A stretch of 63,716 nt of DNA from an uncultured Methanosarcinales archaeon. Lineage in GTDB: Archaea > Halobacteriota > Methanosarcinia > Methanotrichales > Methanotrichaceae. Shown here piece by piece: positions 1 to 63,716 of the stretch (positions are counted from its first letter, which is position 1; each line of letters starts with the position of its first letter). The translations under genes and the position numbers were made by a program. Under the pieces are notes generated by a model. The model saw only the letters and a program-made list of their open reading frames with translations, was not told the DNA's origin and searched no databases. Where the stretch lies: assembly GCA_903871465.1 (NCBI GenBank), contig CAIQHB010000022.1:1-63716 (forward strand), given 5' to 3'.

Positions 1-1
1 A

Positions 2-679
2 GACGATGTGCTGATGTACATGGGCACGGTCCTGGGCGGGACAAGCCTGGATAAAGTGAAGCGTCATCCTACCATTGAGGACGGCGTAGTCATAGGCGCG
101 GGGTCCATCATTCTCGGGCCGATAACTGTGGGAAAAGGTGCAAAGATCGGCGCGGGTTCGGTTGTGGTTCGGCCCGTTCCGGCCGGAGCGACCGTAGTGG
201 GTGTGCCGGGAAGAATTGCCGAACCCGAGTGCCCCGTCACAGGGACGGACCTGAACTATGCCAATCTGCCCGATCCCATGCTGCGCGTGGTCAGCAGGCT
301 GCTAGACCGGCAAAACCGGTTAGAGGAGCGGCTGCGCTCTTTGCAAAAAGCTATGCCTGGACCTGAGGCCGAGAGGCTTACGGCCCAGATGGTACGGGAA
401 GATGAGATTCGAGAGGCTTTGCGGGACGTGCTCGATCCCGAGGTGGGAATTGATATCGTAGACCTGGGCCTGATCAAAGATATAATCATGTTAGATGACG
501 ATACGGTAGAGGTGGACATGGTGCTGACCTCTCAGGTTTGCCCCATGGTGAGCCATCTCACCGAACAGGTCCGGCGACGTGTGGAAGGTCTGCATGGTAT
601 CCGCCAGGTTAAGGTTAAGGTTCTCGATGAACCCTGGAACTGGGACTACTTTGTCCGGCAGCAGAAGGCGAGGACTTAG
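2..679 (+). CDS. Serine O-acetyltransferase C-terminal part fused to a MIP18/PaaD-like domain (5' truncated by window)
   Basis: The reading frame is open from base 2, so the gene begins upstream of the window. The first ~75 residues are left-handed beta-helix hexapeptide repeats with the CysE signature (GTVLGGTS near the start, then [15 protein letters not shown] and the closing VVGVPGR). This is the catalytic C-terminal half of serine acetyltransferase, which makes O-acetylserine for cysteine synthesis. After a predicted helical linker (residues ~85-130), residues ~135-215 form a MIP18/PaaD (DUF59) domain ([20 protein letters not shown], then a TSQVCPM motif), a family used in Fe-S cluster assembly or transfer. 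The fusion would link cysteine synthesis to Fe-S biogenesis; that link is inference. The catalytic His region lies outside the window. Confidence 0.85.
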
Positions 680-791
680 ATATGACTGACCTGCCGATAT
701 GCTGCTAATAAAAGGAAAAGCTAATCTGCGGAGAGCCGCTCATCACGAGAGATCGCGCCTTCCCTGCTTGGCTCTGGGTATCGGCACAAGT

Positions 792-1049
792 CTACTCAAT
801 AACTTTCATCAGTTCAATTGAGGCAATTATCGTATGGCCACCTATTGATGGTATCGATCTCCCCATTCGGAGCCGAAGAGCTATCCAGCCTTCAATCACC
901 GAGATAAGCTCCTTGCGGGCTTCCTCAACTGTCTTGCCTGAAGCCCAAGCACCCGGAAGCTCGGGCACTGAGACGAAGATAGGTTCCTCATCATCGATGT
1001 TCTTGTAAACCGCCCGTTCCAGTGCAGCCTCGATATACTCCGAGAACAT
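792..1049 (-). CDS. HicB-family antitoxin-like protein (no HicA partner visible)
   Basis: This 85-residue protein has the HicB fold signature: an aromatic N-terminal strand, the motif VPELPGAWASGKTVEEA, then an amphipathic helix ending in EGWIALRLRMG. HicB proteins neutralise the HicA mRNA interferase. It is the short type without a C-terminal DNA-binding domain. HicA is normally the adjacent gene, but only 80 bp separates this start from the next gene upstream and the downstream side ends at the cysE fusion, so no partner can fit. It may be an orphan antitoxin or act on a toxin elsewhere. The family call is firm, the function inferred. Confidence 0.75.
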   Translation of the reverse strand: MFSEYIEAALERAVYKNIDDEEPIFVSVPELPGAWASGKTVEEARKELISVIEGWIALRLRMGRSIPSIGGHTIIASIELMKVIE

Positions 1050-1129
1050 GTAGATCTTTTAATTAAGAGGTAATTGAAATATATCTTGCGCTGTGCCAAG
1101 TGGATCAACAGCCAAGCTGGTGAAATTGA

Positions 1130-1327
1130 ATGGGTTCTGATGAATGCCTCCTGTGCAAGAGAAAGATGCGAGAAGGAACAACGGAATTTGTCGCAAGGGT
1201 CGGAGAGCAGGCAGTATTAATCAAAAATATACCGGCATTTGTATGTCCGAATTGCGACGAGGCTTACCACATATTATATATAGATACTCAAAGAAAAATT
1301 GATCGCATCAGGAAAGCTTTTTTATAA
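1130..1327 (+). CDS. YgiT/MqsA-type zinc-finger protein, antitoxin-like
   Basis: This 65-residue protein contains two CxxC pairs (CLLC near residue 6 and CPNC near residue 38) separated by the strand-rich segment typical of YgiT-type zinc fingers, including the IKNIPAFVCPNCDEAY end motif. Such modules are the metal-binding N-terminal half of MqsA antitoxins or stand-alone antitoxins of DUF4258-type toxins. No toxin ORF is visible on this strand within 80 bp upstream or 400 bp downstream. It is divergent from the hicB-like gene. Start choice is uncertain because no strong Shine-Dalgarno precedes the ATG. Confidence 0.65.
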   Translation: MGSDECLLCKRKMREGTTEFVARVGEQAVLIKNIPAFVCPNCDEAYHILYIDTQRKIDRIRKAFL

Positions 1328-1397
1328 AGGAAAGTCGCTAGCCAAGCCACTCGCAGCTGGTAAGGTTGATCTGATGACACTGTAAAGCCAAAGCTGT

Positions 1398-1559
1398 CTA
1401 TGAGTTGCGAAAGTGCTCTTCCAGCTCTTCAGCATTCTTTAGACGTGTAAACCGCCCCTCTTTAAAGTCTTTAAGCCCCTTGATAATGCCCGTGGCAATA
1501 TCATCTTCCGATTCGGGATGAGTAGATTTTCTTTCAGGGACCTTTACAGCGGCTGGCAT
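1398..1559 (-). CDS. Small antitoxin-like protein (53 aa)
   Basis: Found by translating the minus strand: an ATG at 1559 opens a 53-codon frame ending in TAG at 1398. The product starts MPAAVKVPERKSTHPES and ends with an acidic helical stretch (RFTRLKNAEELEEHFRNS). A basic N terminus followed by a C-terminal helix containing xRFxRLKNAEEL is the usual layout of RelB/Phd-like antitoxins whose C terminus wraps a toxin. There is no room for a toxin downstream because the YgiT-like gene ends at 1327 on the other strand. No clear Shine-Dalgarno is seen. It sits in a run of toxin-antitoxin genes, which supports the call, but it could be an unrelated small protein. Confidence 0.5.
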   Translation of the reverse strand: MPAAVKVPERKSTHPESEDDIATGIIKGLKDFKEGRFTRLKNAEELEEHFRNS

Positions 1560-1739
1560 AATGATTCATCTATTTGTTAGGCTATAGGGATTGCGAAGGA
1601 TGCATTTTCTCCTATTGTGTCCATGTTCTAATTGCCAGCACATCCATGGTTCTGGCAAGGATGCCATTAGACAAAGATCTACAGCTTCTCTTTCAGGACT
1701 GCCTCTGGCGATGGTTACGGTAAATCCTGACTATCTCAA

Positions 1740-2096
1740 TTACCTTAAGCTCTCTTCACTGATTGCATCAAGGATTTGCTTCATTTTCTGCTTTAGATCC
1801 GGTATATCCCCTTTAATAATCTCCCAGATAATCTGCAGGTCTACATTAAAATAGGCATGGATCATGCGGTTTCTGAGGCCAATCATCTGGCGCCATGGTA
1901 ACTGAGGATGCTCATTACGTAGATTCTCTGATAGATTGCGAGCTGCTTCTCCCATTACCTCTAGCTGTCTTATCACTCCATCTTGAAGCAGTCTATTGTG
2001 CAAGAACTCCTCATGGGAAACGCTCTCTGTGTAGTGCTCTATCTGCAGGAAAGCATCAATGATATGGTGAAGATAGACCGAATCATCCTTCTTCAT
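1740..2096 (-). CDS. hepT: HepT-like ribonuclease toxin (DUF86)
   Basis: This 118-residue, mostly helical HEPN-fold protein carries the family RX4HXY active site as RNRMIHAYF, preceded by the usual LPWRQMIGL. HepT toxins of the HepT/MntA system cleave RNA, or block growth until AMPylated on the Tyr of that motif by the partner nucleotidyltransferase. The gene overlaps the 3' end of the upstream mntA-like gene by 14 bp on the same strand, so the two are translationally coupled. Length matches the family and nothing is missing from the active site, so the pair should be functional. Confidence 0.88.
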   Translation of the reverse strand: MKKDDSVYLHHIIDAFLQIEHYTESVSHEEFLHNRLLQDGVIRQLEVMGEAARNLSENLRNEHPQLPWRQMIGLRNRMIHAYFNVDLQIIWEIIKGDIPDLKQKMKQILDAISEESLR

Positions 2097-2385
2097 ATAG
2101 CAAAACCAGATCTTTTTCAGCGTAGGGTCGCAAATAAGGGCTAAGCGAGCCTTCGGCTATCAGCTCTACTTCTCTGCCCAAGATACTGCTGAGCTCGTCT
2201 TCAAGGCCGAACCATCCCAGACCCAGCCGGGGGCGTCTCTCTGGGTCTTTTAGCTCCACCAGGATATCTATATCGCTTTCCGGTGTCTCTTCTCCTCTGG
2301 CAAAGGAGCCGAAGACGGCAATGCGTTTAACATAAGGCCTGAGCTTTGGCAATACTTTGTCCCTCAGATCTGTAAATCTATTCAT
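2083..2385 (-). CDS. mntA: MntA-like minimal nucleotidyltransferase antitoxin
   Basis: The protein has the polymerase-beta nucleotidyltransferase signature GSFARGEETPESDIDILVEL (GSxxRG plus DxD). This is the MNT antitoxin that transfers AMP to the HepT toxin encoded directly downstream. I place the start at the ATG at 2385 (MNRFTDLRDK, 100 aa) because AAGGAT lies about 8 nt upstream; an in-frame extension to 2439 exists but adds no family sequence. The 14-bp overlap with hepT indicates one operon. Confidence 0.88.
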   Translation of the reverse strand: MNRFTDLRDKVLPKLRPYVKRIAVFGSFARGEETPESDIDILVELKDPERRPRLGLGWFGLEDELSSILGREVELIAEGSLSPYLRPYAEKDLVLLYEEG

Positions 2386-2612
2386 TTGATATCCTTTTCT
2401 TGTGTGTCTAATACAATCACTGTATGTGGAAGTCTGCATTTAAATAGATACGGATTTGAAGTGCCCATTCTGCTCGAGTCCCACGTCTCGCGCTCCCGGG
2501 TCTGCCGCTAGTGGATCGGATCGTCCAGCTACAGCCGTTGCCAGGCAAGTATTCCTAACAATGCTTCGGCAGGGCCATTGGGCCAGCAATCGTGCGCTCG
2601 CTCGTGCGCGCT

Positions 2613-2676
2613 CTCGCATGGGAGCGCGTGCCCACGTGGGCTTGCCGCCTGGGGGCCGGGAGGCTGGTCGGGCCTG
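2613..2676. repeat. GC-rich 64-bp direct repeat, copy 1
   Basis: A 64-bp stretch starting CTCGCATGGG and ending GGTCGGGCCTG recurs at 3585-3648 in the same orientation with two mismatches. It contains the 12-bp palindrome GCCCACGTGGGC and is far more GC-rich than the surrounding DNA. The two copies bracket the PIN toxin/antitoxin pair. The stretch 2456-2780 that holds this copy shows no convincing gene; its open frames come from GC-rich composition. Confidence 0.75.
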
Positions 2677-2781
2677 GCGTCAGGGGGACTTGCCTGCAGA
2701 TGTCGGAGTGGTTTCGGGCAGAGCCGCCATGCAGCAATCTCTTCACTTACTCGAATTGCAGGCAACCCCTTACGAATAGCA

Positions 2782-3258
2782 TCATTCCAGCATGCTTTCC
2801 AGCGTCTTGAGATCGGTGCATCTCACTAAAATTGAGTTCACATCGACATCTTCAGCATGATGATGCATTCCGGAATCGTCAGTGAATAGAATGGCATCCT
2901 CTCTCTTCGCCAATGCTATGAAATAGGAATCAAACCCGGAACAGCCGGTCTCTAATGCCACATCCCAGGCAATGTCGAAAATGGCTTCTTCCTCGACTAT
3001 TTTATACGATTTCATGATCCCCTTTGATGCTCTTTCAGCTAAAACTCTGCCAGCAAGCCGTTTGGCAACGGCAGCAGTCTCCACTATGCAAACCTTGGGG
3101 AGATGAACTTCCACATCTCGCTCTTCAATAAATTTGATTAAGACTTTGCATTTCTCGTGTGTCTCCAATTCTCTGGAATAGCCATCGGAGGAGAGCGACC
3201 GTAACGGTTTGAAGATGCTCTTAATTAGGACTGAAGAATCTAAAACCACCCTAATCAT
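2782..3258 (-). CDS. vapC: PIN-domain toxin, VapC-like
   Basis: A 158-residue PIN ribonuclease. The metal-binding acidic residues are visible in order: Asp near residue 7 (VVLDSSVLI), Glu near 60 (VETAAVAKRLAG), Asp in GFDSYFIALA, and the pair in ILFTDDSGM. PIN toxins cleave RNA and are held inactive by a small antitoxin. The start of this gene overlaps the end of the AF2212-like antitoxin gene upstream by 8 bp, giving an antitoxin-then-toxin operon. All catalytic residues look intact. The substrate cannot be told from sequence. Confidence 0.85.
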   Translation of the reverse strand: MIRVVLDSSVLIKSIFKPLRSLSSDGYSRELETHEKCKVLIKFIEERDVEVHLPKVCIVETAAVAKRLAGRVLAERASKGIMKSYKIVEEEAIFDIAWDVALETGCSGFDSYFIALAKREDAILFTDDSGMHHHAEDVDVNSILVRCTDLKTLESMLE

Positions 3259-3445
3259 AATATCTTCTCGAACGCGTCTCTTTCAGGACCGCATCGATAT
3301 CTTCCCTGGCTTCTGGTTCACCGAGCTCGTCCAGAAGATCGCTAAAGCTCTCTTGGATGGTGATGCTGACCCTAGCTTTGTTGGGCAGATCCAGCTCTCC
3401 GAGAGGCCGGAGCACATTGTTCTCATAAATTGCTTTTATTTTCAT
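3251..3445 (-). CDS. AF2212-like (DUF104) antitoxin
   Basis: The 64-residue protein starting MKIKAIYENNVLRPLGELDL has the beta-strand N terminus diagnostic of the AF2212/DUF104 antitoxin family, followed by a C-terminal helical segment ending RSRRYYD that would bind the toxin. I chose the ATG at 3445 on family grounds; an alternative ATG lies five codons upstream at 3460. It precedes and overlaps the PIN toxin gene, so it is the cognate antitoxin. Confidence 0.82.
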   Translation of the reverse strand: MKIKAIYENNVLRPLGELDLPNKARVSITIQESFSDLLDELGEPEAREDIDAVLKETRSRRYYD

Positions 3446-3584
3446 GTTGGCACCCGTCATCTGAGCAGAGTGAAATGATATATGAACCTGATCAATATTT
3501 AGAGCTACCGATGACGCCCTTTTACGCTCCTCTGCTCGGAATTACTGTTGCCAGGTTTTGCTGGCAAATACCTGCATGCGAGCA

Positions 3585-3648
3585 CTCGCATGGGCGCGCG
3601 TGCCCACGTGGGCTTGCCGCCTGGGGGCCGGGAGGCCGGTCGGGCCTG
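3585..3648. repeat. GC-rich 64-bp direct repeat, copy 2
   Basis: This is the second copy of the repeat at 2613-2676, differing at two positions. It again contains GCCCACGTGGGC. It lies upstream of the antitoxin gene and just past the 3' end of the caspase-Hsp90 gene. The ~970 bp between copies holds exactly the toxin-antitoxin pair. No terminal inverted repeats or transposase are seen nearby. Confidence 0.75.
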
Positions 3649-3689
3649 CTATCTAGGGGCGCCGGGCCTACTCGATGGGCCTGACGCGA

Positions 3690-6600
3690 TTAACAATGAA
3701 CACATATTCCAAGAGACTCGAATCGCTTAAATCGAATGAGAATTTCTCCCTCGGATTTATCTAGTTTCAAGGCCGCCTTCTCCAAGTGATCCATTGCTAC
3801 TGTATTCTCTATCCATGGATCTCGTCCATCAAGATATCTCGAAATTAAAATTAGGTCTTCCTTTGTCACTGTAAAATTATCAAATTCATCTGGGTTCAGA
3901 TCAGGTGCAACCAATCCAAAAGGAGCTAACCGTTGCAGCCGTCTCAATACGCTCCCAACAGATTCATTCAGCGATCCTGCAGCTCTTAAGACATGAATAC
4001 TTGTTAAAGCGTATCTTGATTCTTGTTCTTGTGACTCAGGAACTTTGGAAATTAAAATTATGTCTTCCTTTTTAACTGTAAAATTATCAAATTCATCTGG
4101 ATTTAGATCAGGCCCAACTAATCCAAAAGGAGCTAACCGTTGCAGCCGCCTCAATACGCTCCCAACGGATTCATCCATCGATCCTGCAGCTCTTAAGACA
4201 TGAACACCTGTTAGAATGTATCTTGATTTTTGTTCTTTTGACTTAGGAACTTTAGAAATTAAAGTTAGATCTTCCTTTGTAACTGTAAAATTATCAAATT
4301 CATCTGGATTTAGATCAGGCCCAACTAGTCCAAAAGAAGCTAACCGTTGCAGTCGTCTTAATATGCTCCCAACAGATTCATTCAGCGATCCTGCAGCTCT
4401 TAAGACATGAACACCTGTTAAAACATATTTTGGTTTTTGTTCTTGTGACTCAGGAACGTTGGAAATTAGAATTAGATCTTCCTTTGCTACTGTAAAATTA
4501 TCGAATTTATTTGGCTCTAGATCTGGCACCATTAATCCTAAGGGACCAAATTGCTGCAAACGGCTTATGATTGCCCCAACTGATCTATTCAAGAATCCTG
4601 CGGCTCTTAAGATATGAATTATAGATACTTTGTCTTCTACGTATGGTCTTCGTCCATCAAGATTTTCTGATAATAAAATATAATCCCGTTCCTCTATTAC
4701 TATATTGGAAAATATAGATTGATCACAAAATGGAATTGAAAAACCAATAGGTGACAGCTTTATGAATCTTTTTGCTGTTTCATCTATCGATTCCTCTAAT
4801 CTTCGGGCGCAAATCAAGATATAACCGGCAGAAACTTGACGTTCGTCCCTTATGGCAGATAGGGCTATTGAAAGAGCAATAGAATCTCCTGCTTGAAGTA
4901 CCGGTATTGCAGTCGATACATTATCATTTTCGAATTCTTCAATCGATTCATCGAAAATAGATTCAAATTCATCATTTAGCCATTCAGGAATTTTCAGGCC
5001 ATATTTTGTTAGCCTACTGGTGCGGTCATGCAATAGATTAGCTGGAATCTTTTCTTTAATGGCTGAAATAATTTCTCTCTTTTCTTTATCCAAAGACCTA
5101 ATAGAATATTCAGAATACGGTTCAAGGAAAGCAGCTCTAATAATGAGATTATCTGGGGAAAAACAGCCGATCACTTTGAGTGGCAACAATAAATCTTGGT
5201 TTTCCTTTAGGCGAATTGAGACCGATTCATCTTTGGCAATGAGGCCATCTATGACCAGCCTTGCAGTCTTATAATCCAATTCTTCAAGCATGCAAAGCCA
5301 CTCATAACTCAACCATTCAGGATTTTCCACAAGAATCTGAATTCGATCCCTAAGTAAATTTGTAACATATCTTCTATCCCATTCAATTATTTCTTTGCGG
5401 TCAATGGTAAGTTTGGGTCTATGGGCTTGGTTTAGATCTATGATTGCGCACACAAAATGGGTATCTGTATTAATGCCATCCGCCAAAAGGCGGCCATCTC
5501 CGTACCAATTGCCGCCTATATTGCTATAACTATTTGATTCGCTTTTTATCCACCATAAACCAGGTTTGTTTGGGGAAAGGATTGAATCGCTTTCAGAAAA
5601 CTTATGCAGTTTTCCAGGAATCCATGGATCCATTTTACCATCTTTGATAACATCAGTTGGAAATTCAGAAATCCAAAGTTGATCTCTCATAATATCTAAA
5701 CAAGATATATCTTTTTGGCCGCCCCATTTTTCCTTATACTGAGTCTTATTCAAGTATAAACGTATGCGCGTTCCAGCATCTGTATGATTATTGAATGGCC
5801 TAACTCGAAAAAGGCTGCCACTGCCAGATATTTGGACTATTAGATTCTCGCCTGGCTTTCCGGTTCGGTCAAGGCGACATGTTTTTATTAATAATTCATC
5901 CGCTAACATAAAGTAGCTGAATACTCCTATTCCAAACTGGCTATTCGGATACAGCCTGATTGGAGGATCGCAACGAAGCCATTCGGTTTGCTCTTCAATA
6001 AATTCTGGCAGATCAGAGAAACGTTTACCTGCGCAGGAGAATGCATCGGCAAGTTCGCGGCGTCCCATGCCTATTCCATTGTCTTCGCATTCAATATAAT
6101 GACGTCCATCTTCAATACCTTGGCGAAAAATAATATGCCCTTCCCATTTAGAACCTGCATAAATTCCCATCCGTTCCAAATAAGTTATGCGCGCCTGACG
6201 ATAGCGACATGCGTCAAGGGCGTTTTGATAGAGTTCACGTATGGCGAGAGCAGGGTTTCCATAGAGCTGCTCTCCCATTAACAGCTCTCGGATTTCATTG
6301 TGAGCTAATTGAAAACGTAAATGAGGAGTTTCATAGAGTGGTGTTTCGTTCTCTGTAGATTCTGGATAAATCTCATGCGTTGTTAACCTGAAAGGAAGAT
6401 CATTCAAAACATCCATTCCATCCTCTTTGGCATGAATTTTTTTCCGGATGGCTTCGAGTACAACATTCGCTTGTTGAACATGCTCATGAAGGGCTAAATC
6501 AACCGCAGGATGGCGACAAATAGCTTGCAGGGTCTTCCCCCCAGCATCAGGAACCCAGGACGCATCATTAATTGTACGAAGGACATCATCGGAGGTTATT

Positions 6601-8228
6601 GGATCACTAAGACCTATATGATCAATTATTACTTCATGAAGCATTCTCACATCAATGGCCATCCAGCTAAAGAGAGTCAATATATATGCCAATAATTTCT
6701 CCCGGATAACATGTTCATTTGGAGAGCTTGGAGCTACATAGACTTCTGGCTTGAAGGCCCTAGGTCGATCATAACGTTCAATTCTCTCGGGGTTTGCATT
6801 TATGCAAAGCGCCAATTCCAGGAGACGGTTTCTTGTTAGTGAATCTTTTATATGCCTTGATTGATCTTTACTGGGTAATAAAATGGCGTCCATTAGATCA
6901 TCTGAAATATATCCTTCTTGTGATTTGTCCATCCATACATAAGGTTCTCTCAGAATGCATCGATTCATCAGCCATATTGCTATTGAATCGTGTTCTGCGA
7001 CTTGTTTATTTTCCTCCAGGCTTTGTGCCTTACGAACAAGGTGCGGCAAAGATAAATATGTCTTTTCCAATGATCCGCGAAGACCAGTGGCAGTTTCACT
7101 GTTTTTCAAAGAAAGAGGATCTGCATCTACAGCTTTCTTCACAGCCGACGCAAGAACTGCTTCACGTATAAATGGAACAATTGATAATAGGGCAACTTCA
7201 GATGGAGAGAGTTTTAAAGGTCCACACCTCGAAACGTGGAACGCCATTAATTCTATTATCCGAATAGGATATCTTTCATCTCGCCAGGCGTTATTGGGCA
7301 AAGCTTCAATTGAATCTGACCACTCCTTACGACAAGCCGCAATGAGCTGGCCTACAATGGATCTCATGCCTTCGATCGATGCATTATTTTTCAAAGACTC
7401 CGAATTCCACATTTCATTAAATAGAGCGCTTTGATACCAGGAATCCTCCATTATCGACTTGGTCTCGATATTTTTCAAACCTCTGCAGATGGTTCTTTCA
7501 TAAAGCCTATTTTCTCCAGCACAAGTCTCAAGATGAACTCGAACAATTTGTCTGTGTATACCATTGCTGTCTGCAAGTGCGTTCATTTTGCTTTGAATTT
7601 CCGCAATTACTTCCTCTAAAGTCGATGCTTGGCATTCAGCTTGAATCACTTCCGCCAATGCTCTGGAAAAAAGGCTAAACCCATCCGGTTTGGTGACGCA
7701 GTGGCTAACTTCTCCCGGCTCGCAAGAAAAAATAGTTGCCACATCTCGGTTTTTTATGGCTTTTAATTTACCTTTGCCCCAATTCATTATGCTTAGGGGG
7801 CTTTTTAAACCTAGTTCAATGCCCTCTCGACAAGCATCGATAAAAAATATTATTGCATCGGCCGAGGAATTTTCGAATGCTTCGGTGAAATCCAGCGGAA
7901 CGAGATACGATGCAATGTTAGTTATATCTTCTGTATATGCATCGAATGGAACTAAATAATCAATGCCTTTATAGTGGAGCCCATGTCCAGAAAAGCATAT
8001 AATTAATGTCTCTCCTGGTTCTTTTTCCTTAACACAGAACCTATGAATCTGTTGTCTAATCAAATTGGCTGTAGAATCCTCTTTCAATCCCACCGAGCGC
8101 ACACTGTAACCAGAGGATTCTAATGCCTTCTCTAGTTTTATCATATCATTTCTAATAAATGGAAGGTTCTCAATGGCTTTGCTAGAATATTCCGGAACGC
8201 CGATCAGTAGAGCTCGGAACTTAGGCAT
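3690..8228 (-). CDS. Caspase-like protease / Hsp90-type ATPase multidomain protein with C-terminal wHTH-like repeats
   Basis: This 1512-residue protein is probably a conflict or programmed-death effector. Residues 1-250 are a caspase-fold (C14) peptidase: the His box is CFSGHGLHY (His82) and the catalytic Cys is in FFIDACREG (Cys133), both intact. Residues ~265-600 are helical, with an arrangement like the inactive HD-type domains found between effector and ATPase in such proteins (tentative). Residues ~640-980 are a GHKL/Hsp90 ATPase: N-box ELYQNALDACRYR (Glu665, Asn669), DNGIGM at ~716 and the glycine-rich GIGVFSYFM at ~766. The C terminus (~1150-1512) is built from 69-residue repeats predicted to be winged-helix-like, recalling the wHTH modules linked to Hsp90-type ATPases. 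A Trypco1-like gene lies 6 bp upstream in the same operon. By analogy the repeats or ATPase would sense a trigger and release the protease; that is inference. No membrane segment is apparent. Confidence 0.8.
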   Translation of the reverse strand: MPKFRALLIGVPEYSSKAIENLPFIRNDMIKLEKALESSGYSVRSVGLKEDSTANLIRQQIHRFCVKEKEPGETLIICFSGHGLHYKGIDYLVPFDAYTEDITNIASYLVPLDFTEAFENSSADAIIFFIDACREGIELGLKSPLSIMNWGKGKLKAIKNRDVATIFSCEPGEVSHCVTKPDGFSLFSRALAEVIQAECQASTLEEVIAEIQSKMNALADSNGIHRQIVRVHLETCAGENRLYERTICRGLKNIETKSIMEDSWYQSALFNEMWNSESLKNNASIEGMRSIVGQLIAACRKEWSDSIEALPNNAWRDERYPIRIIELMAFHVSRCGPLKLSPSEVALLSIVPFIREAVLASAVKKAVDADPLSLKNSETATGLRGSLEKTYLSLPHLVRKAQSLEENKQVAEHDSIAIWLMNRCILREPYVWMDKSQEGYISDDLMDAILLPSKDQSRHIKDSLTRNRLLELALCINANPERIERYDRPRAFKPEVYVAPSSPNEHVIREKLLAYILTLFSWMAIDVRMLHEVIIDHIGLSDPITSDDVLRTINDASWVPDAGGKTLQAICRHPAVDLALHEHVQQANVVLEAIRKKIHAKEDGMDVLNDLPFRLTTHEIYPESTENETPLYETPHLRFQLAHNEIRELLMGEQLYGNPALAIRELYQNALDACRYRQARITYLERMGIYAGSKWEGHIIFRQGIEDGRHYIECEDNGIGMGRRELADAFSCAGKRFSDLPEFIEEQTEWLRCDPPIRLYPNSQFGIGVFSYFMLADELLIKTCRLDRTGKPGENLIVQISGSGSLFRVRPFNNHTDAGTRIRLYLNKTQYKEKWGGQKDISCLDIMRDQLWISEFPTDVIKDGKMDPWIPGKLHKFSESDSILSPNKPGLWWIKSESNSYSNIGGNWYGDGRLLADGINTDTHFVCAIIDLNQAHRPKLTIDRKEIIEWDRRYVTNLLRDRIQILVENPEWLSYEWLCMLEELDYKTARLVIDGLIAKDESVSIRLKENQDLLLPLKVIGCFSPDNLIIRAAFLEPYSEYSIRSLDKEKREIISAIKEKIPANLLHDRTSRLTKYGLKIPEWLNDEFESIFDESIEEFENDNVSTAIPVLQAGDSIALSIALSAIRDERQVSAGYILICARRLEESIDETAKRFIKLSPIGFSIPFCDQSIFSNIVIEERDYILLSENLDGRRPYVEDKVSIIHILRAAGFLNRSVGAIISRLQQFGPLGLMVPDLEPNKFDNFTVAKEDLILISNVPESQEQKPKYVLTGVHVLRAAGSLNESVGSILRRLQRLASFGLVGPDLNPDEFDNFTVTKEDLTLISKVPKSKEQKSRYILTGVHVLRAAGSMDESVGSVLRRLQRLAPFGLVGPDLNPDEFDNFTVKKEDIILISKVPESQEQESRYALTSIHVLRAAGSLNESVGSVLRRLQRLAPFGLVAPDLNPDEFDNFTVTKEDLILISRYLDGRDPWIENTVAMDHLEKAALKLDKSEGEILIRFKRFESLGICVHC
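3832..4659. repeat. Four 207-bp tandem repeats inside the caspase-Hsp90 gene
   Basis: The motif AAAATTATCAAATTCATCTGG and close variants recur at 3873, 4080, 4287 and 4494, exactly 207 bp (69 codons) apart. The encoded unit runs from a VHVLRAAGSLNESVGS helix through RRLQRLAPFGLV to DEFDNFTV. Three copies are almost identical at DNA level and the fourth (highest coordinate) is diverged; more degenerate units flank them. The outer boundaries given are approximate. Near-identity points to recent expansion or gene conversion. Confidence 0.85.
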
Positions 8229-8234
8229 TCCAGA

Positions 8235-8546
8235 TCACTCAGCAAAGGTTAATGTTATCGCACCTTTGCCACCAAGATTCGCCGTTCCAATGAGATTTAT
8301 TCCACCATCAGAACTAACTTCTACTTGCAAAGTTATTTCTTTAAGTTTAAATCGCCCAATATTTTTCACTTCTTCGAGAACGCTTACCATGGAATGCGAA
8401 ACATTTGCCAAGTTCTTTTTTAATACATCAATGGGGATTTGTTTTAGACCAATTTTTGAATCTGATCTGAGACAGCCAAAAATTCCCATTTCTCCATTTT
8501 CAGCATTATCATCTGGTAATACGATAATAAATGGAAGTGTTTCCAT
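8235..8546 (-). CDS. Trypco1-like (trypsin-co-occurring domain) partner protein
   Basis: A 103-residue protein starting METLPFIIVLPDDN. The start at 8546 is set by a strong AAGGAGGGG 5 nt upstream; a longer frame to 8666 lacks a comparable site. Residues ~40-103 carry the pattern of the Trypco1/CU044_2847 family: a helix (VSHSMVSVLEEVKNIGRF), then strands KLKEITLQVEVSSDGG and GGKGAITLTF. These small domains are encoded beside, or fused to, trypsin, caspase or NTPase conflict proteins. The gene ends 6 bp before the caspase-Hsp90 gene, so the two form one operon. It may carry the signal to, or restrain, the protease; this is inferred from genomic association only. Confidence 0.65.
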   Translation of the reverse strand: METLPFIIVLPDDNAENGEMGIFGCLRSDSKIGLKQIPIDVLKKNLANVSHSMVSVLEEVKNIGRFKLKEITLQVEVSSDGGINLIGTANLGGKGAITLTFAE

Positions 8547-10162
<1,616 letters not shown>

Positions 10163-10163
10163 A

Positions 10164-10520
10164 ATGAAAGAAGTTCTGGCCATCATCCAGATGAACAAGA
10201 TGGAGGCAACGAAAAACGCTCTCGATGTCATAGGCATTCCCTCCATCACCGCCTACAAAGTCACCGGCCGGGGAAAACAGAAGGGCCTCGTGATCCCTCA
10301 CCCCTCAGAGCTTGCCGGATCGGATGAAAAGAGCATGAAGTACATTCCCAAGAGGATGGTCTCGGTCATGGTGGAAGATGAGTTCGTGCCGGCAGTGGTG
10401 GCTGTGATCACCAAAGTGAACCGGACTGGAAACTATGGAGACGGCCGGATCTTCGTCTGTCCTGTTGAAGAAGCGGTCAGAATAAGAACCGGAGAGAGAG
10501 GGAGTGTGGCCATATCATGA
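10164..10520 (+). CDS. nifI2: Nitrogenase-associated PII-like regulator NifI2
   Basis: A 118-residue PII-type protein and partner of NifI1, with the longer T-loop expected of NifI2 (GLVIPHPSELAGSDEKSMKY) and the same GDGRIFVCPVEEAVRIRTGE nucleotide-binding end. It starts one base after the nifI1 stop, and its own stop overlaps the nifD start (ATGA), so stoichiometry is probably set by coupled translation. Function, from methanogen work: ammonium switch-off of nitrogenase by direct binding to NifDK. Confidence 0.95.
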   Translation: MKEVLAIIQMNKMEATKNALDVIGIPSITAYKVTGRGKQKGLVIPHPSELAGSDEKSMKYIPKRMVSVMVEDEFVPAVVAVITKVNRTGNYGDGRIFVCPVEEAVRIRTGERGSVAIS

Positions 10521-12127
10521 GCGGAGTCGAGAGAGAGCCTGTAACCATTGCCAGGAGCCGCCAGACAGTCGAAGGAATGGTGACGGGCATTCCCAAAAAA
10601 ACCCGGGATATCAGAAAAAAGCACGTGGTCGTCAAGGACTCCTGCGAGATCGAACAGAAGATCGAGGCCAATGACCGCAGCATCCCGGGCATTCTGACCA
10701 ACCGCGGCTGCGCCTACGCCGGCTCCAAGGGAGTTGTCTTCGGTCCGATCAAAGATATCCTGCACATCACCCACGGCCCCATCGGCTGCGCCTACTTCAC
10801 CTGGGGAACGCGCCGCAATCTCATGAAGCCGGAAGAGGGCAGGGACTGCTACTCGGGCTACTGTCTGAGCACGGATGTCAAGGAGACCGACATCGTCTTT
10901 GGTGCAGAGAAAAAGCTGGCGGCAGCCATCCGAGAGGCTTACGCCATATTCAAGCCGCAATGCATCGCAATCTTCTGCACCTGCCCCATCGGCCTCATCG
11001 GCGACGATATCGAATCGGTCTGCAAGAAGGCGGAGGAGGATCTCCAAATCAAGGTCATCCCCGTGCGTTGCGAAGGATACAGGGGCGTCAGCCAATCAGC
11101 GGGCCACCACATCGCCTCCAATGCCCTGATGGAGCATATCGTGGGCACAGAGGAGCTGGAGAACCCCGGGCCCTTCGACGTGAACGTCTTCGGAGAGTAC
11201 AACATCGGAGGAGACTACTGGGTGGTTAAGGATCTTCTGGAGAGAGTGGGCTACCGTGTCGTCAGCCCCTTCACAGGCGACGCCTCCTTCCACGATATCG
11301 CCAAAGCCCACCGGGCCAAGCTGAATATCCTGCTCTGCCACCGCTCCATCAACTACACCAATCGCATGATGGAGGAGAAATACGGCATACCCTGGCTGAA
11401 GGTCAACTACCTGGGCGTGGCGGATACTGTCAAAACCCTGCGGGATATGGCGGCGTTCTTCGACGATCCGGATCTGACCAAAAGAACGGAAGCCGTAATC
11501 GCCGATGAGATGGCAAGGGTCCAGCCAACAATCGATATGTATAGGAAAAGGTTGTCGGGAAAGAGGGTCATGATCCTGGTCGGCGGCTCGCGTGCTCACC
11601 ACGTCAGGAATATGTTCGAGACCCTTGGGATGGACGTGGTCGTGGCCGGCTACGAGTTCGCTCACCGGGATGACTTCGAAGGTAGATCTGTCCTCTCCAG
11701 CATTGTCCAAACCGGACGCTCCAAGGTTCTGGAAGATATCCATTACGAGCGCGACCCGAATGTCGTCTCGCCTTATGATAATGCAGCGCTCCAGAAGAAG
11801 AAGGAGAAGATTCCGAGGCTCATGGATTACGAGGGCCTGCTGCCCCATATGAAAGACGGCCAGATCATGATCGACGACTACAGCCATCACGAGTGCGAGC
11901 GGTTGGTAAAGGATATGGGAATTGACCTCTTCTGCTCGGGAATAAAAGACAAGTACGTCTTCCAGAAGATGCACATCCCCTCCCGCCAGATGCACTCTTA
12001 TGACTACAGCGGCCCTTACACCGGCTTTGAGGGTTTCGTTCAGTTCGCCAAAGATATCGACATGTCCGTGAACAGTCCCACCTGGAAATTCATAACTCCG
12101 CCCTGGAGGCAGATCATCAATGCTTGA
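10517..12127 (+). CDS. nifD: Nitrogenase MoFe protein alpha chain
   Basis: A 536-residue catalytic subunit that holds FeMo-co and half of the P-cluster. P-cluster cysteines lie in RGCAYAGSKG, HGPIGCAYF and FCTCPIGLIGDD. FeMo-co contacts are present: the Cys in LLCHRSINY, the Gln/His pair in GVSQSAGHHIA, and the distal His in RQMHSYDYSGPY, where bacterial Mo enzymes usually have Trp after HS rather than Tyr. The C-terminal end carries the usual FAKDIDM segment. The next gene, nifK, overlaps by 8 bp. Together with the downstream modABC genes this supports a Mo-dependent enzyme. Confidence 0.97.
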   Translation: MSGVEREPVTIARSRQTVEGMVTGIPKKTRDIRKKHVVVKDSCEIEQKIEANDRSIPGILTNRGCAYAGSKGVVFGPIKDILHITHGPIGCAYFTWGTRRNLMKPEEGRDCYSGYCLSTDVKETDIVFGAEKKLAAAIREAYAIFKPQCIAIFCTCPIGLIGDDIESVCKKAEEDLQIKVIPVRCEGYRGVSQSAGHHIASNALMEHIVGTEELENPGPFDVNVFGEYNIGGDYWVVKDLLERVGYRVVSPFTGDASFHDIAKAHRAKLNILLCHRSINYTNRMMEEKYGIPWLKVNYLGVADTVKTLRDMAAFFDDPDLTKRTEAVIADEMARVQPTIDMYRKRLSGKRVMILVGGSRAHHVRNMFETLGMDVVVAGYEFAHRDDFEGRSVLSSIVQTGRSKVLEDIHYERDPNVVSPYDNAALQKKKEKIPRLMDYEGLLPHMKDGQIMIDDYSHHECERLVKDMGIDLFCSGIKDKYVFQKMHIPSRQMHSYDYSGPYTGFEGFVQFAKDIDMSVNSPTWKFITPPWRQIINA

Positions 12128-13478
12128 TTATACACCGAAGGAGATGGCAAAAAGAGAAATCCTGGTCATAAACCCGGCCAAGATCTGCCAGCCCATCGGC
12201 GCCATCCTGGCCTATAAAGGCATCCACAACTGCATGCCGATCACCCATGGCTCGCAGGGGTGCAGCTCGTACCTGCGCATGGTGCTGGCCCGCCACTACC
12301 GCGAGCCGACGCTCGCTGCGACCTCCTCCTTTACTGAAGACTCCGTGGTCTTCGGAGGCAGAAACAACCTCAAGGAGGCGGTCAACAATGTAGTGAACAT
12401 CTACCATCCCGATGTTCTGGCCATCAATACGACCTGCTCCTCTGAGACCATAGGGGACGATGTCTCCTCATTCATGGAAGAGATCAAAGGAGAGGAGTTC
12501 TTCGACCCCAATGTGCGCGTCGTTATTGCCAGCACCCCCAGCTATGTGGGGTCGCATATCACCGGCTACGACAATGCCGTCAAAGCCATCGCCCAGAGCT
12601 TTGCCCGCAAGGGCTCGCCCAACGGGAAATTGAATGTAATACCCGGCTTCGTTGACCCGGGAGACATTCGTGAGATTAAGAGGATCTTAGGCATCATGGG
12701 CGTCGGCTATATCATATTCCCTGACACCACTGACGTCTTCGACGCGCCTCTGACACCCGAATCGGGGGGTGTCTATCCGCCTGGCGGAACTACCATCCCG
12801 GATCTGGTGGACGCAGGCAACTCCCGCGCCACTATAGCTCTGGGAAGGACCGCCGGAGCCTCGGGTGCTGTGGTCTTGAAAGGCAAGTTCCAGATCCCAG
12901 CCGTCATCGGCCCCATGCCCATAGGCATCCGCAATACCGATGCCTTCGTTATGAACGTCTCGAGCCTCATGAATGTGCCAATTCCGAGAGAGATAGAGTA
13001 CGAGAGAGGCAGACTGGTGGACATGATGACCGATGCCCATCCGCACTTCCACGGCAAGAGCGTGGCCATCTTCGGGGATCCGGACACGGTTATCGGCCTG
13101 GTCGGCCTGGCCGTGGAAATGGGCATGAATCCTGTCTATGCCCTGACCGGCACTCCGGACAAGAAATTCGCAGACGAGATTCATAATGTGGCACCCGACT
13201 GCGAAGCGATGGTGGGAGACACCTTCCTTCTGCACCAGAAGATCAAGAACAATCCGGTGGATATGCTCATCGGCAATACCTATGGTAAACTGATAGCAAG
13301 AGCCGAGGATATTCCTCTTGTGCGGGTGGGATTCCCCATCACCGATCGGGCCAATTTGCATTACTTCCCCATCATCGGCTATGCCGGAACTGCTCGCCTG
13401 GTGGAGATGATAGGCAACGCCTTCCTGGAAAGAAGAGACAGAGATTCGGACGACGCACATTTCGAGATGATCCTGTAG
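12120..13478 (+). CDS. nifK: Nitrogenase MoFe protein beta chain
   Basis: A 452-residue subunit of the alpha2-beta2 dinitrogenase. The three P-cluster cysteines are visible in KICQPIGAIL, HGSQGCSSYLR and NTTCSSETIGDD. It is shorter than the ~520-residue Azotobacter protein because the N-terminal extension is missing, which is normal in methanogens. The start overlaps the nifD stop, consistent with equal production of the two chains. The end of the protein (DRDSDDAHFEMIL) is followed 12 bp later by nifE. Confidence 0.97.
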   Translation: MLDYTPKEMAKREILVINPAKICQPIGAILAYKGIHNCMPITHGSQGCSSYLRMVLARHYREPTLAATSSFTEDSVVFGGRNNLKEAVNNVVNIYHPDVLAINTTCSSETIGDDVSSFMEEIKGEEFFDPNVRVVIASTPSYVGSHITGYDNAVKAIAQSFARKGSPNGKLNVIPGFVDPGDIREIKRILGIMGVGYIIFPDTTDVFDAPLTPESGGVYPPGGTTIPDLVDAGNSRATIALGRTAGASGAVVLKGKFQIPAVIGPMPIGIRNTDAFVMNVSSLMNVPIPREIEYERGRLVDMMTDAHPHFHGKSVAIFGDPDTVIGLVGLAVEMGMNPVYALTGTPDKKFADEIHNVAPDCEAMVGDTFLLHQKIKNNPVDMLIGNTYGKLIARAEDIPLVRVGFPITDRANLHYFPIIGYAGTARLVEMIGNAFLERRDRDSDDAHFEMIL

Positions 13479-13490
13479 GAAACAACAGCT

Positions 13491-14918
13491 ATGAGCGTGA
13501 TCAAGACCTTTGAAGGCAGGGAGGGACATATAGCCCGGAAAGCGGGCTCGGATCCATTGTCCCTTTCGTGCAGCAACGAGAGCCTGGCCGGCGCCGTCAG
13601 CCAGAGAGCATGCGTCTACTCGGGAGCCAGAGTTGTCCTCAATCCCCTTACGGACGCTCTTCATCTGGTGCACGGCCCCATAGGCTGTGCCAGCTACACC
13701 TGGGATATCAGAGGCAGCTCTACCTCCGGACCGACCCTCTACAAGAGCAGCTTCTCCACGGACATGAAGGAGCTGGATGTGATCTATGGCGGCGAGAAGA
13801 AGCTGGCTACAGCCATTAAAGAGCTGGCCCTTAAATACCGGCCCCCTGCCATCTTTGTCTATTCCACCTGCATCGTGGGCATCATCGGAGACGACATCAG
13901 GTCCGTCTGCGGCCAGGCGGCAGCAGAGATCGGAATACCTGTAATTCCTGTCAAGTCCGAGGGCTTCAAAGGAAATAAGAACGAGGGCTACAAGGCCGCC
14001 TGCAATGCCCTCTTCGAGCTGATCGGAAGAAGAGACTACGAGCCCAGGAGTCCGTACACCATAAACCTGCTGGGTGAGTATAACGTCGCTGGAGACCTGT
14101 GGGCCATCAAACCCCTCTTAGAGGAGATAGGCCTGGAGGTGATCGCAACGTTCACTGGAGACGGCCGGGTGGAAGAGATAGAACGGGCGAATCATGCATG
14201 CCTGAATCTGGTCCAGTGCAGCGGCTCCATGACCTACTTAGCCAAGAAGATGGAGGAGAAGTTCGGCATTCCCTATAGACGCATCAGCTTCTTCGGACTG
14301 GGAGATGTGAGTAATGCCCTGCGGCTTGCAGCTGAACACTTTGGCGAGCCATCTCTGATGGACAGGGCAGAGGAGATAATCGAGCGCGAGACTGCCCGGG
14401 TCATGCCCAGAATCGCCTGCCACCGGGCTCGCGTGCAGGGAAAGAAGGCGGCCATCTATATGGGCGGGGCTGCCAAAGCCGTCTCGCTGGTGAAGGGCTT
14501 CGAGGAGCTGGGAATGGAGGTGGTTATCATCGGCACCCAAACCGGCGACTCCGAGGATTACCGGAAGATAAGCTGCATCGTCAAGGACGGGACCGTGATA
14601 GTGGATGATGCCAATCCACTGGAGCTCAGAGAACTGCTGCATAAGCAGAAAGCCGACATCCTGGTGGCCGGCGTCAAGGAGAGGTTCCTGGCCTATAAGC
14701 TCGGAATCGCTTTTTGTGACTTCAATCATGACCGGACGACGAGCTTTGAGGGCTATGATGGAATGGTCAACTTTGCCAGAGAAATAGATGTGAGCCTCAA
14801 CAGTCCCGTCTGGAAGCTGCCCAAGCTTAGAGCGAGCACGCTTGGAGCTGGAGCCTCCTGCAATCAGAGAAAGTTGATCGCTATGCGTGAATGCCGAGGA
14901 GTTGCCATAAATGTCTGA
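13491..14918 (+). CDS. nifE: FeMo-cofactor scaffold subunit NifE
   Basis: A 475-residue homologue of NifD that, with NifN, receives the NifB-made precursor and completes FeMo-co before handing it to NifDK. Cluster-binding cysteines are in QRACVYSGARVV, HGPIGCASYTWD and YSTCIVGIIGDDI. The DFNHDRTTSFEGYDGM end region is NifE-type: the NifD His-containing RQMHSYDYSGPY is absent, as expected for a scaffold rather than an enzyme. AGGAAAC precedes the ATG. The 3' end overlaps nifN by 8 bp. Confidence 0.95.
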   Translation: MSVIKTFEGREGHIARKAGSDPLSLSCSNESLAGAVSQRACVYSGARVVLNPLTDALHLVHGPIGCASYTWDIRGSSTSGPTLYKSSFSTDMKELDVIYGGEKKLATAIKELALKYRPPAIFVYSTCIVGIIGDDIRSVCGQAAAEIGIPVIPVKSEGFKGNKNEGYKAACNALFELIGRRDYEPRSPYTINLLGEYNVAGDLWAIKPLLEEIGLEVIATFTGDGRVEEIERANHACLNLVQCSGSMTYLAKKMEEKFGIPYRRISFFGLGDVSNALRLAAEHFGEPSLMDRAEEIIERETARVMPRIACHRARVQGKKAAIYMGGAAKAVSLVKGFEELGMEVVIIGTQTGDSEDYRKISCIVKDGTVIVDDANPLELRELLHKQKADILVAGVKERFLAYKLGIAFCDFNHDRTTSFEGYDGMVNFAREIDVSLNSPVWKLPKLRASTLGAGASCNQRKLIAMRECRGVAINV

Positions 14919-16224
14919 AAGCTATTCCACAGTAAACCCCTGCAACATGTGCATGCCCATGGGCACAGTCCTGGCCTTCAAAGGCATCGAGGGCTGCATG
15001 CCTCTCTTTCACGGCTCACAGGGGTGCGCCACCTATATGCGCCTGTACCTTGCGCATCACTTTCGGGAGCCGGTAGATATCGGATCCTCGGCCCTGAGTG
15101 AGAAGGGGACCGTCTACGGTGGAGCCGCCAATTTAAAAAAGGGCATCAAGAACCTCATCGCTGGCTACAGACCAAAGGCTATCGGCATAGCAACGACCTG
15201 TCTTGCCGAGACCATCGGAGACGATATAGTACAGATCATCAGGGAGTTCCGGATAGAGGAGCCTCTGGCCTCCCGTTTGCCCATTATCCCCGTCTCCACT
15301 CCCAGTTACTCCGGCTCACATGAGGAAGGTTATGCCAGGGCCCTTCTGGCTCTGGTGGAGGCTCTGGCCAAAAAGGGCGAGCCCAACAACAAAGTGAACC
15401 TGGTGATAGGATCTGTGCTTTCACCAGCGGATGTGCGCTATCTCAAGGATATGTTGAACGACTGGGGCTGCAGTGACGAGTTCATCCTCTTTCCTGACAT
15501 ATCAGAGACCCTTGACGCGCCGCTGGTCGAGGAGATGCCCACTATCCCCGAAGGCGGCACGCCCCTGCGGGACGTCGCAGACACTGCCAACAGCCGCGAG
15601 ACCCTGACGATCGGCGGAAGGTTTCAGAAGGACTTTGCGGGCGCCTTTCTGGAGGAGACCTACGGCGTAAAAAGCAGCCTTCTGCCTTTGCCAATAGGTC
15701 TCGAGCATACCGACCTCTTTGTGTCCAGGATGGAAGAGCTGACCGGAAGACGCCTTCCCGGGAAATATGAAGCCGAGAGGGGCAGGCTGCTTGATACCCT
15801 GGCGGATGTACATAACTATCTGGACGGTGTCCGGGTGGCGGTATTCGGAGATTCGGATATTGTCGTCGAATTGACCCGTCTTCTCACGGAGGTTGGTGCT
15901 GTGCCGGCGGTGGTCGCAACCGGCTACAGCAGCCCCGGCTTTAAGGCTGAGATCAGGGCGAATTCGGCGGACCCGATCATCCTCTGCGGCGCAGACTTCA
16001 CCGATATCCATGACCAGGTTTGCAAAGGAAGAGTCGATCTGCTGCTGGGCACCTCCAATGGAAAGCAGATCTCGCAAAAGGAGAAGATACCTCTGGTTCG
16101 GGTGGGCCTTCCTAATCACGATCGAGTTGGGGCAAACAGACAATTGATTCTGGGATACGAGGGTGCAGGGAGGCTGCTGGATGCCTTGACCAATGCCCTG
16201 CTGGAAGAGAGGTCGAGGAAGTGA
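14911..16224 (+). CDS. nifN: FeMo-cofactor scaffold subunit NifN
   Basis: A 437-residue NifK-like partner of NifE. It begins close to the cluster motif NPCNMCMPMGTVLAFKGIEG and has HGSQGCATYMR and ATTCLAETIGDDI. It closes the nif operon; nifB, nifV and nifX are not in the window, so cofactor synthesis depends on genes elsewhere. About 220 bp separates it from modA. Overlap with nifE implies coupled translation. Confidence 0.94.
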   Translation: MSESYSTVNPCNMCMPMGTVLAFKGIEGCMPLFHGSQGCATYMRLYLAHHFREPVDIGSSALSEKGTVYGGAANLKKGIKNLIAGYRPKAIGIATTCLAETIGDDIVQIIREFRIEEPLASRLPIIPVSTPSYSGSHEEGYARALLALVEALAKKGEPNNKVNLVIGSVLSPADVRYLKDMLNDWGCSDEFILFPDISETLDAPLVEEMPTIPEGGTPLRDVADTANSRETLTIGGRFQKDFAGAFLEETYGVKSSLLPLPIGLEHTDLFVSRMEELTGRRLPGKYEAERGRLLDTLADVHNYLDGVRVAVFGDSDIVVELTRLLTEVGAVPAVVATGYSSPGFKAEIRANSADPIILCGADFTDIHDQVCKGRVDLLLGTSNGKQISQKEKIPLVRVGLPNHDRVGANRQLILGYEGAGRLLDALTNALLEERSRK

Positions 16225-16359
16225 AAGTCAATATACGGAGTTGAAGCATTTCAGAATTGAGGAGCGATTGTGGAGCGATGAATGAGAAGCAGAGCCGTCC
16301 GCAGGTCCGGCCGTAAGGATTAATAAGTTTAACGTTTCCATTAACATAAGTGCATAATA

Positions 16360-16377
16360 GTAAGCATTTATGCTTAC
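16360..16377. promoter_or_regulatory. 18-bp palindrome upstream of modA, candidate molybdate-responsive operator
   Basis: GTAAGCAT and ATGCTTAC are perfect 8-bp arms around TT, centred about 75 bp before the modA start and within AT-rich sequence where a TATA box would lie. A symmetric site of this size in a molybdate transporter promoter suggests a dimeric regulator such as a ModE-type or MarR-type protein. The sequence does not match the bacterial ModE consensus as I recall it, so the regulator is unknown. Confidence 0.45.
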
Positions 16378-16442
16378 ATTAATAGCATGTAGATAAAACA
16401 GGAAAGGTGCACGAATTCGCCCGTAATTGTAGGTGATAGTCT

Positions 16443-17282
16443 TTGATAGAAAAGAGAATAATTGGAGTTATGTTTGCGGTGTTGCTTTTGGCGGCATCAG
16501 CAGGCTATGCACAGGAGACCAAAGAGCTCACCGTCTTCACAGCGGCCTCGCTTACGGGAGCATTTGGCGAGATGGGACAGATGTATAAGAATGAAACCAA
16601 TATCAGCGTGGCATTCAACTTCGACGGCTCGCAGGCGCTTCGCACACAAATGGAAAACGGAGCTTATGCCGATGTCTTCGCTTCTGCCAATCAGAAGCAG
16701 ATGAACGCAGTTAAAAATGACGGGCTGATGAACAACAGCAGCATAGTTATATTCACAAAAAACAAGCTTTCGCTCATCGTTCCCAAGGGTAACCTCGCCA
16801 AGATCATCAACCTCTCGGATCTGGCCAAGCCGGGGCTCAAGATCGTCATGGGAACGAAGGATGTGCCAGTAGGCGACTATGCCCTGCAAATCTTAAATAA
16901 GCTGGGCAACGACTCCGCCTATGGTCCCGACTACAAAACAAAGGTGCTGGCCAATGTCATCTCTCAAGAGACCAATGTCAATTACGTGGTAACAAAGGTT
17001 GCCCTGGGTGAAGCGGATGTCGGTTTTGCCTACGTCTCCGATATCACTAAGAATTTGACGAGCAAGGTGGATAAGATTGACATACCGGATGAATACAATG
17101 TCATCGCCCAGTATCCCATGGGAATATTGCTGGAATCCAAATATCCGCTCCAGAGTCGGGAGTTCATGTCGCTGGTAATGTCGGATAAAGGTAAGGCCGT
17201 CCTGGAGAAATACGGCTTCGCTCCCGTTGCAGGAGTGGCTGCCAAAACAGCTGGAACGGCCATGGCTGCAGCTGCAGCCTGA
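16443..17282 (+). CDS. modA: Molybdate ABC transporter substrate-binding protein
   Basis: A 279-residue exported protein starting with TTG; GGTGAT lies ~7 nt upstream and a signal peptide follows (EKRIIGVMFAVLLLAASAGYA). The mature part opens with KELTVFTAASLTGAFGEM, the ModA signature whose Ser residues bind the oxyanion, and continues with FNFDGSQALRTQ. It captures molybdate (or tungstate) outside the cell for ModBC. The Ala-rich tail (AAKTAGTAMAAAAA) is unusual but low-complexity. Downstream of nif, it most likely supplies Mo for FeMo-co. Confidence 0.93.
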   Translation: MIEKRIIGVMFAVLLLAASAGYAQETKELTVFTAASLTGAFGEMGQMYKNETNISVAFNFDGSQALRTQMENGAYADVFASANQKQMNAVKNDGLMNNSSIVIFTKNKLSLIVPKGNLAKIINLSDLAKPGLKIVMGTKDVPVGDYALQILNKLGNDSAYGPDYKTKVLANVISQETNVNYVVTKVALGEADVGFAYVSDITKNLTSKVDKIDIPDEYNVIAQYPMGILLESKYPLQSREFMSLVMSDKGKAVLEKYGFAPVAGVAAKTAGTAMAAAAA

Positions 17283-17301
17283 CCGTAAGCTCTTTCTTTG
17301 A

Positions 17302-17326
17302 GGCCGGGAATGAACCGATCCCGGCC
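17302..17326 (+). terminator. Stem-loop between modA and modB
   Basis: GGCCGGGA (17302-17309) pairs with TCCCGGCC (17319-17326) across a 9-nt loop, 20 bp after the modA stop. No T-run follows, so it is more likely an mRNA-stabilising or partial-attenuation hairpin, which would give more binding protein than permease, than a full terminator. Confidence 0.5.
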
Positions 17327-17417
17327 CCAAAACCTTTGTCGGAATGATGAAGGACAGGGACTGCGTTGCTGTGACAAACTGCTGAGCATAGGATGAACTA
17401 ATCGCAAGAGTGAACAA

Positions 17418-18314
17418 ATGGCTTCCAATCAGGCTGATATCGGCCCATATGGCGAAAGAAGTCTGGCAGAGCTGGTAAATCAGGAGCAGGAAATCATCGG
17501 CATCCCTTCCAGAACCAGAGAAGTGGCTCTGAAGGCAGGTCTGGCCTTTATGTTGGTACTGGCCATGGCCTTCATAGCTCTGCCTGTGGTTGCCCTCTTC
17601 CTCAGGAGCCCTCTGGACACCACCCTCAGATCTCTGCACGATCCGGTGGTAATAGATGCTCTCAGGCTGAGTCTCACGACATCCACCATAACCACCATAA
17701 CTGTTGTAATAATGGGAACGCCCATAGCCTATGTCAGCGCTCGCTTTCAATATTTTGGCAAAGAGCTGGCCGACTCCCTGATTGATCTGCCTGTTATCAT
17801 GCCTCCTGCCGTGGCTGGCATCGCTCTGCTGGTGGCCTTTGGCAGAATGGGAATTGTGGGTCATTATCTGAACGGAATGGGAATAAGCATAGCTTTTACC
17901 ACTCTGGCGGTGATAATCGCTCAGGTCTTCGTCTCCTCTCCGTTTTACATTCGCCAGGCCAGAACCAGCTTCGAGGATGTGGATCTGGCCTTTGAGAATG
18001 CCGCTCGCACCTTAGGCGCTTCCCGGGTCTACACCTTCTTTCACGTCATCATACCCATAGCTATGAACGGCCTTATCTCCGGGGCCATCATGGCTTTTGC
18101 GCGCTCCTTAGGAGAATTCGGAGCGACCATTATGTTTGCCGGAAACTTTCAGGGCCGAACTCAGACCATGCCCCTGGCCATTTATACCGCTATGCAGGGA
18201 GATCTGGACGTATCGCTATGCCTGGCGATAATCCTGGTCGCGTTCTCATTTATAGTCATATTCCTGGTGAAGACATTGACTCGTCGGCGGGTGCACAAGA
18301 ATGCTGGAAATTGA
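17418..18314 (+). CDS. modB: Molybdate ABC transporter permease
   Basis: A 298-residue inner-membrane permease with about six transmembrane segments after a soluble N-terminal stretch of ~40 residues. The cytoplasmic coupling loop that contacts the ATPase is visible as ENAARTLGASRVYTFFHVII, and GEFGATIMFAGN is typical of ModB/CysT permeases. The extended N terminus (MASNQADIGPYGERS) is longer than usual; an internal start is possible but no better ribosome-binding site is seen. Its 3' end overlaps modC by 14 bp. Confidence 0.92.
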   Translation: MASNQADIGPYGERSLAELVNQEQEIIGIPSRTREVALKAGLAFMLVLAMAFIALPVVALFLRSPLDTTLRSLHDPVVIDALRLSLTTSTITTITVVIMGTPIAYVSARFQYFGKELADSLIDLPVIMPPAVAGIALLVAFGRMGIVGHYLNGMGISIAFTTLAVIIAQVFVSSPFYIRQARTSFEDVDLAFENAARTLGASRVYTFFHVIIPIAMNGLISGAIMAFARSLGEFGATIMFAGNFQGRTQTMPLAIYTAMQGDLDVSLCLAIILVAFSFIVIFLVKTLTRRRVHKNAGN

Positions 18315-19050
18315 CATCAGAAAAAAGCTGCGAGACTACAGCCTGGAGGTGAAGCTGAGTGTGGCCAGGGGCGAGATCCTCATGCTGGTGGGAGACAACG
18401 GCTGTGGAAAGACCACTCTGCTCAATATAGTGGCGGGTCTGCAAGACGCCGATGACGGAAGGATCGCTCTGGACGGCAGACCGATCTACGATTCAGCTCT
18501 GAAGACGAACATCCCTGCAGAGGCCCGCAATATCGGATATGTCTTTCAAAGCTACGCTCTCTTTCCTCATATGAGCGTCTACGATAATGTGGCCTTTGGT
18601 CTGCGCACCCGCTCTCACTCGAAGAACGAGATCGGTCTCCTGGTGAAGGATTATCTTGAAGCCGCCGGACTCTGGGAGATCAGGAAAGCCAAAGCCGTCA
18701 ATGTCTCCGGCGGACAGAAGCAGCGGATAGCACTGGCCCGGGCGCTCATCATCGAGCCCGATCTCCTTTTGCTGGATGAGCCACTTTCTGCTTTAGATGT
18801 CCGCAGGCAAGCTCAGATGAGAAAAGAGCTACGGGAGACGATTCATGCCTGCAATGTCCCCTGCATCATAGTGACCCATGACCTGAGGGATGTGGCCTGC
18901 ATCGGAGACCGGGCTTGCCTTCTGGAGAAGGGAAAGATTGTGCTCACGGGCGGGGCGGAAGATGTCATGAGCTGGGGGGCAGGTTTGCCTCTGGTGGGGA
19001 GCAAGAGCCAGGTTGCACCAAACGATTTTGGAGAAGCAGGAGCCGCCTGA
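18301..19050 (+). CDS. modC: Molybdate ABC transporter ATP-binding protein
   Basis: A 249-residue ABC ATPase: Walker A GDNGCGKTTLL, Q-loop in YVFQSYALFPHMSVYDNV, signature VSGGQKQRIALARAL, Walker B LLLLDEPLSALD and the switch His in VTHDLRD. It powers ModB. It lacks the C-terminal molybdate-sensing TOBE domain found in many ~350-residue ModC proteins, so feedback by bound molybdate is not expected here. The overlap with modB indicates one transcript. The following 140 bp to the convergent VOC gene shows no clear terminator. Confidence 0.92.
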   Translation: MLEIDIRKKLRDYSLEVKLSVARGEILMLVGDNGCGKTTLLNIVAGLQDADDGRIALDGRPIYDSALKTNIPAEARNIGYVFQSYALFPHMSVYDNVAFGLRTRSHSKNEIGLLVKDYLEAAGLWEIRKAKAVNVSGGQKQRIALARALIIEPDLLLLDEPLSALDVRRQAQMRKELRETIHACNVPCIIVTHDLRDVACIGDRACLLEKGKIVLTGGAEDVMSWGAGLPLVGSKSQVAPNDFGEAGAA

Positions 19051-19193
19051 AATTTGTTGGGGCTGGCGACCTCCCCTTGAGTTTTCCAGTCAGCCAGCAT
19101 CCTTGCGTTGGGCGGGCAAAAACTCGGGACTCTTCCAGAGACCGCCAACTTGAGACCCTGTACTCGATGACTGCTCCTTGAGCCACAAAAATA

Positions 19194-19667
19194 TTATCGT
19201 CCTTCGTACGCTTGCTTTAAGAGTTCTATGTCAATTTTTTTCATTTGAAGCATTGCCTTCATAACTCTCTTCGATTTCGCAGGATCAGGGTCACTCAACA
19301 TCACACCTAAGATTGATGGAATGATCTGCCATGATACTCCAAATTTGTCTTTCAGCCAGCCGCATATTTGTTTTTCTCCTTCCTCGGAGAGCTTTTCCCA
19401 AAAATTATCCACTTCTTCCTGGGTCTCGCAGCTCACAAAAAGGGACATGGCTGAAGAGAACGTGAATTGTGGGCCGCCGTTTAGGGCCATGAATTCTTGT
19501 CCATCGAGATAGAATATCCCGGACATTACCGTTCCCTTTGGACCAGGACCTTCCTCTCCATAAAGAGTAGTACTAAAAATCATCGAATTCTTGAAAATCG
19601 AGATATAGAAATTCATTGCATCTTCAGCTTTGCCATCGAACCACAAGAAAGGGGTGATTTTTTGCAT
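19194..19667 (-). CDS. VOC-superfamily PhnB-like protein
   Basis: A 157-residue glyoxalase/bleomycin-resistance (VOC) fold protein of the PhnB group, once named 3-demethylubiquinone methyltransferase-like. Diagnostic pieces are [19 protein letters not shown] at the start, [14 protein letters not shown], and the [12 protein letters not shown] segment. Members are often of unknown function and usually dimeric. A TATA-like TTTATC region and a strong GGAGG precede the ATG on the minus strand. It converges on modC and has no operon partner. Confidence 0.88.
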
Positions 19668-20056
19668 GCAGCCTTCCTCCTTAATTGATATAAATTGCAG
19701 CGATAAATTTTTTGATCCTATTCTTTCATCTTTCTATTTCAACCAATCTAAACTGGGTGCCATGCGGCGACGAACCCGGGCGACCTATGCAGATTGGATT
19801 TCTTTTTCAGACTTGACTTATGATAGAAAGATCTTCTCTCTTTGCCCTGCATCGTGAACAACATCCTTTGTGAACACAGATGATCCCCCCACATTGGTGG
19901 CACATCCATCGAGTATGTTCGTGCCATAGAAACATTCATTCTTCTTGGTTAAATAATAGAATCCAGAAATCCTTATATATGAATAAATGGATTACGCTCT
20001 TTGTTGAATTGCATTGTCGAATTACTCTGTTGAATCAAGAAGTTATGTGGTAGGCT
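19668..20056. promoter_or_regulatory. Divergent promoter region between VOC gene and ArsR operon
   Basis: About 390 bp without a gene. It holds the VOC promoter and GGAGG site on the minus strand (within 19668-19720) and, for the plus-strand regulator operon, a TATA-like CCTTATATAT at 19971-19980, about 75 bp before the first start. The central part contains only short non-conserved frames. Confidence 0.5.
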
Positions 20057-20515
20057 GTGCTGATGCTGGATAGGGAACTGCCTGTGATCTCCGGCAAAAT
20101 ATTGCCCGGAGAAAAGAAAGAATCCTGCCAGGACAACCTTTGCTGTGAAGCAGAAAAGACCCTGATCAGGCTTTATGGAGATCGCGGCATTGCTCGAGAG
20201 CGATGTCTCCTGGTGTGCAATCAGATAAAAAGGATCGATGAAGAGGAAACAGACCGCGAGATAAAGGTCTTCAAAGCAGTGGCAGATGCAACCCGCCTCA
20301 GGATTCTCAAACTTCTGGCAGGAGGAGAGCTAGGCATCTGTGAGATAATGCTGGCCCTCAAAAAACCGCAGTCCTCCATATCACATAATTTATCCATACT
20401 CGAGGATGCGGGCCTGGTAAAAGAGAGAAAACAGGGAAAATGGTGTAGTTACAGCATCACGGATGAGGCTGTAATGGATATGATCAACCTGGCCAGGCAA
20501 TTGAAGAGAAAGTGA
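20057..20515 (+). CDS. ArsR-family winged-helix regulator with Cys-rich N-terminal extension
   Basis: A 152-residue protein. Residues ~65-150 are an ArsR/SmtB winged helix (VFKAVADATRLRILKLL, recognition helix PQSSISHNLSILEDAGLV, wing KERKQGKWCSYSI). In front lies a 60-residue extension with five Cys (24, 29, 30, 50, 54) that could bind a metal or Fe-S cluster or act as a thiol switch; this is inference. The start may be GTG at 20057 or ATG at 20063. It is the first gene of an operon leading to an HTH-Fe-S protein and a DsrEFH-like trio, so it probably controls them. Confidence 0.85.
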   Translation: MLMLDRELPVISGKILPGEKKESCQDNLCCEAEKTLIRLYGDRGIARERCLLVCNQIKRIDEEETDREIKVFKAVADATRLRILKLLAGGELGICEIMLALKKPQSSISHNLSILEDAGLVKERKQGKWCSYSITDEAVMDMINLARQLKRK

Positions 20516-20526
20516 TGGATTGATTT

Positions 20527-21339
20527 ATGGATCGGGTGGATAAGATGGTTGGAGGACAGGCCGATGTAAAGCTCGTGAGCAACGCCATGGCCAACGCCAC
20601 GAGAAGAAAGATAATGACCATGCTGCTCGAAGGCAACAGGACGATGGAGGAGATCGCAAAATCCGTTCCCTCCATGCTCGACTACCACCTGCAAATGCTG
20701 CAGCAGGCAGGCTTGATCGAGATCAAGGACGGGCTCGTGGTTCTAACCGATTTTGGAAAGAACTTCATGGAGACCAAGACCGTGAAGCCGGCTGAGGTCA
20801 AAACGGATCTTGCAGGCACAAGGTCCCTGGAAGTCGTCGAGCTGCGCCAGCTCTTGCCCTGCATAGCAGACAGCACCAAGTTCAGAATAATTGCCCGGTT
20901 TGAGCCTGCGCTTGAAGGAGCCTTGAAACTCCTGGAACCCTTGTTCCCGCGGGCCAGATACTCGGAGAGGATTGGGGCCCTCATCATCCAGAAGGGCAAT
21001 ATCCTCATCACAATCTATTCCACAGGCAATGTTACTATGACTATGATCAGGAGCGAGATCGAGGCCCGTGAGACTCTGGATGATTTGAAGAGGACCATCA
21101 ACGAGGCCATAGTCAAAGGTGTGACCCCGGTTCCCAGAGAGAAGATCAGGGTAGACCATGCCGAGATCTACCAATACCTTCCCAAGACCGATTGCCGGAT
21201 CTGTGGAGAGCAGAGCTGCTACACTTTCGCCATAAAGCTGGTTGGAAGGGAGACTACACTGGACAAATGCACACCGCTGCTCGAGGCCAAGTACACGACC
21301 AATCTGGAACACATCAGGGCGTTGCTCGAATACCTCTGA
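20527..21339 (+). CDS. Winged-helix protein with C-terminal 4Fe-4S domain (putative redox-sensing regulator)
   Basis: A 270-residue protein with three parts. Residues 12-85 are an ArsR-like winged helix (NAMANATRRKIMTMLLEG, then LDYHLQMLQQAGLIEIKDG). Residues ~100-200 form an alpha/beta domain I do not recognise. Residues 221-250 carry a CX2CX4CX16C motif (Cys223, 226, 231, 248; TDCRICGEQSCYTFA), the pattern of the Fe-S domain PF04060 found in acetyl-CoA synthase/CODH corrinoid subunits. A DNA-binding domain plus a 4Fe-4S domain suggests a redox- or Fe-S-sensing transcription factor. It starts 12 bp after the ArsR gene and precedes the DsrE-like genes by 15 bp. Confidence 0.8.
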   Translation: MDRVDKMVGGQADVKLVSNAMANATRRKIMTMLLEGNRTMEEIAKSVPSMLDYHLQMLQQAGLIEIKDGLVVLTDFGKNFMETKTVKPAEVKTDLAGTRSLEVVELRQLLPCIADSTKFRIIARFEPALEGALKLLEPLFPRARYSERIGALIIQKGNILITIYSTGNVTMTMIRSEIEARETLDDLKRTINEAIVKGVTPVPREKIRVDHAEIYQYLPKTDCRICGEQSCYTFAIKLVGRETTLDKCTPLLEAKYTTNLEHIRALLEYL

Positions 21340-21354
21340 AGGAGAGGGATCTTT

Positions 21355-21738
21355 ATGACACCAACTGCCATGAAGACGTTGACTATCATTCTCACGGACG
21401 GGCCCTATATCTCGGAGTATGCTGAGATGGCCTACAAGATCGCATCGGAGGCGCTCAAAGTCTCTCAGGTGAATATATTTCTCTACCTGGATGCAGTGCA
21501 TATAGCAAAAGTCGGCCAGAAGCCCTCTCTTTTTGGAAATGCAGGTCAGCTATTTCAGGAGCTGGCGGAAAGAGGGGCAAAGGTCAGAGCCTGCGCCAGG
21601 TGTGCCGCAGCCCGAGGCTACCAGGCAGAGGAGGATGGTATCTGCCCGGATTATCACCAGGGGATAAAGATCACAAGCCTTTATGATCTGGCCGAGATGC
21701 TGAAGAATAGCGACAGGGTAATTGCTCTATCGAGATGA
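21355..21738 (+). CDS. DsrE/TusD-like sulfurtransferase-family protein
   Basis: A 127-residue DsrE-fold protein with the strand-helix start KTLTIILTDGPYISEYAEMAYKIA and the LFLDAV-like IFLYLDAVHIAK region. A Cys-containing loop (VRACARCAAARG) sits where DsrE/TusD carries its persulfide Cys. GGAGAGG lies upstream of the ATG. It is the first of three DsrE-superfamily genes in order E, F, H, as in the heterohexameric sulfur-relay complexes DsrEFH and TusBCD. In a methanogen the likely job is sulfur trafficking for tRNA thiolation or cofactor synthesis; this is inferred from the family. Confidence 0.75.
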   Translation: MTPTAMKTLTIILTDGPYISEYAEMAYKIASEALKVSQVNIFLYLDAVHIAKVGQKPSLFGNAGQLFQELAERGAKVRACARCAAARGYQAEEDGICPDYHQGIKITSLYDLAEMLKNSDRVIALSR

Positions 21739-21769
21739 GATCGATGGCGTCGGGATCAATCCGCTTATG

Positions 21770-22108
21770 AGATCGGTCTTCTATCTACTAGACTCTGCCC
21801 CATACGGCAGCGAGAAGGCCTATGGAATGCTCAATGCGGCGGCTGTGAGCCTCGATATGGAAGTAACCCTGGGGCTCTATGCAGATGGCGTCTTCCTTGC
21901 CCTTGCCGGTCAGGAGAGCAGGCTTCTTGGAGTTCCTAATAATTCGGATATCGTTTATGCCTATCCAGAGATAAGAGTCATTGCCCATGAGCCCTCTCTC
22001 GCAGAAAGGGGGCTCTTGAGCCAAAGCCTGGTGGAGAGAATAGAACTGATGGATGAGGAGAAGTTCCAGGAAGAGATTCTTTCATCGGATTGCATCATAT
22101 TATTATGA
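21770..22108 (+). CDS. DsrF/TusC-like protein
   Basis: A DsrE-superfamily protein of 112 residues from ATG 21770 (MRSVFYLLDSAPYGSEKAY), which gives the canonical short N-terminal strand and the APYGS motif of DsrF/TusC. A frame extension from a TTG at 21722 overlaps the preceding gene by 17 bp and could be the real start through coupling. It lacks a Cys in the DsrE active-site position, as DsrF members usually do, so it is probably a structural subunit of the complex. Confidence 0.72.
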   Translation, partial: RSVFYLLDSAPYGSEKAYGMLNAAAVSLDMEVTLGLYADGVFLALAGQESRLLGVPNNSDIVYAYPEIRVIAHEPSLAERGLLSQSLVERIELMDEEKFQEEILSSDCIILL

Positions 22109-22127
22109 GGATGAAGTGAGTGATAGA

Positions 22128-22475
22128 ATGACTGTTGGTATGACGGATATCAAGCATATTTTCCTCTTGACCAAAACGCCTCAGAGCGAACGCGCCAGGC
22201 TCTGCCTGCAACTGGCAAAACAGTCGAAGAATGCCGTCCTCTACCTGGCAGGAGATGGCGTCTATCACCTACTGGCAGGGGTTGTCGGATCCTGTGATGC
22301 CCCGGCCCTGGCGGCTGCCCTGTCAGCTCTGCCTGGGGATCGAATCATAGCTAGTAAGGAAGACCTGGAGGCTAGAGGTGTGCAGGCAGAATATAAGGCA
22401 ACTGTCCCTGATGATTTTTACGGGCGGCTTGTGGATGACATGATGCAGGATGGCAGCCGGATTTATACTTTCTGA
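22128..22475 (+). CDS. DsrH/TusB-like protein
   Basis: A 115-residue protein from ATG 22128 (MTVGMTDIKHIFLLTKTPQS). It has the ILHLL-like IFLLTK strand, the VLYLAGDGVYHLLAG segment and the DRIIASKEDLEARG end of DsrH/TusB. The Cys normally present in TusB is not in its usual place, although one Cys lies in GSCDAPALA. The longer frame from 22053 overlaps the previous gene and was rejected as start. It completes the E-F-H trio and ends the operon. Confidence 0.7.
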   Translation: MTVGMTDIKHIFLLTKTPQSERARLCLQLAKQSKNAVLYLAGDGVYHLLAGVVGSCDAPALAAALSALPGDRIIASKEDLEARGVQAEYKATVPDDFYGRLVDDMMQDGSRIYTF

Positions 22476-22548
22476 TGTGTTTGGCATAGTAAGATCACTG
22501 ATCGCATGCTTTCAAAATCCAACACAAAAATAGGAATAGCAACCGCTA

Positions 22549-25272
22549 TTACGGGCGGGTTGCGATGATAAATCCAACATCTCCTTTCCTCGTGGCCTTC
22601 TCTTCATATCTATCGATGATTTCCCATATCGTTCCGTCATCGATTGCATCTCTGAGCTTTTGCTTACCTTGCTCAATTTCACGAGCATCCATTTCTTTAA
22701 ATGCAGGGATTCCGCCCCGTATTTCTGGATCTAAATAGCGGTCGGGATTATGCTGTCCGATTCTAAGGGCGGCATCAGTCTCGGTCGGTTCCAGGGTCAT
22801 GTATTCAGATCTTACATTAGTGAATCCAATTTCGGTAAGCCAAGACTTATATTTTTCCTCTTTTAAGCATCTGTTCCAGTATCTATCTTTGAGTGATGGG
22901 AAAAACTCAACCTGCCACAGTGAATCGTGCTGTTCTTCAAATTCAGTATCTGCAAATACAACGCCTCCTCCTCTAAGGATTCTAAAAATTTCCTTAAAAA
23001 GAAGTCTCTGATCATCTCCGGTGAAGTAATGCAAGGTGGATATCAGCCAAACCGCGTCGCAGCATTTATAATCCAGGCCTGTTTCTAATGCGTCCCTTTC
23101 AATCCATTCCACTTCACTTGATTTTCCCCTCGCTACATCTAGCATATATTTACAGCCATCAAGCCCGATGACATGATGAAAATCGTTAATAAATGGAATC
23201 GTATAATTTCCAGTACCGCATCCGATATCTAAACCTACCTTATTAGAACTTGGATGAATATTTTGTCTCAATTTTTCGAGAATGCCCTTACTGGCTTTTC
23301 TTGTCAAATCATATCTTCCCGCAAACGCTTCAGCTTCTTTATCACCTTTAATCATGAACCTATGACTTATAAAATCTTTGACCGTTTTGAGCGAATCATC
23401 TTTTAGCATATCTTTAAAATTATCTTTCAGATCCGAACATTTCGGATCAACCCATTCTACCTTTCCTTTTCCTCCCCTTTCTTTGTATTCATAACTCGTG
23501 ATTATTTCGCCGCTCTTATCAAACCCAATTGCACAGTCAACCATCTGTCCGGGCTTTAATTGTTTACTACAAAGAACAAATAGCGGGATAGCAAAAATCC
23601 TGTGATCAAAGTCCAGATTCTCCAGCTCTTGGGTTTCGTTCCGCGTGGCTTTAGGCCTAATAAGTATCCTAGCTATCTCTAGATCATCGTCGCCTGGATT
23701 TTGGTCTTTTTCCTTTATTTCATATTTGGGCCACATTATTGGATCCGGATGCCAATGAGTTTTCATAATTGCATCATAGACCGGCTTTGAGAATCTAAGA
23801 CACTTATCAGACTGATCTGACTTTGATTTCAATTTCATTAGTCTGGATGCATATTGTTTCCTGAGGTACTTATTGAACCTGGGGCTACCCAATGAGGAAC
23901 GGGGATAATAGTCAGTCGCATAAATACAGCTATATCTATCCAATAAGTCATTAAAATGCTTAATCCATTCGTCAGATTCTTCCCCCCAGGCGCGAAGTTT
24001 GTTTTGAAGATCTTGAAGCGGTGGTTGAATCATATTTATGCTATGCTTCAAATGCTCTGGATCCTTTATATCTGATATTGAAACATTACGACCGAGACTC
24101 TTGAGCAATTCTCCAACCTCGGCCTTCATCTGACCATCAATGATCTCTTCAATTGAGGGCTCATCTGTTCTATCGTACCCAGCCGTACCGAAGTGGTAAT
24201 TTCTCACGGTAAATCGACATTCAGGGAGTTCTTTGCCATGTGCTCTCTCTGTCTCATATAGTTGAACTTCAGTGAATGGTGCTTCCTGCTTGCTTCCAAG
24301 GGTATCTCCACCGAGAATGTACATCCCATGTGCCTGACCTTGTTTCTGTGCCAGATCTCTTTCGTGGCAACTATGTGTATGGTGTCTATGGCCGTGAAAT
24401 ACTATGTCAAAACAGCAATTCCTAAGAGAATTTTTTACTTCACCAATGTTAATTATAGCATCAAACTTCTCTATGTCATCTGTGGGTACGCTCGACAGAT
24501 TATGATGCATTACAGCTACCTTGAGACGGTTTTTGCTTTTGTTTTTCTCATTAAATTCCTTCAATACTTTTTCCATTTGGCGGAGATCCTTTGGAGATAT
24601 ATATCCAGGATCTATCCGGGTTCCCTCTTTAAGAGACTCCAATGCGCTATTAAAATCGTCTCCTGATTCGTTTTTTGGTTGCGGCCTGCCAGAGTTATAG
24701 GGTTCAGAAATGTATCTGTAAATCAGGTCAATTTTTGGATCCTTCACTCCACCTAACGAAGTGGAATTTAGCAAATATACAAAAAGGTTGCAATCATCTC
24801 CGAAATCACAATACACTGGCAAATCTTCAGATAAATATTTTGCAGAGAGCACACCTTCATCGGAGAGTCGTTGAGCCATTTGTGCATATCGCTCTATTTT
24901 TTCTTCGTTGGAACCTTTGCTCCAATCTAAATCATGGTTTCCTGGAACCATTAGAATATAGGGGTACTCCTTGTTTCTGCGCCAATAAGGTTTCCTTTTC
25001 TCGAGTATCTTTTTAATATCCCGGATGTAATCTTCCGCTTTTCTCATATCGTCCGGAGAAGCATCTGATGTAAGATCTCCTGATATTATTATAAGATCCG
25101 GCAAGTTATCCGGGTGATCTCTGAGATGTCTTAAGTACAAATCAAGATTTCGAGGTTTTTCGTCCTTGGAAACAATATTTTGGTATCTATTAATCGCTTC
25201 ATAATGATCTTTCCCAATATGGATATCGCTAAGATGGTGTATTAAGAGCGTTGATCCTGTTTTAGTTTTCAT
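22549..25272 (-). CDS. Calcineurin-like metallophosphoesterase fused to a SAM-dependent methyltransferase
   Basis: A 907-residue fusion from ATG 25272 (a TTG five codons upstream is possible). Residues ~8-370 are a complete two-metal phosphoesterase: DIHIGKD, SGDLTSD, VPGNHDLDW, VMHHN and FHGHRHHTH. Residues ~380-640 are a helical and then mixed region I cannot assign. Residues ~650-830 are a class I methyltransferase with motif I VGLDIGCGTGNYTIPF, the acidic end of strand 2 in VIGLDG, and a late RILRGGGVVFADTEF. The phosphoesterase half resembles long calcineurin-type enzymes found near prokaryotic defence genes. The joint activity is unknown; possibilities include removing and adding modifications on nucleic acid or a nucleotide signal. 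It is monocistronic and convergent with the DsrEFH operon. No signal peptide or membrane segment. Confidence 0.8.
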   Translation of the reverse strand: MKTKTGSTLLIHHLSDIHIGKDHYEAINRYQNIVSKDEKPRNLDLYLRHLRDHPDNLPDLIIISGDLTSDASPDDMRKAEDYIRDIKKILEKRKPYWRRNKEYPYILMVPGNHDLDWSKGSNEEKIERYAQMAQRLSDEGVLSAKYLSEDLPVYCDFGDDCNLFVYLLNSTSLGGVKDPKIDLIYRYISEPYNSGRPQPKNESGDDFNSALESLKEGTRIDPGYISPKDLRQMEKVLKEFNEKNKSKNRLKVAVMHHNLSSVPTDDIEKFDAIINIGEVKNSLRNCCFDIVFHGHRHHTHSCHERDLAQKQGQAHGMYILGGDTLGSKQEAPFTEVQLYETERAHGKELPECRFTVRNYHFGTAGYDRTDEPSIEEIIDGQMKAEVGELLKSLGRNVSISDIKDPEHLKHSINMIQPPLQDLQNKLRAWGEESDEWIKHFNDLLDRYSCIYATDYYPRSSLGSPRFNKYLRKQYASRLMKLKSKSDQSDKCLRFSKPVYDAIMKTHWHPDPIMWPKYEIKEKDQNPGDDDLEIARILIRPKATRNETQELENLDFDHRIFAIPLFVLCSKQLKPGQMVDCAIGFDKSGEIITSYEYKERGGKGKVEWVDPKCSDLKDNFKDMLKDDSLKTVKDFISHRFMIKGDKEAEAFAGRYDLTRKASKGILEKLRQNIHPSSNKVGLDIGCGTGNYTIPFINDFHHVIGLDGCKYMLDVARGKSSEVEWIERDALETGLDYKCCDAVWLISTLHYFTGDDQRLLFKEIFRILRGGGVVFADTEFEEQHDSLWQVEFFPSLKDRYWNRCLKEEKYKSWLTEIGFTNVRSEYMTLEPTETDAALRIGQHNPDRYLDPEIRGGIPAFKEMDAREIEQGKQKLRDAIDDGTIWEIIDRYEEKATRKGDVGFIIATRP

Positions 25273-25537
25273 GCCGATTTCTTCCAAATATAATCACTTT
25301 CCTGACATAGTACCTCTGAGCGATTTTTTGGCTTTTTCCTCATAAATATTTACCGGTCGTGTCTATGGCTTATCTGCAAGATATTAATGAGCTTAAGATA
25401 TTGTTTCTCTGACATCGAGGACAGTTTCTCGTTTAGTCAAATGATCCATCCTTCGGTTCAAAAAGATTAAAAAAATAAAAAAATTAGATTTAACAGGATC
25501 GCAGCATTGCAGTCTTGTTCCGCCCTAAGCTTTAGCT

Positions 25538-25879
25538 TCAATGCTTTATATCACTTAGTCTTCTGATCCACTGGTCTACTTCCTCTCCACTCTTTCCGAT
25601 TGAGGCTGCCCATTGCGTGATCTTCTCTTCACGCCATTTGTTGACGGCCATCATCACCGGCTCCGGATCAAATCCATGCGTCTTTATATACTGCTCACGG
25701 TTCATCGCATTCATATTTCCATCCACGTAAAGCTTCGTGGCCTGGTCTGGCATCATCCGGACGCCAGTGGGCATATCAGCCGGGCTGATGCATACATCTT
25801 CACAGTAAACCAATCCTTCTCCGCTTTTTGCCTGCTCTACTCGGAAAGGCTTTCCACATCCAGGACATACTCCAATCAT
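25538..25879 (-). CDS. Small zinc-ribbon protein, unknown function
   Basis: This 113-residue protein starts MIGVCPGCGKPFRVEQ and continues to VYCEDVC, giving two Cys pairs that probably bind one zinc ion. The remaining ~80 residues are helical and end in EEVDQWIRRLSDIKH. I do not recognise the family. It stands alone between the phosphoesterase fusion gene (250 bp downstream) and the glucan synthase remnant. Codon use and composition look like real coding sequence. Confidence 0.65.
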   Translation of the reverse strand: MIGVCPGCGKPFRVEQAKSGEGLVYCEDVCISPADMPTGVRMMPDQATKLYVDGNMNAMNREQYIKTHGFDPEPVMMAVNKWREEKITQWAASIGKSGEEVDQWIRRLSDIKH

Positions 25880-26022
25880 TTACATACCTCATATCTTCGC
25901 ATATTTTCCATAGTAATTCTCTCACCTTAAGCTAAATATCTTTCTCAGCCTAAGAGCTCAAAGACCTAAAGACGCAAACATCAATCTGAGGCCGCTATCT
26001 CGATCGCGATTCCATTGTGACC

Positions 26023-26478
26023 TCATCCCATCTTTATCTCCACATTGTGCTCCTTCCGGTCGTCGTTCAGGTGCACCGCCCCGTCATTCTGCTCCAGGCC
26101 GTCTACCGTCACGTTTGCCACCTTGCAGCCACTACCAGCCCTCTCGACCCTAATGTGGTAGAATGTCTCAATGTAGCGATAGTGTAGCACAAACGACTTC
26201 CAATCAGCCGGAATACAAGGGGCAAAATGCAACCTGTCCACATCCAGCCTCATTCCGAGCAGCGATTCCACAATGATCCGGTACATCCATCCCGACGCTC
26301 CCGTGTACCAGGTCCACCCACCCCACGCGACATGTGGAGGCATAGCATAGACCTCGGCAGCCACAACGTATGTCTCCGTCTTGTAGATTGTTACCTGTTC
26401 CAGGAGTCGAGCCATGATCCAATGGATTGATCATATCCAGCAGCTCCCAGGCCCGGAGACTATCTCCCATGGCGGCAT
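26023..26478 (-). pseudogene. Remnant of a second cyclic glucan synthase gene (C-terminal ~150 residues, frameshifted)
   Basis: Reading the minus strand, one frame gives AAMGDSLRAWELLDMINP and the next gives VYAMPPHVAWGGWTWYTGAS followed by SFVLHYRYIETFYHI. Both match the last ~150 residues of the 2942-residue protein at 29797-38625 at clearly more than half of positions. The frame changes near 26400, in the segment that reads STPEQVAIYRTE in the intact protein. Homology stops at about 26478. No start or upstream part remains, so this is a dead 3' fragment of a former paralogue. Confidence 0.85.
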
Positions 26479-26518
26479 ATCGTGGAGGAATTAGAGTAAG
26501 TAAGCTCTAGTTCACAGA

Positions 26519-29491
26519 CTAGCGCAGGCCTGCGTCGATGGATGAGGTGAAACCGCTGAACCCAATCCCTGCAGAGGGCCCAAATTGCATCGATTCTTCA
26601 GGTTGGTTAATGTTGGTCCGTGATAGCTCAGCCTCAATCCCAGGAAGCTTAAGCTTGATCAGAGAAGGCAGCAGGCTCGAAATAATGATAAGGCCCAGTA
26701 GTATAGGCGTTAAGATCATCAAGATATTCACTGGGATCTTGCTTTCACCGTAGGAGATATAATTAGTCCATATGACGTAGAGCAGTCCTGCAGAGGCAAC
26801 CCCAGCTAGAATGCTTCCCGGGTAGCTGCTCTTGACGTACTCATCCACCAGAAGCGATTGGATCAATCGTTCATTACGATCTGCCTCTAAATAGTCCTTA
26901 TCTATTTCTTTACAGGAACGCATGTCTAGCCAGGCATAAAAATAATTCTTGCACTTGTAGTTCACGATTCCTGAGTAGAAGTATGGATCGGGGTGTTTAG
27001 AGTTAATCTTCTTAGCTATATTTATCTCTTTCAGCGCATCCTTATAGAATAGATCATCGTGATTGGCATCACCAAGACGCGTCAATAACTGGGAATAGGT
27101 GAGGTGAAGACGCCACCGTTTGGGCTCATCTAAAGACTGAAGTGCTTTTCTTAGGACTTTTTCAGCATCACCCAGGTCTCCTGCTTGCATAAGCCCCACA
27201 GCTAAAGCCCTATGAGCGTATTCATTATTAGTATCTGCCCTGATCGCTTTTCTAAAAGATCTTATAGCATCTTGGGTCCCGTTGCTCTGCAGGTGGAGGC
27301 TCCCTAGAACTGCATAGGCCTGTGAATCCTGGCTATCCGCATTCAGGGCCTTCATTAGGCATTTCTCGGATTCCTCCGGCTCCCCCATCTGCATGTAAAG
27401 AGCACCAAGGTCCGTGTAGCTACCTTCTCTCGGGCTAATTGATATCGATTTTTTAAGGTAATGCTCTGATTGGCCGAGGTTGCCCCTCTTGAACTCAATT
27501 ACTCCCAGACAGCCGAATGCTTGTGCCTGGTGCGAGTCTACTTTGAGAGCTTCCTTGCAGAGTCCTTCAGCCTCCTTCATCGATTCCTTATTGAGAATGC
27601 CTTCGTCAATTTGTCTTATAAGAGTGCGTGCCAGATTTACGCTGACAAGTGGATCGTTCGATCTGGCTGCCAGGACACGGCGAAAGCAATCTTCAGCCTC
27701 CCTGTAGCGGCCCTGGTTGAAATAGATCAATCCGATGTTGTTGAAATTGAAAATGTTTTGGGGAACTCTCTTTTTGATGAACTCGAACTCCTCTTTGGCC
27801 TTTGGCAAATCTCTCCGTCGGAGGTAGACACGCCCTAATTTCTCTCTAACCTCAAGGTTGTCGGGGTTCGAGCTCTTAAGCTCCTCCATTATCTCCAAGG
27901 CATCATCAGTCCTGTTCCGCCAGATTAGAACCTCCACATATGATAGCTTTAACTTTATGTTATAAGAGTACTCATGAACCAGGTCTGCGAAGTATTCCTC
28001 AGCCTTTTCCAGATCATTCTTTTCGAAGCATATCCAGGCTCTCTCACCTGCAATTGCAGGGTTTTTGGGATACTTGTCTAATGCCTTGGCTATCAGTTCC
28101 TCAGATTCGGTATAATTTTGGTTCTTTCTTAGGGAAGCGATCTTTCCCTGAATGGCAGTCTGGTCATCTTCCCTTATCTCAAGCACTTTATTGAAGCATC
28201 TGAGTGCGTCATTGTATTTCTTCCGATTGAAATATATCCAGGCTCTTTCATTTAGAATTAAGGTACTATTGGGATGACGTTTCAAGCCCTTGTCTGCCAA
28301 ATTCTCAGCTTCGTCATATTTCTTCAGACCTCTCAGGGAGGCGATCTTTCCCTGAAGGGCAATCTCGTCATCATTTTTTGCCTTGAGCACTTCATTGTAA
28401 GTTTCTAAACTCCCATCAAAATTCTCCTGGTCGAGGTATATTCTGCCGCGTTCTTTGAGGATGTCAGTGTTATTGGGGTTTAGATCGAGGGATTCCTGTA
28501 CCAGTGCTTCGGCATCCTTGAACTTTTGCATCTTTCTTAGAGCTACTATCATCCCCATCCTAACCTCGAAATTGTCGGGGTTCGAACTCTTAAGCTCCTT
28601 CATGATCTCCAGGAGCTCGTTTGTCCTGTTCAGGATGAATAGGACCTCCACGTAGGATAGCTTTAGCTTAATGTTATAAGGGTACTTATGAACCAGATCC
28701 GCGAAATATTTCTCAGCGCTCTCTATTTCGTTCTTTTCCAGGTATATCCAGGCTCTCTCACCTGCAATCGCAGGGTTGTTAGGATGCTTATCTAATGCCC
28801 TGGCTATCAGTTCTTCAGATTCGATATATTTCTGATTCTTTCTTAGGGAAGCGATCTTTCCCTGAAAGGCAGTCTGGTCATCTTCACTTATACCAAGCAC
28901 TTTGTTGAAACAGTTGAGCGCATCATTATAATTATCCCGATTGAAATAAATCCAGGCTCTTTCATTTAGAATTAAGATACTGTTGGGATGAAGTTTCAAG
29001 CCCTTATCTACCAAATCCTCAGCATCGTCATATTTCTTCAGACCTCTCAGGGAGGCGATCTTTCCCTGAAGGGCAATCTCGTCATCATTTTTTGCCTCAA
29101 GCACTTTACTGAAAGTTTCTAAACTCCCCTCAAAATTCTCCTGGTCGATGTATATCCAGCCGCGTTCATTGAGGATGGCAGTGCTATTGGGATGGAGATC
29201 AAGGGATTCCTGTACCAGTGCTTCAGCATCCTTGAACCTTTGCATCTTCCTTAGAGCTGCTATCTTTCCAGCCAGTGCAGACTCATTTGTCCTATCTGTG
29301 GCTAGCACCCGATTGAAGATTTCAATAGCCTTATCAAGCACCCACTGGTCTAGGAATTCTACTCCCTGGCCAATAAGCTGCGATTGTTGAGCAGTCTCAG
29401 GGATATCACCCTCTCTGATGGATCCTTTGAGATCTCCTGCCTTTTTATCCAATGCTCGGGAGATGTCTGAATTACCACCCTGATTAGTCAT
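26519..29491 (-). CDS. Large TPR-repeat protein with two C-terminal membrane segments
   Basis: A 990-residue protein made mainly of tetratricopeptide repeats (34-residue units such as AWIYFNRDNYNDALNCFNKV and LGSLHLQSNGTQDAIRSFRK) from about residue 45 to 860. Two hydrophobic spans follow at ~895-915 and ~925-950 (GSILAGVASAGLLYVIW and ILMILTPILLGLIIISSLL), then a short tail, so the TPR superhelix is anchored to the membrane. TPR domains scaffold protein partners. It lies between the giant glucan synthase and the remnant of its paralogue, which hints at a role with envelope glucan production, but only location supports that. Confidence 0.85.
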   Translation of the reverse strand: MTNQGGNSDISRALDKKAGDLKGSIREGDIPETAQQSQLIGQGVEFLDQWVLDKAIEIFNRVLATDRTNESALAGKIAALRKMQRFKDAEALVQESLDLHPNSTAILNERGWIYIDQENFEGSLETFSKVLEAKNDDEIALQGKIASLRGLKKYDDAEDLVDKGLKLHPNSILILNERAWIYFNRDNYNDALNCFNKVLGISEDDQTAFQGKIASLRKNQKYIESEELIARALDKHPNNPAIAGERAWIYLEKNEIESAEKYFADLVHKYPYNIKLKLSYVEVLFILNRTNELLEIMKELKSSNPDNFEVRMGMIVALRKMQKFKDAEALVQESLDLNPNNTDILKERGRIYLDQENFDGSLETYNEVLKAKNDDEIALQGKIASLRGLKKYDEAENLADKGLKRHPNSTLILNERAWIYFNRKKYNDALRCFNKVLEIREDDQTAIQGKIASLRKNQNYTESEELIAKALDKYPKNPAIAGERAWICFEKNDLEKAEEYFADLVHEYSYNIKLKLSYVEVLIWRNRTDDALEIMEELKSSNPDNLEVREKLGRVYLRRRDLPKAKEEFEFIKKRVPQNIFNFNNIGLIYFNQGRYREAEDCFRRVLAARSNDPLVSVNLARTLIRQIDEGILNKESMKEAEGLCKEALKVDSHQAQAFGCLGVIEFKRGNLGQSEHYLKKSISISPREGSYTDLGALYMQMGEPEESEKCLMKALNADSQDSQAYAVLGSLHLQSNGTQDAIRSFRKAIRADTNNEYAHRALAVGLMQAGDLGDAEKVLRKALQSLDEPKRWRLHLTYSQLLTRLGDANHDDLFYKDALKEINIAKKINSKHPDPYFYSGIVNYKCKNYFYAWLDMRSCKEIDKDYLEADRNERLIQSLLVDEYVKSSYPGSILAGVASAGLLYVIWTNYISYGESKIPVNILMILTPILLGLIIISSLLPSLIKLKLPGIEAELSRTNINQPEESMQFGPSAGIGFSGFTSSIDAGLR
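27830..29257. repeat. Internal duplication of seven TPR units (two copies of 714 bp)
   Basis: The segment encoding residues ~79-316 of the TPR protein is repeated as residues ~317-554. Matching DNA (for example GATTCCTGTACCAGTGCTTC at 28491 and 29205) is offset by exactly 714 bp, equal to 238 codons or seven 34-residue TPRs. The copies are very similar, so the duplication is fairly recent. Outer boundaries are approximate. Confidence 0.8.
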
Positions 29492-29796
29492 AGCTCACCA
29501 TCCTGTTGAACTTCCATCTAAAGAGCCAATAGAGAATTATTTGAGTTAATAATGGATAGTAATTATAAATATTTAATCGTTTCTATCAGATCTTTCGGCC
29601 TAAACATGTGGAATCTTTGACCCTTTTTGCAAGGACTGAGTGGGAATCCTGAGCAATAAGAGTGGTTTCCCTGGGTCATGGCCCTCTATTCTATATTGTT
29701 CTATTCTACATAAACCAGAGAGACCTCATGCCCACTGGGAGACGGTTGAATGACTGGGAAGCCAGTATAATTTGAGTAGGCACCTTCAATACTATT
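29492..29796. promoter_or_regulatory. Intergenic region with promoter of the TPR gene
   Basis: About 305 bp between two minus-strand genes. A TATA-like element (TTTATAAT on the minus strand, 29563-29570) lies ~72 bp before the TPR start, so the TPR gene has its own promoter rather than relying on read-through from the glucan synthase. Nothing else is recognisable. Confidence 0.4.
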
Positions 29797-32700
29797 TTAT
29801 CCTACCATTACCTCGACGAAATGTTCATTGTGATCATCAACGAGGAGAACTGCTCCATCGCTTTTCACCTGGCCGTCAACCGCCACGCTAATTTCCTCGC
29901 ATCCCGGCCCCGGCCGCGTAACTGTTATGTGGTAGAACGTCTCTCTATAGCGATAATGCAAGAGAAAAGACTTCCAATCTGCCGGAAGACAAGGGGTGAA
30001 GCGTAGCCTGTCAACATCTAGCCTCAGTCCGAGCAGCGATTCTATTATTAGGCGGTATATCCAGCCCGCAGCTCCCGTGTACCAAGTCCATCCGCCTCGC
30101 CCAACATGCGGCGGCATAGCATAGACATCGGCCGCCATGACGTATGGCTCGGTTCTGTAGATTGCCACCTGTTCCGGAGTTGAGCCGTGATTCACTGGAT
30201 TAATCATATCCAGCAGCTCCCAGGCCCGGAGGCTGTCGCCCATGGCGGCAAAAGCTATGGCCACCCAGACGGCTGCCTGAGTTTGCTGACCTCCATTCTC
30301 TCTCACTCCTGGGATGTAGCCTTTGATATAGCCAGGATCAGTGTCTGACTTATCGAAGGGCGGCTTCAGAACCTGTATCAGCGAAGCATCTCTATTGACC
30401 AGAAGGCGATCCACTTCCCCCATAGCCGTCTTCGATCTCTCCGGATCTCCTGCCCCGGATAGAACAGACCAGCTCTGTGAGATGGAATCGATCTGACATT
30501 CCGCGTTGGCAGCAGACCCCAGGGGCTCTCCGCTATCGAAATAGGCACGGAGATACCAGCGGCCATCCCACCCGTTCTCTCTGATAGACTGACGGAGACG
30601 GGCAGCCTCATTCTTGCAAATATCTGCGAAGTTTCTGTCAGTATTCATCAGAGCGATCTCTGAGAATTTTACCAGCACATGGTAGAGGAAGAAAGCCAAC
30701 CAAACGCTCTCGCCCAAGCCCTGATAACCTACCCGGTTCATGGAGTCATTCAAGTCGCCAGAGCCCATGAGCGGCAGGCCATGCTTTCCCAACTGCATGC
30801 TGCGCCTGATGGCTCGAATGCAGTGCTCATAAAGGGTTCCGGACTCTTCCGACTTTATGGGCAGATCGTAATTCGCTTCCTCCTCTGGTTTAAGAGGTCT
30901 GCCCTCAATGAAGTTAACGCGCTCATCCAGTACTACCTTGTCTCCAGTAGCTGTGACGTAGATATATACGGCCAGCGGCAACCAAAGTCGATCATCGGAG
31001 CTGTGCGTGCGCACGCCCCTTCCCGATGGCGGATGCCACCAATGCAAGACATCTCCCTCCCCGAATTGCTGGGCAGCACATCGTAGCAGGTGCTCGCGCA
31101 TGATACGAGGCTCGGTGTAGATCAGGGCCATCGAATCCTGCAACTGATCCCGGAAGCCAAAGGCTCCTCCTGACTGGTAGTATCCGCTACGCGCCCAAAT
31201 GCGGCAGGCCAGTGTCTGGTAGATGAGCCAACCATTGGTGAGTACATTCAAAGACATATCTGGAGTCTCTACGCGCACTGCGCCGAGGGTGCGGTTCCAG
31301 TAATTCCAGACGGCTTCAAGCGCAGAGTGTGCGGGACCTGACCCTCGAAAACGCTTGATCAGGTTTCGTGCATCATCCATGTTCCGTCCCATTCCAAGGG
31401 TGAAGACGATCTCTCTCTCTTCTCCTTCCGCCAGATCGATCTTGACCTGTTGGGCTAGGCACGGGTCCATGGCCGCACCTACCATATTGGAGAATCGCTC
31501 TCGGTTCATGGCGTCAGGTCTGGCCATACTTCCGTTTCGTCCCAGGAATTCGAGTCGATCACCGGTGAAGCTGACATGGTCCGCATTGACATCCAAAAAG
31601 ACCACCCTTCCAGGAAAATCCGTATTGTAAGGATTCCTGGCAAAGAGGGCTCCCGTCCTTGGATCGATCTCTGTGCTTATGTGCATTTCGGACTTTGTGC
31701 GCTTCTCTCCGAGAACCAGTTCGACAAAACCTGTAATAGATAGATGACGGGGACCAATTGATTCATTACGGACAACGAGCCTGCAAAACTTTACCGGTGC
31801 ATCTATTGCTACATATATCCAAAGCTCAGATGCAATCCCCAATTCTTTGTGCTCGAAGACGCTATAACCAAAGCCATGCCTGCAGGTGTAAGGCGTCTCT
31901 CCGCGTGCGGGCAGCACTGTGGGGGACCAGAACTGGCCTGTCTCCTCGTCACGAATGTACATAGCCTCGCCGCTGGAGTCGCTTACAGGATCGTTATACC
32001 AGGGGCTGAGACGGAACTGCTGTGAGTTCTCGCCCCATGTATAGGCTCCTCCGCATTCTGAGATCACCGTCCCAAAGTGCGGGTTTGCTATAACATTCGA
32101 CCAGGGAGCCGGAGTCTCCTGTCCTGGAGCGATCCTGATTATGTACTCTCGACCGTCCTTTGTGAATCCGCCCAGGCCATTGAAGAATATCAGATCATGA
32201 CCCGTAGACTTTGTCAGGTTATAATTCTCGACCCGGAATTCTTTTTTAGGATTTAGAATCGGGACCGTTACATATAGTCTATTTTTACGATCTAGCTGCT
32301 CCTCGAATGTTCCCCTGTCATCGGAGAAGACGGCATGAGCAGCGGCCTGTAAAAGGATTCCGGCCACTTCAGATATCTCATCACCGGGTATCACGAAGAC
32401 CTTCCCCAGCCAGTCCCTCGCTAGTGGATCTGTGCTTGATATCAGGTCCATGATGTCGTCCTGAAGCTGCTGCCGGTACCCTGTGCTGCCGCCGTTCCAG
32501 ATCACCAGATCTACTGCCAGACCCATGATATGCCAGTAGGCATGAGCCCTCATGAGTTGATGCGCCAAATCGATGTAAGATCGATCCTGAATCTTGAGAA
32601 GGACAATTGGGATGTCGCCCGAGATACCGTATGCCCATAAAGCCGACTGTCCGCCTTGATTGTTCAAGAGACTGCTCGTGGCTGCGCGCCAGTTTGAGCC

Positions 32701-35700
32701 GGGATAGATTACAGCGCCGGCAAGGCGCAGATAAGCTTCCATATCGGTTTCGGTGATATTGAGCTGCTGCATTACCATCTGGTTGTGAGTCCAGGCCAGG
32801 CTGTGTGCACGTTCTGTCAGGCCGGGATCATGGTATTTTTCAATCAGCCCCAAAGCCAGATCTCTGGTATCTGCCATGCCCGTGATGAAGTTCACCCTGG
32901 CCTTCTCTTTCGGGTCGATCGTTATAATGTATCTGATTGAAACGATGGGGTCCAGGACGGAACCTTCGCTATCAGAGAGGACCATTTTCCCTATCATTGC
33001 GGCGGGATTTGCTGTGGTTCTTCCTCTGCCTATGAACCGGCTCCGATCCGTCTCAAAGGAAACCTCTGCCTCATTTATCTTATCGGCTGCGATCATATGC
33101 AACATCCAGTATGTCTTCTCATCCTTCGATTTCGGTCGACGCGTGCAGAGTATGGCCGATCTTTTGCGAACGATCTCCGTCTCTACGAACAGGTTGCTAA
33201 AAGCAGGATGAGCCGCATCGGCCGCTGGTGTTGTCAGAACTACCTCTGCATAGCTAGTCAGCTCTATCGTCCGTCTGGTCGATGAGTGGTTGTTGAGGTT
33301 GATGCTGCGTAGCTCTACGTCGTCCTCAGGCGAGATAACAATCTCAGTATGGACGTCGACTTCAAAAGCTCTTAATCTGAACTCCGCTTTGGACCCCTGG
33401 AATATGGCTTGATAAGTCGCTTCATTTCTGCAAGTAGGCTGATATCCTGCCGACCATACCTCATTGCTCTCCAGGTCTCGGATATAGATGAACTGCCCCT
33501 CATTGTCACGGGTGCTGTCACCATTCCAGCGGTTGACTGCAATATCCTTCCAGCGACTGTACCCTCCGCCGGAACTCGTGATCATCAGTTTGTAGTTGCC
33601 ATTGGAGAGAAGATGTACATCAGGCGAGGAGCTGTTCGGATCCGTGAAGACCCGGAAGGCCTCTTGTCGCTTCGGCATACCAGTCCTCCAAATTGCTGCT
33701 GAGGCCTCGGCAGCATGGGGATAGAAAGGCGAAGCTTTCGGAACCCTTTCTTGGAGAAGCAGATCAGCAGCCTGGAAGATCGGGTTGGCCATGAACCTTC
33801 TTTGCATAGGTCGATCTAGAAGCACGTAAGCCAGAGATAGGAAGCTCATGCCCTGGTGATGGGCCATAAAGGACTGCACAATTGCGCGGGTCTCGTCCCC
33901 AGAAAGACGGGTTGGAGTATAATCGATGCCCTCGTAAAAGCCATATTCACCGAGATAACCATCACTTGCCATTTGTTGCAGATTGAGGCAGGCCTTGGCT
34001 GGTGAGACCATCAAAGCCAGGGCAGAAGCATAAGGTGCTACAACCAGGTCTTTTGCCAGCCCTCGCTTTAACCCGAGTCCGGGCACTCCAAAAGCTTTGT
34101 ACTGGTAAATCTGGTTGATATCTATGATATTGTAGCCGCTTTCCGAGATGCCCCAGGGAACGCCTTGCTGCTTACCGTATTCGATTTGTCGCCTGACTAT
34201 CGCTCTATAGGTCTGGCTTAAGAGGGTGTTCTCATAGGTAGGCATGATCAGTTGAGGCATGAGATACTCGAACATTGTTCCGGCTGAAGATAGCAGAGTC
34301 AGCATTCCATCAACGTCTGTTAGCAGGCGTCCAAGCGCAAACCAATGCTCCTGCGGGAGCCTTCCCTGGGCGATTGCTACAAAGCTGGCCAGCCTGGCCT
34401 CAGATGCCAAGTTCTCATAACAGCTCTCATCGCGTCTGAGGTCGCTGGCGTAGTAGCCAATGGCCAGAAGCTTACGCGACTTATCAAAGAGGAAATCGTA
34501 ATCAATGTCCGCAAGGTTTCTACAGTCCTCTGCAATCTTCTCGATTGATGCTATCCTCTTGCGGGCTAGATCCCCCGCCTTGGTGATCATATGATCGAGC
34601 TGGAGGAACCAGTCTCTCTCTTCTTGAGACATGCTCTGAATGGAGCCAAGAATCTGGTCTATCTTCGTCACCAGCTCTGCAGTTAACCCTGGAATCTCTC
34701 CTAGGTTCGGAATGCTATCAAGCCGGAGCATCTCCGCCTGCAATTGGCTCAGCATTCTTGTCCTTTCTGTCGAGGCTTCGGTCAAGGCTTCTTCATCGAG
34801 TGGATGAACCATAACCCACAAAGGCAGCATAAGCCACGGAGCCATGAGGATCAGATCATCCAGATGGTCCCTGAGCTGTCGCTCATAAGCCCAGGCCCAC
34901 AGCAACACTTCATCATTCACTTTCGGTCCCAGCAGGTCTAATAACCCCGAGATGTTCCTCATCTGCTGGTCAAGCAGTAGCCATGCTGCCGAAAGGGTGC
35001 CTGGAGGCGACGAAAGTTCTGCTAGGAGACGGTCGATTTCTTCGATCCATTGCATAGATACGATTTGCTCTTGGCAGTCTTCAGTTGTCTCATCCCCTGT
35101 GACGGAATCCCTGAGGATCAGCAGCGTATCCCTGAGGCCGTCAAAGATCTGTTCCGGCAAGATCTTTCTTTTCGCAAGCTCCCTCATCCCTTGCTGCAGT
35201 GTCAGCAGATGGCCTGATAGGCTACCACTATCCACAGTTGAGATATATTTGGGTTGCATCGGCTCCAGCAGCATAATATCGTACCAGTTGTAAAAATGCC
35301 CTTGGAATCGCTCCAGGCCGATCATGCTTTCGAGGGTGGAGGCGTTTCGCTCTATCAGCTTCCCAGTTGAAATAAAGCCGAAGTCGTATGCCGCTAGATT
35401 TGCCAACAGCGACAGCCCCATATTTGTGGGCGATGTACCATTCGCAATCAAAGATCGTGGTTTCTCCTGAAAATTATCCGGCGGGAGCCAGTGGCTTTCA
35501 GGCCCGACGAACGTCTCAAAAAACCTCCATGTCTTTCTTGAGAGCTTGCGCAGGAAGACCGTCTGATCCAGGCTCAGCTTTGCTTTAGGTGTATCAAGAG
35601 GCAGGCTGATCCACCAGGCAACGGCAGGAGCAAGGCTCCAAGATACCAGCAGCGTCCAGACGATATTGAGCACATCAGTACGCATGAAGGCGAGAGACAA

Positions 35701-38625
35701 AGCCATGGCAATGGCAACTGTTGGGGCTATCCACATCGACTGGTAGAATCCCACCGGATCACTTCGCCCATTGCTCTCGGAGCTGCTCGAAGAGTTCCAT
35801 TCCAATAGCCGTTTATGGGTGAAGAGCATTCGCCAAGAGCTACGCACAATTGCATCCAGACTGAAGAAGGCTTCGTATGGCAAAAAGGCAAGGCTGAGCA
35901 CCGCCTGGGCAAGATTTCTGGCAATCGCTCTCCCAGAAGAACGCAGATGCTGATCCAAGGGTACCTCGGCAGATTTATTAAGGATTGCTCGAATGCAAGC
36001 CAGCACCGGCAAGACCAGAACCGCTCCTATCACAACGTAGGTCCAAAGCAAAGGATGCTGCAGCATCAACCATGCCAGGAACAACAGAAAAATTTGGGAT
36101 GGTGGCACCAGACTGCGTCGAAGGTTGTCGAGAATCTTCCAGCGAGACAGCCCTGAGATGGGATTATCTACAACTATTCCCTCTGGGCCTGGCACCCGCA
36201 TAAGAAGCCAGTTTACAATCTGCCAGTCCCCTCTAATCCATCTGTGCCTCCGGCTTACGTCTGAGGAGTAGCGGTAGGGATAGTCCTCGTAGAACTGCAC
36301 ATCGCTAACCAGTGCTGCTCTGGCATAGCTTCCCTCCAGAAGATCATGGCTCAGGATCAGATTATCAGGAAAACGTCTTCCCAGAGACTGCATGAAGGCG
36401 TCCACATCATAGATCCCTTTGCCGGAAAAGGAACCTTCCCCAAAAAGGTCCTGATAAACATTCGAGACCTCCCGCGTGTATGAATCAATGCCAGGCTCAC
36501 CTCCAAAAAGCTTAACAAACCTCGATCTGTCTGTTTCAGGCATGCCTGCGCTCAGGCGGGGATGGAGAATGCCGTAGCCCTCAGCAACGTATCTCTTATA
36601 CTCATCGAACCGGGCACGGTTGAGAGGGTGAGCCATAGTCTCTACCAGAATCCGAGCAGAGTCGTAGGGCATCTTGGTGTCTTCGTCAAGTGTGATGACG
36701 TACTTTATTCGAGGAAGGATCGAGACATTGCCAGTAATTCGAGAGAAACTATTTTCTGACCTGCCTCTAAGCAATGAGTTGAGCTCCTCGATTATGCCTC
36801 TTTTTCGTTCATAACCTCTCCAGATCTCATCCTGGGAGCTCCATTTGCGCTGGCGGGGGATGAGAAAGAAGACCCTCCCCGGGTAATTTTTGTTCAGAGC
36901 CTCAATTCCATTTTGGGCCAAATGCAATAGATGCTCATCCTCTGGCAAAACCTCCTGCTCGGCGTCGGCAAGATCTGTCAGAAGGCCGAAGTAGAGATTT
37001 TTATCTCGGTTTGTCAGGTATCGAATTTCCAAACCTGACAGCAACAAGGCGACTCTTTCAGGATCGGTCAGCAGCGATGGCACTACTACCAGAGTGCTCA
37101 TCTCTTCTGGAATACCTGAAGAGAAATCCATTCTGGGAAGAACATGGGGCTTGATCAGCATAGTCACCAGCAAGTTCACCAGACCGACTGCTGGACTACT
37201 CATGCAAAGCACAAGGAATATGGTTGCCGGGACCAGTATCCATTCGTTTGGTGCGAGCTTTGGGGCCAGAGTCAGAAGTATATCGGTCGCAGTTAAGGCT
37301 GTAGCCAACATTATTGCTCCTGCGTAGCTAAAAAGTGGAAATCGGAAAACTGTTCTGGCAAAGGATGCACTCAGCGACCGTTTCATTCCGACAGTTCTCT
37401 CTAGTTTTGGAAGCCCCTTATCTATCAGGTAAAATCCAACATGAGCACATCGATCATCACTTCCTGACGTCTCCAGCCTCTCCTGAGCCAGTTTTACTGC
37501 ATTGTGCGCCACATCCTCCTCGGAGAGCGAGCAATGTCTTGCGATCTTTTCAACTGCATGACGGTAGCGATCCCTGGTTGCGAAATCCATCTGGCTGTAT
37601 ACGCCGGCAGGGTCCAGATCGAGTGCTTTTTCCACAGCACTGCATCCCTCTACGAATTCGCGCCAGTCAAAGGACTCAAGAAAACTGAAGCTTGCGATAT
37701 TATTGCCTATAGAGACCTTATCAGCAGCCTCTTGCTGGATATCCTGCTGAATCAGCTGCCCGATGGTTTTTCCCATTTCGGATAGACGCTCTTGGATCCA
37801 TGTTAACGGGAGAGCCAAAGTCATGCTCTGTCCTTCCAGCCTTCGAGCGAATTCAGCGATAAAAGGGCCGGACAATGGTGGATCTGATCGGGTAAAATCC
37901 GCCACTACAACGATCATGTTCTCAGGGTCGCTCGCCGCGGCATCAATTATCTTATCAACCCAATTGCCGGCCAGGTTCCCTTCGTTATTGGTTTTCGCTA
38001 TGCGCAGAGATATGCGCCGCAGGTTCTCGATCAATGCCAGGCGGAGCATTACTGGAACTGCCCATAGCTCGCCCAGGCTCAGTATGCTGACCGTCTGATA
38101 TGACTCAACTATACCTTTCAGGCGTTCTGCATCCATTCGGCCATCCGTATGGAGTAGCAGCTCTGTGGCAAGGCCATAAACTCGCGGATACCCGGCCAGC
38201 GGCCCGTTAAGCAAGTGGGGGAGATTCTTGCTATAATTCTTAGGCAGGTGAAGCCTGGCTATTCGACCCTGCCCATCTATTTTATAGAAGTTATCAAGGA
38301 ACCACTTAGACACGGGGGCCATTCTGAGATGCGAATTCGCAGCATCAGTAAGCAGCTCGTAAACATGTAGCAGGATCTTTTCGTTCTCATTCAATCTAGG
38401 CAAGAGCAAGTCCTTGTTAGGCCTCAGATCGATCTCATCCCGTTCTGCAAGCCCCTTTGCATGCTCCTTCATCTGGCCGGTGCTGAAGAGATCAGAATGC
38501 AGCGGCTGTTCATAGCTAAACTTATTCAGAAAAGCATCGCCGTTGGCGCGGCCCGCGCGGCGATTTAAGCTCTTGAGAACGATATTTTGGCCTATGATAT
38601 CGGCTCCTGGGTCTTGTTGCTCCAT
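29797..38625 (-). CDS. Cyclic beta-1,2-glucan synthase-like giant protein (GT84 + GH94)
   Basis: A 2942-residue protein with the domain order of bacterial NdvB/ChvB/Cgs. Membrane segments lie around residues ~430-510 (FPLFSYAGAIMLATALT and others), ~865-920 and ~990-1050. Between them is a GT2-like processive glucosyltransferase: DEDTKMPYDSARILVE near 645 and RHRWIRGDW near 795. The middle (~1450-1640) has the glucoamylase-like Cgs domain (FYEGIDYTPTR, QSFMAHHQGMSFLSLAY). The C-terminal third is GH94-type phosphorylase, with GSGDLNDSMNRVG near 2627 where bacterial enzymes have GDWNDGMNRVG; the Asp is kept but Trp and Gly are replaced. In bacteria this enzyme makes, sizes and cyclises a periplasmic beta-1,2-glucan. 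Function in a methanogen is unproved, and acquisition from bacteria is likely. Confidence 0.88.
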   Translation of the reverse strand: MEQQDPGADIIGQNIVLKSLNRRAGRANGDAFLNKFSYEQPLHSDLFSTGQMKEHAKGLAERDEIDLRPNKDLLLPRLNENEKILLHVYELLTDAANSHLRMAPVSKWFLDNFYKIDGQGRIARLHLPKNYSKNLPHLLNGPLAGYPRVYGLATELLLHTDGRMDAERLKGIVESYQTVSILSLGELWAVPVMLRLALIENLRRISLRIAKTNNEGNLAGNWVDKIIDAAASDPENMIVVVADFTRSDPPLSGPFIAEFARRLEGQSMTLALPLTWIQERLSEMGKTIGQLIQQDIQQEAADKVSIGNNIASFSFLESFDWREFVEGCSAVEKALDLDPAGVYSQMDFATRDRYRHAVEKIARHCSLSEEDVAHNAVKLAQERLETSGSDDRCAHVGFYLIDKGLPKLERTVGMKRSLSASFARTVFRFPLFSYAGAIMLATALTATDILLTLAPKLAPNEWILVPATIFLVLCMSSPAVGLVNLLVTMLIKPHVLPRMDFSSGIPEEMSTLVVVPSLLTDPERVALLLSGLEIRYLTNRDKNLYFGLLTDLADAEQEVLPEDEHLLHLAQNGIEALNKNYPGRVFFLIPRQRKWSSQDEIWRGYERKRGIIEELNSLLRGRSENSFSRITGNVSILPRIKYVITLDEDTKMPYDSARILVETMAHPLNRARFDEYKRYVAEGYGILHPRLSAGMPETDRSRFVKLFGGEPGIDSYTREVSNVYQDLFGEGSFSGKGIYDVDAFMQSLGRRFPDNLILSHDLLEGSYARAALVSDVQFYEDYPYRYSSDVSRRHRWIRGDWQIVNWLLMRVPGPEGIVVDNPISGLSRWKILDNLRRSLVPPSQIFLLFLAWLMLQHPLLWTYVVIGAVLVLPVLACIRAILNKSAEVPLDQHLRSSGRAIARNLAQAVLSLAFLPYEAFFSLDAIVRSSWRMLFTHKRLLEWNSSSSSESNGRSDPVGFYQSMWIAPTVAIAMALSLAFMRTDVLNIVWTLLVSWSLAPAVAWWISLPLDTPKAKLSLDQTVFLRKLSRKTWRFFETFVGPESHWLPPDNFQEKPRSLIANGTSPTNMGLSLLANLAAYDFGFISTGKLIERNASTLESMIGLERFQGHFYNWYDIMLLEPMQPKYISTVDSGSLSGHLLTLQQGMRELAKRKILPEQIFDGLRDTLLILRDSVTGDETTEDCQEQIVSMQWIEEIDRLLAELSSPPGTLSAAWLLLDQQMRNISGLLDLLGPKVNDEVLLWAWAYERQLRDHLDDLILMAPWLMLPLWVMVHPLDEEALTEASTERTRMLSQLQAEMLRLDSIPNLGEIPGLTAELVTKIDQILGSIQSMSQEERDWFLQLDHMITKAGDLARKRIASIEKIAEDCRNLADIDYDFLFDKSRKLLAIGYYASDLRRDESCYENLASEARLASFVAIAQGRLPQEHWFALGRLLTDVDGMLTLLSSAGTMFEYLMPQLIMPTYENTLLSQTYRAIVRRQIEYGKQQGVPWGISESGYNIIDINQIYQYKAFGVPGLGLKRGLAKDLVVAPYASALALMVSPAKACLNLQQMASDGYLGEYGFYEGIDYTPTRLSGDETRAIVQSFMAHHQGMSFLSLAYVLLDRPMQRRFMANPIFQAADLLLQERVPKASPFYPHAAEASAAIWRTGMPKRQEAFRVFTDPNSSSPDVHLLSNGNYKLMITSSGGGYSRWKDIAVNRWNGDSTRDNEGQFIYIRDLESNEVWSAGYQPTCRNEATYQAIFQGSKAEFRLRAFEVDVHTEIVISPEDDVELRSINLNNHSSTRRTIELTSYAEVVLTTPAADAAHPAFSNLFVETEIVRKRSAILCTRRPKSKDEKTYWMLHMIAADKINEAEVSFETDRSRFIGRGRTTANPAAMIGKMVLSDSEGSVLDPIVSIRYIITIDPKEKARVNFITGMADTRDLALGLIEKYHDPGLTERAHSLAWTHNQMVMQQLNITETDMEAYLRLAGAVIYPGSNWRAATSSLLNNQGGQSALWAYGISGDIPIVLLKIQDRSYIDLAHQLMRAHAYWHIMGLAVDLVIWNGGSTGYRQQLQDDIMDLISSTDPLARDWLGKVFVIPGDEISEVAGILLQAAAHAVFSDDRGTFEEQLDRKNRLYVTVPILNPKKEFRVENYNLTKSTGHDLIFFNGLGGFTKDGREYIIRIAPGQETPAPWSNVIANPHFGTVISECGGAYTWGENSQQFRLSPWYNDPVSDSSGEAMYIRDEETGQFWSPTVLPARGETPYTCRHGFGYSVFEHKELGIASELWIYVAIDAPVKFCRLVVRNESIGPRHLSITGFVELVLGEKRTKSEMHISTEIDPRTGALFARNPYNTDFPGRVVFLDVNADHVSFTGDRLEFLGRNGSMARPDAMNRERFSNMVGAAMDPCLAQQVKIDLAEGEEREIVFTLGMGRNMDDARNLIKRFRGSGPAHSALEAVWNYWNRTLGAVRVETPDMSLNVLTNGWLIYQTLACRIWARSGYYQSGGAFGFRDQLQDSMALIYTEPRIMREHLLRCAAQQFGEGDVLHWWHPPSGRGVRTHSSDDRLWLPLAVYIYVTATGDKVVLDERVNFIEGRPLKPEEEANYDLPIKSEESGTLYEHCIRAIRRSMQLGKHGLPLMGSGDLNDSMNRVGYQGLGESVWLAFFLYHVLVKFSEIALMNTDRNFADICKNEAARLRQSIRENGWDGRWYLRAYFDSGEPLGSAANAECQIDSISQSWSVLSGAGDPERSKTAMGEVDRLLVNRDASLIQVLKPPFDKSDTDPGYIKGYIPGVRENGGQQTQAAVWVAIAFAAMGDSLRAWELLDMINPVNHGSTPEQVAIYRTEPYVMAADVYAMPPHVGRGGWTWYTGAAGWIYRLIIESLLGLRLDVDRLRFTPCLPADWKSFLLHYRYRETFYHITVTRPGPGCEEISVAVDGQVKSDGAVLLVDDHNEHFVEVMVG

Positions 38626-38921
38626 GGTGCCATTAATTGCTGATCTTCAGGTCGGCTAGAATTCCTCAAACTTTAGCTGATGAAGGGGTTCGGGCTTTAG
38701 AGCATTGCACGAAATAATACCATAATGATATTGAATGTATGATGTATATAGGCATGTCTATTGCAAGGACTGAATCCCTTTTTAGCCTGTCGATAATGCT
38801 TTTTCAACTGCCATTTCAGGTCCTTAATCCAATGGCCGATTGGACCCGACCAACTAGAACTGGCATTGGACGAACTCGACGGATTGGGATGTCCTTCAAG
38901 CTCGTCTCAATGAGTCATTCT
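38626..38921. other. Intergenic stretch, no gene recognised
   Basis: The 5' region of the glucan synthase. It contains AT-rich sequence (ATGTATGATGTATATAGG near 38735) that could hold its promoter, and short frames on both strands with no family resemblance. I find no catalase homology downstream of the stub at 38922 in any minus-strand frame. Confidence 0.35.
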
Positions 38922-39110
38922 CTAAAGGCCTAAGCCCTTGGCTACTAGCCCCGCTGCCAACCTCTCAGGAATCCGCTCCCTATCGAAGTGAGCTATCTTC
39001 TCGATGAACTGGAAGTCCTGCAAAAGGGTCGGACCGCGCTCCCCGACGGTCTGAGAGTTCTCGTCATCATTGATGGGATGACCCTGGCTGGTGGTAATAT
39101 TGTCCGGCAT
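38922..39110 (-). pseudogene. Catalase N-terminal stub (katA fragment)
   Basis: The first ~50 codons read [20 protein letters not shown], then [20 protein letters not shown] and [11 protein letters not shown]. This is the N-terminal signature of clade-3 monofunctional haem catalases, including [10 protein letters not shown] just before the catalytic His region. The frame then diverges ([11 protein letters not shown]) and stops. The catalytic His, Asn and haem-binding Tyr, some 400 residues of a normal catalase, are absent. It is a truncated relic and cannot be an active enzyme. Confidence 0.85.
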
Positions 39111-39284
39111 ATTCTTTGTGTTGTATTATGTTGGCGTTCGTATTTCCCTCTGCTGGCCGGGCAACGGACGACTCAGGCAGAAGGGTTGCCAACAAGCCCT
39201 TAAATAATTAATAGATATATACTTTAGTTTAGAAAGAAACTGATTTCATGAAATTTTTACTACCACTAAGAGCCAAAAAATTGA

Positions 39285-39503
39285 TTAGTGATGCGCGCCG
39301 TGCGCATCCCCGTGGGCGCCATGGGGCGCTGCATTGGATCCTGCCTTGACGGCCAGGAAATCCTTATCTATATAGGCCTGATGGGCCAGGTCCAGGCACT
39401 CCTTGCAGATGCTGAACATCTCGTCCTTGGGGCCGTGAATAGTAGCTAAGTTGAGCTTAACAGGAACAGTCTCCTTTTCAACAAGACAGAGCGCACACTT
39501 CAT
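39285..39503 (-). CDS. Small metal-binding protein with two CxxC motifs and His-rich tail
   Basis: A 72-residue protein: CALC near residue 3 and CKEC near residue 33 probably form one zinc site, and the C terminus (PHGAHGDAHGAHH) is a His/Gly/Ala tail that could bind Ni, Zn or Cu. The motif spacing recalls bacterial and archaeal treble-clef mini-proteins. Family and function are unknown to me. It is upstream of nothing on the same strand, and the ubiX-like gene begins its own unit 50 bp away. Confidence 0.6.
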   Translation of the reverse strand: MKCALCLVEKETVPVKLNLATIHGPKDEMFSICKECLDLAHQAYIDKDFLAVKAGSNAAPHGAHGDAHGAHH

Positions 39504-39552
39504 CTAATTCACCTTATCTTCGCTCTGATTCATACGGTTATAAGCATTTCCT

Positions 39553-40113
39553 TTAGGAATGTCCTTTCCATCTTTTGTAGAGATCGTTCTCTATCCCGAT
39601 AAGATCCATCACGCGACCCACCAGCACATCCACCAATTCATCCAAACTCTGGGGCTTGGAGTAGAAGGCAGGGCATGCGGGAAGGATCACGGCACCGGCT
39701 TCGCTGGCTGCGACCATATTGCGAAGCTGCACCAGGCTCAAGGGAGTTTCTCTGGGAACAAGAATCAGTCTCCTCTTTTCTTTGAGACAGACGTCCGCAC
39801 ATCGGGTGATGAGCGTATCCGATGAGCCGCATGCAATCCCTGATAAAGTTCCCATGCTACAGGGGATGACGACCATGGCATCGATCAGATGCGAGCCGCT
39901 GGCTATGGGCGCTGCAAAATCGCGTGGTGCGTAAACGTAGCTGGCCAGACGTTCCACATCTTCCGGCTGAAAATCGGTCTCGATCTCTATGATCTTTCGA
40001 GCTGAATCGGTGATTACTAGATGAGTTATGCAGCCTTTCTCCTGCAAAGCCCGGCAGAGCCGAATTCCGTACTGCGCTCCCGAAGCCCCGCTGATGCCTA
40101 CTACTATCTCCAA
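39553..40113 (-). CDS. ubiX: UbiX-like flavin prenyltransferase
   Basis: A 186-residue flavoprotein that joins dimethylallyl phosphate to FMN to make prenylated FMN, the cofactor of UbiD-type decarboxylases. Visible signatures are VVGISGASGAQYGIRLC, VVIPCSMGTLSGIACGSSDTL, LVPRETPLSLVQLRNM and PACPAFYSKP. I set the start at TTG 40113, which follows GGGAGG by 8 nt; the ORF extension to 40152 has no such site. No UbiD gene is in the window. In methanogens UbiX/UbiD-type enzymes serve menaquinone-like or other aromatic decarboxylations; the substrate here is not evident. Confidence 0.92.
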   Translation of the reverse strand: MEIVVGISGASGAQYGIRLCRALQEKGCITHLVITDSARKIIEIETDFQPEDVERLASYVYAPRDFAAPIASGSHLIDAMVVIPCSMGTLSGIACGSSDTLITRCADVCLKEKRRLILVPRETPLSLVQLRNMVAASEAGAVILPACPAFYSKPQSLDELVDVLVGRVMDLIGIENDLYKRWKGHS

Positions 40114-40245
40114 GAAAATAACCTCCCACTCATTTTGCCGATCCTCCTGCAATTATTAATTATCTCTCAATCTATTTTGTTGTTTATAGGTATTGTGACT
40201 AGTGATCATTTCTCTTGCGGTCTTCTTTCTTCCTGGCTTCGACAG

Positions 40246-40980
40246 CTAGCCCGTTCCTGGCCCCATCTCATCGAGTCGCAGCCTTAAGAGATAATCTCGA
40301 AAGGCTTCCTCATCGGGCAGATCCGGCAGGCGGCTGGATTCATATGCCTCGTCAAGCTGACGCATCTCTTCCATAACCTCTACGAATTCTGGTGTATGAA
40401 AAACAGGCGCAAAACAAATTCTACCTTCTTTGAGGAGAGCAATTCCGAAGTCTATTGTCCGGAGTGCAGTCCTGTAGCCCTTTCCCGGCTTTTTGGCCGC
40501 CCCTGCCCCCGTCTCGGATTTAATCTGGCTTTCCGCCATCCCCTTAATCGAGTGATAGGTCTGCCGGCAGAGGTTGGACTGCACCAGGGATGATAGCTCC
40601 TCCTGGACAATAGAAGGCTTCACGTGGAGCGGGCTTGTTACATACCAGATGGCGTTGACATTTCCCTTGATTAGCTGATTTATGAGATGGCCGATCTCCC
40701 AGCCTAGAGTATCATAAACTTCTCCTCCCCTGTCGGCTATCTCCTGGCGAATTGTGGACCGAATCCTCTCGCCGCGCAGGATGGATCTTGTAGGTACGAT
40801 ATAGATCATCACGAGATCAATATCGCTTTCCTCGTTTTGCATGCCCCACATGTGCGATCCGACACAACTAATAAACTGGTTTTTCATCCTGCTGTTGAGG
40901 GTTCGTTCTATTTCCTGCAGATCGAGGCTTAGGTTCATTTTGCCGCCCAATTTTTTTCCACCGAATAGATTATCAGCCAT
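40246..40980 (-). CDS. Nucleotidyltransferase-fold protein (COG3541-like)
   Basis: A 244-residue protein with the polymerase-beta nucleotidyltransferase core GSHMWGMQNEESDIDLVMIY (GSxxxG plus DxD) followed by a helical C-terminal half. The size and the GSH-type motif fit the predicted nucleotidyltransferases of the YcgL/COG3541 group, which are distinct from the short MntA antitoxins. The substrate is unknown. Its ATG lies 1 bp after the end of the deoxyhypusine synthase gene on the same strand, so they are co-transcribed, though no functional link is obvious. Confidence 0.75.
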   Translation of the reverse strand: MADNLFGGKKLGGKMNLSLDLQEIERTLNSRMKNQFISCVGSHMWGMQNEESDIDLVMIYIVPTRSILRGERIRSTIRQEIADRGGEVYDTLGWEIGHLINQLIKGNVNAIWYVTSPLHVKPSIVQEELSSLVQSNLCRQTYHSIKGMAESQIKSETGAGAAKKPGKGYRTALRTIDFGIALLKEGRICFAPVFHTPEFVEVMEEMRQLDEAYESSRLPDLPDEEAFRDYLLRLRLDEMGPGTG

Positions 40981-40981
40981 T

Positions 40982-41920
40982 TTATCCTTGATTATCGCTT
41001 GCAGTTTTGCTTTTCTCCAGCCTCTCCATCGTCGCCGCCACCATCATCGGGAGAGTTATGGTTGCGTCTCCATAAACTGTTACGTAACTTGCTTTTTCTG
41101 AGATCTTGCCCCAGGAGATGGCCTCGGAAAGGGTAGCGCCGGAGAGGCCTCCATTCTCGGGTGTGTCCGTAGTGAGCTGGATCGCGAGGTCGAAGCTCTT
41201 AGGGGTGACGAGCATCGACTGCAGAGCAAAGTTCTTGGGGACGCCTCCACCAACAATTACTATTCCTGACTTTTCGCTTTCATAGCAGATGTCCACGATC
41301 TCCTTGATGTCGGCAAAGGCGTCTACAGAGAGCCTTTTTGTCTGGCTGAACATCCAGGCCTGCAGGCCGATCATAGAGTCGGGAAGGGCCGGGCAAAAGA
41401 CGGGCACCTTCATCTCATAGGCTGTTCGCAGGATGGATTTTTCGTCGTCGATCTGACGGCCTATATGGCTCATAAGCTCTCTTCCGGAGAGGGTCTCAGA
41501 CCCTTCCGGCAGAATTTTCTGCATCAGCTCCTCGAAAGCGACGAAATCCTCATCCCTCAGAAATACATCATAAATCCGGCTTATGCCTTTGGCCCGCAGC
41601 CCGGCATCATCCGACTCGGAGGACCCAAGGCAGTGGCATCCGAAGGACTCGATTATGTCATGCACAAGATTCGCTCCCGTGATCACCAGCACATCCACGT
41701 ATCCGTTTCGAATCAGCTCCGAGACTATATTCCTCATGCCCGCCGGAACCATCGCGCCGGAGAGCGTCAGGAATTTGGTGAAATTTCCAGAAAGCATTTT
41801 TTCGTAAATATCCACGGCTTCAGCCAATCTTCTGGCTCCAAAGCCGCAATGTCCCAATCCCTTCACCAGAGCGTCTATGCTCATCCCCGGCTTTATCTCC
41901 AATTGATGCACGGTCTCCAT
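40982..41920 (-). CDS. dys: Deoxyhypusine synthase
   Basis: A 312-residue NAD-dependent enzyme that transfers the aminobutyl group of spermidine to a Lys of aIF5A, the first step toward hypusine. Signatures are FLTLSGAMVPAGMRN, VLVITGANLVHD, VIVGGGVPKNF and the catalytic Lys in ATLSEAISWGKI. I chose ATG 41920 because AAGGTG lies 7 nt upstream; a GTG three codons earlier (41929) is possible. It is a core archaeal/eukaryal enzyme and marks the window as archaeal. It is divergent from the fpo operon. Confidence 0.95.
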   Translation of the reverse strand: METVHQLEIKPGMSIDALVKGLGHCGFGARRLAEAVDIYEKMLSGNFTKFLTLSGAMVPAGMRNIVSELIRNGYVDVLVITGANLVHDIIESFGCHCLGSSESDDAGLRAKGISRIYDVFLRDEDFVAFEELMQKILPEGSETLSGRELMSHIGRQIDDEKSILRTAYEMKVPVFCPALPDSMIGLQAWMFSQTKRLSVDAFADIKEIVDICYESEKSGIVIVGGGVPKNFALQSMLVTPKSFDLAIQLTTDTPENGGLSGATLSEAISWGKISEKASYVTVYGDATITLPMMVAATMERLEKSKTASDNQG

Positions 41921-42010
41921 TTTATTCACCTTAATAATGATAATATCTCCCGGATAGTTCAGGAAAATTGCGATTGAACTTGTGCAACGCGAAATTCTTT
42001 CTCATAAACC

Positions 42011-42017
42011 TTTTATA
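42011..42017 (+). promoter_or_regulatory. TATA box of the fpo operon
   Basis: TTTTATA at 42011-42017, preceded by the purine-rich AAACC, lies 37-43 bp before the fpoA ATG. A GGAGG at 42042-42046 provides the ribosome-binding site. Spacing gives a short leader of roughly 15-20 nt, typical of archaeal promoters. Confidence 0.6.
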
Positions 42018-42053
42018 CCAGGCCTTATGTTTAGCTTTTACGGAGGATAAACA

Positions 42054-42458
42054 ATGGCCGGCGAACCGATGGCAGTGGATTATTATATACCACTTATTAT
42101 ATTTTTGATAATGGGAGCCATAGTACCCATTGCGGCCCTGGCGGCTATTAAAATCATAGCCCCAAATAAACCGAGCCGTCAAAAGCGATCGATATACGAA
42201 GGTGGGCTGAAGCCAATACGCGACGCCAAGATCCAGTATAGCGTTCAATATTACCTTTTCGCAATCGTCTTTGTGATATTCGATGTTGAGGTTTTATTCT
42301 TATATCCCTGGATCTACGTCTACGCGAGTAAAGCCATGCAACAGTTCACGGTCTTCGGATCGATGAACTTTGCCGTCTTCGAGATGCTCCTATTCATCAT
42401 TGTACTGTTGGTTGGACTTATTTACGCTATCAAGAAGGAGGCTTTGCGTTGGGTATAA
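42054..42458 (+). CDS. fpoA: F420H2 dehydrogenase-like complex subunit FpoA
   Basis: A 134-residue NuoA/ND3-type membrane subunit with three transmembrane helices (residues ~12-35, ~65-85, ~100-122). The conserved loop KRSIYEGGLKPIRDAKIQY corresponds to the YECG loop of complex I, with Gly in place of the Cys. It joins the quinone-site (here methanophenazine) module to the membrane arm. First gene of the operon; fpoB overlaps its end by 10 bp. Confidence 0.93.
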   Translation: MAGEPMAVDYYIPLIIFLIMGAIVPIAALAAIKIIAPNKPSRQKRSIYEGGLKPIRDAKIQYSVQYYLFAIVFVIFDVEVLFLYPWIYVYASKAMQQFTVFGSMNFAVFEMLLFIIVLLVGLIYAIKKEALRWV

Positions 42459-43021
42459 GCGACGTCATACCCGTGCCTGTGTGTATCGACGAGGAGATTG
42501 AAAAGTGGACCATCTTTGGTCAACCTGTAGTCGAGGCCTGGTTTACAACTACGGAGAAGATCCATCAGATCATCGAGATGGGACCAATAAAAAACATTTT
42601 CAATTGGGGCAGAAAGAATTCGGTATACTTTTTGATGCAGCCCATGGGGTGCTGTGGTGTAGAGATGTTCGTCTTTGGAGCGGCACCCTATGACAGCGAC
42701 AGATTTGGGTGCATCCCGAGGAATACACCGCGTCAAACCGACGTGATGATCATCTCCGGCTACCTCACCCGGAAGTATCTACCGGTCTTCAAGAATCTCT
42801 GGGAGCAGATGCCCGAGCCCAAATGGTGCATTGCCATTGGCGAGTGCGCCATATCGGGAGGACCCTTCTATGATTCCTATAATATCATCCAAAATACGGC
42901 CGATTACTTCCCTATTGACGTCTTTATTCCAGGATGCCCCCCCAGACCCGAGCAGTTCCTTGAGGGCCTAATGAATCTCCAGGAAAAGATCAAGCAGCGC
43001 AAGGACAAGCGAGACTACTAA
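42449..43021 (+). CDS. fpoB: FpoB, NuoB-like subunit carrying the terminal 4Fe-4S cluster
   Basis: A 190-residue peripheral subunit homologous to NuoB/PSST. The four cluster N2 ligands are visible: the adjacent Cys pair in QPMGCCGVEMF, and single Cys in IGECAISGGPF and PGCPPRPEQFLEG. It hands electrons to methanophenazine at the junction with FpoD and FpoH. The start is TTG, set by AAGGAGG eight bases upstream and overlapping fpoA. Confidence 0.95.
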   Translation: MGISDVIPVPVCIDEEIEKWTIFGQPVVEAWFTTTEKIHQIIEMGPIKNIFNWGRKNSVYFLMQPMGCCGVEMFVFGAAPYDSDRFGCIPRNTPRQTDVMIISGYLTRKYLPVFKNLWEQMPEPKWCIAIGECAISGGPFYDSYNIIQNTADYFPIDVFIPGCPPRPEQFLEGLMNLQEKIKQRKDKRDY

Positions 43022-43036
43022 AGGAGGGATCTTTTC

Positions 43037-44749
43037 TTGATAAATGCAAGCGAGGTTTTGAGCTCTATCCAGTCCGCATTTCCTGGAGCCGTTCTGGACT
43101 CCAGAGTGGAGTCGGACCGAAGGCTCTGGGCCACAATCGATTCGGAGAAAATATTGGATGTATGCAAGCATCTGAGTACGAAATTGAACTTTGATCACTA
43201 CTCGGGTGCTGCAGGCGTGGACTGGATCGCCAGGAACGAGATGGAAGTCGTGGAGATCATGGCTAGCCATGGAGCACATCAAGTCGTGGCCATGCTGAAG
43301 GTGAAGACTCCCCGAGAAAACCCTTCTGTCAGATCACTCACCGGCCTCTACTGGAATGCCAACTGGTATGAAAGAGAGATCTGGGAGATGTTCGGCATCA
43401 ATTTCGAAGGCCATCCTGAACAGTATCCTTTGCTCTTGTCGGATGAACTGATGGGAGCATGGCCCTGGAGAAAGGACTACAAGGGCTATCCCGACCTGAC
43501 AACTGGCGAACGGGCTATACAGATCACGACACCCGAGGGCTATATGGAATTACATGTCCCGCCCACGCCTGCTGAAGTCGAGGCAGGGACTGTAGTCAAA
43601 GAGAGGCCGAAGTATCCCTCTTTCCGGGAAAGAGAGGAGAAAGAGATCAAGTCCGATGCCGAAATGATCATGCATCTGGGTCCACAGCATGCCATGGTTC
43701 CGGGTCCCTTCCTGCTGGATATCCTGGTAGAGGGCGAGAGGGTGAAGAAAGCCTTTCTGGATCTGGGCTACATTCACAAGGGCATCGAGAAGATCATGGA
43801 GAATCGGAGCTGGCTGCAGGGAATTACCTACACCGACAGGATGTGTTATGTAGCATCTCTTTCCAACAATGAATGCTACTGCGGAGCAGTGGAGAAGATC
43901 CTTGGTCTGGAAGTCCCATTGAGAGCCCAGTATATCCGGGTTATCTTGGAGGAACTCTCCAGAATTCAAAGCCACCTCATAGGTACAGGCGAGTTCCTGA
44001 CGCTCGTTGCAGGTGTCGGCTATGCACCATGGCAGTACATGATCATGGACAGAGAGAAGATCATCTCCTTAATTGAGAGCGTTACCGGGGCCAGGCTGAC
44101 TCACACCTTCGTGCGCTTCGGAGGAGTTAGAAATGACCTTCCGGAAGGCTTCGCCGAGCAATGCCGAAAGGTTTTGCCCTTTATGAAGTCAAGAACGGAG
44201 GAATTCATTGAGCTCTTTGCGCAAGATCCGATTTATTCTCTTAGGATGGAGAATATAGGCTCCATCGCACCCGACACTGCCAAGCGAATGGGATGCTCGG
44301 GAAGAGTGCTAAGGGCTGCGGGCGTCGCCTATGATATGCGAAAAGAAGATCCCATACTGGTTTATCCCGATCTGGACTTCAAGGTCGTAACTGGGACCAG
44401 AGGAGACTCTGCGGACAGAATCGACGTCACGCTGAGAGAGATTTTAGAGAGCATTCATATCATCGAGCAATGTCTGGACAAGATTCCCTCAGGGCCCATC
44501 AAGACGGAAGCCAAGATTCCCAAGAAGGTTCCGGCAGGCGAGGCCTACTACAGGGTTGAAGACCCCAGGGGCGAGATGGGAATGTATGTGATCAGCGACG
44601 GTGGCGATAAGCCTTACCGGGTGAAGGTCAGAGGGCCATTCTATGCTACATTCCAGACTTTGACTCCGCTCTTAGAGGGCGTTTACATTGCGGATGCAGT
44701 AGCCATTGCCGGCAGCATGGACGGCTGCCCATCCGAGGCGGATAGGTAG
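43037..44749 (+). CDS. fpoCD: Fused FpoC-FpoD subunit
   Basis: A 570-residue single frame. Residues ~1-160 are NuoC-like (VVEIMASHGAHQVVAML, WYEREIWEMFGINFEGHP, PWRKDYKGYP). After a linker (~160-205) the rest is NuoD/49-kDa-like (HLGPQHAMVPGPFLLDIL, GYIHKGIEKIMENRSW, RVILEELSRIQSHLIG, and the C-terminal DPRGEMGMYV). Both halves are complete, so this is a genuine fusion like enterobacterial NuoCD. It forms the peripheral part of the methanophenazine site. TTG start with GGAGG 11 nt upstream. Confidence 0.93.
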   Translation: MINASEVLSSIQSAFPGAVLDSRVESDRRLWATIDSEKILDVCKHLSTKLNFDHYSGAAGVDWIARNEMEVVEIMASHGAHQVVAMLKVKTPRENPSVRSLTGLYWNANWYEREIWEMFGINFEGHPEQYPLLLSDELMGAWPWRKDYKGYPDLTTGERAIQITTPEGYMELHVPPTPAEVEAGTVVKERPKYPSFREREEKEIKSDAEMIMHLGPQHAMVPGPFLLDILVEGERVKKAFLDLGYIHKGIEKIMENRSWLQGITYTDRMCYVASLSNNECYCGAVEKILGLEVPLRAQYIRVILEELSRIQSHLIGTGEFLTLVAGVGYAPWQYMIMDREKIISLIESVTGARLTHTFVRFGGVRNDLPEGFAEQCRKVLPFMKSRTEEFIELFAQDPIYSLRMENIGSIAPDTAKRMGCSGRVLRAAGVAYDMRKEDPILVYPDLDFKVVTGTRGDSADRIDVTLREILESIHIIEQCLDKIPSGPIKTEAKIPKKVPAGEAYYRVEDPRGEMGMYVISDGGDKPYRVKVRGPFYATFQTLTPLLEGVYIADAVAIAGSMDGCPSEADR

Positions 44750-44761
44750 GAGGGAGAGGAT

Positions 44762-45814
44762 TTGGACGGAATAATTGAGAGCATCACACAATTCCAAGCC
44801 CAGGAACCTGCCATATTCGCCCTGATCATAGGCGTCGTCGGCGCGGCGATAATCTCGGCCGTGGTCAACGTCGGTGCCATGCTTGTGATCTGGGGCGAAA
44901 GAAAGGTTCTGAGCGATTTCTGCAACAGGTATGGCCCTAATCGCGTGGGCGGAAGATGGGGCATACTTCAGCTCGGCGCCGACGCCATCAAGCTCTTCAC
45001 CAAAGAGGATATAATTCCTGGTGATGCTGATAAGGGAGTTTACGTCTGGGCGCCTATCGTGGCCTCCATGGCCACAATGCTCGTTGCCGCAGCCATTCCC
45101 TTCGGGGCCCTGCACATCGGTGGCAAAGATATCCCGCTGGTAGTTGCCAATATGGATATCAGTGCGCTCTATGTTGAAGCTGCATTGAGCCTGATGGCGA
45201 TAGCTGTATTCATGGCAGGCTACAGCTCTAACAATAAGTATTCCATTCTGGGTGCTTTTCGAGGCATGGCCAGGATGATCGCCTATGAGGTTCCCATGGG
45301 TGTCTGCGTCATATCCGTGGCAATCATGGCTCACAGCCTCAATCTGGTTGAGATCGTGCAGAGCCAGACTATATGGTACGCCTTTGCCCAACCTCTCGGA
45401 TTTGTCATCTTCGTTATTGCCTTGATCACCGATTTGGGAAGAATTCCCTTCGACCAGAGCGAAGCTGAAGAAGAGATCATCTCCGGATATAATACCGAGT
45501 ACAGTGGAATCCGGTGGGGCTTGCTCTATTTCCAGGAGTACAATAACGCCCTTCTGGGCTCCATACTGCTGGCGATCCTATTTCTGGGAGGCTGGCAGGG
45601 GCCGATCATACCCATACCTATCCTGGACATAGTCTCTCCCTTGATATGGCTTCTCATGAAGGTTGTAATCATTCTGTGGTGCATGATCTGGGTCAGAAGC
45701 TCGCTCTTCCGTCTCAGAATCGATCAGGTTACAGACCTGGGATGGAAGTGGATGCTGCCGCTCTCCATATTGAATCTGGGATGGGCAGTTCTAATTGGAT
45801 CATACTTTGCGTGA
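44762..45814 (+). CDS. fpoH: FpoH, NuoH-like membrane subunit
   Basis: A 350-residue integral membrane protein with about eight helices, homologous to NuoH/ND1. Conserved loops include GERKVLSDFCNRYGPNRVG and, later, the acidic DLGRIPFDQSEAEEEIISGY, which lines the quinone channel and takes part in coupling. TTG start after GGAGGGAGAGG. The gene order H-I-J after CD is that of complex I operons. Confidence 0.95.
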   Translation: MDGIIESITQFQAQEPAIFALIIGVVGAAIISAVVNVGAMLVIWGERKVLSDFCNRYGPNRVGGRWGILQLGADAIKLFTKEDIIPGDADKGVYVWAPIVASMATMLVAAAIPFGALHIGGKDIPLVVANMDISALYVEAALSLMAIAVFMAGYSSNNKYSILGAFRGMARMIAYEVPMGVCVISVAIMAHSLNLVEIVQSQTIWYAFAQPLGFVIFVIALITDLGRIPFDQSEAEEEIISGYNTEYSGIRWGLLYFQEYNNALLGSILLAILFLGGWQGPIIPIPILDIVSPLIWLLMKVVIILWCMIWVRSSLFRLRIDQVTDLGWKWMLPLSILNLGWAVLIGSYFA

Positions 45815-45826
45815 GGTGGCATTGAG

Positions 45827-46477
45827 ATGTTGAAGAGAAATATGATAAAGAACTTCAGCTGGCCTTTAAAGACCGCCACGCGGGAGATTGAGATTACAAG
45901 GCTCTATCCCGAGGTTATGATGGAGCTGCCTGCAGCGGAAAGAGGCATTCATGAGCTGGATGCCACCACATGCATCGGGTGTGCATCCTGTGCCAGGATC
46001 TGCCCCAACAGCTGCATTGAGATGGTACATTTCAAATTTGGAAATCCTCTCAAGAACAAGAAGATGCAATTTCCGCAGATAGATTATGGAAGATGCATGT
46101 TCTGCGGGCTTTGTGTAGACGAGTGTCCTGTGGAATGCCTCACGATGGGCAAGAAGGTCACGATGGCAGGCTGGGAAAGAAAAGATATCGTGAAGAGTCC
46201 GGATTTCCTGGCGACTAAGAGATTCTCTGACAAAGAGGTAAAAGATCTGGAAGCCGAGGCCAAGAGGATTGCAGCCGAAAAAGCAGCCGCCAAGAAAGCT
46301 GCAGCAAAAGATGGAGCGGCAAAAGAAGGTGCTGCCAAGAAGCCTACCAAAGAGGGGGCTTCTGTCGCCGAGAAGAAGAAGCCGGAGGCAAAAGCCAAAC
46401 CCGAAGAAGGATCAGCCGCATCTGAGACAAAGAAGGAAGAGTCAAAAGCCGAGCCCAAAGAAGGAGGCGCGTCCTGA
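45827..46477 (+). CDS. fpoI: FpoI, 2x[4Fe-4S] ferredoxin-like subunit with Lys/Ala/Glu-rich tail
   Basis: A 216-residue NuoI/TYKY-type subunit. Two 4Fe-4S motifs are intact: CIGCASCARICP (Cys49/52/55/59) and CMFCGLCVDECP (Cys90/93/96/100). Residues ~147-216 are an added low-complexity tail of Lys, Ala and Glu (for example KAAAKKAAAKDGAAKEGAAK), absent from most NuoI proteins. I recall that Lys-rich FpoI extensions have been noted in Methanosaeta, where FpoF is missing and ferredoxin may be the direct donor. A basic arm could dock acidic ferredoxin; that is inference. The stop overlaps fpoJ by one base. Confidence 0.93.
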   Translation: MLKRNMIKNFSWPLKTATREIEITRLYPEVMMELPAAERGIHELDATTCIGCASCARICPNSCIEMVHFKFGNPLKNKKMQFPQIDYGRCMFCGLCVDECPVECLTMGKKVTMAGWERKDIVKSPDFLATKRFSDKEVKDLEAEAKRIAAEKAAAKKAAAKDGAAKEGAAKKPTKEGASVAEKKKPEAKAKPEEGSAASETKKEESKAEPKEGGAS

Positions 46478-46905
46478 TGGCAGAAAAGTCTGGCTTAAGT
46501 ATAATCCGTACCATCTTCGAGTTACTGGTGCTGCTCCTTGCCCTTGGTGTGATCTTTGGCGGCCTGGCGCTGGTAGTATTGCTATCACCCTGGTCCAAGA
46601 CGGTTCTTGAGAGACTTTTGGCTTATGACGTTCGATTTGCCATAGAGCTCCTGAGCTTCCTGGCCATAGGTGCAATCATAGTGCTCCTGTCGGCTCTTAC
46701 AGTCCAAGCCAAGAATATAGTGCACAGTGCTCTTTACTTGCTTGGAACCTTTGCAGGAGTTGCAGCGCTTTACATATTCCTGAATGCCCCATTTGTGGGT
46801 GTGGCTCAGATTCTGGTGTACATTGGTGCCGTCGGAGTTCTGATACTATTCGCAGTGATGCTTACGAGGAAGACGATTATGGAGGAATCCCATGGTGAAA
46901 TTTAA
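46477..46905 (+). CDS. fpoJ: FpoJ N-terminal half (NuoJ-like), split gene part 1
   Basis: A 142-residue membrane protein equal to the first part of NuoJ/ND6. Helices are at ~10-35, ~48-72 and ~75-125, including HSALYLLGTFAGVAALYIFL and the conserved VYIGAVGVLILFAVMLTRK, the helix with the pi-bulge used for gating in complex I. NuoJ is split into two reading frames here; the second starts 14 bp before this one ends. The split is also known from other methanogen fpo operons. Confidence 0.9.
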   Translation: MAEKSGLSIIRTIFELLVLLLALGVIFGGLALVVLLSPWSKTVLERLLAYDVRFAIELLSFLAIGAIIVLLSALTVQAKNIVHSALYLLGTFAGVAALYIFLNAPFVGVAQILVYIGAVGVLILFAVMLTRKTIMEESHGEI

Positions 46906-47155
46906 GATAATCATCCTGACCCTGGCCTTCCTGGCCGCTCTCATCGCATCGCTTTCCATCCCCAATTGGGGAGCCAGCGAAAAGCAACCGCTAGGCTTTG
47001 CTCCAGGTGTGGGATTGAGGTTGCCGGAGAGCGGAATTGGAGACGTTGGATTCGAGATTTTCACCATCTACGTCTTCCCCTTTGAGATTCTGGCCCTGGT
47101 TCTAACAGCTGCCCTGGTCGGAGCGGTTTGGGTTGCACGAAAGGAGATTGCCTGA
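46892..47155 (+). CDS. fpoJ: FpoJ C-terminal half, split gene part 2
   Basis: An 87-residue protein with two hydrophobic helices ([18 protein letters not shown] and [19 protein letters not shown]) that ends VARKEIA, as NuoJ does. It supplies the remaining helices of the subunit. The overlap with part 1 suggests translational coupling. It is not a sequencing frameshift, because it has its own ATG in a different frame and the arrangement is conserved in the family. Confidence 0.87.
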
Positions 47156-47193
47156 GGAGGGCGACATTAGATGATAAGGAGGGAGATTTACCG

Positions 47194-47496
47194 ATGATAC
47201 CGTTGGAGCTTTACATATTGCTGGCCTCCATCATGTTCACCATCGGCTTGTACGGCCTCGTTACTCAGAAGAACGGAGTCAAGCTGATGATGTGCATCGA
47301 GCTGTTGCTCAATAGCGCCAACATCAATCTTGTTGCCTTCTCAGCCTACCAGCCTAATGTGAATGGCCAGGTGTTTGCCCTGTTTTCCATTGCGCTGGCA
47401 GCGGCTGAAGCAGGCGTTGGGTTCGCAATCATGATCGCGCTTTACAGGCTATATGGAACTATTGACCTGGACACCATTAAGGCCATGAGGTGGTAA
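47194..47496 (+). CDS. fpoK: FpoK, NuoK-like membrane subunit
   Basis: A 100-residue three-helix protein homologous to NuoK/ND4L. The intramembrane Glu is in [17 protein letters not shown], and [17 protein letters not shown] follows. I place the start at ATG 47194, preceded by AAGGAGGGA; the upstream in-frame codons overlap fpoJ and are not conserved. It belongs to the proton-translocating chain. Confidence 0.94.
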
Positions 47497-47499
47497 GGA

Positions 47500-49530
47500 A
47501 TGTACGCTGATTATGCATACCTGATAGTAGGACTTCCTGTACTAGCCTTCTTGTTATGTCTCTTCGTGGGCAGTAGACTGCCCAGAGGCGGAGGCTTCCT
47601 TACTGTTCTGGCTACCTTTGCAGGTCTTGTATTATCTCTGGGGATATTCTCAGAGATGTATCCGGATAAGATCATTCATCAGTCCATGCCATGGTTTGCC
47701 AATTTCAATGTAGGCATACTGATAGATCCTCTGGCACTGGTGATGCTTCTCATGGTAACCTTCGTGGTTACACTGATTCACACTTATGCCAACGGATACA
47801 TGAACGGCGATCCGGGCTCATCCAGATACTTCGCCGAAGCGGCTTTGTTTACCGCTGCCATGCTGGGCCTGATCTATGCCGATAACCTGCTTCAGCTCTT
47901 CATATTCTGGGAGCTGGTGGGACTGTGTTCGTATCTCTTGATCGGTTTCTGGTACCGGAAGCCCTCTGCTGCTGCCGCTGCCAAGAAAGCATTCCTGACA
48001 ACGCGCGTGGGCGACGTTTTGTTCATGGCAGGCATAATTCTGCTCTACAATAACCTGGCCAGCCTGAACATCGCTCTCAAGCCGGGCGAGTACCTCTTGC
48101 AATTCCCGGTGATCTATGCTCATCTAACCCAGATCCCACCGGCTCAGCTGACACTAATCGCTCTGGGCCTATTGGGTGGAGCAGTGGGCAAGTCCGGTCA
48201 GTTCCCTCTGCATGTTTGGCTTCCTGATGCCATGGAGGGTCCGACTACCGTTTCCGCCATGATCCATGCGGCGACGATGGTTACCGCCGGTGTCTATCTC
48301 GTGGCCAGAATGTTCCCGCTCTTCTACGCCGCGCCATACGGGCTGACGGCAGTAGCTGCAGTGGGCGCTTTCACAGCTCTGTTTGCGGCCACCATGGGCC
48401 TGACGGCCTTCGATATCAAGAGGGTGCTGGCTTTCTCGACTGTATCTCAGCTGGGCTTCATGATGGCAGGCCTGGGAACGGGAGCTGCAGTTGGGACTAT
48501 GGCTGTAGGTGTGGCCATGTTCCACCTCATCGGCCATTCGTTCTTCAAGGCCCTGCTCTTCCTTTGCTCCGGATCGGTTATTCACGCAGTCAATACCAAC
48601 GACATGCGGGAGATGGGCGGCGTCGGGAAGTACATGAAGTGGACCATGTATACCATGCTCATAGGTTCCCTCTCTCTGGCCGGATTCCCGCTCTTCACGG
48701 GATTCTTCTCCAAGGATGAGATCATAGTAATCGCCTATGAGTACGGAGTAGCGATCAACTTCCTGCCCTACATATTCCTGGTGCTGGCAGCTGTTCTGAC
48801 CGCCATCTATACCTTCAGAATGTGGTTCACAGTCTTCACGGGCAAGGAAAGATCCGATTACGCCAAACATGAATCACCTTCGATCATGATCATCCCGCTG
48901 GTGATCCTGGCGATATTCGCCTTCGGTTTCGGCATTGCCGCTCAGGGAGGCTTCTACAGCTACCTGGATTCAAACTTCGGACATTACGACGTGAACTTCA
49001 ACGAGCTTGCTGTCATTGGAGGCCATGCCGCCGAGGAGACAAAGCTGGCAGGAGAGCCTGCAGCTGAACCTTTAGCCTCTGAGGCAGGAGAAGGAGCCAA
49101 AGCTGAAAGCAAGGCTGAACCTGCAGAGCCCTGGTACATCCAGATACTGCCTATCATCGTAGCTTTGGGCGGCATTCTCACGGCCTCTCTGTTCTACTGG
49201 GATAAAGTCAAAAAATTCGATCCCAGCCTGGTCACAGGGGACAAGGATCCCCTGCGAAAGCTGCTGTTGAAGGGATATTACCAGCATGAAATCATGACCG
49301 CCTGGTTCGCCGAGACTATAGTCTACGGCTCGGCGTTGATCTGCAACGTGATCGACATCAAGCTCGTGGACGGATGGCTGAACTGGCTGAGCGCCTTGGT
49401 GATGGGCTTCGCACAGCACGTGAGAAAAGTTCAGAGCGGAGTGGTGCAAAACTACATCACGGCTCTGGTGCTGGGAGTAGTGGTGCTGGTGGTTGTAATT
49501 ACTATGGCTAAGGAGGTGGGCCTGATATGA
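47500..49530 (+). CDS. fpoL: FpoL, NuoL-like antiporter subunit
   Basis: A 676-residue antiporter-like subunit with ~16 helices and the long lateral C-terminal helix. Conserved parts include FWELVGLCSYLLIGFWY, GKSGQFPLHVWLPDAMEGPT, HAATMVTAGVYLVARM and AFSTVSQLGFMMAGLG. Near residues 503-545 there is an inserted Ala/Glu/Lys-rich segment (for example EGAKAESKAEPAEP) similar in make-up to the FpoI tail. It pumps protons at the distal end of the membrane arm. The stop overlaps the fpoM start by 4 bp. Confidence 0.95.
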   Translation: MYADYAYLIVGLPVLAFLLCLFVGSRLPRGGGFLTVLATFAGLVLSLGIFSEMYPDKIIHQSMPWFANFNVGILIDPLALVMLLMVTFVVTLIHTYANGYMNGDPGSSRYFAEAALFTAAMLGLIYADNLLQLFIFWELVGLCSYLLIGFWYRKPSAAAAAKKAFLTTRVGDVLFMAGIILLYNNLASLNIALKPGEYLLQFPVIYAHLTQIPPAQLTLIALGLLGGAVGKSGQFPLHVWLPDAMEGPTTVSAMIHAATMVTAGVYLVARMFPLFYAAPYGLTAVAAVGAFTALFAATMGLTAFDIKRVLAFSTVSQLGFMMAGLGTGAAVGTMAVGVAMFHLIGHSFFKALLFLCSGSVIHAVNTNDMREMGGVGKYMKWTMYTMLIGSLSLAGFPLFTGFFSKDEIIVIAYEYGVAINFLPYIFLVLAAVLTAIYTFRMWFTVFTGKERSDYAKHESPSIMIIPLVILAIFAFGFGIAAQGGFYSYLDSNFGHYDVNFNELAVIGGHAAEETKLAGEPAAEPLASEAGEGAKAESKAEPAEPWYIQILPIIVALGGILTASLFYWDKVKKFDPSLVTGDKDPLRKLLLKGYYQHEIMTAWFAETIVYGSALICNVIDIKLVDGWLNWLSALVMGFAQHVRKVQSGVVQNYITALVLGVVVLVVVITMAKEVGLI

Positions 49531-51029
49531 TCTCAAACGCGATCTCGTTGATGATCGCCATTCCCCTCTTGGGAGCGGCGGTCTCCTTCTTTGCGGGATC
49601 AAAGGCCAAATTCGTGGCCCTAATCGCCTCGTTGATACCTCTGGCCCTATCCCTGCAAATGTACATGGAGTTCGACAAAACTTCAAAGATGATGCAGTTC
49701 GTGGAAAGCTACAACTGGGTTCCGTCCATCGGAGTCAAGTATACTGTTGGCGTTGACGGAATTGGCTTTCCCTTGGTGCTGCTCTCCACGATAGTTTCCA
49801 TATTGGTAATAATATACTCCTGGGGAGAGACAAAAAAGCCCAATCAGTACTTTGCTCTGCTTCTCTTAAATGAAGTGGGGGTTCTGGGTGTATTCACGAG
49901 CCTGGACTTCTTCCTGTTCTACATCTACTGGGAGATAGTGCTCATACCCATGTTCTTCCTGATTGGATCATGGGGAGGACCGAGAAGGGATTATGCGGCA
50001 ATCAAGTTCTTCATCTACACCCACGTGGCAAGCCTGGTGATGCTGCTGGCAATATTTGCCCTGTACTTCACCTACCAGATGCCGGACGGATCAAGGACAT
50101 TTGATATGCTGACGCTCCTGAAGGCAACAGCAGACAAGAACATCTTCCCAACCAGCCTGCTCAATATCATCTTCGCGGGGCTGCTGCTGGGATTCCTGGT
50201 CAAGATGCCTGCCTTCCCCTTCCATACCTGGCTGCCGGATGCTCACGTTGAGGCTCCCACAGCCGGCTCTGTGGTGCTGGCAGCCCTGCTGCTCAAGATG
50301 GGCGGGTACGGTCTTTTCCGGATCATACTGCCCATTCTGCCCCACGTTGACAAGGCCTTCGTGACCATCATCGCCATCATTGCGGTGCTATCGATCATCT
50401 ACGGGGCTTTCCTGGCGCTGGCACAGAAGGATATCAAGAAGCTGGTGGCGTACTCATCCGTCAGCCACATGGGATTTGTGACTCTCGGTGCCGTGGCCTT
50501 CACAACAATGTCCATACAGGGAGCCATGTTCCAGCAGTTCTCTCACGGCATCATCACCTGCGTCCTGTTCATGTCCGCCGGTACAATCCAGCACGTGGTA
50601 GGGACCAGGGTTATAGCCGATCTGGGAGGCCTAGCCGATCGTATGCCCAAGTTTGCAGTCATCATGATGGCCGGATTCATGGCCTCACTGGGGTTGCCTG
50701 GCATGAGCGGCTTCGTGGCCGAGTTCATGGTTCTGACCGGCTCCTTCGCCACTCTTCCGACCTACACCATGATCGTGGTGTTCCTGAGCATAGTGACGAC
50801 AGCAGCCTACCATCTCTGGGCCATGCAAAAGGCCATGTTCGGACCGATTCTGAAGAAGTACATGAATGTTCATGACCCGCATGCCTATGAGCTGTTCTCT
50901 ATGAGCATGATCATAGTGCTGACTCTGATCTTCGGCCTTCAGCCAGGGCTGATCACCGGAATGATGGGAACAGCTGCAACGCAAGTCATGCAGCCGGTTA
51001 TGACTCTATCCCAAATGGGGGTGATCTGA
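49527..51029 (+). CDS. fpoM: FpoM, NuoM-like antiporter subunit
   Basis: A 500-residue membrane subunit with ~14 helices homologous to NuoM/ND4. Key features are YWEIVLIPMFFLIG (Glu of helix 5), LVKMPAFPFHTWLPDAHVEAP, AALLLKMGGYGLFRI (conserved Lys) and AYSSVSHMGFVTLG. It provides one of the three antiporter-like proton channels. It starts within the fpoL stop (ATGA) and is followed by fpoN after one base. Confidence 0.96.
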   Translation: MISNAISLMIAIPLLGAAVSFFAGSKAKFVALIASLIPLALSLQMYMEFDKTSKMMQFVESYNWVPSIGVKYTVGVDGIGFPLVLLSTIVSILVIIYSWGETKKPNQYFALLLLNEVGVLGVFTSLDFFLFYIYWEIVLIPMFFLIGSWGGPRRDYAAIKFFIYTHVASLVMLLAIFALYFTYQMPDGSRTFDMLTLLKATADKNIFPTSLLNIIFAGLLLGFLVKMPAFPFHTWLPDAHVEAPTAGSVVLAALLLKMGGYGLFRIILPILPHVDKAFVTIIAIIAVLSIIYGAFLALAQKDIKKLVAYSSVSHMGFVTLGAVAFTTMSIQGAMFQQFSHGIITCVLFMSAGTIQHVVGTRVIADLGGLADRMPKFAVIMMAGFMASLGLPGMSGFVAEFMVLTGSFATLPTYTMIVVFLSIVTTAAYHLWAMQKAMFGPILKKYMNVHDPHAYELFSMSMIIVLTLIFGLQPGLITGMMGTAATQVMQPVMTLSQMGVI

Positions 51030-51030
51030 A

Positions 51031-52530
51031 GTGGACTTTTCACACTACGCACCCCTCTGGGGAGAGGCGTTGCTTACAGTCCTGGCGGTACTCATTGTGC
51101 TGCTGGGGTCCCTGATGAAGAATAGCGGCAAGCTCATGGGCTATTTGAGTGCTGCGGGGCTTATAGCTGCCCTGGGCCTTGTGGGCAGCAATCTTATGAT
51201 TGCAAAGCCGACCCTATTCTTCTTTGATACCATATCGGTAGATGCCCTGTCTCAGTTCTTCAAGGTCGTCTTCTTAGTGGTATCGCTGCTGGTAGTGATA
51301 GCGTCACTGTCCAAGTATACAGGAAAGGGTGCAGACGAGTACTTCGCACTGCTCCTCTTTGCTACCGTAGGAATGATGGTGGTTGCCAGCTCCATCGACC
51401 TGATTACATTGTTCGTGGGGTTTGAGCTGGCCAGCCTGTCCACTTATGCACTAGCCGCGTTTGACAAGAGCCGGAAGAACCTCGAGGCCGCCATGAAGTA
51501 CTTCATCTTCGGCTCGGTCTCGTCTGCGTTCATGCTCTTTGGCTTCTCGCTCCTTTATGGAATGGCTGGATCGACCAAGCTGACGGTTATAGCGTCTGCA
51601 ACTATCGCCAACTTTGGGCCTGCCGCATTGATTGCCCTGCTATTTGTTATCGCAGGATTTGCCTTCAAGATGGCCCTGGTGCCTTTCCATATGTGGGCTC
51701 CCGATACCTACGAGGGCGCACCTCCTCTGGTCTCGGCAATGCTTGCCGCGGGCTCCAAGAAGATGGGCTTTGCCGCTGCCTTCAGGGTATTGCTCGTAGC
51801 TCTAATGGCCCTGCGGATGGAGTGGTATCTGGCCTTCGCCATACTGGCAGCCATAACCATGACTCTGGGAAACCTGGCTGCATGCTGGCAGAACAATGTG
51901 CGCCGCATCCTGGCTTACTCCTCCATCGCACAGGCGGGCTACATCGCCATCGGCTTTGTGGTAGTAGGAAAAGCCTATGGATTGGCTCCTACAACCGCTT
52001 TCAATGGCATCCCAATTTCGCCTGCTCAGCTTGGCCTTGCTGGAGCCTTGCTCCTCATCCTGGGACATGCTCTGATGAAGACGGGAGCCTTTATTGGCAC
52101 AGCTCAGGTAGCGTCAATGGTTTCAAAGAACGATGCCAACGATCCGGATGATATATCCAACTATGCGGGTCTTGTAAGCAGAGCGCCGGTCACTGCGTTA
52201 TGCATGTTGATCTTCATGTTCGCTCTGGCGGGCATCCCGCCTACGGCAGGATACTTCGGCAAGTTCGTGCTCTTCAGCTCAGCCATTTACTCCGGACTGG
52301 TCTGGCTAGCAGTACTAGCTATCCTCAACAGTGCTCTGTCGCTGGTCTACTATCTGCGGATCATCAGCTACATGTTCTTGAAGGAGCCAGCTGGCCCGAA
52401 GATGGCGGAGCCAAAAGGGTACGTCGTAGCTCTGGTCTTGACGACCATCGCAGTACTCTATATCGGCCTCTTCCCGCAAGCCTTTTTCGACTGGGCAGTG
52501 CAGGCAGCAGCGGTTCTGCTGCCTCAGTAA
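51031..52530 (+). CDS. fpoN: FpoN, NuoN-like antiporter subunit
   Basis: A 499-residue homologue of NuoN/ND2, ~14 helices, with FVGFELASLSTYALAAF, FKMALVPFHMWAPDTYEGAP, AAGSKKMGFAAAFRV and AYSSIAQAGYIAIG. The GTG start lies one base after the fpoM stop. It is the last gene of the operon: fpoO and fpoF, present near or with the complex in Methanosarcina, are not here. A terminator hairpin overlaps its final codons. Confidence 0.95.
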   Translation: MDFSHYAPLWGEALLTVLAVLIVLLGSLMKNSGKLMGYLSAAGLIAALGLVGSNLMIAKPTLFFFDTISVDALSQFFKVVFLVVSLLVVIASLSKYTGKGADEYFALLLFATVGMMVVASSIDLITLFVGFELASLSTYALAAFDKSRKNLEAAMKYFIFGSVSSAFMLFGFSLLYGMAGSTKLTVIASATIANFGPAALIALLFVIAGFAFKMALVPFHMWAPDTYEGAPPLVSAMLAAGSKKMGFAAAFRVLLVALMALRMEWYLAFAILAAITMTLGNLAACWQNNVRRILAYSSIAQAGYIAIGFVVVGKAYGLAPTTAFNGIPISPAQLGLAGALLLILGHALMKTGAFIGTAQVASMVSKNDANDPDDISNYAGLVSRAPVTALCMLIFMFALAGIPPTAGYFGKFVLFSSAIYSGLVWLAVLAILNSALSLVYYLRIISYMFLKEPAGPKMAEPKGYVVALVLTTIAVLYIGLFPQAFFDWAVQAAAVLLPQ

Positions 52531-52539
52531 TCTTTTTTT
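52502..52539 (+). terminator. Hairpin plus T-run terminator of the fpo operon
   Basis: AGGCAGCAG (52502-52510) pairs perfectly with CTGCTGCCT (52516-52524) around the loop CGGTT, and a seven-T run follows at 52533-52539. The stem covers the last codons of fpoN. A second T-rich stretch (ATTTTTTG) follows at 52549-52556. Confidence 0.75.
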
Positions 52540-52580
52540 AGCTCCTCTATTTTTTGTAGGATTGATCAAATTTCGATTTT

Positions 52581-52781
52581 TCAGTATGGATGATGAACGC
52601 CAATAATGTTACCTTCCGTAATAGTTATTACCAAGGTATCTGGTTTCCTGAGGCTAATGCCAGTTCCGGTCTTGCCATCCGGTGCACAAGATTTTCTCGA
52701 TGGCGCAGGAATTCCTTGATCGGCTATTGCATCTATCGGATCGACCGTCCTCGGAGCTCCGAATAGAAGAACCTGTAGCAA
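52581..52781 (-). other. Short minus-strand frame, possible small protein or gene remnant
   Basis: A frame of 66 codons from TTG 52781, open further upstream to about 52830 (in-frame codons reading PAKEFVATLLLQVLLFGAPR), ending TLVITITEGNIIGVHHPY. The composition is protein-like, and the first part resembles the region after the ATPase domain of ABC transporter proteins, but there is no ATG or Shine-Dalgarno and the frame is cut at the upstream end. It may be a relic. The rest of 52540-52937 holds only the uvrA leader. Confidence 0.25.
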
Positions 52782-52937
52782 AAGCGTCGCAACGAATTCT
52801 TTAGCAGGCGTTGCCGGCTATCTAGAAGTAGCTCTGATAGCTATTGTTTATAAGTCTAACAACAGGTAACCAAAAAGGATTAGTCCCATAAGTTCACATT
52901 TGATCTTCGATGCACAGAAATCCAGTGAGAAGCTGAA

Positions 52938-55823
52938 ATGAAGTCGATCATAATCAAAGGTGCCCGCGAGCACAACCTGAAGAATATCACCGTCGAACTC
53001 CCTCGAGACCGTTTCATCGTCATCACAGGCGTTTCGGGCTCGGGCAAATCTACACTGGCATTCGACACCATATATGCCGAAGGCCAGCGCCGCTACGTTG
53101 AATCGCTGTCAGCCTACGCCCGTCAGTTCCTGGGGCAGATGGACAAGCCAGATGTAGATAGCATTGAAGGGCTCTCCCCGGCCATATCCATAGAGCAGAA
53201 GACGACCTCCAAGAACCCTCGCAGCACGGTAGGAACGGTAACTGAGATCTTCGACTACTTGCGGCTGCTCTTTGCCCGCATCGGCATTCCCCACTGCCCG
53301 GTTCATGGCATCCGCATTGAATCCCAGTCGCCTGAGCGGATCGCGGACAGTGTCCTTAGCGAGAGCGGGAGCCTGGGCCAGGTCACAGTTCTCGCTCCAA
53401 TAGTTCGCCAAAAGAAGGGGACCTATGGCCAGCTTCTGAAAGATCTGAATGCAGAGGGCTTCGCCCGGGTGCGGCTAAACGGAGTTTTCCAGAGGACTGA
53501 AGAGGAGACTGAGCTCGACCGTTACAAGAAGCATGACATCGAGATCGTCATGGACCGGCTGGATCCATTCGAAGATAGATCGCGGCTTGTGGAAGCCATT
53601 GAGAACGCTCTCAAGAGGGCCGATGGCCTCGTAATCGTACTGGATGCAAAGGGGTATGAGCGCCTCTATTCCGCAAAGATGGCCTGTCCCGTCTGCGGCA
53701 TGGCCTTCGAGGAGCTGCAGCCGCGCATGTTCTCCTTCAACAGCCCCTTTGGAGCCTGCGAATCCTGCAATGGTCTTGGCATTCGCATGGAATTTGATCC
53801 GGAATTGATCATTCCCGACAAGGAGCTATGCATCGCAGACGGGGCCGTGGCCCTTTACCGCAATGTCATCGATGGCTGGCGCGGCCAGCACCTGGCTGCA
53901 GTCGCCAAACATTTCGGCTTCGACATCTTCATGCCCATGAAAAATTTGAAAGAAGAGCAGTATAATGCCCTTATGTACGGCTCGGGGGAAAGCATCCAAT
54001 TCAACATGAGCATGAAGAATGGAGACACCTACTGGTCGCACAATTCGAAGTGGGAGGGCTTGATTCCGCAAAGCCTGAGGCTCTATGGCCAGACGAATTC
54101 AGAATACCGGAGAGAGGAGCTGGAGAAGTTCATGCGAGTCCTGCCCTGTCCGGCGTGCAACGGACGGAGGCTCAAGGAGAAGGTGCTGGCTGTTAATATT
54201 GCGGGAAAGTCCATTATAGACGTGACCGACTTTTCCATCAACGATTCCATCGCGTTCTTCGAAAATTTGGATAGCCAGCTCACTCTAAAGGAGCAGGAGA
54301 TAGCTCGCCAGATAATGAAGGAGATCCGATCTCGCCTCGGATTTTTGGAGCACGTGGGTCTCGGCTACCTCACGTTATCTCGAAATGCGGGCACCCTTTC
54401 CGGAGGAGAGGCGCAACGCATCCGCCTGGCCACTCAGATCGGCTCGAACCTGACTGGCGTTCTCTATGTGCTGGATGAGCCCTCCATAGGCCTTCACCAG
54501 CGAGACAACGCCCGTCTGATCGAGACTCTGAAAAAGCTTCGAGAACTCGGAAATACGCTCATAGTAGTAGAGCATGATGAGGAAACCATCCGCAATGCAG
54601 ATCATGTGCTGGATATTGGGCCGGGGGCAGGAATCCACGGGGGCTATGTGGTGGCCGAGGGCACCCCCGAGGAGATTGAGAAGAACCCAGCGTCGCTGAC
54701 TGGCCTTTACTTATCCGGAAAGAAGACCATCGAGGTCCCTGCCAGACGGAGACGAAGCAGCTCCTTTATCCGCCTCATAGGATGCCGGGAGAACAATCTG
54801 AAGAACATCGATGTGGCGATACCCATCGGGGTCCTGACGGCCGTCACAGGAGTCTCGGGATCGGGCAAGTCCACTCTGATCTACGATACGCTCTACCGGG
54901 CTCTGATGAAGAAGATCTACAGGTCAAGCGAGGCTCCGGGGGAATACGATGAGCTTCTATTCGATTCTGATATCGACAAAGTCATAGTTATAGATCAGAG
55001 CCCGATCGGAAGGACGCCCCGCTCCAATCCTGCGACTTATACCAAAGTCTTTGACCCCATCAGGCAAGCCTTTGCCGAGACTAAAGAGGCCAGAGTTCGA
55101 GGCTACAAGGGTGGTCGCTTCTCCTTCAATGTGCAGGGCGGCAGGTGCGAGGCGTGCCATGGGGACGGTCTGATTAAGATCGAGATGAACTTTTTGCCGG
55201 ATATTTACATTGAATGCGAGGAGTGCAAAGGCACCCGCTACAACCGTGAGACCCTGGATGTCAAGTATAAGGGCAAGTCTATCGCCCAGGTCCTTGATAT
55301 GACGGTTGAGGAGGCGCGGGACCATTTCCAAAATATTCCATGCATTCGCGGCAAGCTCGATACATTGCAAGGAGTCGGCCTGGGGTACATCAAGCTGGGC
55401 CAGAGCTCGACGACTCTCTCTGGAGGCGAGGCCCAGAGGATCAAGCTCACCCGGGAGCTGGCAAAGAGGGGAACGGGCCGGACAATCTATCTCCTGGACG
55501 AGCCGACCACAGGATTGCACTTCGAGGATGTGAAGAAGCTGATCTCGGTGCTGGACGACCTGGTAGCCAAGGGTAACACCGTGGTTGTCATCGAGCACAA
55601 CCTCGATGTAATCAAGTCGGCTGACTATGTAATCGACATGGGACCCGAGGGCGGGAACGCGGGCGGGCAGATTGTGGCCACAGGCACACCCGAGGAGGTG
55701 GCTGAGGTGATTGAGAGCTATACAGGTTGTTTCTTAAAAGGAAGGCTCTCTAAGGGCCCTTCCTGTTCCGGCAAATCAACGACCCGGCGAAAGAGACCGG
55801 TTTGTGCGAAGGCCGAGGTGTAA
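52938..55823 (+). CDS. uvrA: Excinuclease ABC subunit A
   Basis: A 961-residue DNA damage-recognition ATPase of nucleotide excision repair. It has two ABC modules: Walker [21 protein letters not shown] near residue 35 and [20 protein letters not shown] near residue 640, with signature [20 protein letters not shown] and [15 protein letters not shown], and Walker [14 protein letters not shown] and [13 protein letters not shown]. Zinc sites are CPVCGM...CESC and CEACHGDG...CEEC. The basic C-terminal tail (~40 residues) is slightly longer than usual. uvrB and uvrC are not adjacent. UvrABC in archaea was gained from bacteria. Confidence 0.97.
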
Positions 55824-55898
55824 ATCAATCCGCACATCTTTCACTTTTTCCTTAAAGACCGTTTTGTGGAAGATTTTATAAAGTCAGGACGATTTCGA

Positions 55899-56687
55899 TT
55901 AGATAATTCCTTTGGCTCTTAATGCGGCTTTAACTTCGGCTATATCGTTTTTCATTTCAATGATTTCATTGTCTCGGACCTTATCGATCTTCCTGTTCAT
56001 ATCTTTGACCTCGACAAGAAGCTCATTCCCATTTTGGGCAATATCCTTGACCTCCAGGAGAACATCATCCTGTTTTTGAAGCATGCGATCCATTTTGCCG
56101 CCCAGGTTTTTATCCATTTGGTCTATCTTGCTGCCGAGGCTATCATTTACTTCATCCATTTTGCCGCTGAGATTGTCCATCTTACCGCTGAGATTATCTA
56201 TCTTGCCACCCAGGTTTTCATTCACTTCATCCATTTTACCGCTAAGATTGTCCATCTTACCGCTAAGATTGTCCATCTTACCGCTGAGATTGTCTATCTT
56301 GCCGCCCAGATTTGAGTTCATATCAACCAGGGTCGTATTTACTTGCTTAATGGCAAAAAGCATCGAATTCATGACTTCTATGCCCTTATCAAGCCGAGAG
56401 TCAGTCTCCCCTTCGTCCACTAGCTTGCCAAATTTGGCAAACTCGCCGCCTGCCGTGTTGTATGCCTTCTCTACATTAGAGACCTGAATAAGAGTGTTCT
56501 TGATTTCGATGGCATGCTCAAACCATTTGAGCTTTTCTTCATCTCCTTCTGCGATAATTTTAACTCTGCCATCGTCAAGGTTCTCGATCATTCCTTTGAG
56601 GCCGAAGGCTCTGGCAATATCAATAATTCTCTTGCGATAGCCTACTTTCTGCACATTGCCCGAGACATAGGCCGTGAGCCTGTTCAT
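55899..56687 (-). CDS. Acylphosphatase domain fused to a long coiled coil
   Basis: A 262-residue protein. Residues 1-90 are an acylphosphatase: SGNVQKVGYRKR with the catalytic Arg18 and GMIENLDDGRVKI with Asn36, both intact, so hydrolysis of acyl phosphates is possible. Residues ~90-262 are helical, and at ~127-205 consist of near-identical 7-residue steps (GKMDNLS, GKIDNLS) that form an uninterrupted coiled coil, followed by further heptads to the end. No membrane segment. The coiled coil suggests oligomerisation or tethering. A role linked to acetyl phosphate or carbamoyl phosphate is speculation. Confidence 0.8.
   Translation of the reverse strand: MNRLTAYVSGNVQKVGYRKRIIDIARAFGLKGMIENLDDGRVKIIAEGDEEKLKWFEHAIEIKNTLIQVSNVEKAYNTAGGEFAKFGKLVDEGETDSRLDKGIEVMNSMLFAIKQVNTTLVDMNSNLGGKIDNLSGKMDNLSGKMDNLSGKMDEVNENLGGKIDNLSGKMDNLSGKMDEVNDSLGSKIDQMDKNLGGKMDRMLQKQDDVLLEVKDIAQNGNELLVEVKDMNRKIDKVRDNEIIEMKNDIAEVKAALRAKGII
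56095..56315. repeat. 21-bp tandem repeats encoding heptads
   Basis: Within the coiled-coil part of the acylphosphatase fusion, the plus strand repeats units such as CCGCTGAGATTGTCCATCTTA every 21 bp, about ten times with small changes. Each unit encodes one heptad. Such arrays expand and contract by slippage, so copy number may vary between strains. Boundaries are approximate. Confidence 0.75.
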
Positions 56688-56977
56688 CCATAGTTCATCT
56701 TTAGCTCTTCATATTTGGCTTTATCTATTGTCGCATCTTTCGTTTGAAGCAAATGTTGAGTTTATTATTATATTTTGAATAGAATTCACCATACGTCAGG
56801 ATCCGGGCGGAAAGAAGAGCGAGATGCTCCGACGCTCTGGCGCGGGCGCGCGAAATTGAGAGTACTCAACAGTGTTGGCGAAGCAGCTGGCGCCCGAGGA
56901 AAGCCGAAGGGCCAGGCACCAAGGAAAGAAGAAACTCCAAGAGACAGTCAGAGTAGATCCCGCTAGCTTCCACGTCA
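56688..56977. other. Intergenic region with a GC-rich patch
   Basis: 290 bp between two minus-strand genes. The part near 56688-56790 is AT-rich and probably holds the promoter of the acylphosphatase gene. From ~56800 to ~56955 the sequence is GC- and purine-rich (GGCGCGGGCGCGCG near 56841) with no credible gene, tRNA or hairpin. It is similar in composition to, but not a copy of, the 64-bp repeats near 2.6 and 3.6 kb. Confidence 0.35.
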
Positions 56978-57781
56978 TCAAATTCCTCCATAGCTCCTGA
57001 CATGCTCCCAGGCCCGGTGCCCTTCCGGGAATCGATCTCTCTTGGAGTAGATCGAAGCATCCATCCGACCGTAAAGCCTGCGATCTTCGCCCACCGGGCA
57101 GACCTTAATGCAGATTCCGCAAGGAGAGATGCCCTGCCGGTTCAGCTCATTGCTATGCTCAGCGCAGCTCTTCTTGTCGGTCAATCCCAAAGGATAGTCC
57201 CTATCGTCCAGAGCATTTGCCGGGCACATTTTTACGCAGCGCATGCATCTGGTGCAGAGCTGAGATTCCAGGGGCCGATCAGGCTCCAGTTCTGCCGTCG
57301 TAAAAACGGAGCCGAAGCGCACCCGCGGTCCAAACTCCGGCGTAAGAAGCATATTGTTCACCCCGAAGTTGCCGAGGCCCGCCAAAAAGGCAGCATGGCG
57401 GTGGGAGAAGAAAGCGATTGGATTTTTCAGCAGCGCCTTGATGCCGAAATATCCGTCTCTGGGGACGAAGATGGAGGGATGGCCTGAATCGTTTAGAAAG
57501 TTGGCCAGACGGTAGGTATACTGATCAAGCAAGGCATTAACAGTATTGTACAGCTCCCGGTAGTAAATGGAGGGCGAGGTCTCCAACACCGGCAGGCTGA
57601 CCGGCAGGCCTATGACTATCACCGACCGGGCCTCAGGGTATATCGATTGCGGATAGAACTCCTCAGGCATCCAGGGGAGATAGGGAGGCACCTTCCACTG
57701 TTCCACGCTGGCGACTCCCACCAGGGGTATCTCCATCTTCTTGCATCTTTTCCTGATTGCACTCTTCAGATCTGAGCTCAC
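56978..57781 (-). CDS. QueG-like Fe-S oxidoreductase with two 4Fe-4S clusters
   Basis: A 267-residue protein related to epoxyqueuosine reductase and the corrinoid-dependent reductive dehalogenase family. The N-terminal ~170 residues match the cobalamin/substrate region (GVASVEQW, SVIVIGLPVS, RHAAFLAGLGNFGVNNMLLT). Two ferredoxin motifs follow: CTRCMRCVKMCP and CGICIKVCP. It lacks the C-terminal HEAT domain of true QueG (~380 residues), as do many short methanogen homologues of unknown substrate. Cytosolic, no twin-Arg signal. It is divergent from the peroxiredoxin gene. Confidence 0.82.
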   Translation of the reverse strand: MSSDLKSAIRKRCKKMEIPLVGVASVEQWKVPPYLPWMPEEFYPQSIYPEARSVIVIGLPVSLPVLETSPSIYYRELYNTVNALLDQYTYRLANFLNDSGHPSIFVPRDGYFGIKALLKNPIAFFSHRHAAFLAGLGNFGVNNMLLTPEFGPRVRFGSVFTTAELEPDRPLESQLCTRCMRCVKMCPANALDDRDYPLGLTDKKSCAEHSNELNRQGISPCGICIKVCPVGEDRRLYGRMDASIYSKRDRFPEGHRAWEHVRSYGGI

Positions 57782-57925
57782 GGATAATCATATCCCCGCC
57801 CAAGAATAAAAGGAATATGATCCTTTCAGTTCACTTGACGATAGTAACCCTTAATTAGTATGTTGGCCTTGATATTGGGTTGTTAAGACAATAGTGAAAG
57901 CATATAATGAATTGGAGGAAAATAT

Positions 57926-58684
57926 ATGTGTCAAATGGAAACACCAGCAGGAAAACATATGGGAATGGACAAGATGAGTGAAGTTTGCGGAATGGGACAT
58001 TCGGGTCATATGGGTCATATGGGAATGATGCATCATAATGCCGGAGGCTTTCCGCTCATTGGAGATAAAATGCCCCAGATGGAGGTCAAGACCACATTTG
58101 GTATGATGACCTTACCCGATGCCTTTGCTGGGAAATGGTTCGTACTCTTCAGCCATCCTGCAGACTTCACGCCCGTCTGCACCACGGAGTTCGTAGCCTT
58201 TGAGAAGAGGCGAAAGGAATTTGGCAAGCTGAACTGTGAGCTAATAGGCCTATCCATCGACCAGGTCTTCTCTCATATGAAATGGACCCAGTGGATCAAG
58301 GAGAACCTGAAGGTAGAGATCAAGTTCCCCATAATCGCCGATGACCAGGGAAAGATTGCGGCAAGGATGGGCATGATCCATCCCGGCAAAGGCACCAATA
58401 CCGTAAGAGCGGTCTTTGTCATCGACCCTGAGGCCACCGTCCGGTTGATCCTCTTCTATCCCCAGGAAGTAGGCAGGAACATGGATGAGATCCTGAGGGC
58501 CCTGAAGGCTTTGCAGGTTGGGGACAAAAATAAGGTGGCGACCCCTGCCAACTGGCCTAATAATGAGATTATCGGCGATCAGGTCATCATCCCGCCTCCC
58601 GCAGACGAGAAGACCGCAGCCACCAGGAAGACGGGCGGGGACATCGTCTGTGAAGACTGGTGGTTCTGTCACCGGAAACTGTGA
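57926..58684 (+). CDS. Prx6-type peroxiredoxin with Met/His-rich N-terminal extension
   Basis: A 252-residue thiol peroxidase. The core (residues ~42-215) contains the active site [16 protein letters not shown] with peroxidatic Cys85, and [20 protein letters not shown] plus [15 protein letters not shown] typical of archaeal Prx6-like enzymes. The C terminus carries two further Cys ([11 protein letters not shown]) found in archaeal members. Residues 1-38 are an unusual extension with about ten Met, six His and two Cys (for example [14 protein letters not shown]) that looks like a Cu- or Zn-binding segment. A TATA-like CATATAATG and GGAGG precede the ATG. It probably protects the anaerobe from peroxide. 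A T-rich stretch after the stop is the likely terminator. Confidence 0.92.
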
Positions 58685-58890
58685 TTTTTAACAAGATATT
58701 TTTATTTTTTAATTTTAGATGAATATTTAACACCTTGCAGTGGGATGCGTTGTTTGAATGCCGAAGCTCTTTTTGAACTTGTCTCTACCTATTTCATATA
58801 ATTTTGCATCAGTAAACGGTGGCAGCACGCCCGCGCAGCAAGCAACTTAGAGCTTATTACTGGTATCTTGGCTTTCGGGACTTAGGATGA
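58685..58890. other. Intergenic stretch, no gene recognised
   Basis: Begins with T-runs (58684-58722) that probably end the peroxiredoxin transcript. The remainder to 58890 leads into the restriction-modification remnant without recognisable coding sequence of its own. Confidence 0.4.
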
Positions 58891-59006
58891 CCCCAAGATT
58901 ACTCTTTCCGTATTGGCGGCCAGCGTAACTTCTTACTGGATACCAAAAAGCCGTTCGTGGGCATAGAGGCCACCGACCGATAGACGCCCTGGTCTACAAG
59001 CTTTAG
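58891..59006 (+). pseudogene. Decayed remnant of an Eco57I-like restriction-modification enzyme (N- and C-terminal pieces joined)
   Basis: The plus strand reads PQDYSFRIGGQRNFLLDTKK followed by PFV, which is the N-terminal nuclease-core motif of type IIG/Eco57I-like enzymes (usual form DYSFRIGGxRKFFLEAKKP). The same frame runs directly into GIEATDR and a stop. After a frame change it reads DALVYKL, which is the extreme C-terminal motif of the same family (IEATDRxIDxLVYELYGLTEEE). About a thousand codons between the two are missing, so an internal deletion has collapsed the gene. It is non-functional. Confidence 0.75.
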
Positions 59007-59080
59007 AATGGTTGATGCACGGCTGGACGGGGCCAGGGACTAGAGCCCCTGGTATCCTAAATGCTCAATGCCTTCATATC

Positions 59081-62000
59081 TCAGTCAGCGGGTGGAGAAT
59101 ATGTGCATGATTCGCAGATATCCTCTGTTTGATCGAATCCCCAATCAGGTGGATTCCAGCCCCCTGGATTTGTATTTTGGCGCTCGCCCTGCGGCATGCT
59201 GCTTAGCCAATTGAAGTTCGAGACTGTGGAATCATTTATTTTTATCCAATTGCCATCATATCCTGCATTGACATAGACCCGATTAACAGGGACTTCTAGG
59301 ACGACGTACCTCATTAATCTGAGGTATACGGTTACGGCCTGACCCATGGGCAGATAGGTGAAGGTCCAGTTGGCATGTTCCGATTCTGGGAGCAGCTCCT
59401 CGGAAGGCCGGGTCGAAGCATCAAAGAATCTGGTCCCTGCTGGGAAGAGATCCATGAGATAAATGGGTCCAAGAGAACGATTTCCGTCGTTCAATATGCT
59501 TATGGTGTAGTTCAGGTTGTTTTCGTTCGTATTGTCGGGCTCGCTTCTCTGATAAATCGTCACGTGTGGCTGGTCGTAATGCTTTACCGTGGTTATGGCA
59601 TTGGACCTATTGCTGAAGGTCGTGCCTAGTTTCTCTTTCACCCTGAAGCTCCCTGTGTAATCCGAACTCAGCTCCTTCAGTGGTGAGATATGTCCTTTGG
59701 CGTCAGGCTTTGAGGCTTCGAGGTATCCGGCGTGACGCATGCCCTCGAACTGCGAGTCCACGGCCATCCTCGTGCCATTTCTGTCAAGTGCTATTAGGCT
59801 CTCTCTGTTAATCTTTGAAGCATAGCGGTAAGACTCTTCTACAGATTCCGATGTTATGTAGTTCTTGGCTTTCTCTATTTCAGTCCATTTTGAATTATGA
59901 CCTATGGACCTGTTACCGGGAAGCTGAAAGTTTGCAGCTTGGTAACTGACAGAGAGGTTACTGACATCTTTAATAGACCTGTTCTCACGGAGATATTGCA
60001 GTTGTTCCTCTCGGGCATAGGTGCCGCTGCCACTCTCCCGCAGGGCGAGCTTTGTGCCTTCCTCGCCGCTAATTGTGACTTTGCTTACCGCAGTCACGCC
60101 TGTAAGCCCGCGAGCCGTCATGCTCACCTGATTCGTGAAGGTTTGAGGCTCACGACCGGTGTTTAAGTTCCTGTAGGTGCTGACAAAGCCCACCCCCTTG
60201 GCAGATTGCACCATATCGAATTTGATTTTGGTCTCTTCCGGTGCCTTTACCTCGATGGTTATGGTTCCCGAAGCATGCCCAGGCAAGGTGCCTATCGTCC
60301 AGCGGTTATCCGTGCCACTGTCGGGCGCGGGCGAGGCGGAGAGAAAAGTTGCACCTGATGGATAGCTCTCGGCTATCACGACTTCTTGGAGGGCAGTATC
60401 TTCCAGGTTGGCGTAAGTTATGGTGTAAGTTAGAGTGCCACCGGGTGAGACAACACTTGAAGATGCAGATTTTGTTAAACTCGCCTTTGGAGCTAAAGGT
60501 TCAGTTTCCTGGCCATTGATGAACTCAGTCGGAAATCCGAGTGCTGCCATCTCATCGCTGGAAAGTTCTCTGCTATTGCCAACACTATCCTGAATGGAGA
60601 AATGCTCAAGGGTCCACGTACCTTGTTCGCTGTACTTAGGCAGGGTCAATTTACTGGAATAAACGCCATCCAGGTCATTGCCTGAAACAAGATCTTGTGA
60701 AGAGAAGCGAACCCCGGCATTTTGTTGCCCTGAAGGGCTGCGGAAAGAGGCGTGACCACCTCCACACATGAAGACATTGTCACTTATTTCCCGGCAACTT
60801 AAACCGCTCAGATCATCGGTTATGTGTGCTGTAAATGAAATCTGCTGAGATGACGTTGCAGTATTGATTGTCTTTGGATCAAAGTCAAAGCTGATCAGGT
60901 TTGGCGGCGTAACATCTGAATTAACCAATTGGTGATTCCCGAAGTCATTACCCGCAGAAATCTTATCGCTAAGTGCAACAGTATGCACATTCCCTGTCGG
61001 ATAGGTCTGAGTCCAGCCCACCTGAGGAACCTCACGTACTGTGTAGGTTCCAGCACCAAGGTAGTTGAAGGAGTAAGAGCCATCGTTACCCGTAGCAGTG
61101 GTTTCAATAGTATTGCCACCCTGCAATAATTCGATAGTCCAGTCCGGAACTCCGGACTCGCCAGCATCTTTTATGCCATTGCTATTCACGTCGCTTAATT
61201 TCATTCCAGAAATGGAAAGACCGCCGCTAATTGGGCTATTCCGGAATTCTGTTGGGAAGCCCAGAGCAACTGCATCGGCTCTTGAAAGCTGTTTCTGGTT
61301 ACCCACATCATCTATGAGCAATATATACCCAAGCTTCCAAGTACCTTGTTCGCTATATCTAGGAAGAGTCATCTTGTTACTGTAAACGCCATCTAATTCA
61401 TTACCAGAAATGAGTTTGTTTGGGGAATCGAAGGTGACCGTAGCTTGTTGGTTTCCAGAAGGGCTAACAAATTGCGCTTGACACGGTGTCCCCCCTCCGA
61501 ATAAACCTCCATGCCAAACACCACTAAGATCATCAGTCAAATGTACTGTAAATGTGATTTCCTGAGAAGATGCAGCTGTGTTGATTGCTTTCGAGCCGAA
61601 GTCAAAACTGAGAATATTAGGAGGAGTAGTATCGCCAGCAGATCCTACCTGAAATTCTGTAGGAAACCCTAAAGCAATTGCATCTGCTCTTGAAAGCCTT
61701 TTTTGGTTGTTCACATCATCTACGAGCAAAATAGAACTAAGTTTCCAAGTACCTTGTTCGCTATATCTAGGAAGAGTCATCTTGTTACTGTAAACGCCAT
61801 CTAGTTCATTACCAGAAATGAGATTGCTTCGGGAATCGAAGGTGACCGTAGCTTGTTGGTTTCCAGAAGGGCTAACAAATTGCGCTTGACACGGTGTCCC
61901 CCCTCCGAATAAACCTCCGTGCCAAACACCACTAAGATCATCAGTCAAATGTACTGTAAATGTGATTTCCTGAGAAGATGTAGCTGTGTTGATTGCTTTC

Positions 62001-62122
62001 GGGCCGAAGTCAAAACTGAGAATATTGGGAGCTGAAGTATCAGCATCCTGCGCACTAGCTGGCTGCAAGACAAGAAAGAAAAATATCAGTATCAACCGAA
62101 ATAGTGCGGGCAACTTATCCAT
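59081..62122 (-). CDS. Secreted multi-domain surface protein (repeat, SdrD-B-like and DUF11 domains)
   Basis: A 1013-residue exported protein. A signal peptide (KLPALFRLILIFFFLVLQPASA) is followed by two nearly identical 136-residue beta domains (NILSFDFGPKAINTATSSQE start, GVYSNKMTLPRYSEQGTWKL near the end), an SdrD-B-like domain (DVNSNGIKDAGESGVPDWTI, with Ca-binding-type Asp pattern, ~residues 305-400), a third diverged copy of the beta domain (~405-540), then a DUF11-like domain (SVVSPGGTLTYTITYANLED) and a long C-terminal region with a second DUF11-like part. No C-terminal anchor is clear. It is probably a sheath or cell-surface adhesin or S-layer-associated protein. Confidence 0.85.
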   Translation of the reverse strand: MDKLPALFRLILIFFFLVLQPASAQDADTSAPNILSFDFGPKAINTATSSQEITFTVHLTDDLSGVWHGGLFGGGTPCQAQFVSPSGNQQATVTFDSRSNLISGNELDGVYSNKMTLPRYSEQGTWKLSSILLVDDVNNQKRLSRADAIALGFPTEFQVGSAGDTTPPNILSFDFGSKAINTAASSQEITFTVHLTDDLSGVWHGGLFGGGTPCQAQFVSPSGNQQATVTFDSPNKLISGNELDGVYSNKMTLPRYSEQGTWKLGYILLIDDVGNQKQLSRADAVALGFPTEFRNSPISGGLSISGMKLSDVNSNGIKDAGESGVPDWTIELLQGGNTIETTATGNDGSYSFNYLGAGTYTVREVPQVGWTQTYPTGNVHTVALSDKISAGNDFGNHQLVNSDVTPPNLISFDFDPKTINTATSSQQISFTAHITDDLSGLSCREISDNVFMCGGGHASFRSPSGQQNAGVRFSSQDLVSGNDLDGVYSSKLTLPKYSEQGTWTLEHFSIQDSVGNSRELSSDEMAALGFPTEFINGQETEPLAPKASLTKSASSSVVSPGGTLTYTITYANLEDTALQEVVIAESYPSGATFLSASPAPDSGTDNRWTIGTLPGHASGTITIEVKAPEETKIKFDMVQSAKGVGFVSTYRNLNTGREPQTFTNQVSMTARGLTGVTAVSKVTISGEEGTKLALRESGSGTYAREEQLQYLRENRSIKDVSNLSVSYQAANFQLPGNRSIGHNSKWTEIEKAKNYITSESVEESYRYASKINRESLIALDRNGTRMAVDSQFEGMRHAGYLEASKPDAKGHISPLKELSSDYTGSFRVKEKLGTTFSNRSNAITTVKHYDQPHVTIYQRSEPDNTNENNLNYTISILNDGNRSLGPIYLMDLFPAGTRFFDASTRPSEELLPESEHANWTFTYLPMGQAVTVYLRLMRYVVLEVPVNRVYVNAGYDGNWIKINDSTVSNFNWLSSMPQGERQNTNPGGWNPPDWGFDQTEDICESCTYSPPAD
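61230..62045. repeat. Two near-identical 408-bp repeats in the surface protein gene
   Basis: Matching blocks such as CCGAAGTCAAAACTGAGAAT occur at 61596 and 62004, 408 bp (136 codons) apart, and the sequence between is almost identical in both copies. The third domain copy near 60.5-60.9 kb is clearly diverged. Recent duplication or gene conversion is implied. Boundaries are approximate. Confidence 0.8.
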
Positions 62123-62208
62123 TGGTCATAAAGACCTCCCTACAAACGATAAATCTTTCCGTCTGAATGAATAAATTTGTCATCTATGGAGTGATTTAGG
62201 GAGGAGAC

Positions 62209-62310
62209 CACATAGAATCCCCAGACCGGCATAAAGACTTCCTGGTCTACGAGCTTTACTGCCTAACTGAAGAGGAGATGGGGATCGAGGAAGGAGTTCA
62301 TGATAGATAG
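62209..62310 (+). pseudogene. C-terminal remnant of an Eco57I-like restriction-modification enzyme
   Basis: The plus strand encodes HIESPDRHKDFLVYELYCLT followed by EEEMGIEEGVHDR and a stop. This matches the conserved C-terminal end of Eco57I/type IIG enzymes (IEATDRxIDxLVYELYGLTEEE). Nothing of the preceding methylase or nuclease domains is found upstream, where the surface protein promoter lies. It is a second dead fragment of the same family as 58891-59006 and the intact start at 63473. The remaining sequence of 62123-62603 has no confident gene. Confidence 0.75.
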
Positions 62311-62386
62311 GGGGCTGGAGACCATGAATATTGGCTCACTTCGTGGCCATGTAGCCCAACTCACCCAAAGCATCAGCCAATTTGCC

Positions 62387-62620
62387 CTACCACCAAGCCA
62401 GGAAGAGGCCAATAAAAAGGCTGGTGGCAATTCTGGAAATGACAGGCCCGTCACAATCTCCCAGTGATCGTATCCTTTGGATACTGGCTAATAGCGACGG
62501 GAGGTAGGAGAATGCGATATGCAGACCCAGACCCAATCCTGCGGCCACAGATAGAAGGTTCAGAAATTCGGTGCAACATCTTTCTTTTTTAAATACATTT
62601 TTTTTAATCACAGTTACCAT
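62387..62620 (-). CDS. Possible small membrane protein (doubtful)
   Basis: A 77-codon frame with two hydrophobic stretches (LLSVAAGLGLGLHIAFSYLP and ISRIATSLFIGLFLAWW) separated by a basic loop. It starts 17 bp inside the end of the secreted-protein gene on the same strand, so it could be its operon partner. There is no Shine-Dalgarno, and the opposite strand has an equally open frame over the same bases, so this may be chance. Confidence 0.3.
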   Translation of the reverse strand: MVTVIKKNVFKKERCCTEFLNLLSVAAGLGLGLHIAFSYLPSLLASIQRIRSLGDCDGPVISRIATSLFIGLFLAWW

Positions 62621-63278
62621 ATTCGTTGCATGGTTCAGAGCAGCATTTATCTTTGCAGGAATACTGCCACGATAAACACGTTTCTGATGGGGTGCAGATA
62701 TTTCTATAACTAGGGATCAATTGTATCGATTTAAATGCATCAATAAGCATTGGCGCTTCCTCATCGAATTGATCCTCTGGAGCATAGACCCCTCCGAGAA
62801 AGTTAACTGTTGAACTGTAACCCATTAAATCGGTTGTTACAATAGTGAAGGATCCTTCTGCGGGGATACCATTAACTGCAAACGAACAGCGCATTGACTT
62901 TCCTGAAGCTAAAGAGCCTGCATATGAAGTAAGTGCATTTGCTAAATCCTGATTATCTTCGTACCCGATAATTCTCATGTCTGTTACCTTACTATCTCCC
63001 AGACTGAGATCCTGTGGCATATAGTTCTCCAAGTAGGTCTCAGGAGTGGTATGTGCCGGTAGCATGAAGATGCCTTGATGTAAATTGTTCAGGGCAATTA
63101 TTCCTCTTGCTGGGTTAGTAGAATCTGATGCGGCTATCCCGCAGCATCCCATGCCAACGACGGTCCAGCCCTCTGGCACAGAAATAGAATAATATATTTT
63201 TCCAGGGGGACAATCCATAACTCCGATGCCCGTACCCACAACAGCCATCAGAAGCATCAATAATAATAAGTATTTCAA
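62604..63278 (-). CDS. Secreted Cys-rich protein, unknown function
   Basis: A 224-residue exported protein: signal peptide KYLLLLMLLMAVVGTGIGVM, then a mixed alpha/beta domain (residues ~25-185) containing YYSISVPEGWTVVGMGCCGI and PETYLENYM, similar in layout to PsbP/DUF1795-like lipid- or substrate-binding folds (tentative). The last ~30 residues are Cys-rich (CKDKCCSEPCNEYGNC) and probably disulfide-bonded outside the cell. No transmembrane anchor. The minus-strand promoter lies in the AT-rich 63279-63400 stretch. Confidence 0.65.
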   Translation of the reverse strand: MKYLLLLMLLMAVVGTGIGVMDCPPGKIYYSISVPEGWTVVGMGCCGIAASDSTNPARGIIALNNLHQGIFMLPAHTTPETYLENYMPQDLSLGDSKVTDMRIIGYEDNQDLANALTSYAGSLASGKSMRCSFAVNGIPAEGSFTIVTTDLMGYSSTVNFLGGVYAPEDQFDEEAPMLIDAFKSIQLIPSYRNICTPSETCLSWQYSCKDKCCSEPCNEYGNCD

Positions 63279-63472
63279 GGTCTATCCTCCTATGATTGTC
63301 ATTTCATAGAGGTTCTCAAAATGAATACTTAACCATGTCGCTGATGTGAAATAGAGACTCTAAACGCAGCCAAACAAAATGCCTCAGGTGTTTTTTTTTG
63401 CTTCACAATTTCAAAGATTTTTAGAAAAAATATTTCCCTATACAATGGTAAAATCAATCTGGAGATTGTGGT

Positions 63473-63716
63473 ATGACTACCAAGAAACAGAAAAAGATGG
63501 GCTCAGGCTGGGTAAAAATCCTAACTCCCCAGGACCTTCCCACAAACCTTTTGGATCTGAAGAAATATCACTACTCGGAGGATAGGCAATTGGCGGCACC
63601 CAAAGAGATCGTGGACCTTGTGAAAAGATTCGAGAGTAACCTTGAGTCCTATAAATCCGGGCATTATAACGAGACTCAAGTTAGAAGAGAATTCGTTGAT
63701 CCTTTCTTCAAGGCCC
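63473..63716 (+). CDS. N terminus of an Eco57I-like restriction-modification enzyme (3' truncated by window)
   Basis: ATG 63473, with GGAG 8 nt upstream, opens a frame that runs to the end of the window. The product starts MTTKKQKKMGSGWVKILTPQ, continues with APKEIVDLVKRFESNLESY and reaches NETQVRREFVDPFFKA. The last motif is the start of the Eco57I/type IIG family, where it is followed by LGWDV and the nuclease core. The full enzyme, about 1000 residues, would combine nuclease and adenine methylase. Two dead relatives lie 1.2 and 4.5 kb upstream. Confidence 0.75.
   Translation, partial: MTTKKQKKMGSGWVKILTPQDLPTNLLDLKKYHYSEDRQLAAPKEIVDLVKRFESNLESYKSGHYNETQVRREFVDPFFKA

Follow-up and report, generated by a model that had tools for sequence, protein, structure and literature searches.

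The locus raises the question of why a methanogen should place a set of sulfur-relay-like genes behind two putative DNA-binding proteins, one of them bearing an Fe-S motif, and whether sulfur trafficking or some other thiol chemistry is under their control. Five genes are packed tightly in the same direction on the forward strand at 20057-22475 of the window (the whole stretch analyzed, 63,716 nucleotides), with intergenic gaps of 11, 15, 28, and 19 bp. The first (20057-20515) encodes an ArsR/SmtB-type metalloregulator of 152 aa (HTH_5, PF01022, 56.8 bits against a cut-off of 22; NF033788, 86 bits against a cut-off of 55); its ORF starts with GTG, and an ATG lies 6 bp further in. The second (20527-21339) encodes a protein of 270 aa, here called HTH-FeS, for which Pfam, PDB profiles, AF2, and Foldseek together point to an HTH domain, half of a TATA-binding protein (TBP), and a [4Fe-4S]-type domain. 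There follow a DsrE/TusD-like protein with an invariant CXXC (C80, C83; 21355-21738; PF02635, 71 bits), a DsrF/TusC-like protein without a conserved Cys (21767-22108; PF02635, 31 bits), and a DsrH/TusB-like protein with an invariant C26 (22128-22475, from an ATG; PF04077, 25.4 bits against a cut-off of 24.4). The mechanical call for the DsrF-like gene was a TTG at 21722, and the ATG at 21767 was chosen by homologues. Matches above the curated Pfam cut-offs are HTH_5 in both regulators, PF04060 (FeS) in gene 2, PF02635 in genes 3 and 4, and PF04077 in gene 5. ORFs and Pfam thus agree with the original prediction of a Cys-rich ArsR and a separate winged-helix Fe-S protein ahead of three DsrE-superfamily genes, and the E-F-H order that it proposed is borne out by the best NCBIfam ranks of genes 3-5 (TusD/DsrE, TusC/DsrF, and TusB/DsrH).

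Directly upstream of the operon lie nitrogenase-type genes (NifK/NifN-like, 12120-16224) and then a ModABC molybdate/tungstate transporter (16443-19050); a 3-dmu-9_3-mt / PhnB-like protein is encoded on the reverse strand between modC and the operon (19194-19667). Also on the reverse strand are a 912-aa protein combining a calcineurin-like phosphoesterase with a SAM methyltransferase (22549-25287) and an ORF of 2942 aa (29797-38625).

Literature searches on this operon found no published work, and 63 named loci were collected for comparison. Full-length HTH-FeS, at 49-82% identity, is present in 34 of 61 relatives (Methanotrichaceae and Methanosarcinaceae), one of these being a broken copy (G016). 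The dsr genes share its locus in 55 of 59 evaluable cases, almost always directly downstream and in E-F-H order; order or orientation deviates in a few (L042; L060, L061). Conservation of gene order, the check suggested for the original prediction, is seen across Methanothrix and Methanosarcina for HTH-FeS followed by dsrE-F-H. HTH-FeS and the dsrE-type gene are both present in 31 of the 61 genomes and both absent from 26, with 3 and 1 discordant (Fisher p 7e-13, which is illustrative, as the genomes are related and relatedness is uncorrected). One contig labelled Methanosuratincola (L048) carries a fused cassette whose HTH-FeS is 77% identical to the window protein, reflecting either transfer or mis-binning.

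Sulfur relay or metalloid stress

Judged by sequence, genes 3-5 are divergent members of the DsrE, DsrF, and DsrH families in the right order, divergent because all of them miss the NCBIfam cut-offs for the TusB, TusC, and TusD equivalogs (36.8 bits against 89, 31.4 against 94, and 42.2 against 49). Against the A. vinosum structures, C80 of the DsrE-like protein falls on Cys78 of DsrE (2hy5_A) and C26 of the DsrH-like protein on Cys20 of DsrH (2hy5_C), the latter match being weak (E 0.027); the best PDB match of the DsrF-like protein is DsrF (2hy5_B, E 9e-6). These equivalents of Cys78 and Cys20 make it chemically possible that the DsrE-like and DsrH-like Cys bind persulfide or a metalloid. 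A DsrC/TusE acceptor was not found, there being no PF04358 in the own genome, with an E. coli control positive. Plain membership of these genes in a Tus/Dsr relay was rejected on the absence of DsrC/TusE and the missed equivalog cut-offs. A PDB match of P0003 to designed PPR proteins was set aside as repeat noise. Two TusA-family proteins are encoded elsewhere in the own genome, one of them beside another DsrE; a TusA-DsrE pair separate from the operon lies at G000:C62:15748-16357.

Many relatives encode a permease between a rhodanese and HTH-FeS, and TIGR00832 identifies it as ACR3 (~450 bits; cut-off, 283). Of the 26 genomes having both genes, 19 place acr3 no more than 5 kb from HTH-FeS, compared with ~0.8% per genome expected by chance, the 26 genomes being related to one another. 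Fused arsR-rhodanese-acr3-HTHFeS-dsrE-F-H loci are seen in L035, L037, L048, L055-057, L088, L091, and G004. The window itself has no acr3: the own genome carries arsR2-rhodanese-acr3 as a unit by itself on contig C80, so that acr3 is outside the operon's transcription unit here and inside it in many relatives. In G040, HTH-FeS is ~3 kb from acr3 and this dsrE type is missing, while in Methanosarcina an ArsP_1 permease occurs near an arsR beside the HTH-FeS locus (L068, L084). Many dsrEFH loci are without acr3 in the stretch compared, and most Methanosarcina loci have none nearby. The arsR2 proteins carry an ELCVC motif, the form that an As(III) sensor of this family should have. In the acr3 cassette, the active-site loop of the rhodanese (YSSDYSRSS) has no Cys; the protein gives no support for persulfide supply, and was rejected both as a sulfur donor and as an Acr2/Cdc25-type arsenate reductase. 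The rhodanese-fold proteins of these cassettes (L132 5048-6148; L037 3814-4869) start with a lipobox-like GCSCS and are probably envelope proteins. In a transcriptome study of Thioalkalivibrio, DsrE/F-like genes with no assigned role are reported to respond to arsenite (PMC6620896).

Because it recurs beside arsenic exporters across relatives, the operon probably senses or handles arsenic-like metalloids, and does not just route sulfur; the ACR3-family context is no proof that the ligand is arsenic. Our main reading, with a rough probability of 0.45, is that the five genes would make up a single operon serving metalloid stress (arsenite/antimonite-like) or a thiol stress close to it, with a classic ArsR and an HTH/half-TBP/4Fe-4S sensor. 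The original prediction of an Fe-S repressor of sulfur trafficking would seem to hold only in part, for its protein more than for its target: an Fe-S-domain regulator of the type proposed is likely, but the context is that of metalloid export (ACR3, ArsP_1) more than sulfur, and a genome without DsrC/TusE counts against sulfur trafficking.

It is possible, if unlikely, that the operon serves sulfur supply. HTH-FeS would then sense Fe-S or sulfide status and repress a DsrEFH relay feeding tRNA thiolation or Fe-S assembly, with the ACR3 linkage reflecting shared thiol stress only. The DsrEFH homology with its catalytic Cys retained, the TusA-family proteins and the DsrE beside one of them, and the seating of the Fe-S domain on an HTH protein would all suit such a system, whereas the missing acceptor, the failure of all three Dsr-like proteins to reach the Tus cut-offs, the G040 locus, where HTH-FeS keeps company with acr3 and not with this dsrE, and an ACR3 proximity far above chance argue against it.

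Domains of the 270-aa protein

HTH-FeS consists of a winged helix (~10-82), a TBP-like repeat (~102-197), and a PF04060 FeS domain (218-250; 42.5 bits against a cut-off of 23). Its CX2CX4CX16C motif is real and spaced exactly as predicted (C223-X2-C226-X4-C231-X16-C248), and the assignment of this motif to the CODH/ACS corrinoid protein type is matched by profile hits to CFeSP gamma (2h9a; E 2e-8 with profile A1, 3e-11 with profile A2). Loss of these Cys among homologues would have counted against the prediction; instead they are invariant, together with C112, in 52 of 52 aligned homologues, an alignment that takes in HTH-less proteins only 25-40% identical over the core. A bound [4Fe-4S] cluster is predicted. 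The motif is, as had been claimed, borne on a DNA-binding-type protein (HTH_5), and homologues that have the winged helix conserve it strongly, R26, R27, K28, L51, D52, and H54 being invariant. A PF04060 protein at G000:C53, which weakly matches P0002, is related but ferredoxin-like and has no TBP-like part; it was rejected as a paralogue.

The middle domain, which the original prediction had missed, is well supported by profiles and models as half of a TBP. On the single 270-aa sequence, Pfam TBP scores 16.5 bits, below its cut-off of 22.9, while PDB profile searches match TBP 2z8u with the first profile (E 6e-4) and M. jannaschii TBP with a profile including distant HTH-less homologues (E 4e-6). 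The core, modeled by AF2 at pLDDT 86, shows the half-repeat topology b-a-b-b-b-b-a; every one of the top Foldseek hits of this model is a TBP, with the Fe-S part matching CFeSP. A weaker full-length model (pLDDT 75) matches TBP, then winged helices of ArsR proteins, and then CFeSP. The 270 residues hold a single repeat and not a two-repeat saddle, and two ordinary TBPs are encoded elsewhere in the own genome.

Elsewhere in the phylum, 22 genomes from other families have a match to the core that lacks the winged helix. An HTH-less homologue stands directly before dsrEFH in L108 and L095, the latter a Methanothrix bin with 6% contamination. In Archaeoglobus-like loci, HTH-less homologues adjoin ACR3 and ArsP_1 permeases (L116, in the order acr3-ArsP_1-FeS; L117, where ArsP_1 is divergent from the homologue), and in another family one adjoins thioredoxin-like, TauE, and universal stress genes. 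As HTH-less homologues too precede dsrEFH, the Fe-S module may not act as a regulator in every genome, and it can work without a DNA-binding domain of its own. A doubtful alternative would see the half-TBP/Fe-S module chiefly as the partner with which DsrEFH and the exporters exchange electrons or sulfur, an HTH having been added only in Methanosarcinia, so that an enzyme partner became autoregulatory. PF04060-type domains do serve RnfB and CFeSP. The five Cys kept by HTH-less homologues directly before dsrEFH, and the acr3, ArsP_1, and TauE genes beside others (L116, L117, L109), fit a transfer partner; however, the conservation of the winged helix with its six invariant residues argues that DNA binding is used, and the TBP fold, like the HTH, speaks for DNA.

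ArsR and the promoter palindrome

The Cys of ArsR lie in an N-terminal extension (C24, C29, C30, and C50-X3-C54) and at C95 and C130, and are kept in 12-14 of 13-15 homologues, with the exception of C95 (7/15). At the ELCxC site the window protein has ELGIC, with one Cys only, while most homologues have ELCIG or ELCVC. Upstream, where the prediction had pointed to a TATA region at 19971-19980, there is indeed a conserved element: a candidate promoter/operator at 19961-19992 on the forward strand, ATCCAGAAATCCTTATATATGAATAAATGGAT, which forms an imperfect palindrome (AATCCA...TGGATT) across the archaeal TATA box. Its 24-bp core has 95% identity among 13 relatives' loci, against ~30% in the flanks, and the element is unique in the own genome with up to three mismatches allowed. 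The strong palindrome occurs in 13 of 13 loci with a window-type ArsR; the fused acr3 loci, which have HTH-FeS but not this ArsR, lack it. As the element accompanies window-type ArsR and is absent without it, ArsR is the likeliest binder of this putative operator, and the case for an Fe-S protein site was lowered.

It seems improbable that the protein bound to the TATA-box palindrome is HTH-FeS and not ArsR, although weaker, similarly shaped palindromes do occur upstream of HTH-FeS in L092 and L025/L098, all without window-type ArsR; a scan for the window element upstream of HTH-FeS elsewhere gave weak palindromes only, in Methanolobus/G040-type loci. The 13 loci with both window-type ArsR and the strong palindrome, and the fused loci with HTH-FeS and neither of these, weigh on the other side. 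A different inverted repeat, ATATCAA-N6-TTGATAT, is found ~90-230 bp upstream of Methanosarcina HTH-FeS (L069, L072-L075, L077, L078, L084, L085, L087). We regard as very unlikely a scheme in which HTH-FeS, dimerizing through its winged helix, would join two half-TBPs into a pseudo-TBP saddle that competes with or mimics TBP at TATA boxes, the [4Fe-4S] cluster being the switch of a TBP-derived, gene-specific regulator.

A proposed mechanism and known systems

If the five genes do form an operon for metalloid or related thiol stress, its ligand, DNA target, and direction of regulation can be suggested as follows. We infer that ArsR would bind the palindrome at 19961-19992 over the TATA box and block transcription, and, by analogy with its family, that a soft metal or metalloid caught by its Cys would release it. 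HTH-FeS would be a second, cluster-based sensor, its winged helix and half-TBP carrying the CODH/ACS-type [4Fe-4S] domain; if As(III), an oxidant, or a shortage of sulfide removed or damaged the cluster, the protein might bind DNA differently or change how it touches the transcription machinery. The DsrE-F-H proteins may form a hetero-complex in which C80/C83 of DsrE and C26 of DsrH carry persulfide or bind As(III), to be taken over by a thiol acceptor in place of DsrC/TusE. The matching exporter operon, arsR2-rhodanese-acr3, is on another contig of the own genome, the two halves being adjacent or fused in most relatives.

The combination of a winged helix, a half-TBP, and a CODH/ACS-type Fe-S domain is an uncharacterized architecture in acetate-using methanogens, and its link to the export of metalloids and to thiol chemistry can readily be tested. 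If the half-TBP works on DNA, this would be a regulator made from a general transcription factor fold. Homologues exist in Methanosarcina, among them tandem HTH-FeS genes and dsrEFH in laboratory strains of Methanosarcina acetivorans (L141 4735-7940). Since genes are routinely deleted in this genus, both the sensing of arsenic-like stress and the role of DsrEFH in methanogens are directly testable.

Several known systems resemble parts of this operon. Both regulators share the winged helix of the ArsR/SmtB family (CadC, SqrR, HlyU; NF033788). ArsR passes the family cut-off, and has Cys-rich candidate metal(loid) sites and a palindrome over the core promoter, but falls below the cut-offs for the named equivalogs TsoR, BigR, and CmtR; HTH-FeS differs in its two extra domains, which no family model searched joins to a winged helix. 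With CODH/ACS corrinoid protein gamma and RnfB, HTH-FeS has the CX2CX4CX16C domain in common (the whole 33-residue PF04060 model is aligned), yet it lacks a corrinoid or Rnf partner and is fused to the winged helix and half-TBP. It has one repeat of the TBP fold, in single copy and not as a two-repeat saddle, and DNA contact by this repeat is putative. Genes 3-5 resemble DsrEFH/TusBCD in order, homology, and the retained equivalents of Cys78 and Cys20, and differ in their sub-cut-off equivalog scores, the extra CXXC Cys of the DsrE-like protein, a genome without DsrC/TusE, and linkage to ACR3/ArsP. As in ACR3 ars operons, arsR and acr3 share one transcription unit in many relatives; unlike those operons, the unit adds an HTH/half-TBP/FeS protein, dsrEFH, and a rhodanese-fold protein without the catalytic Cys.
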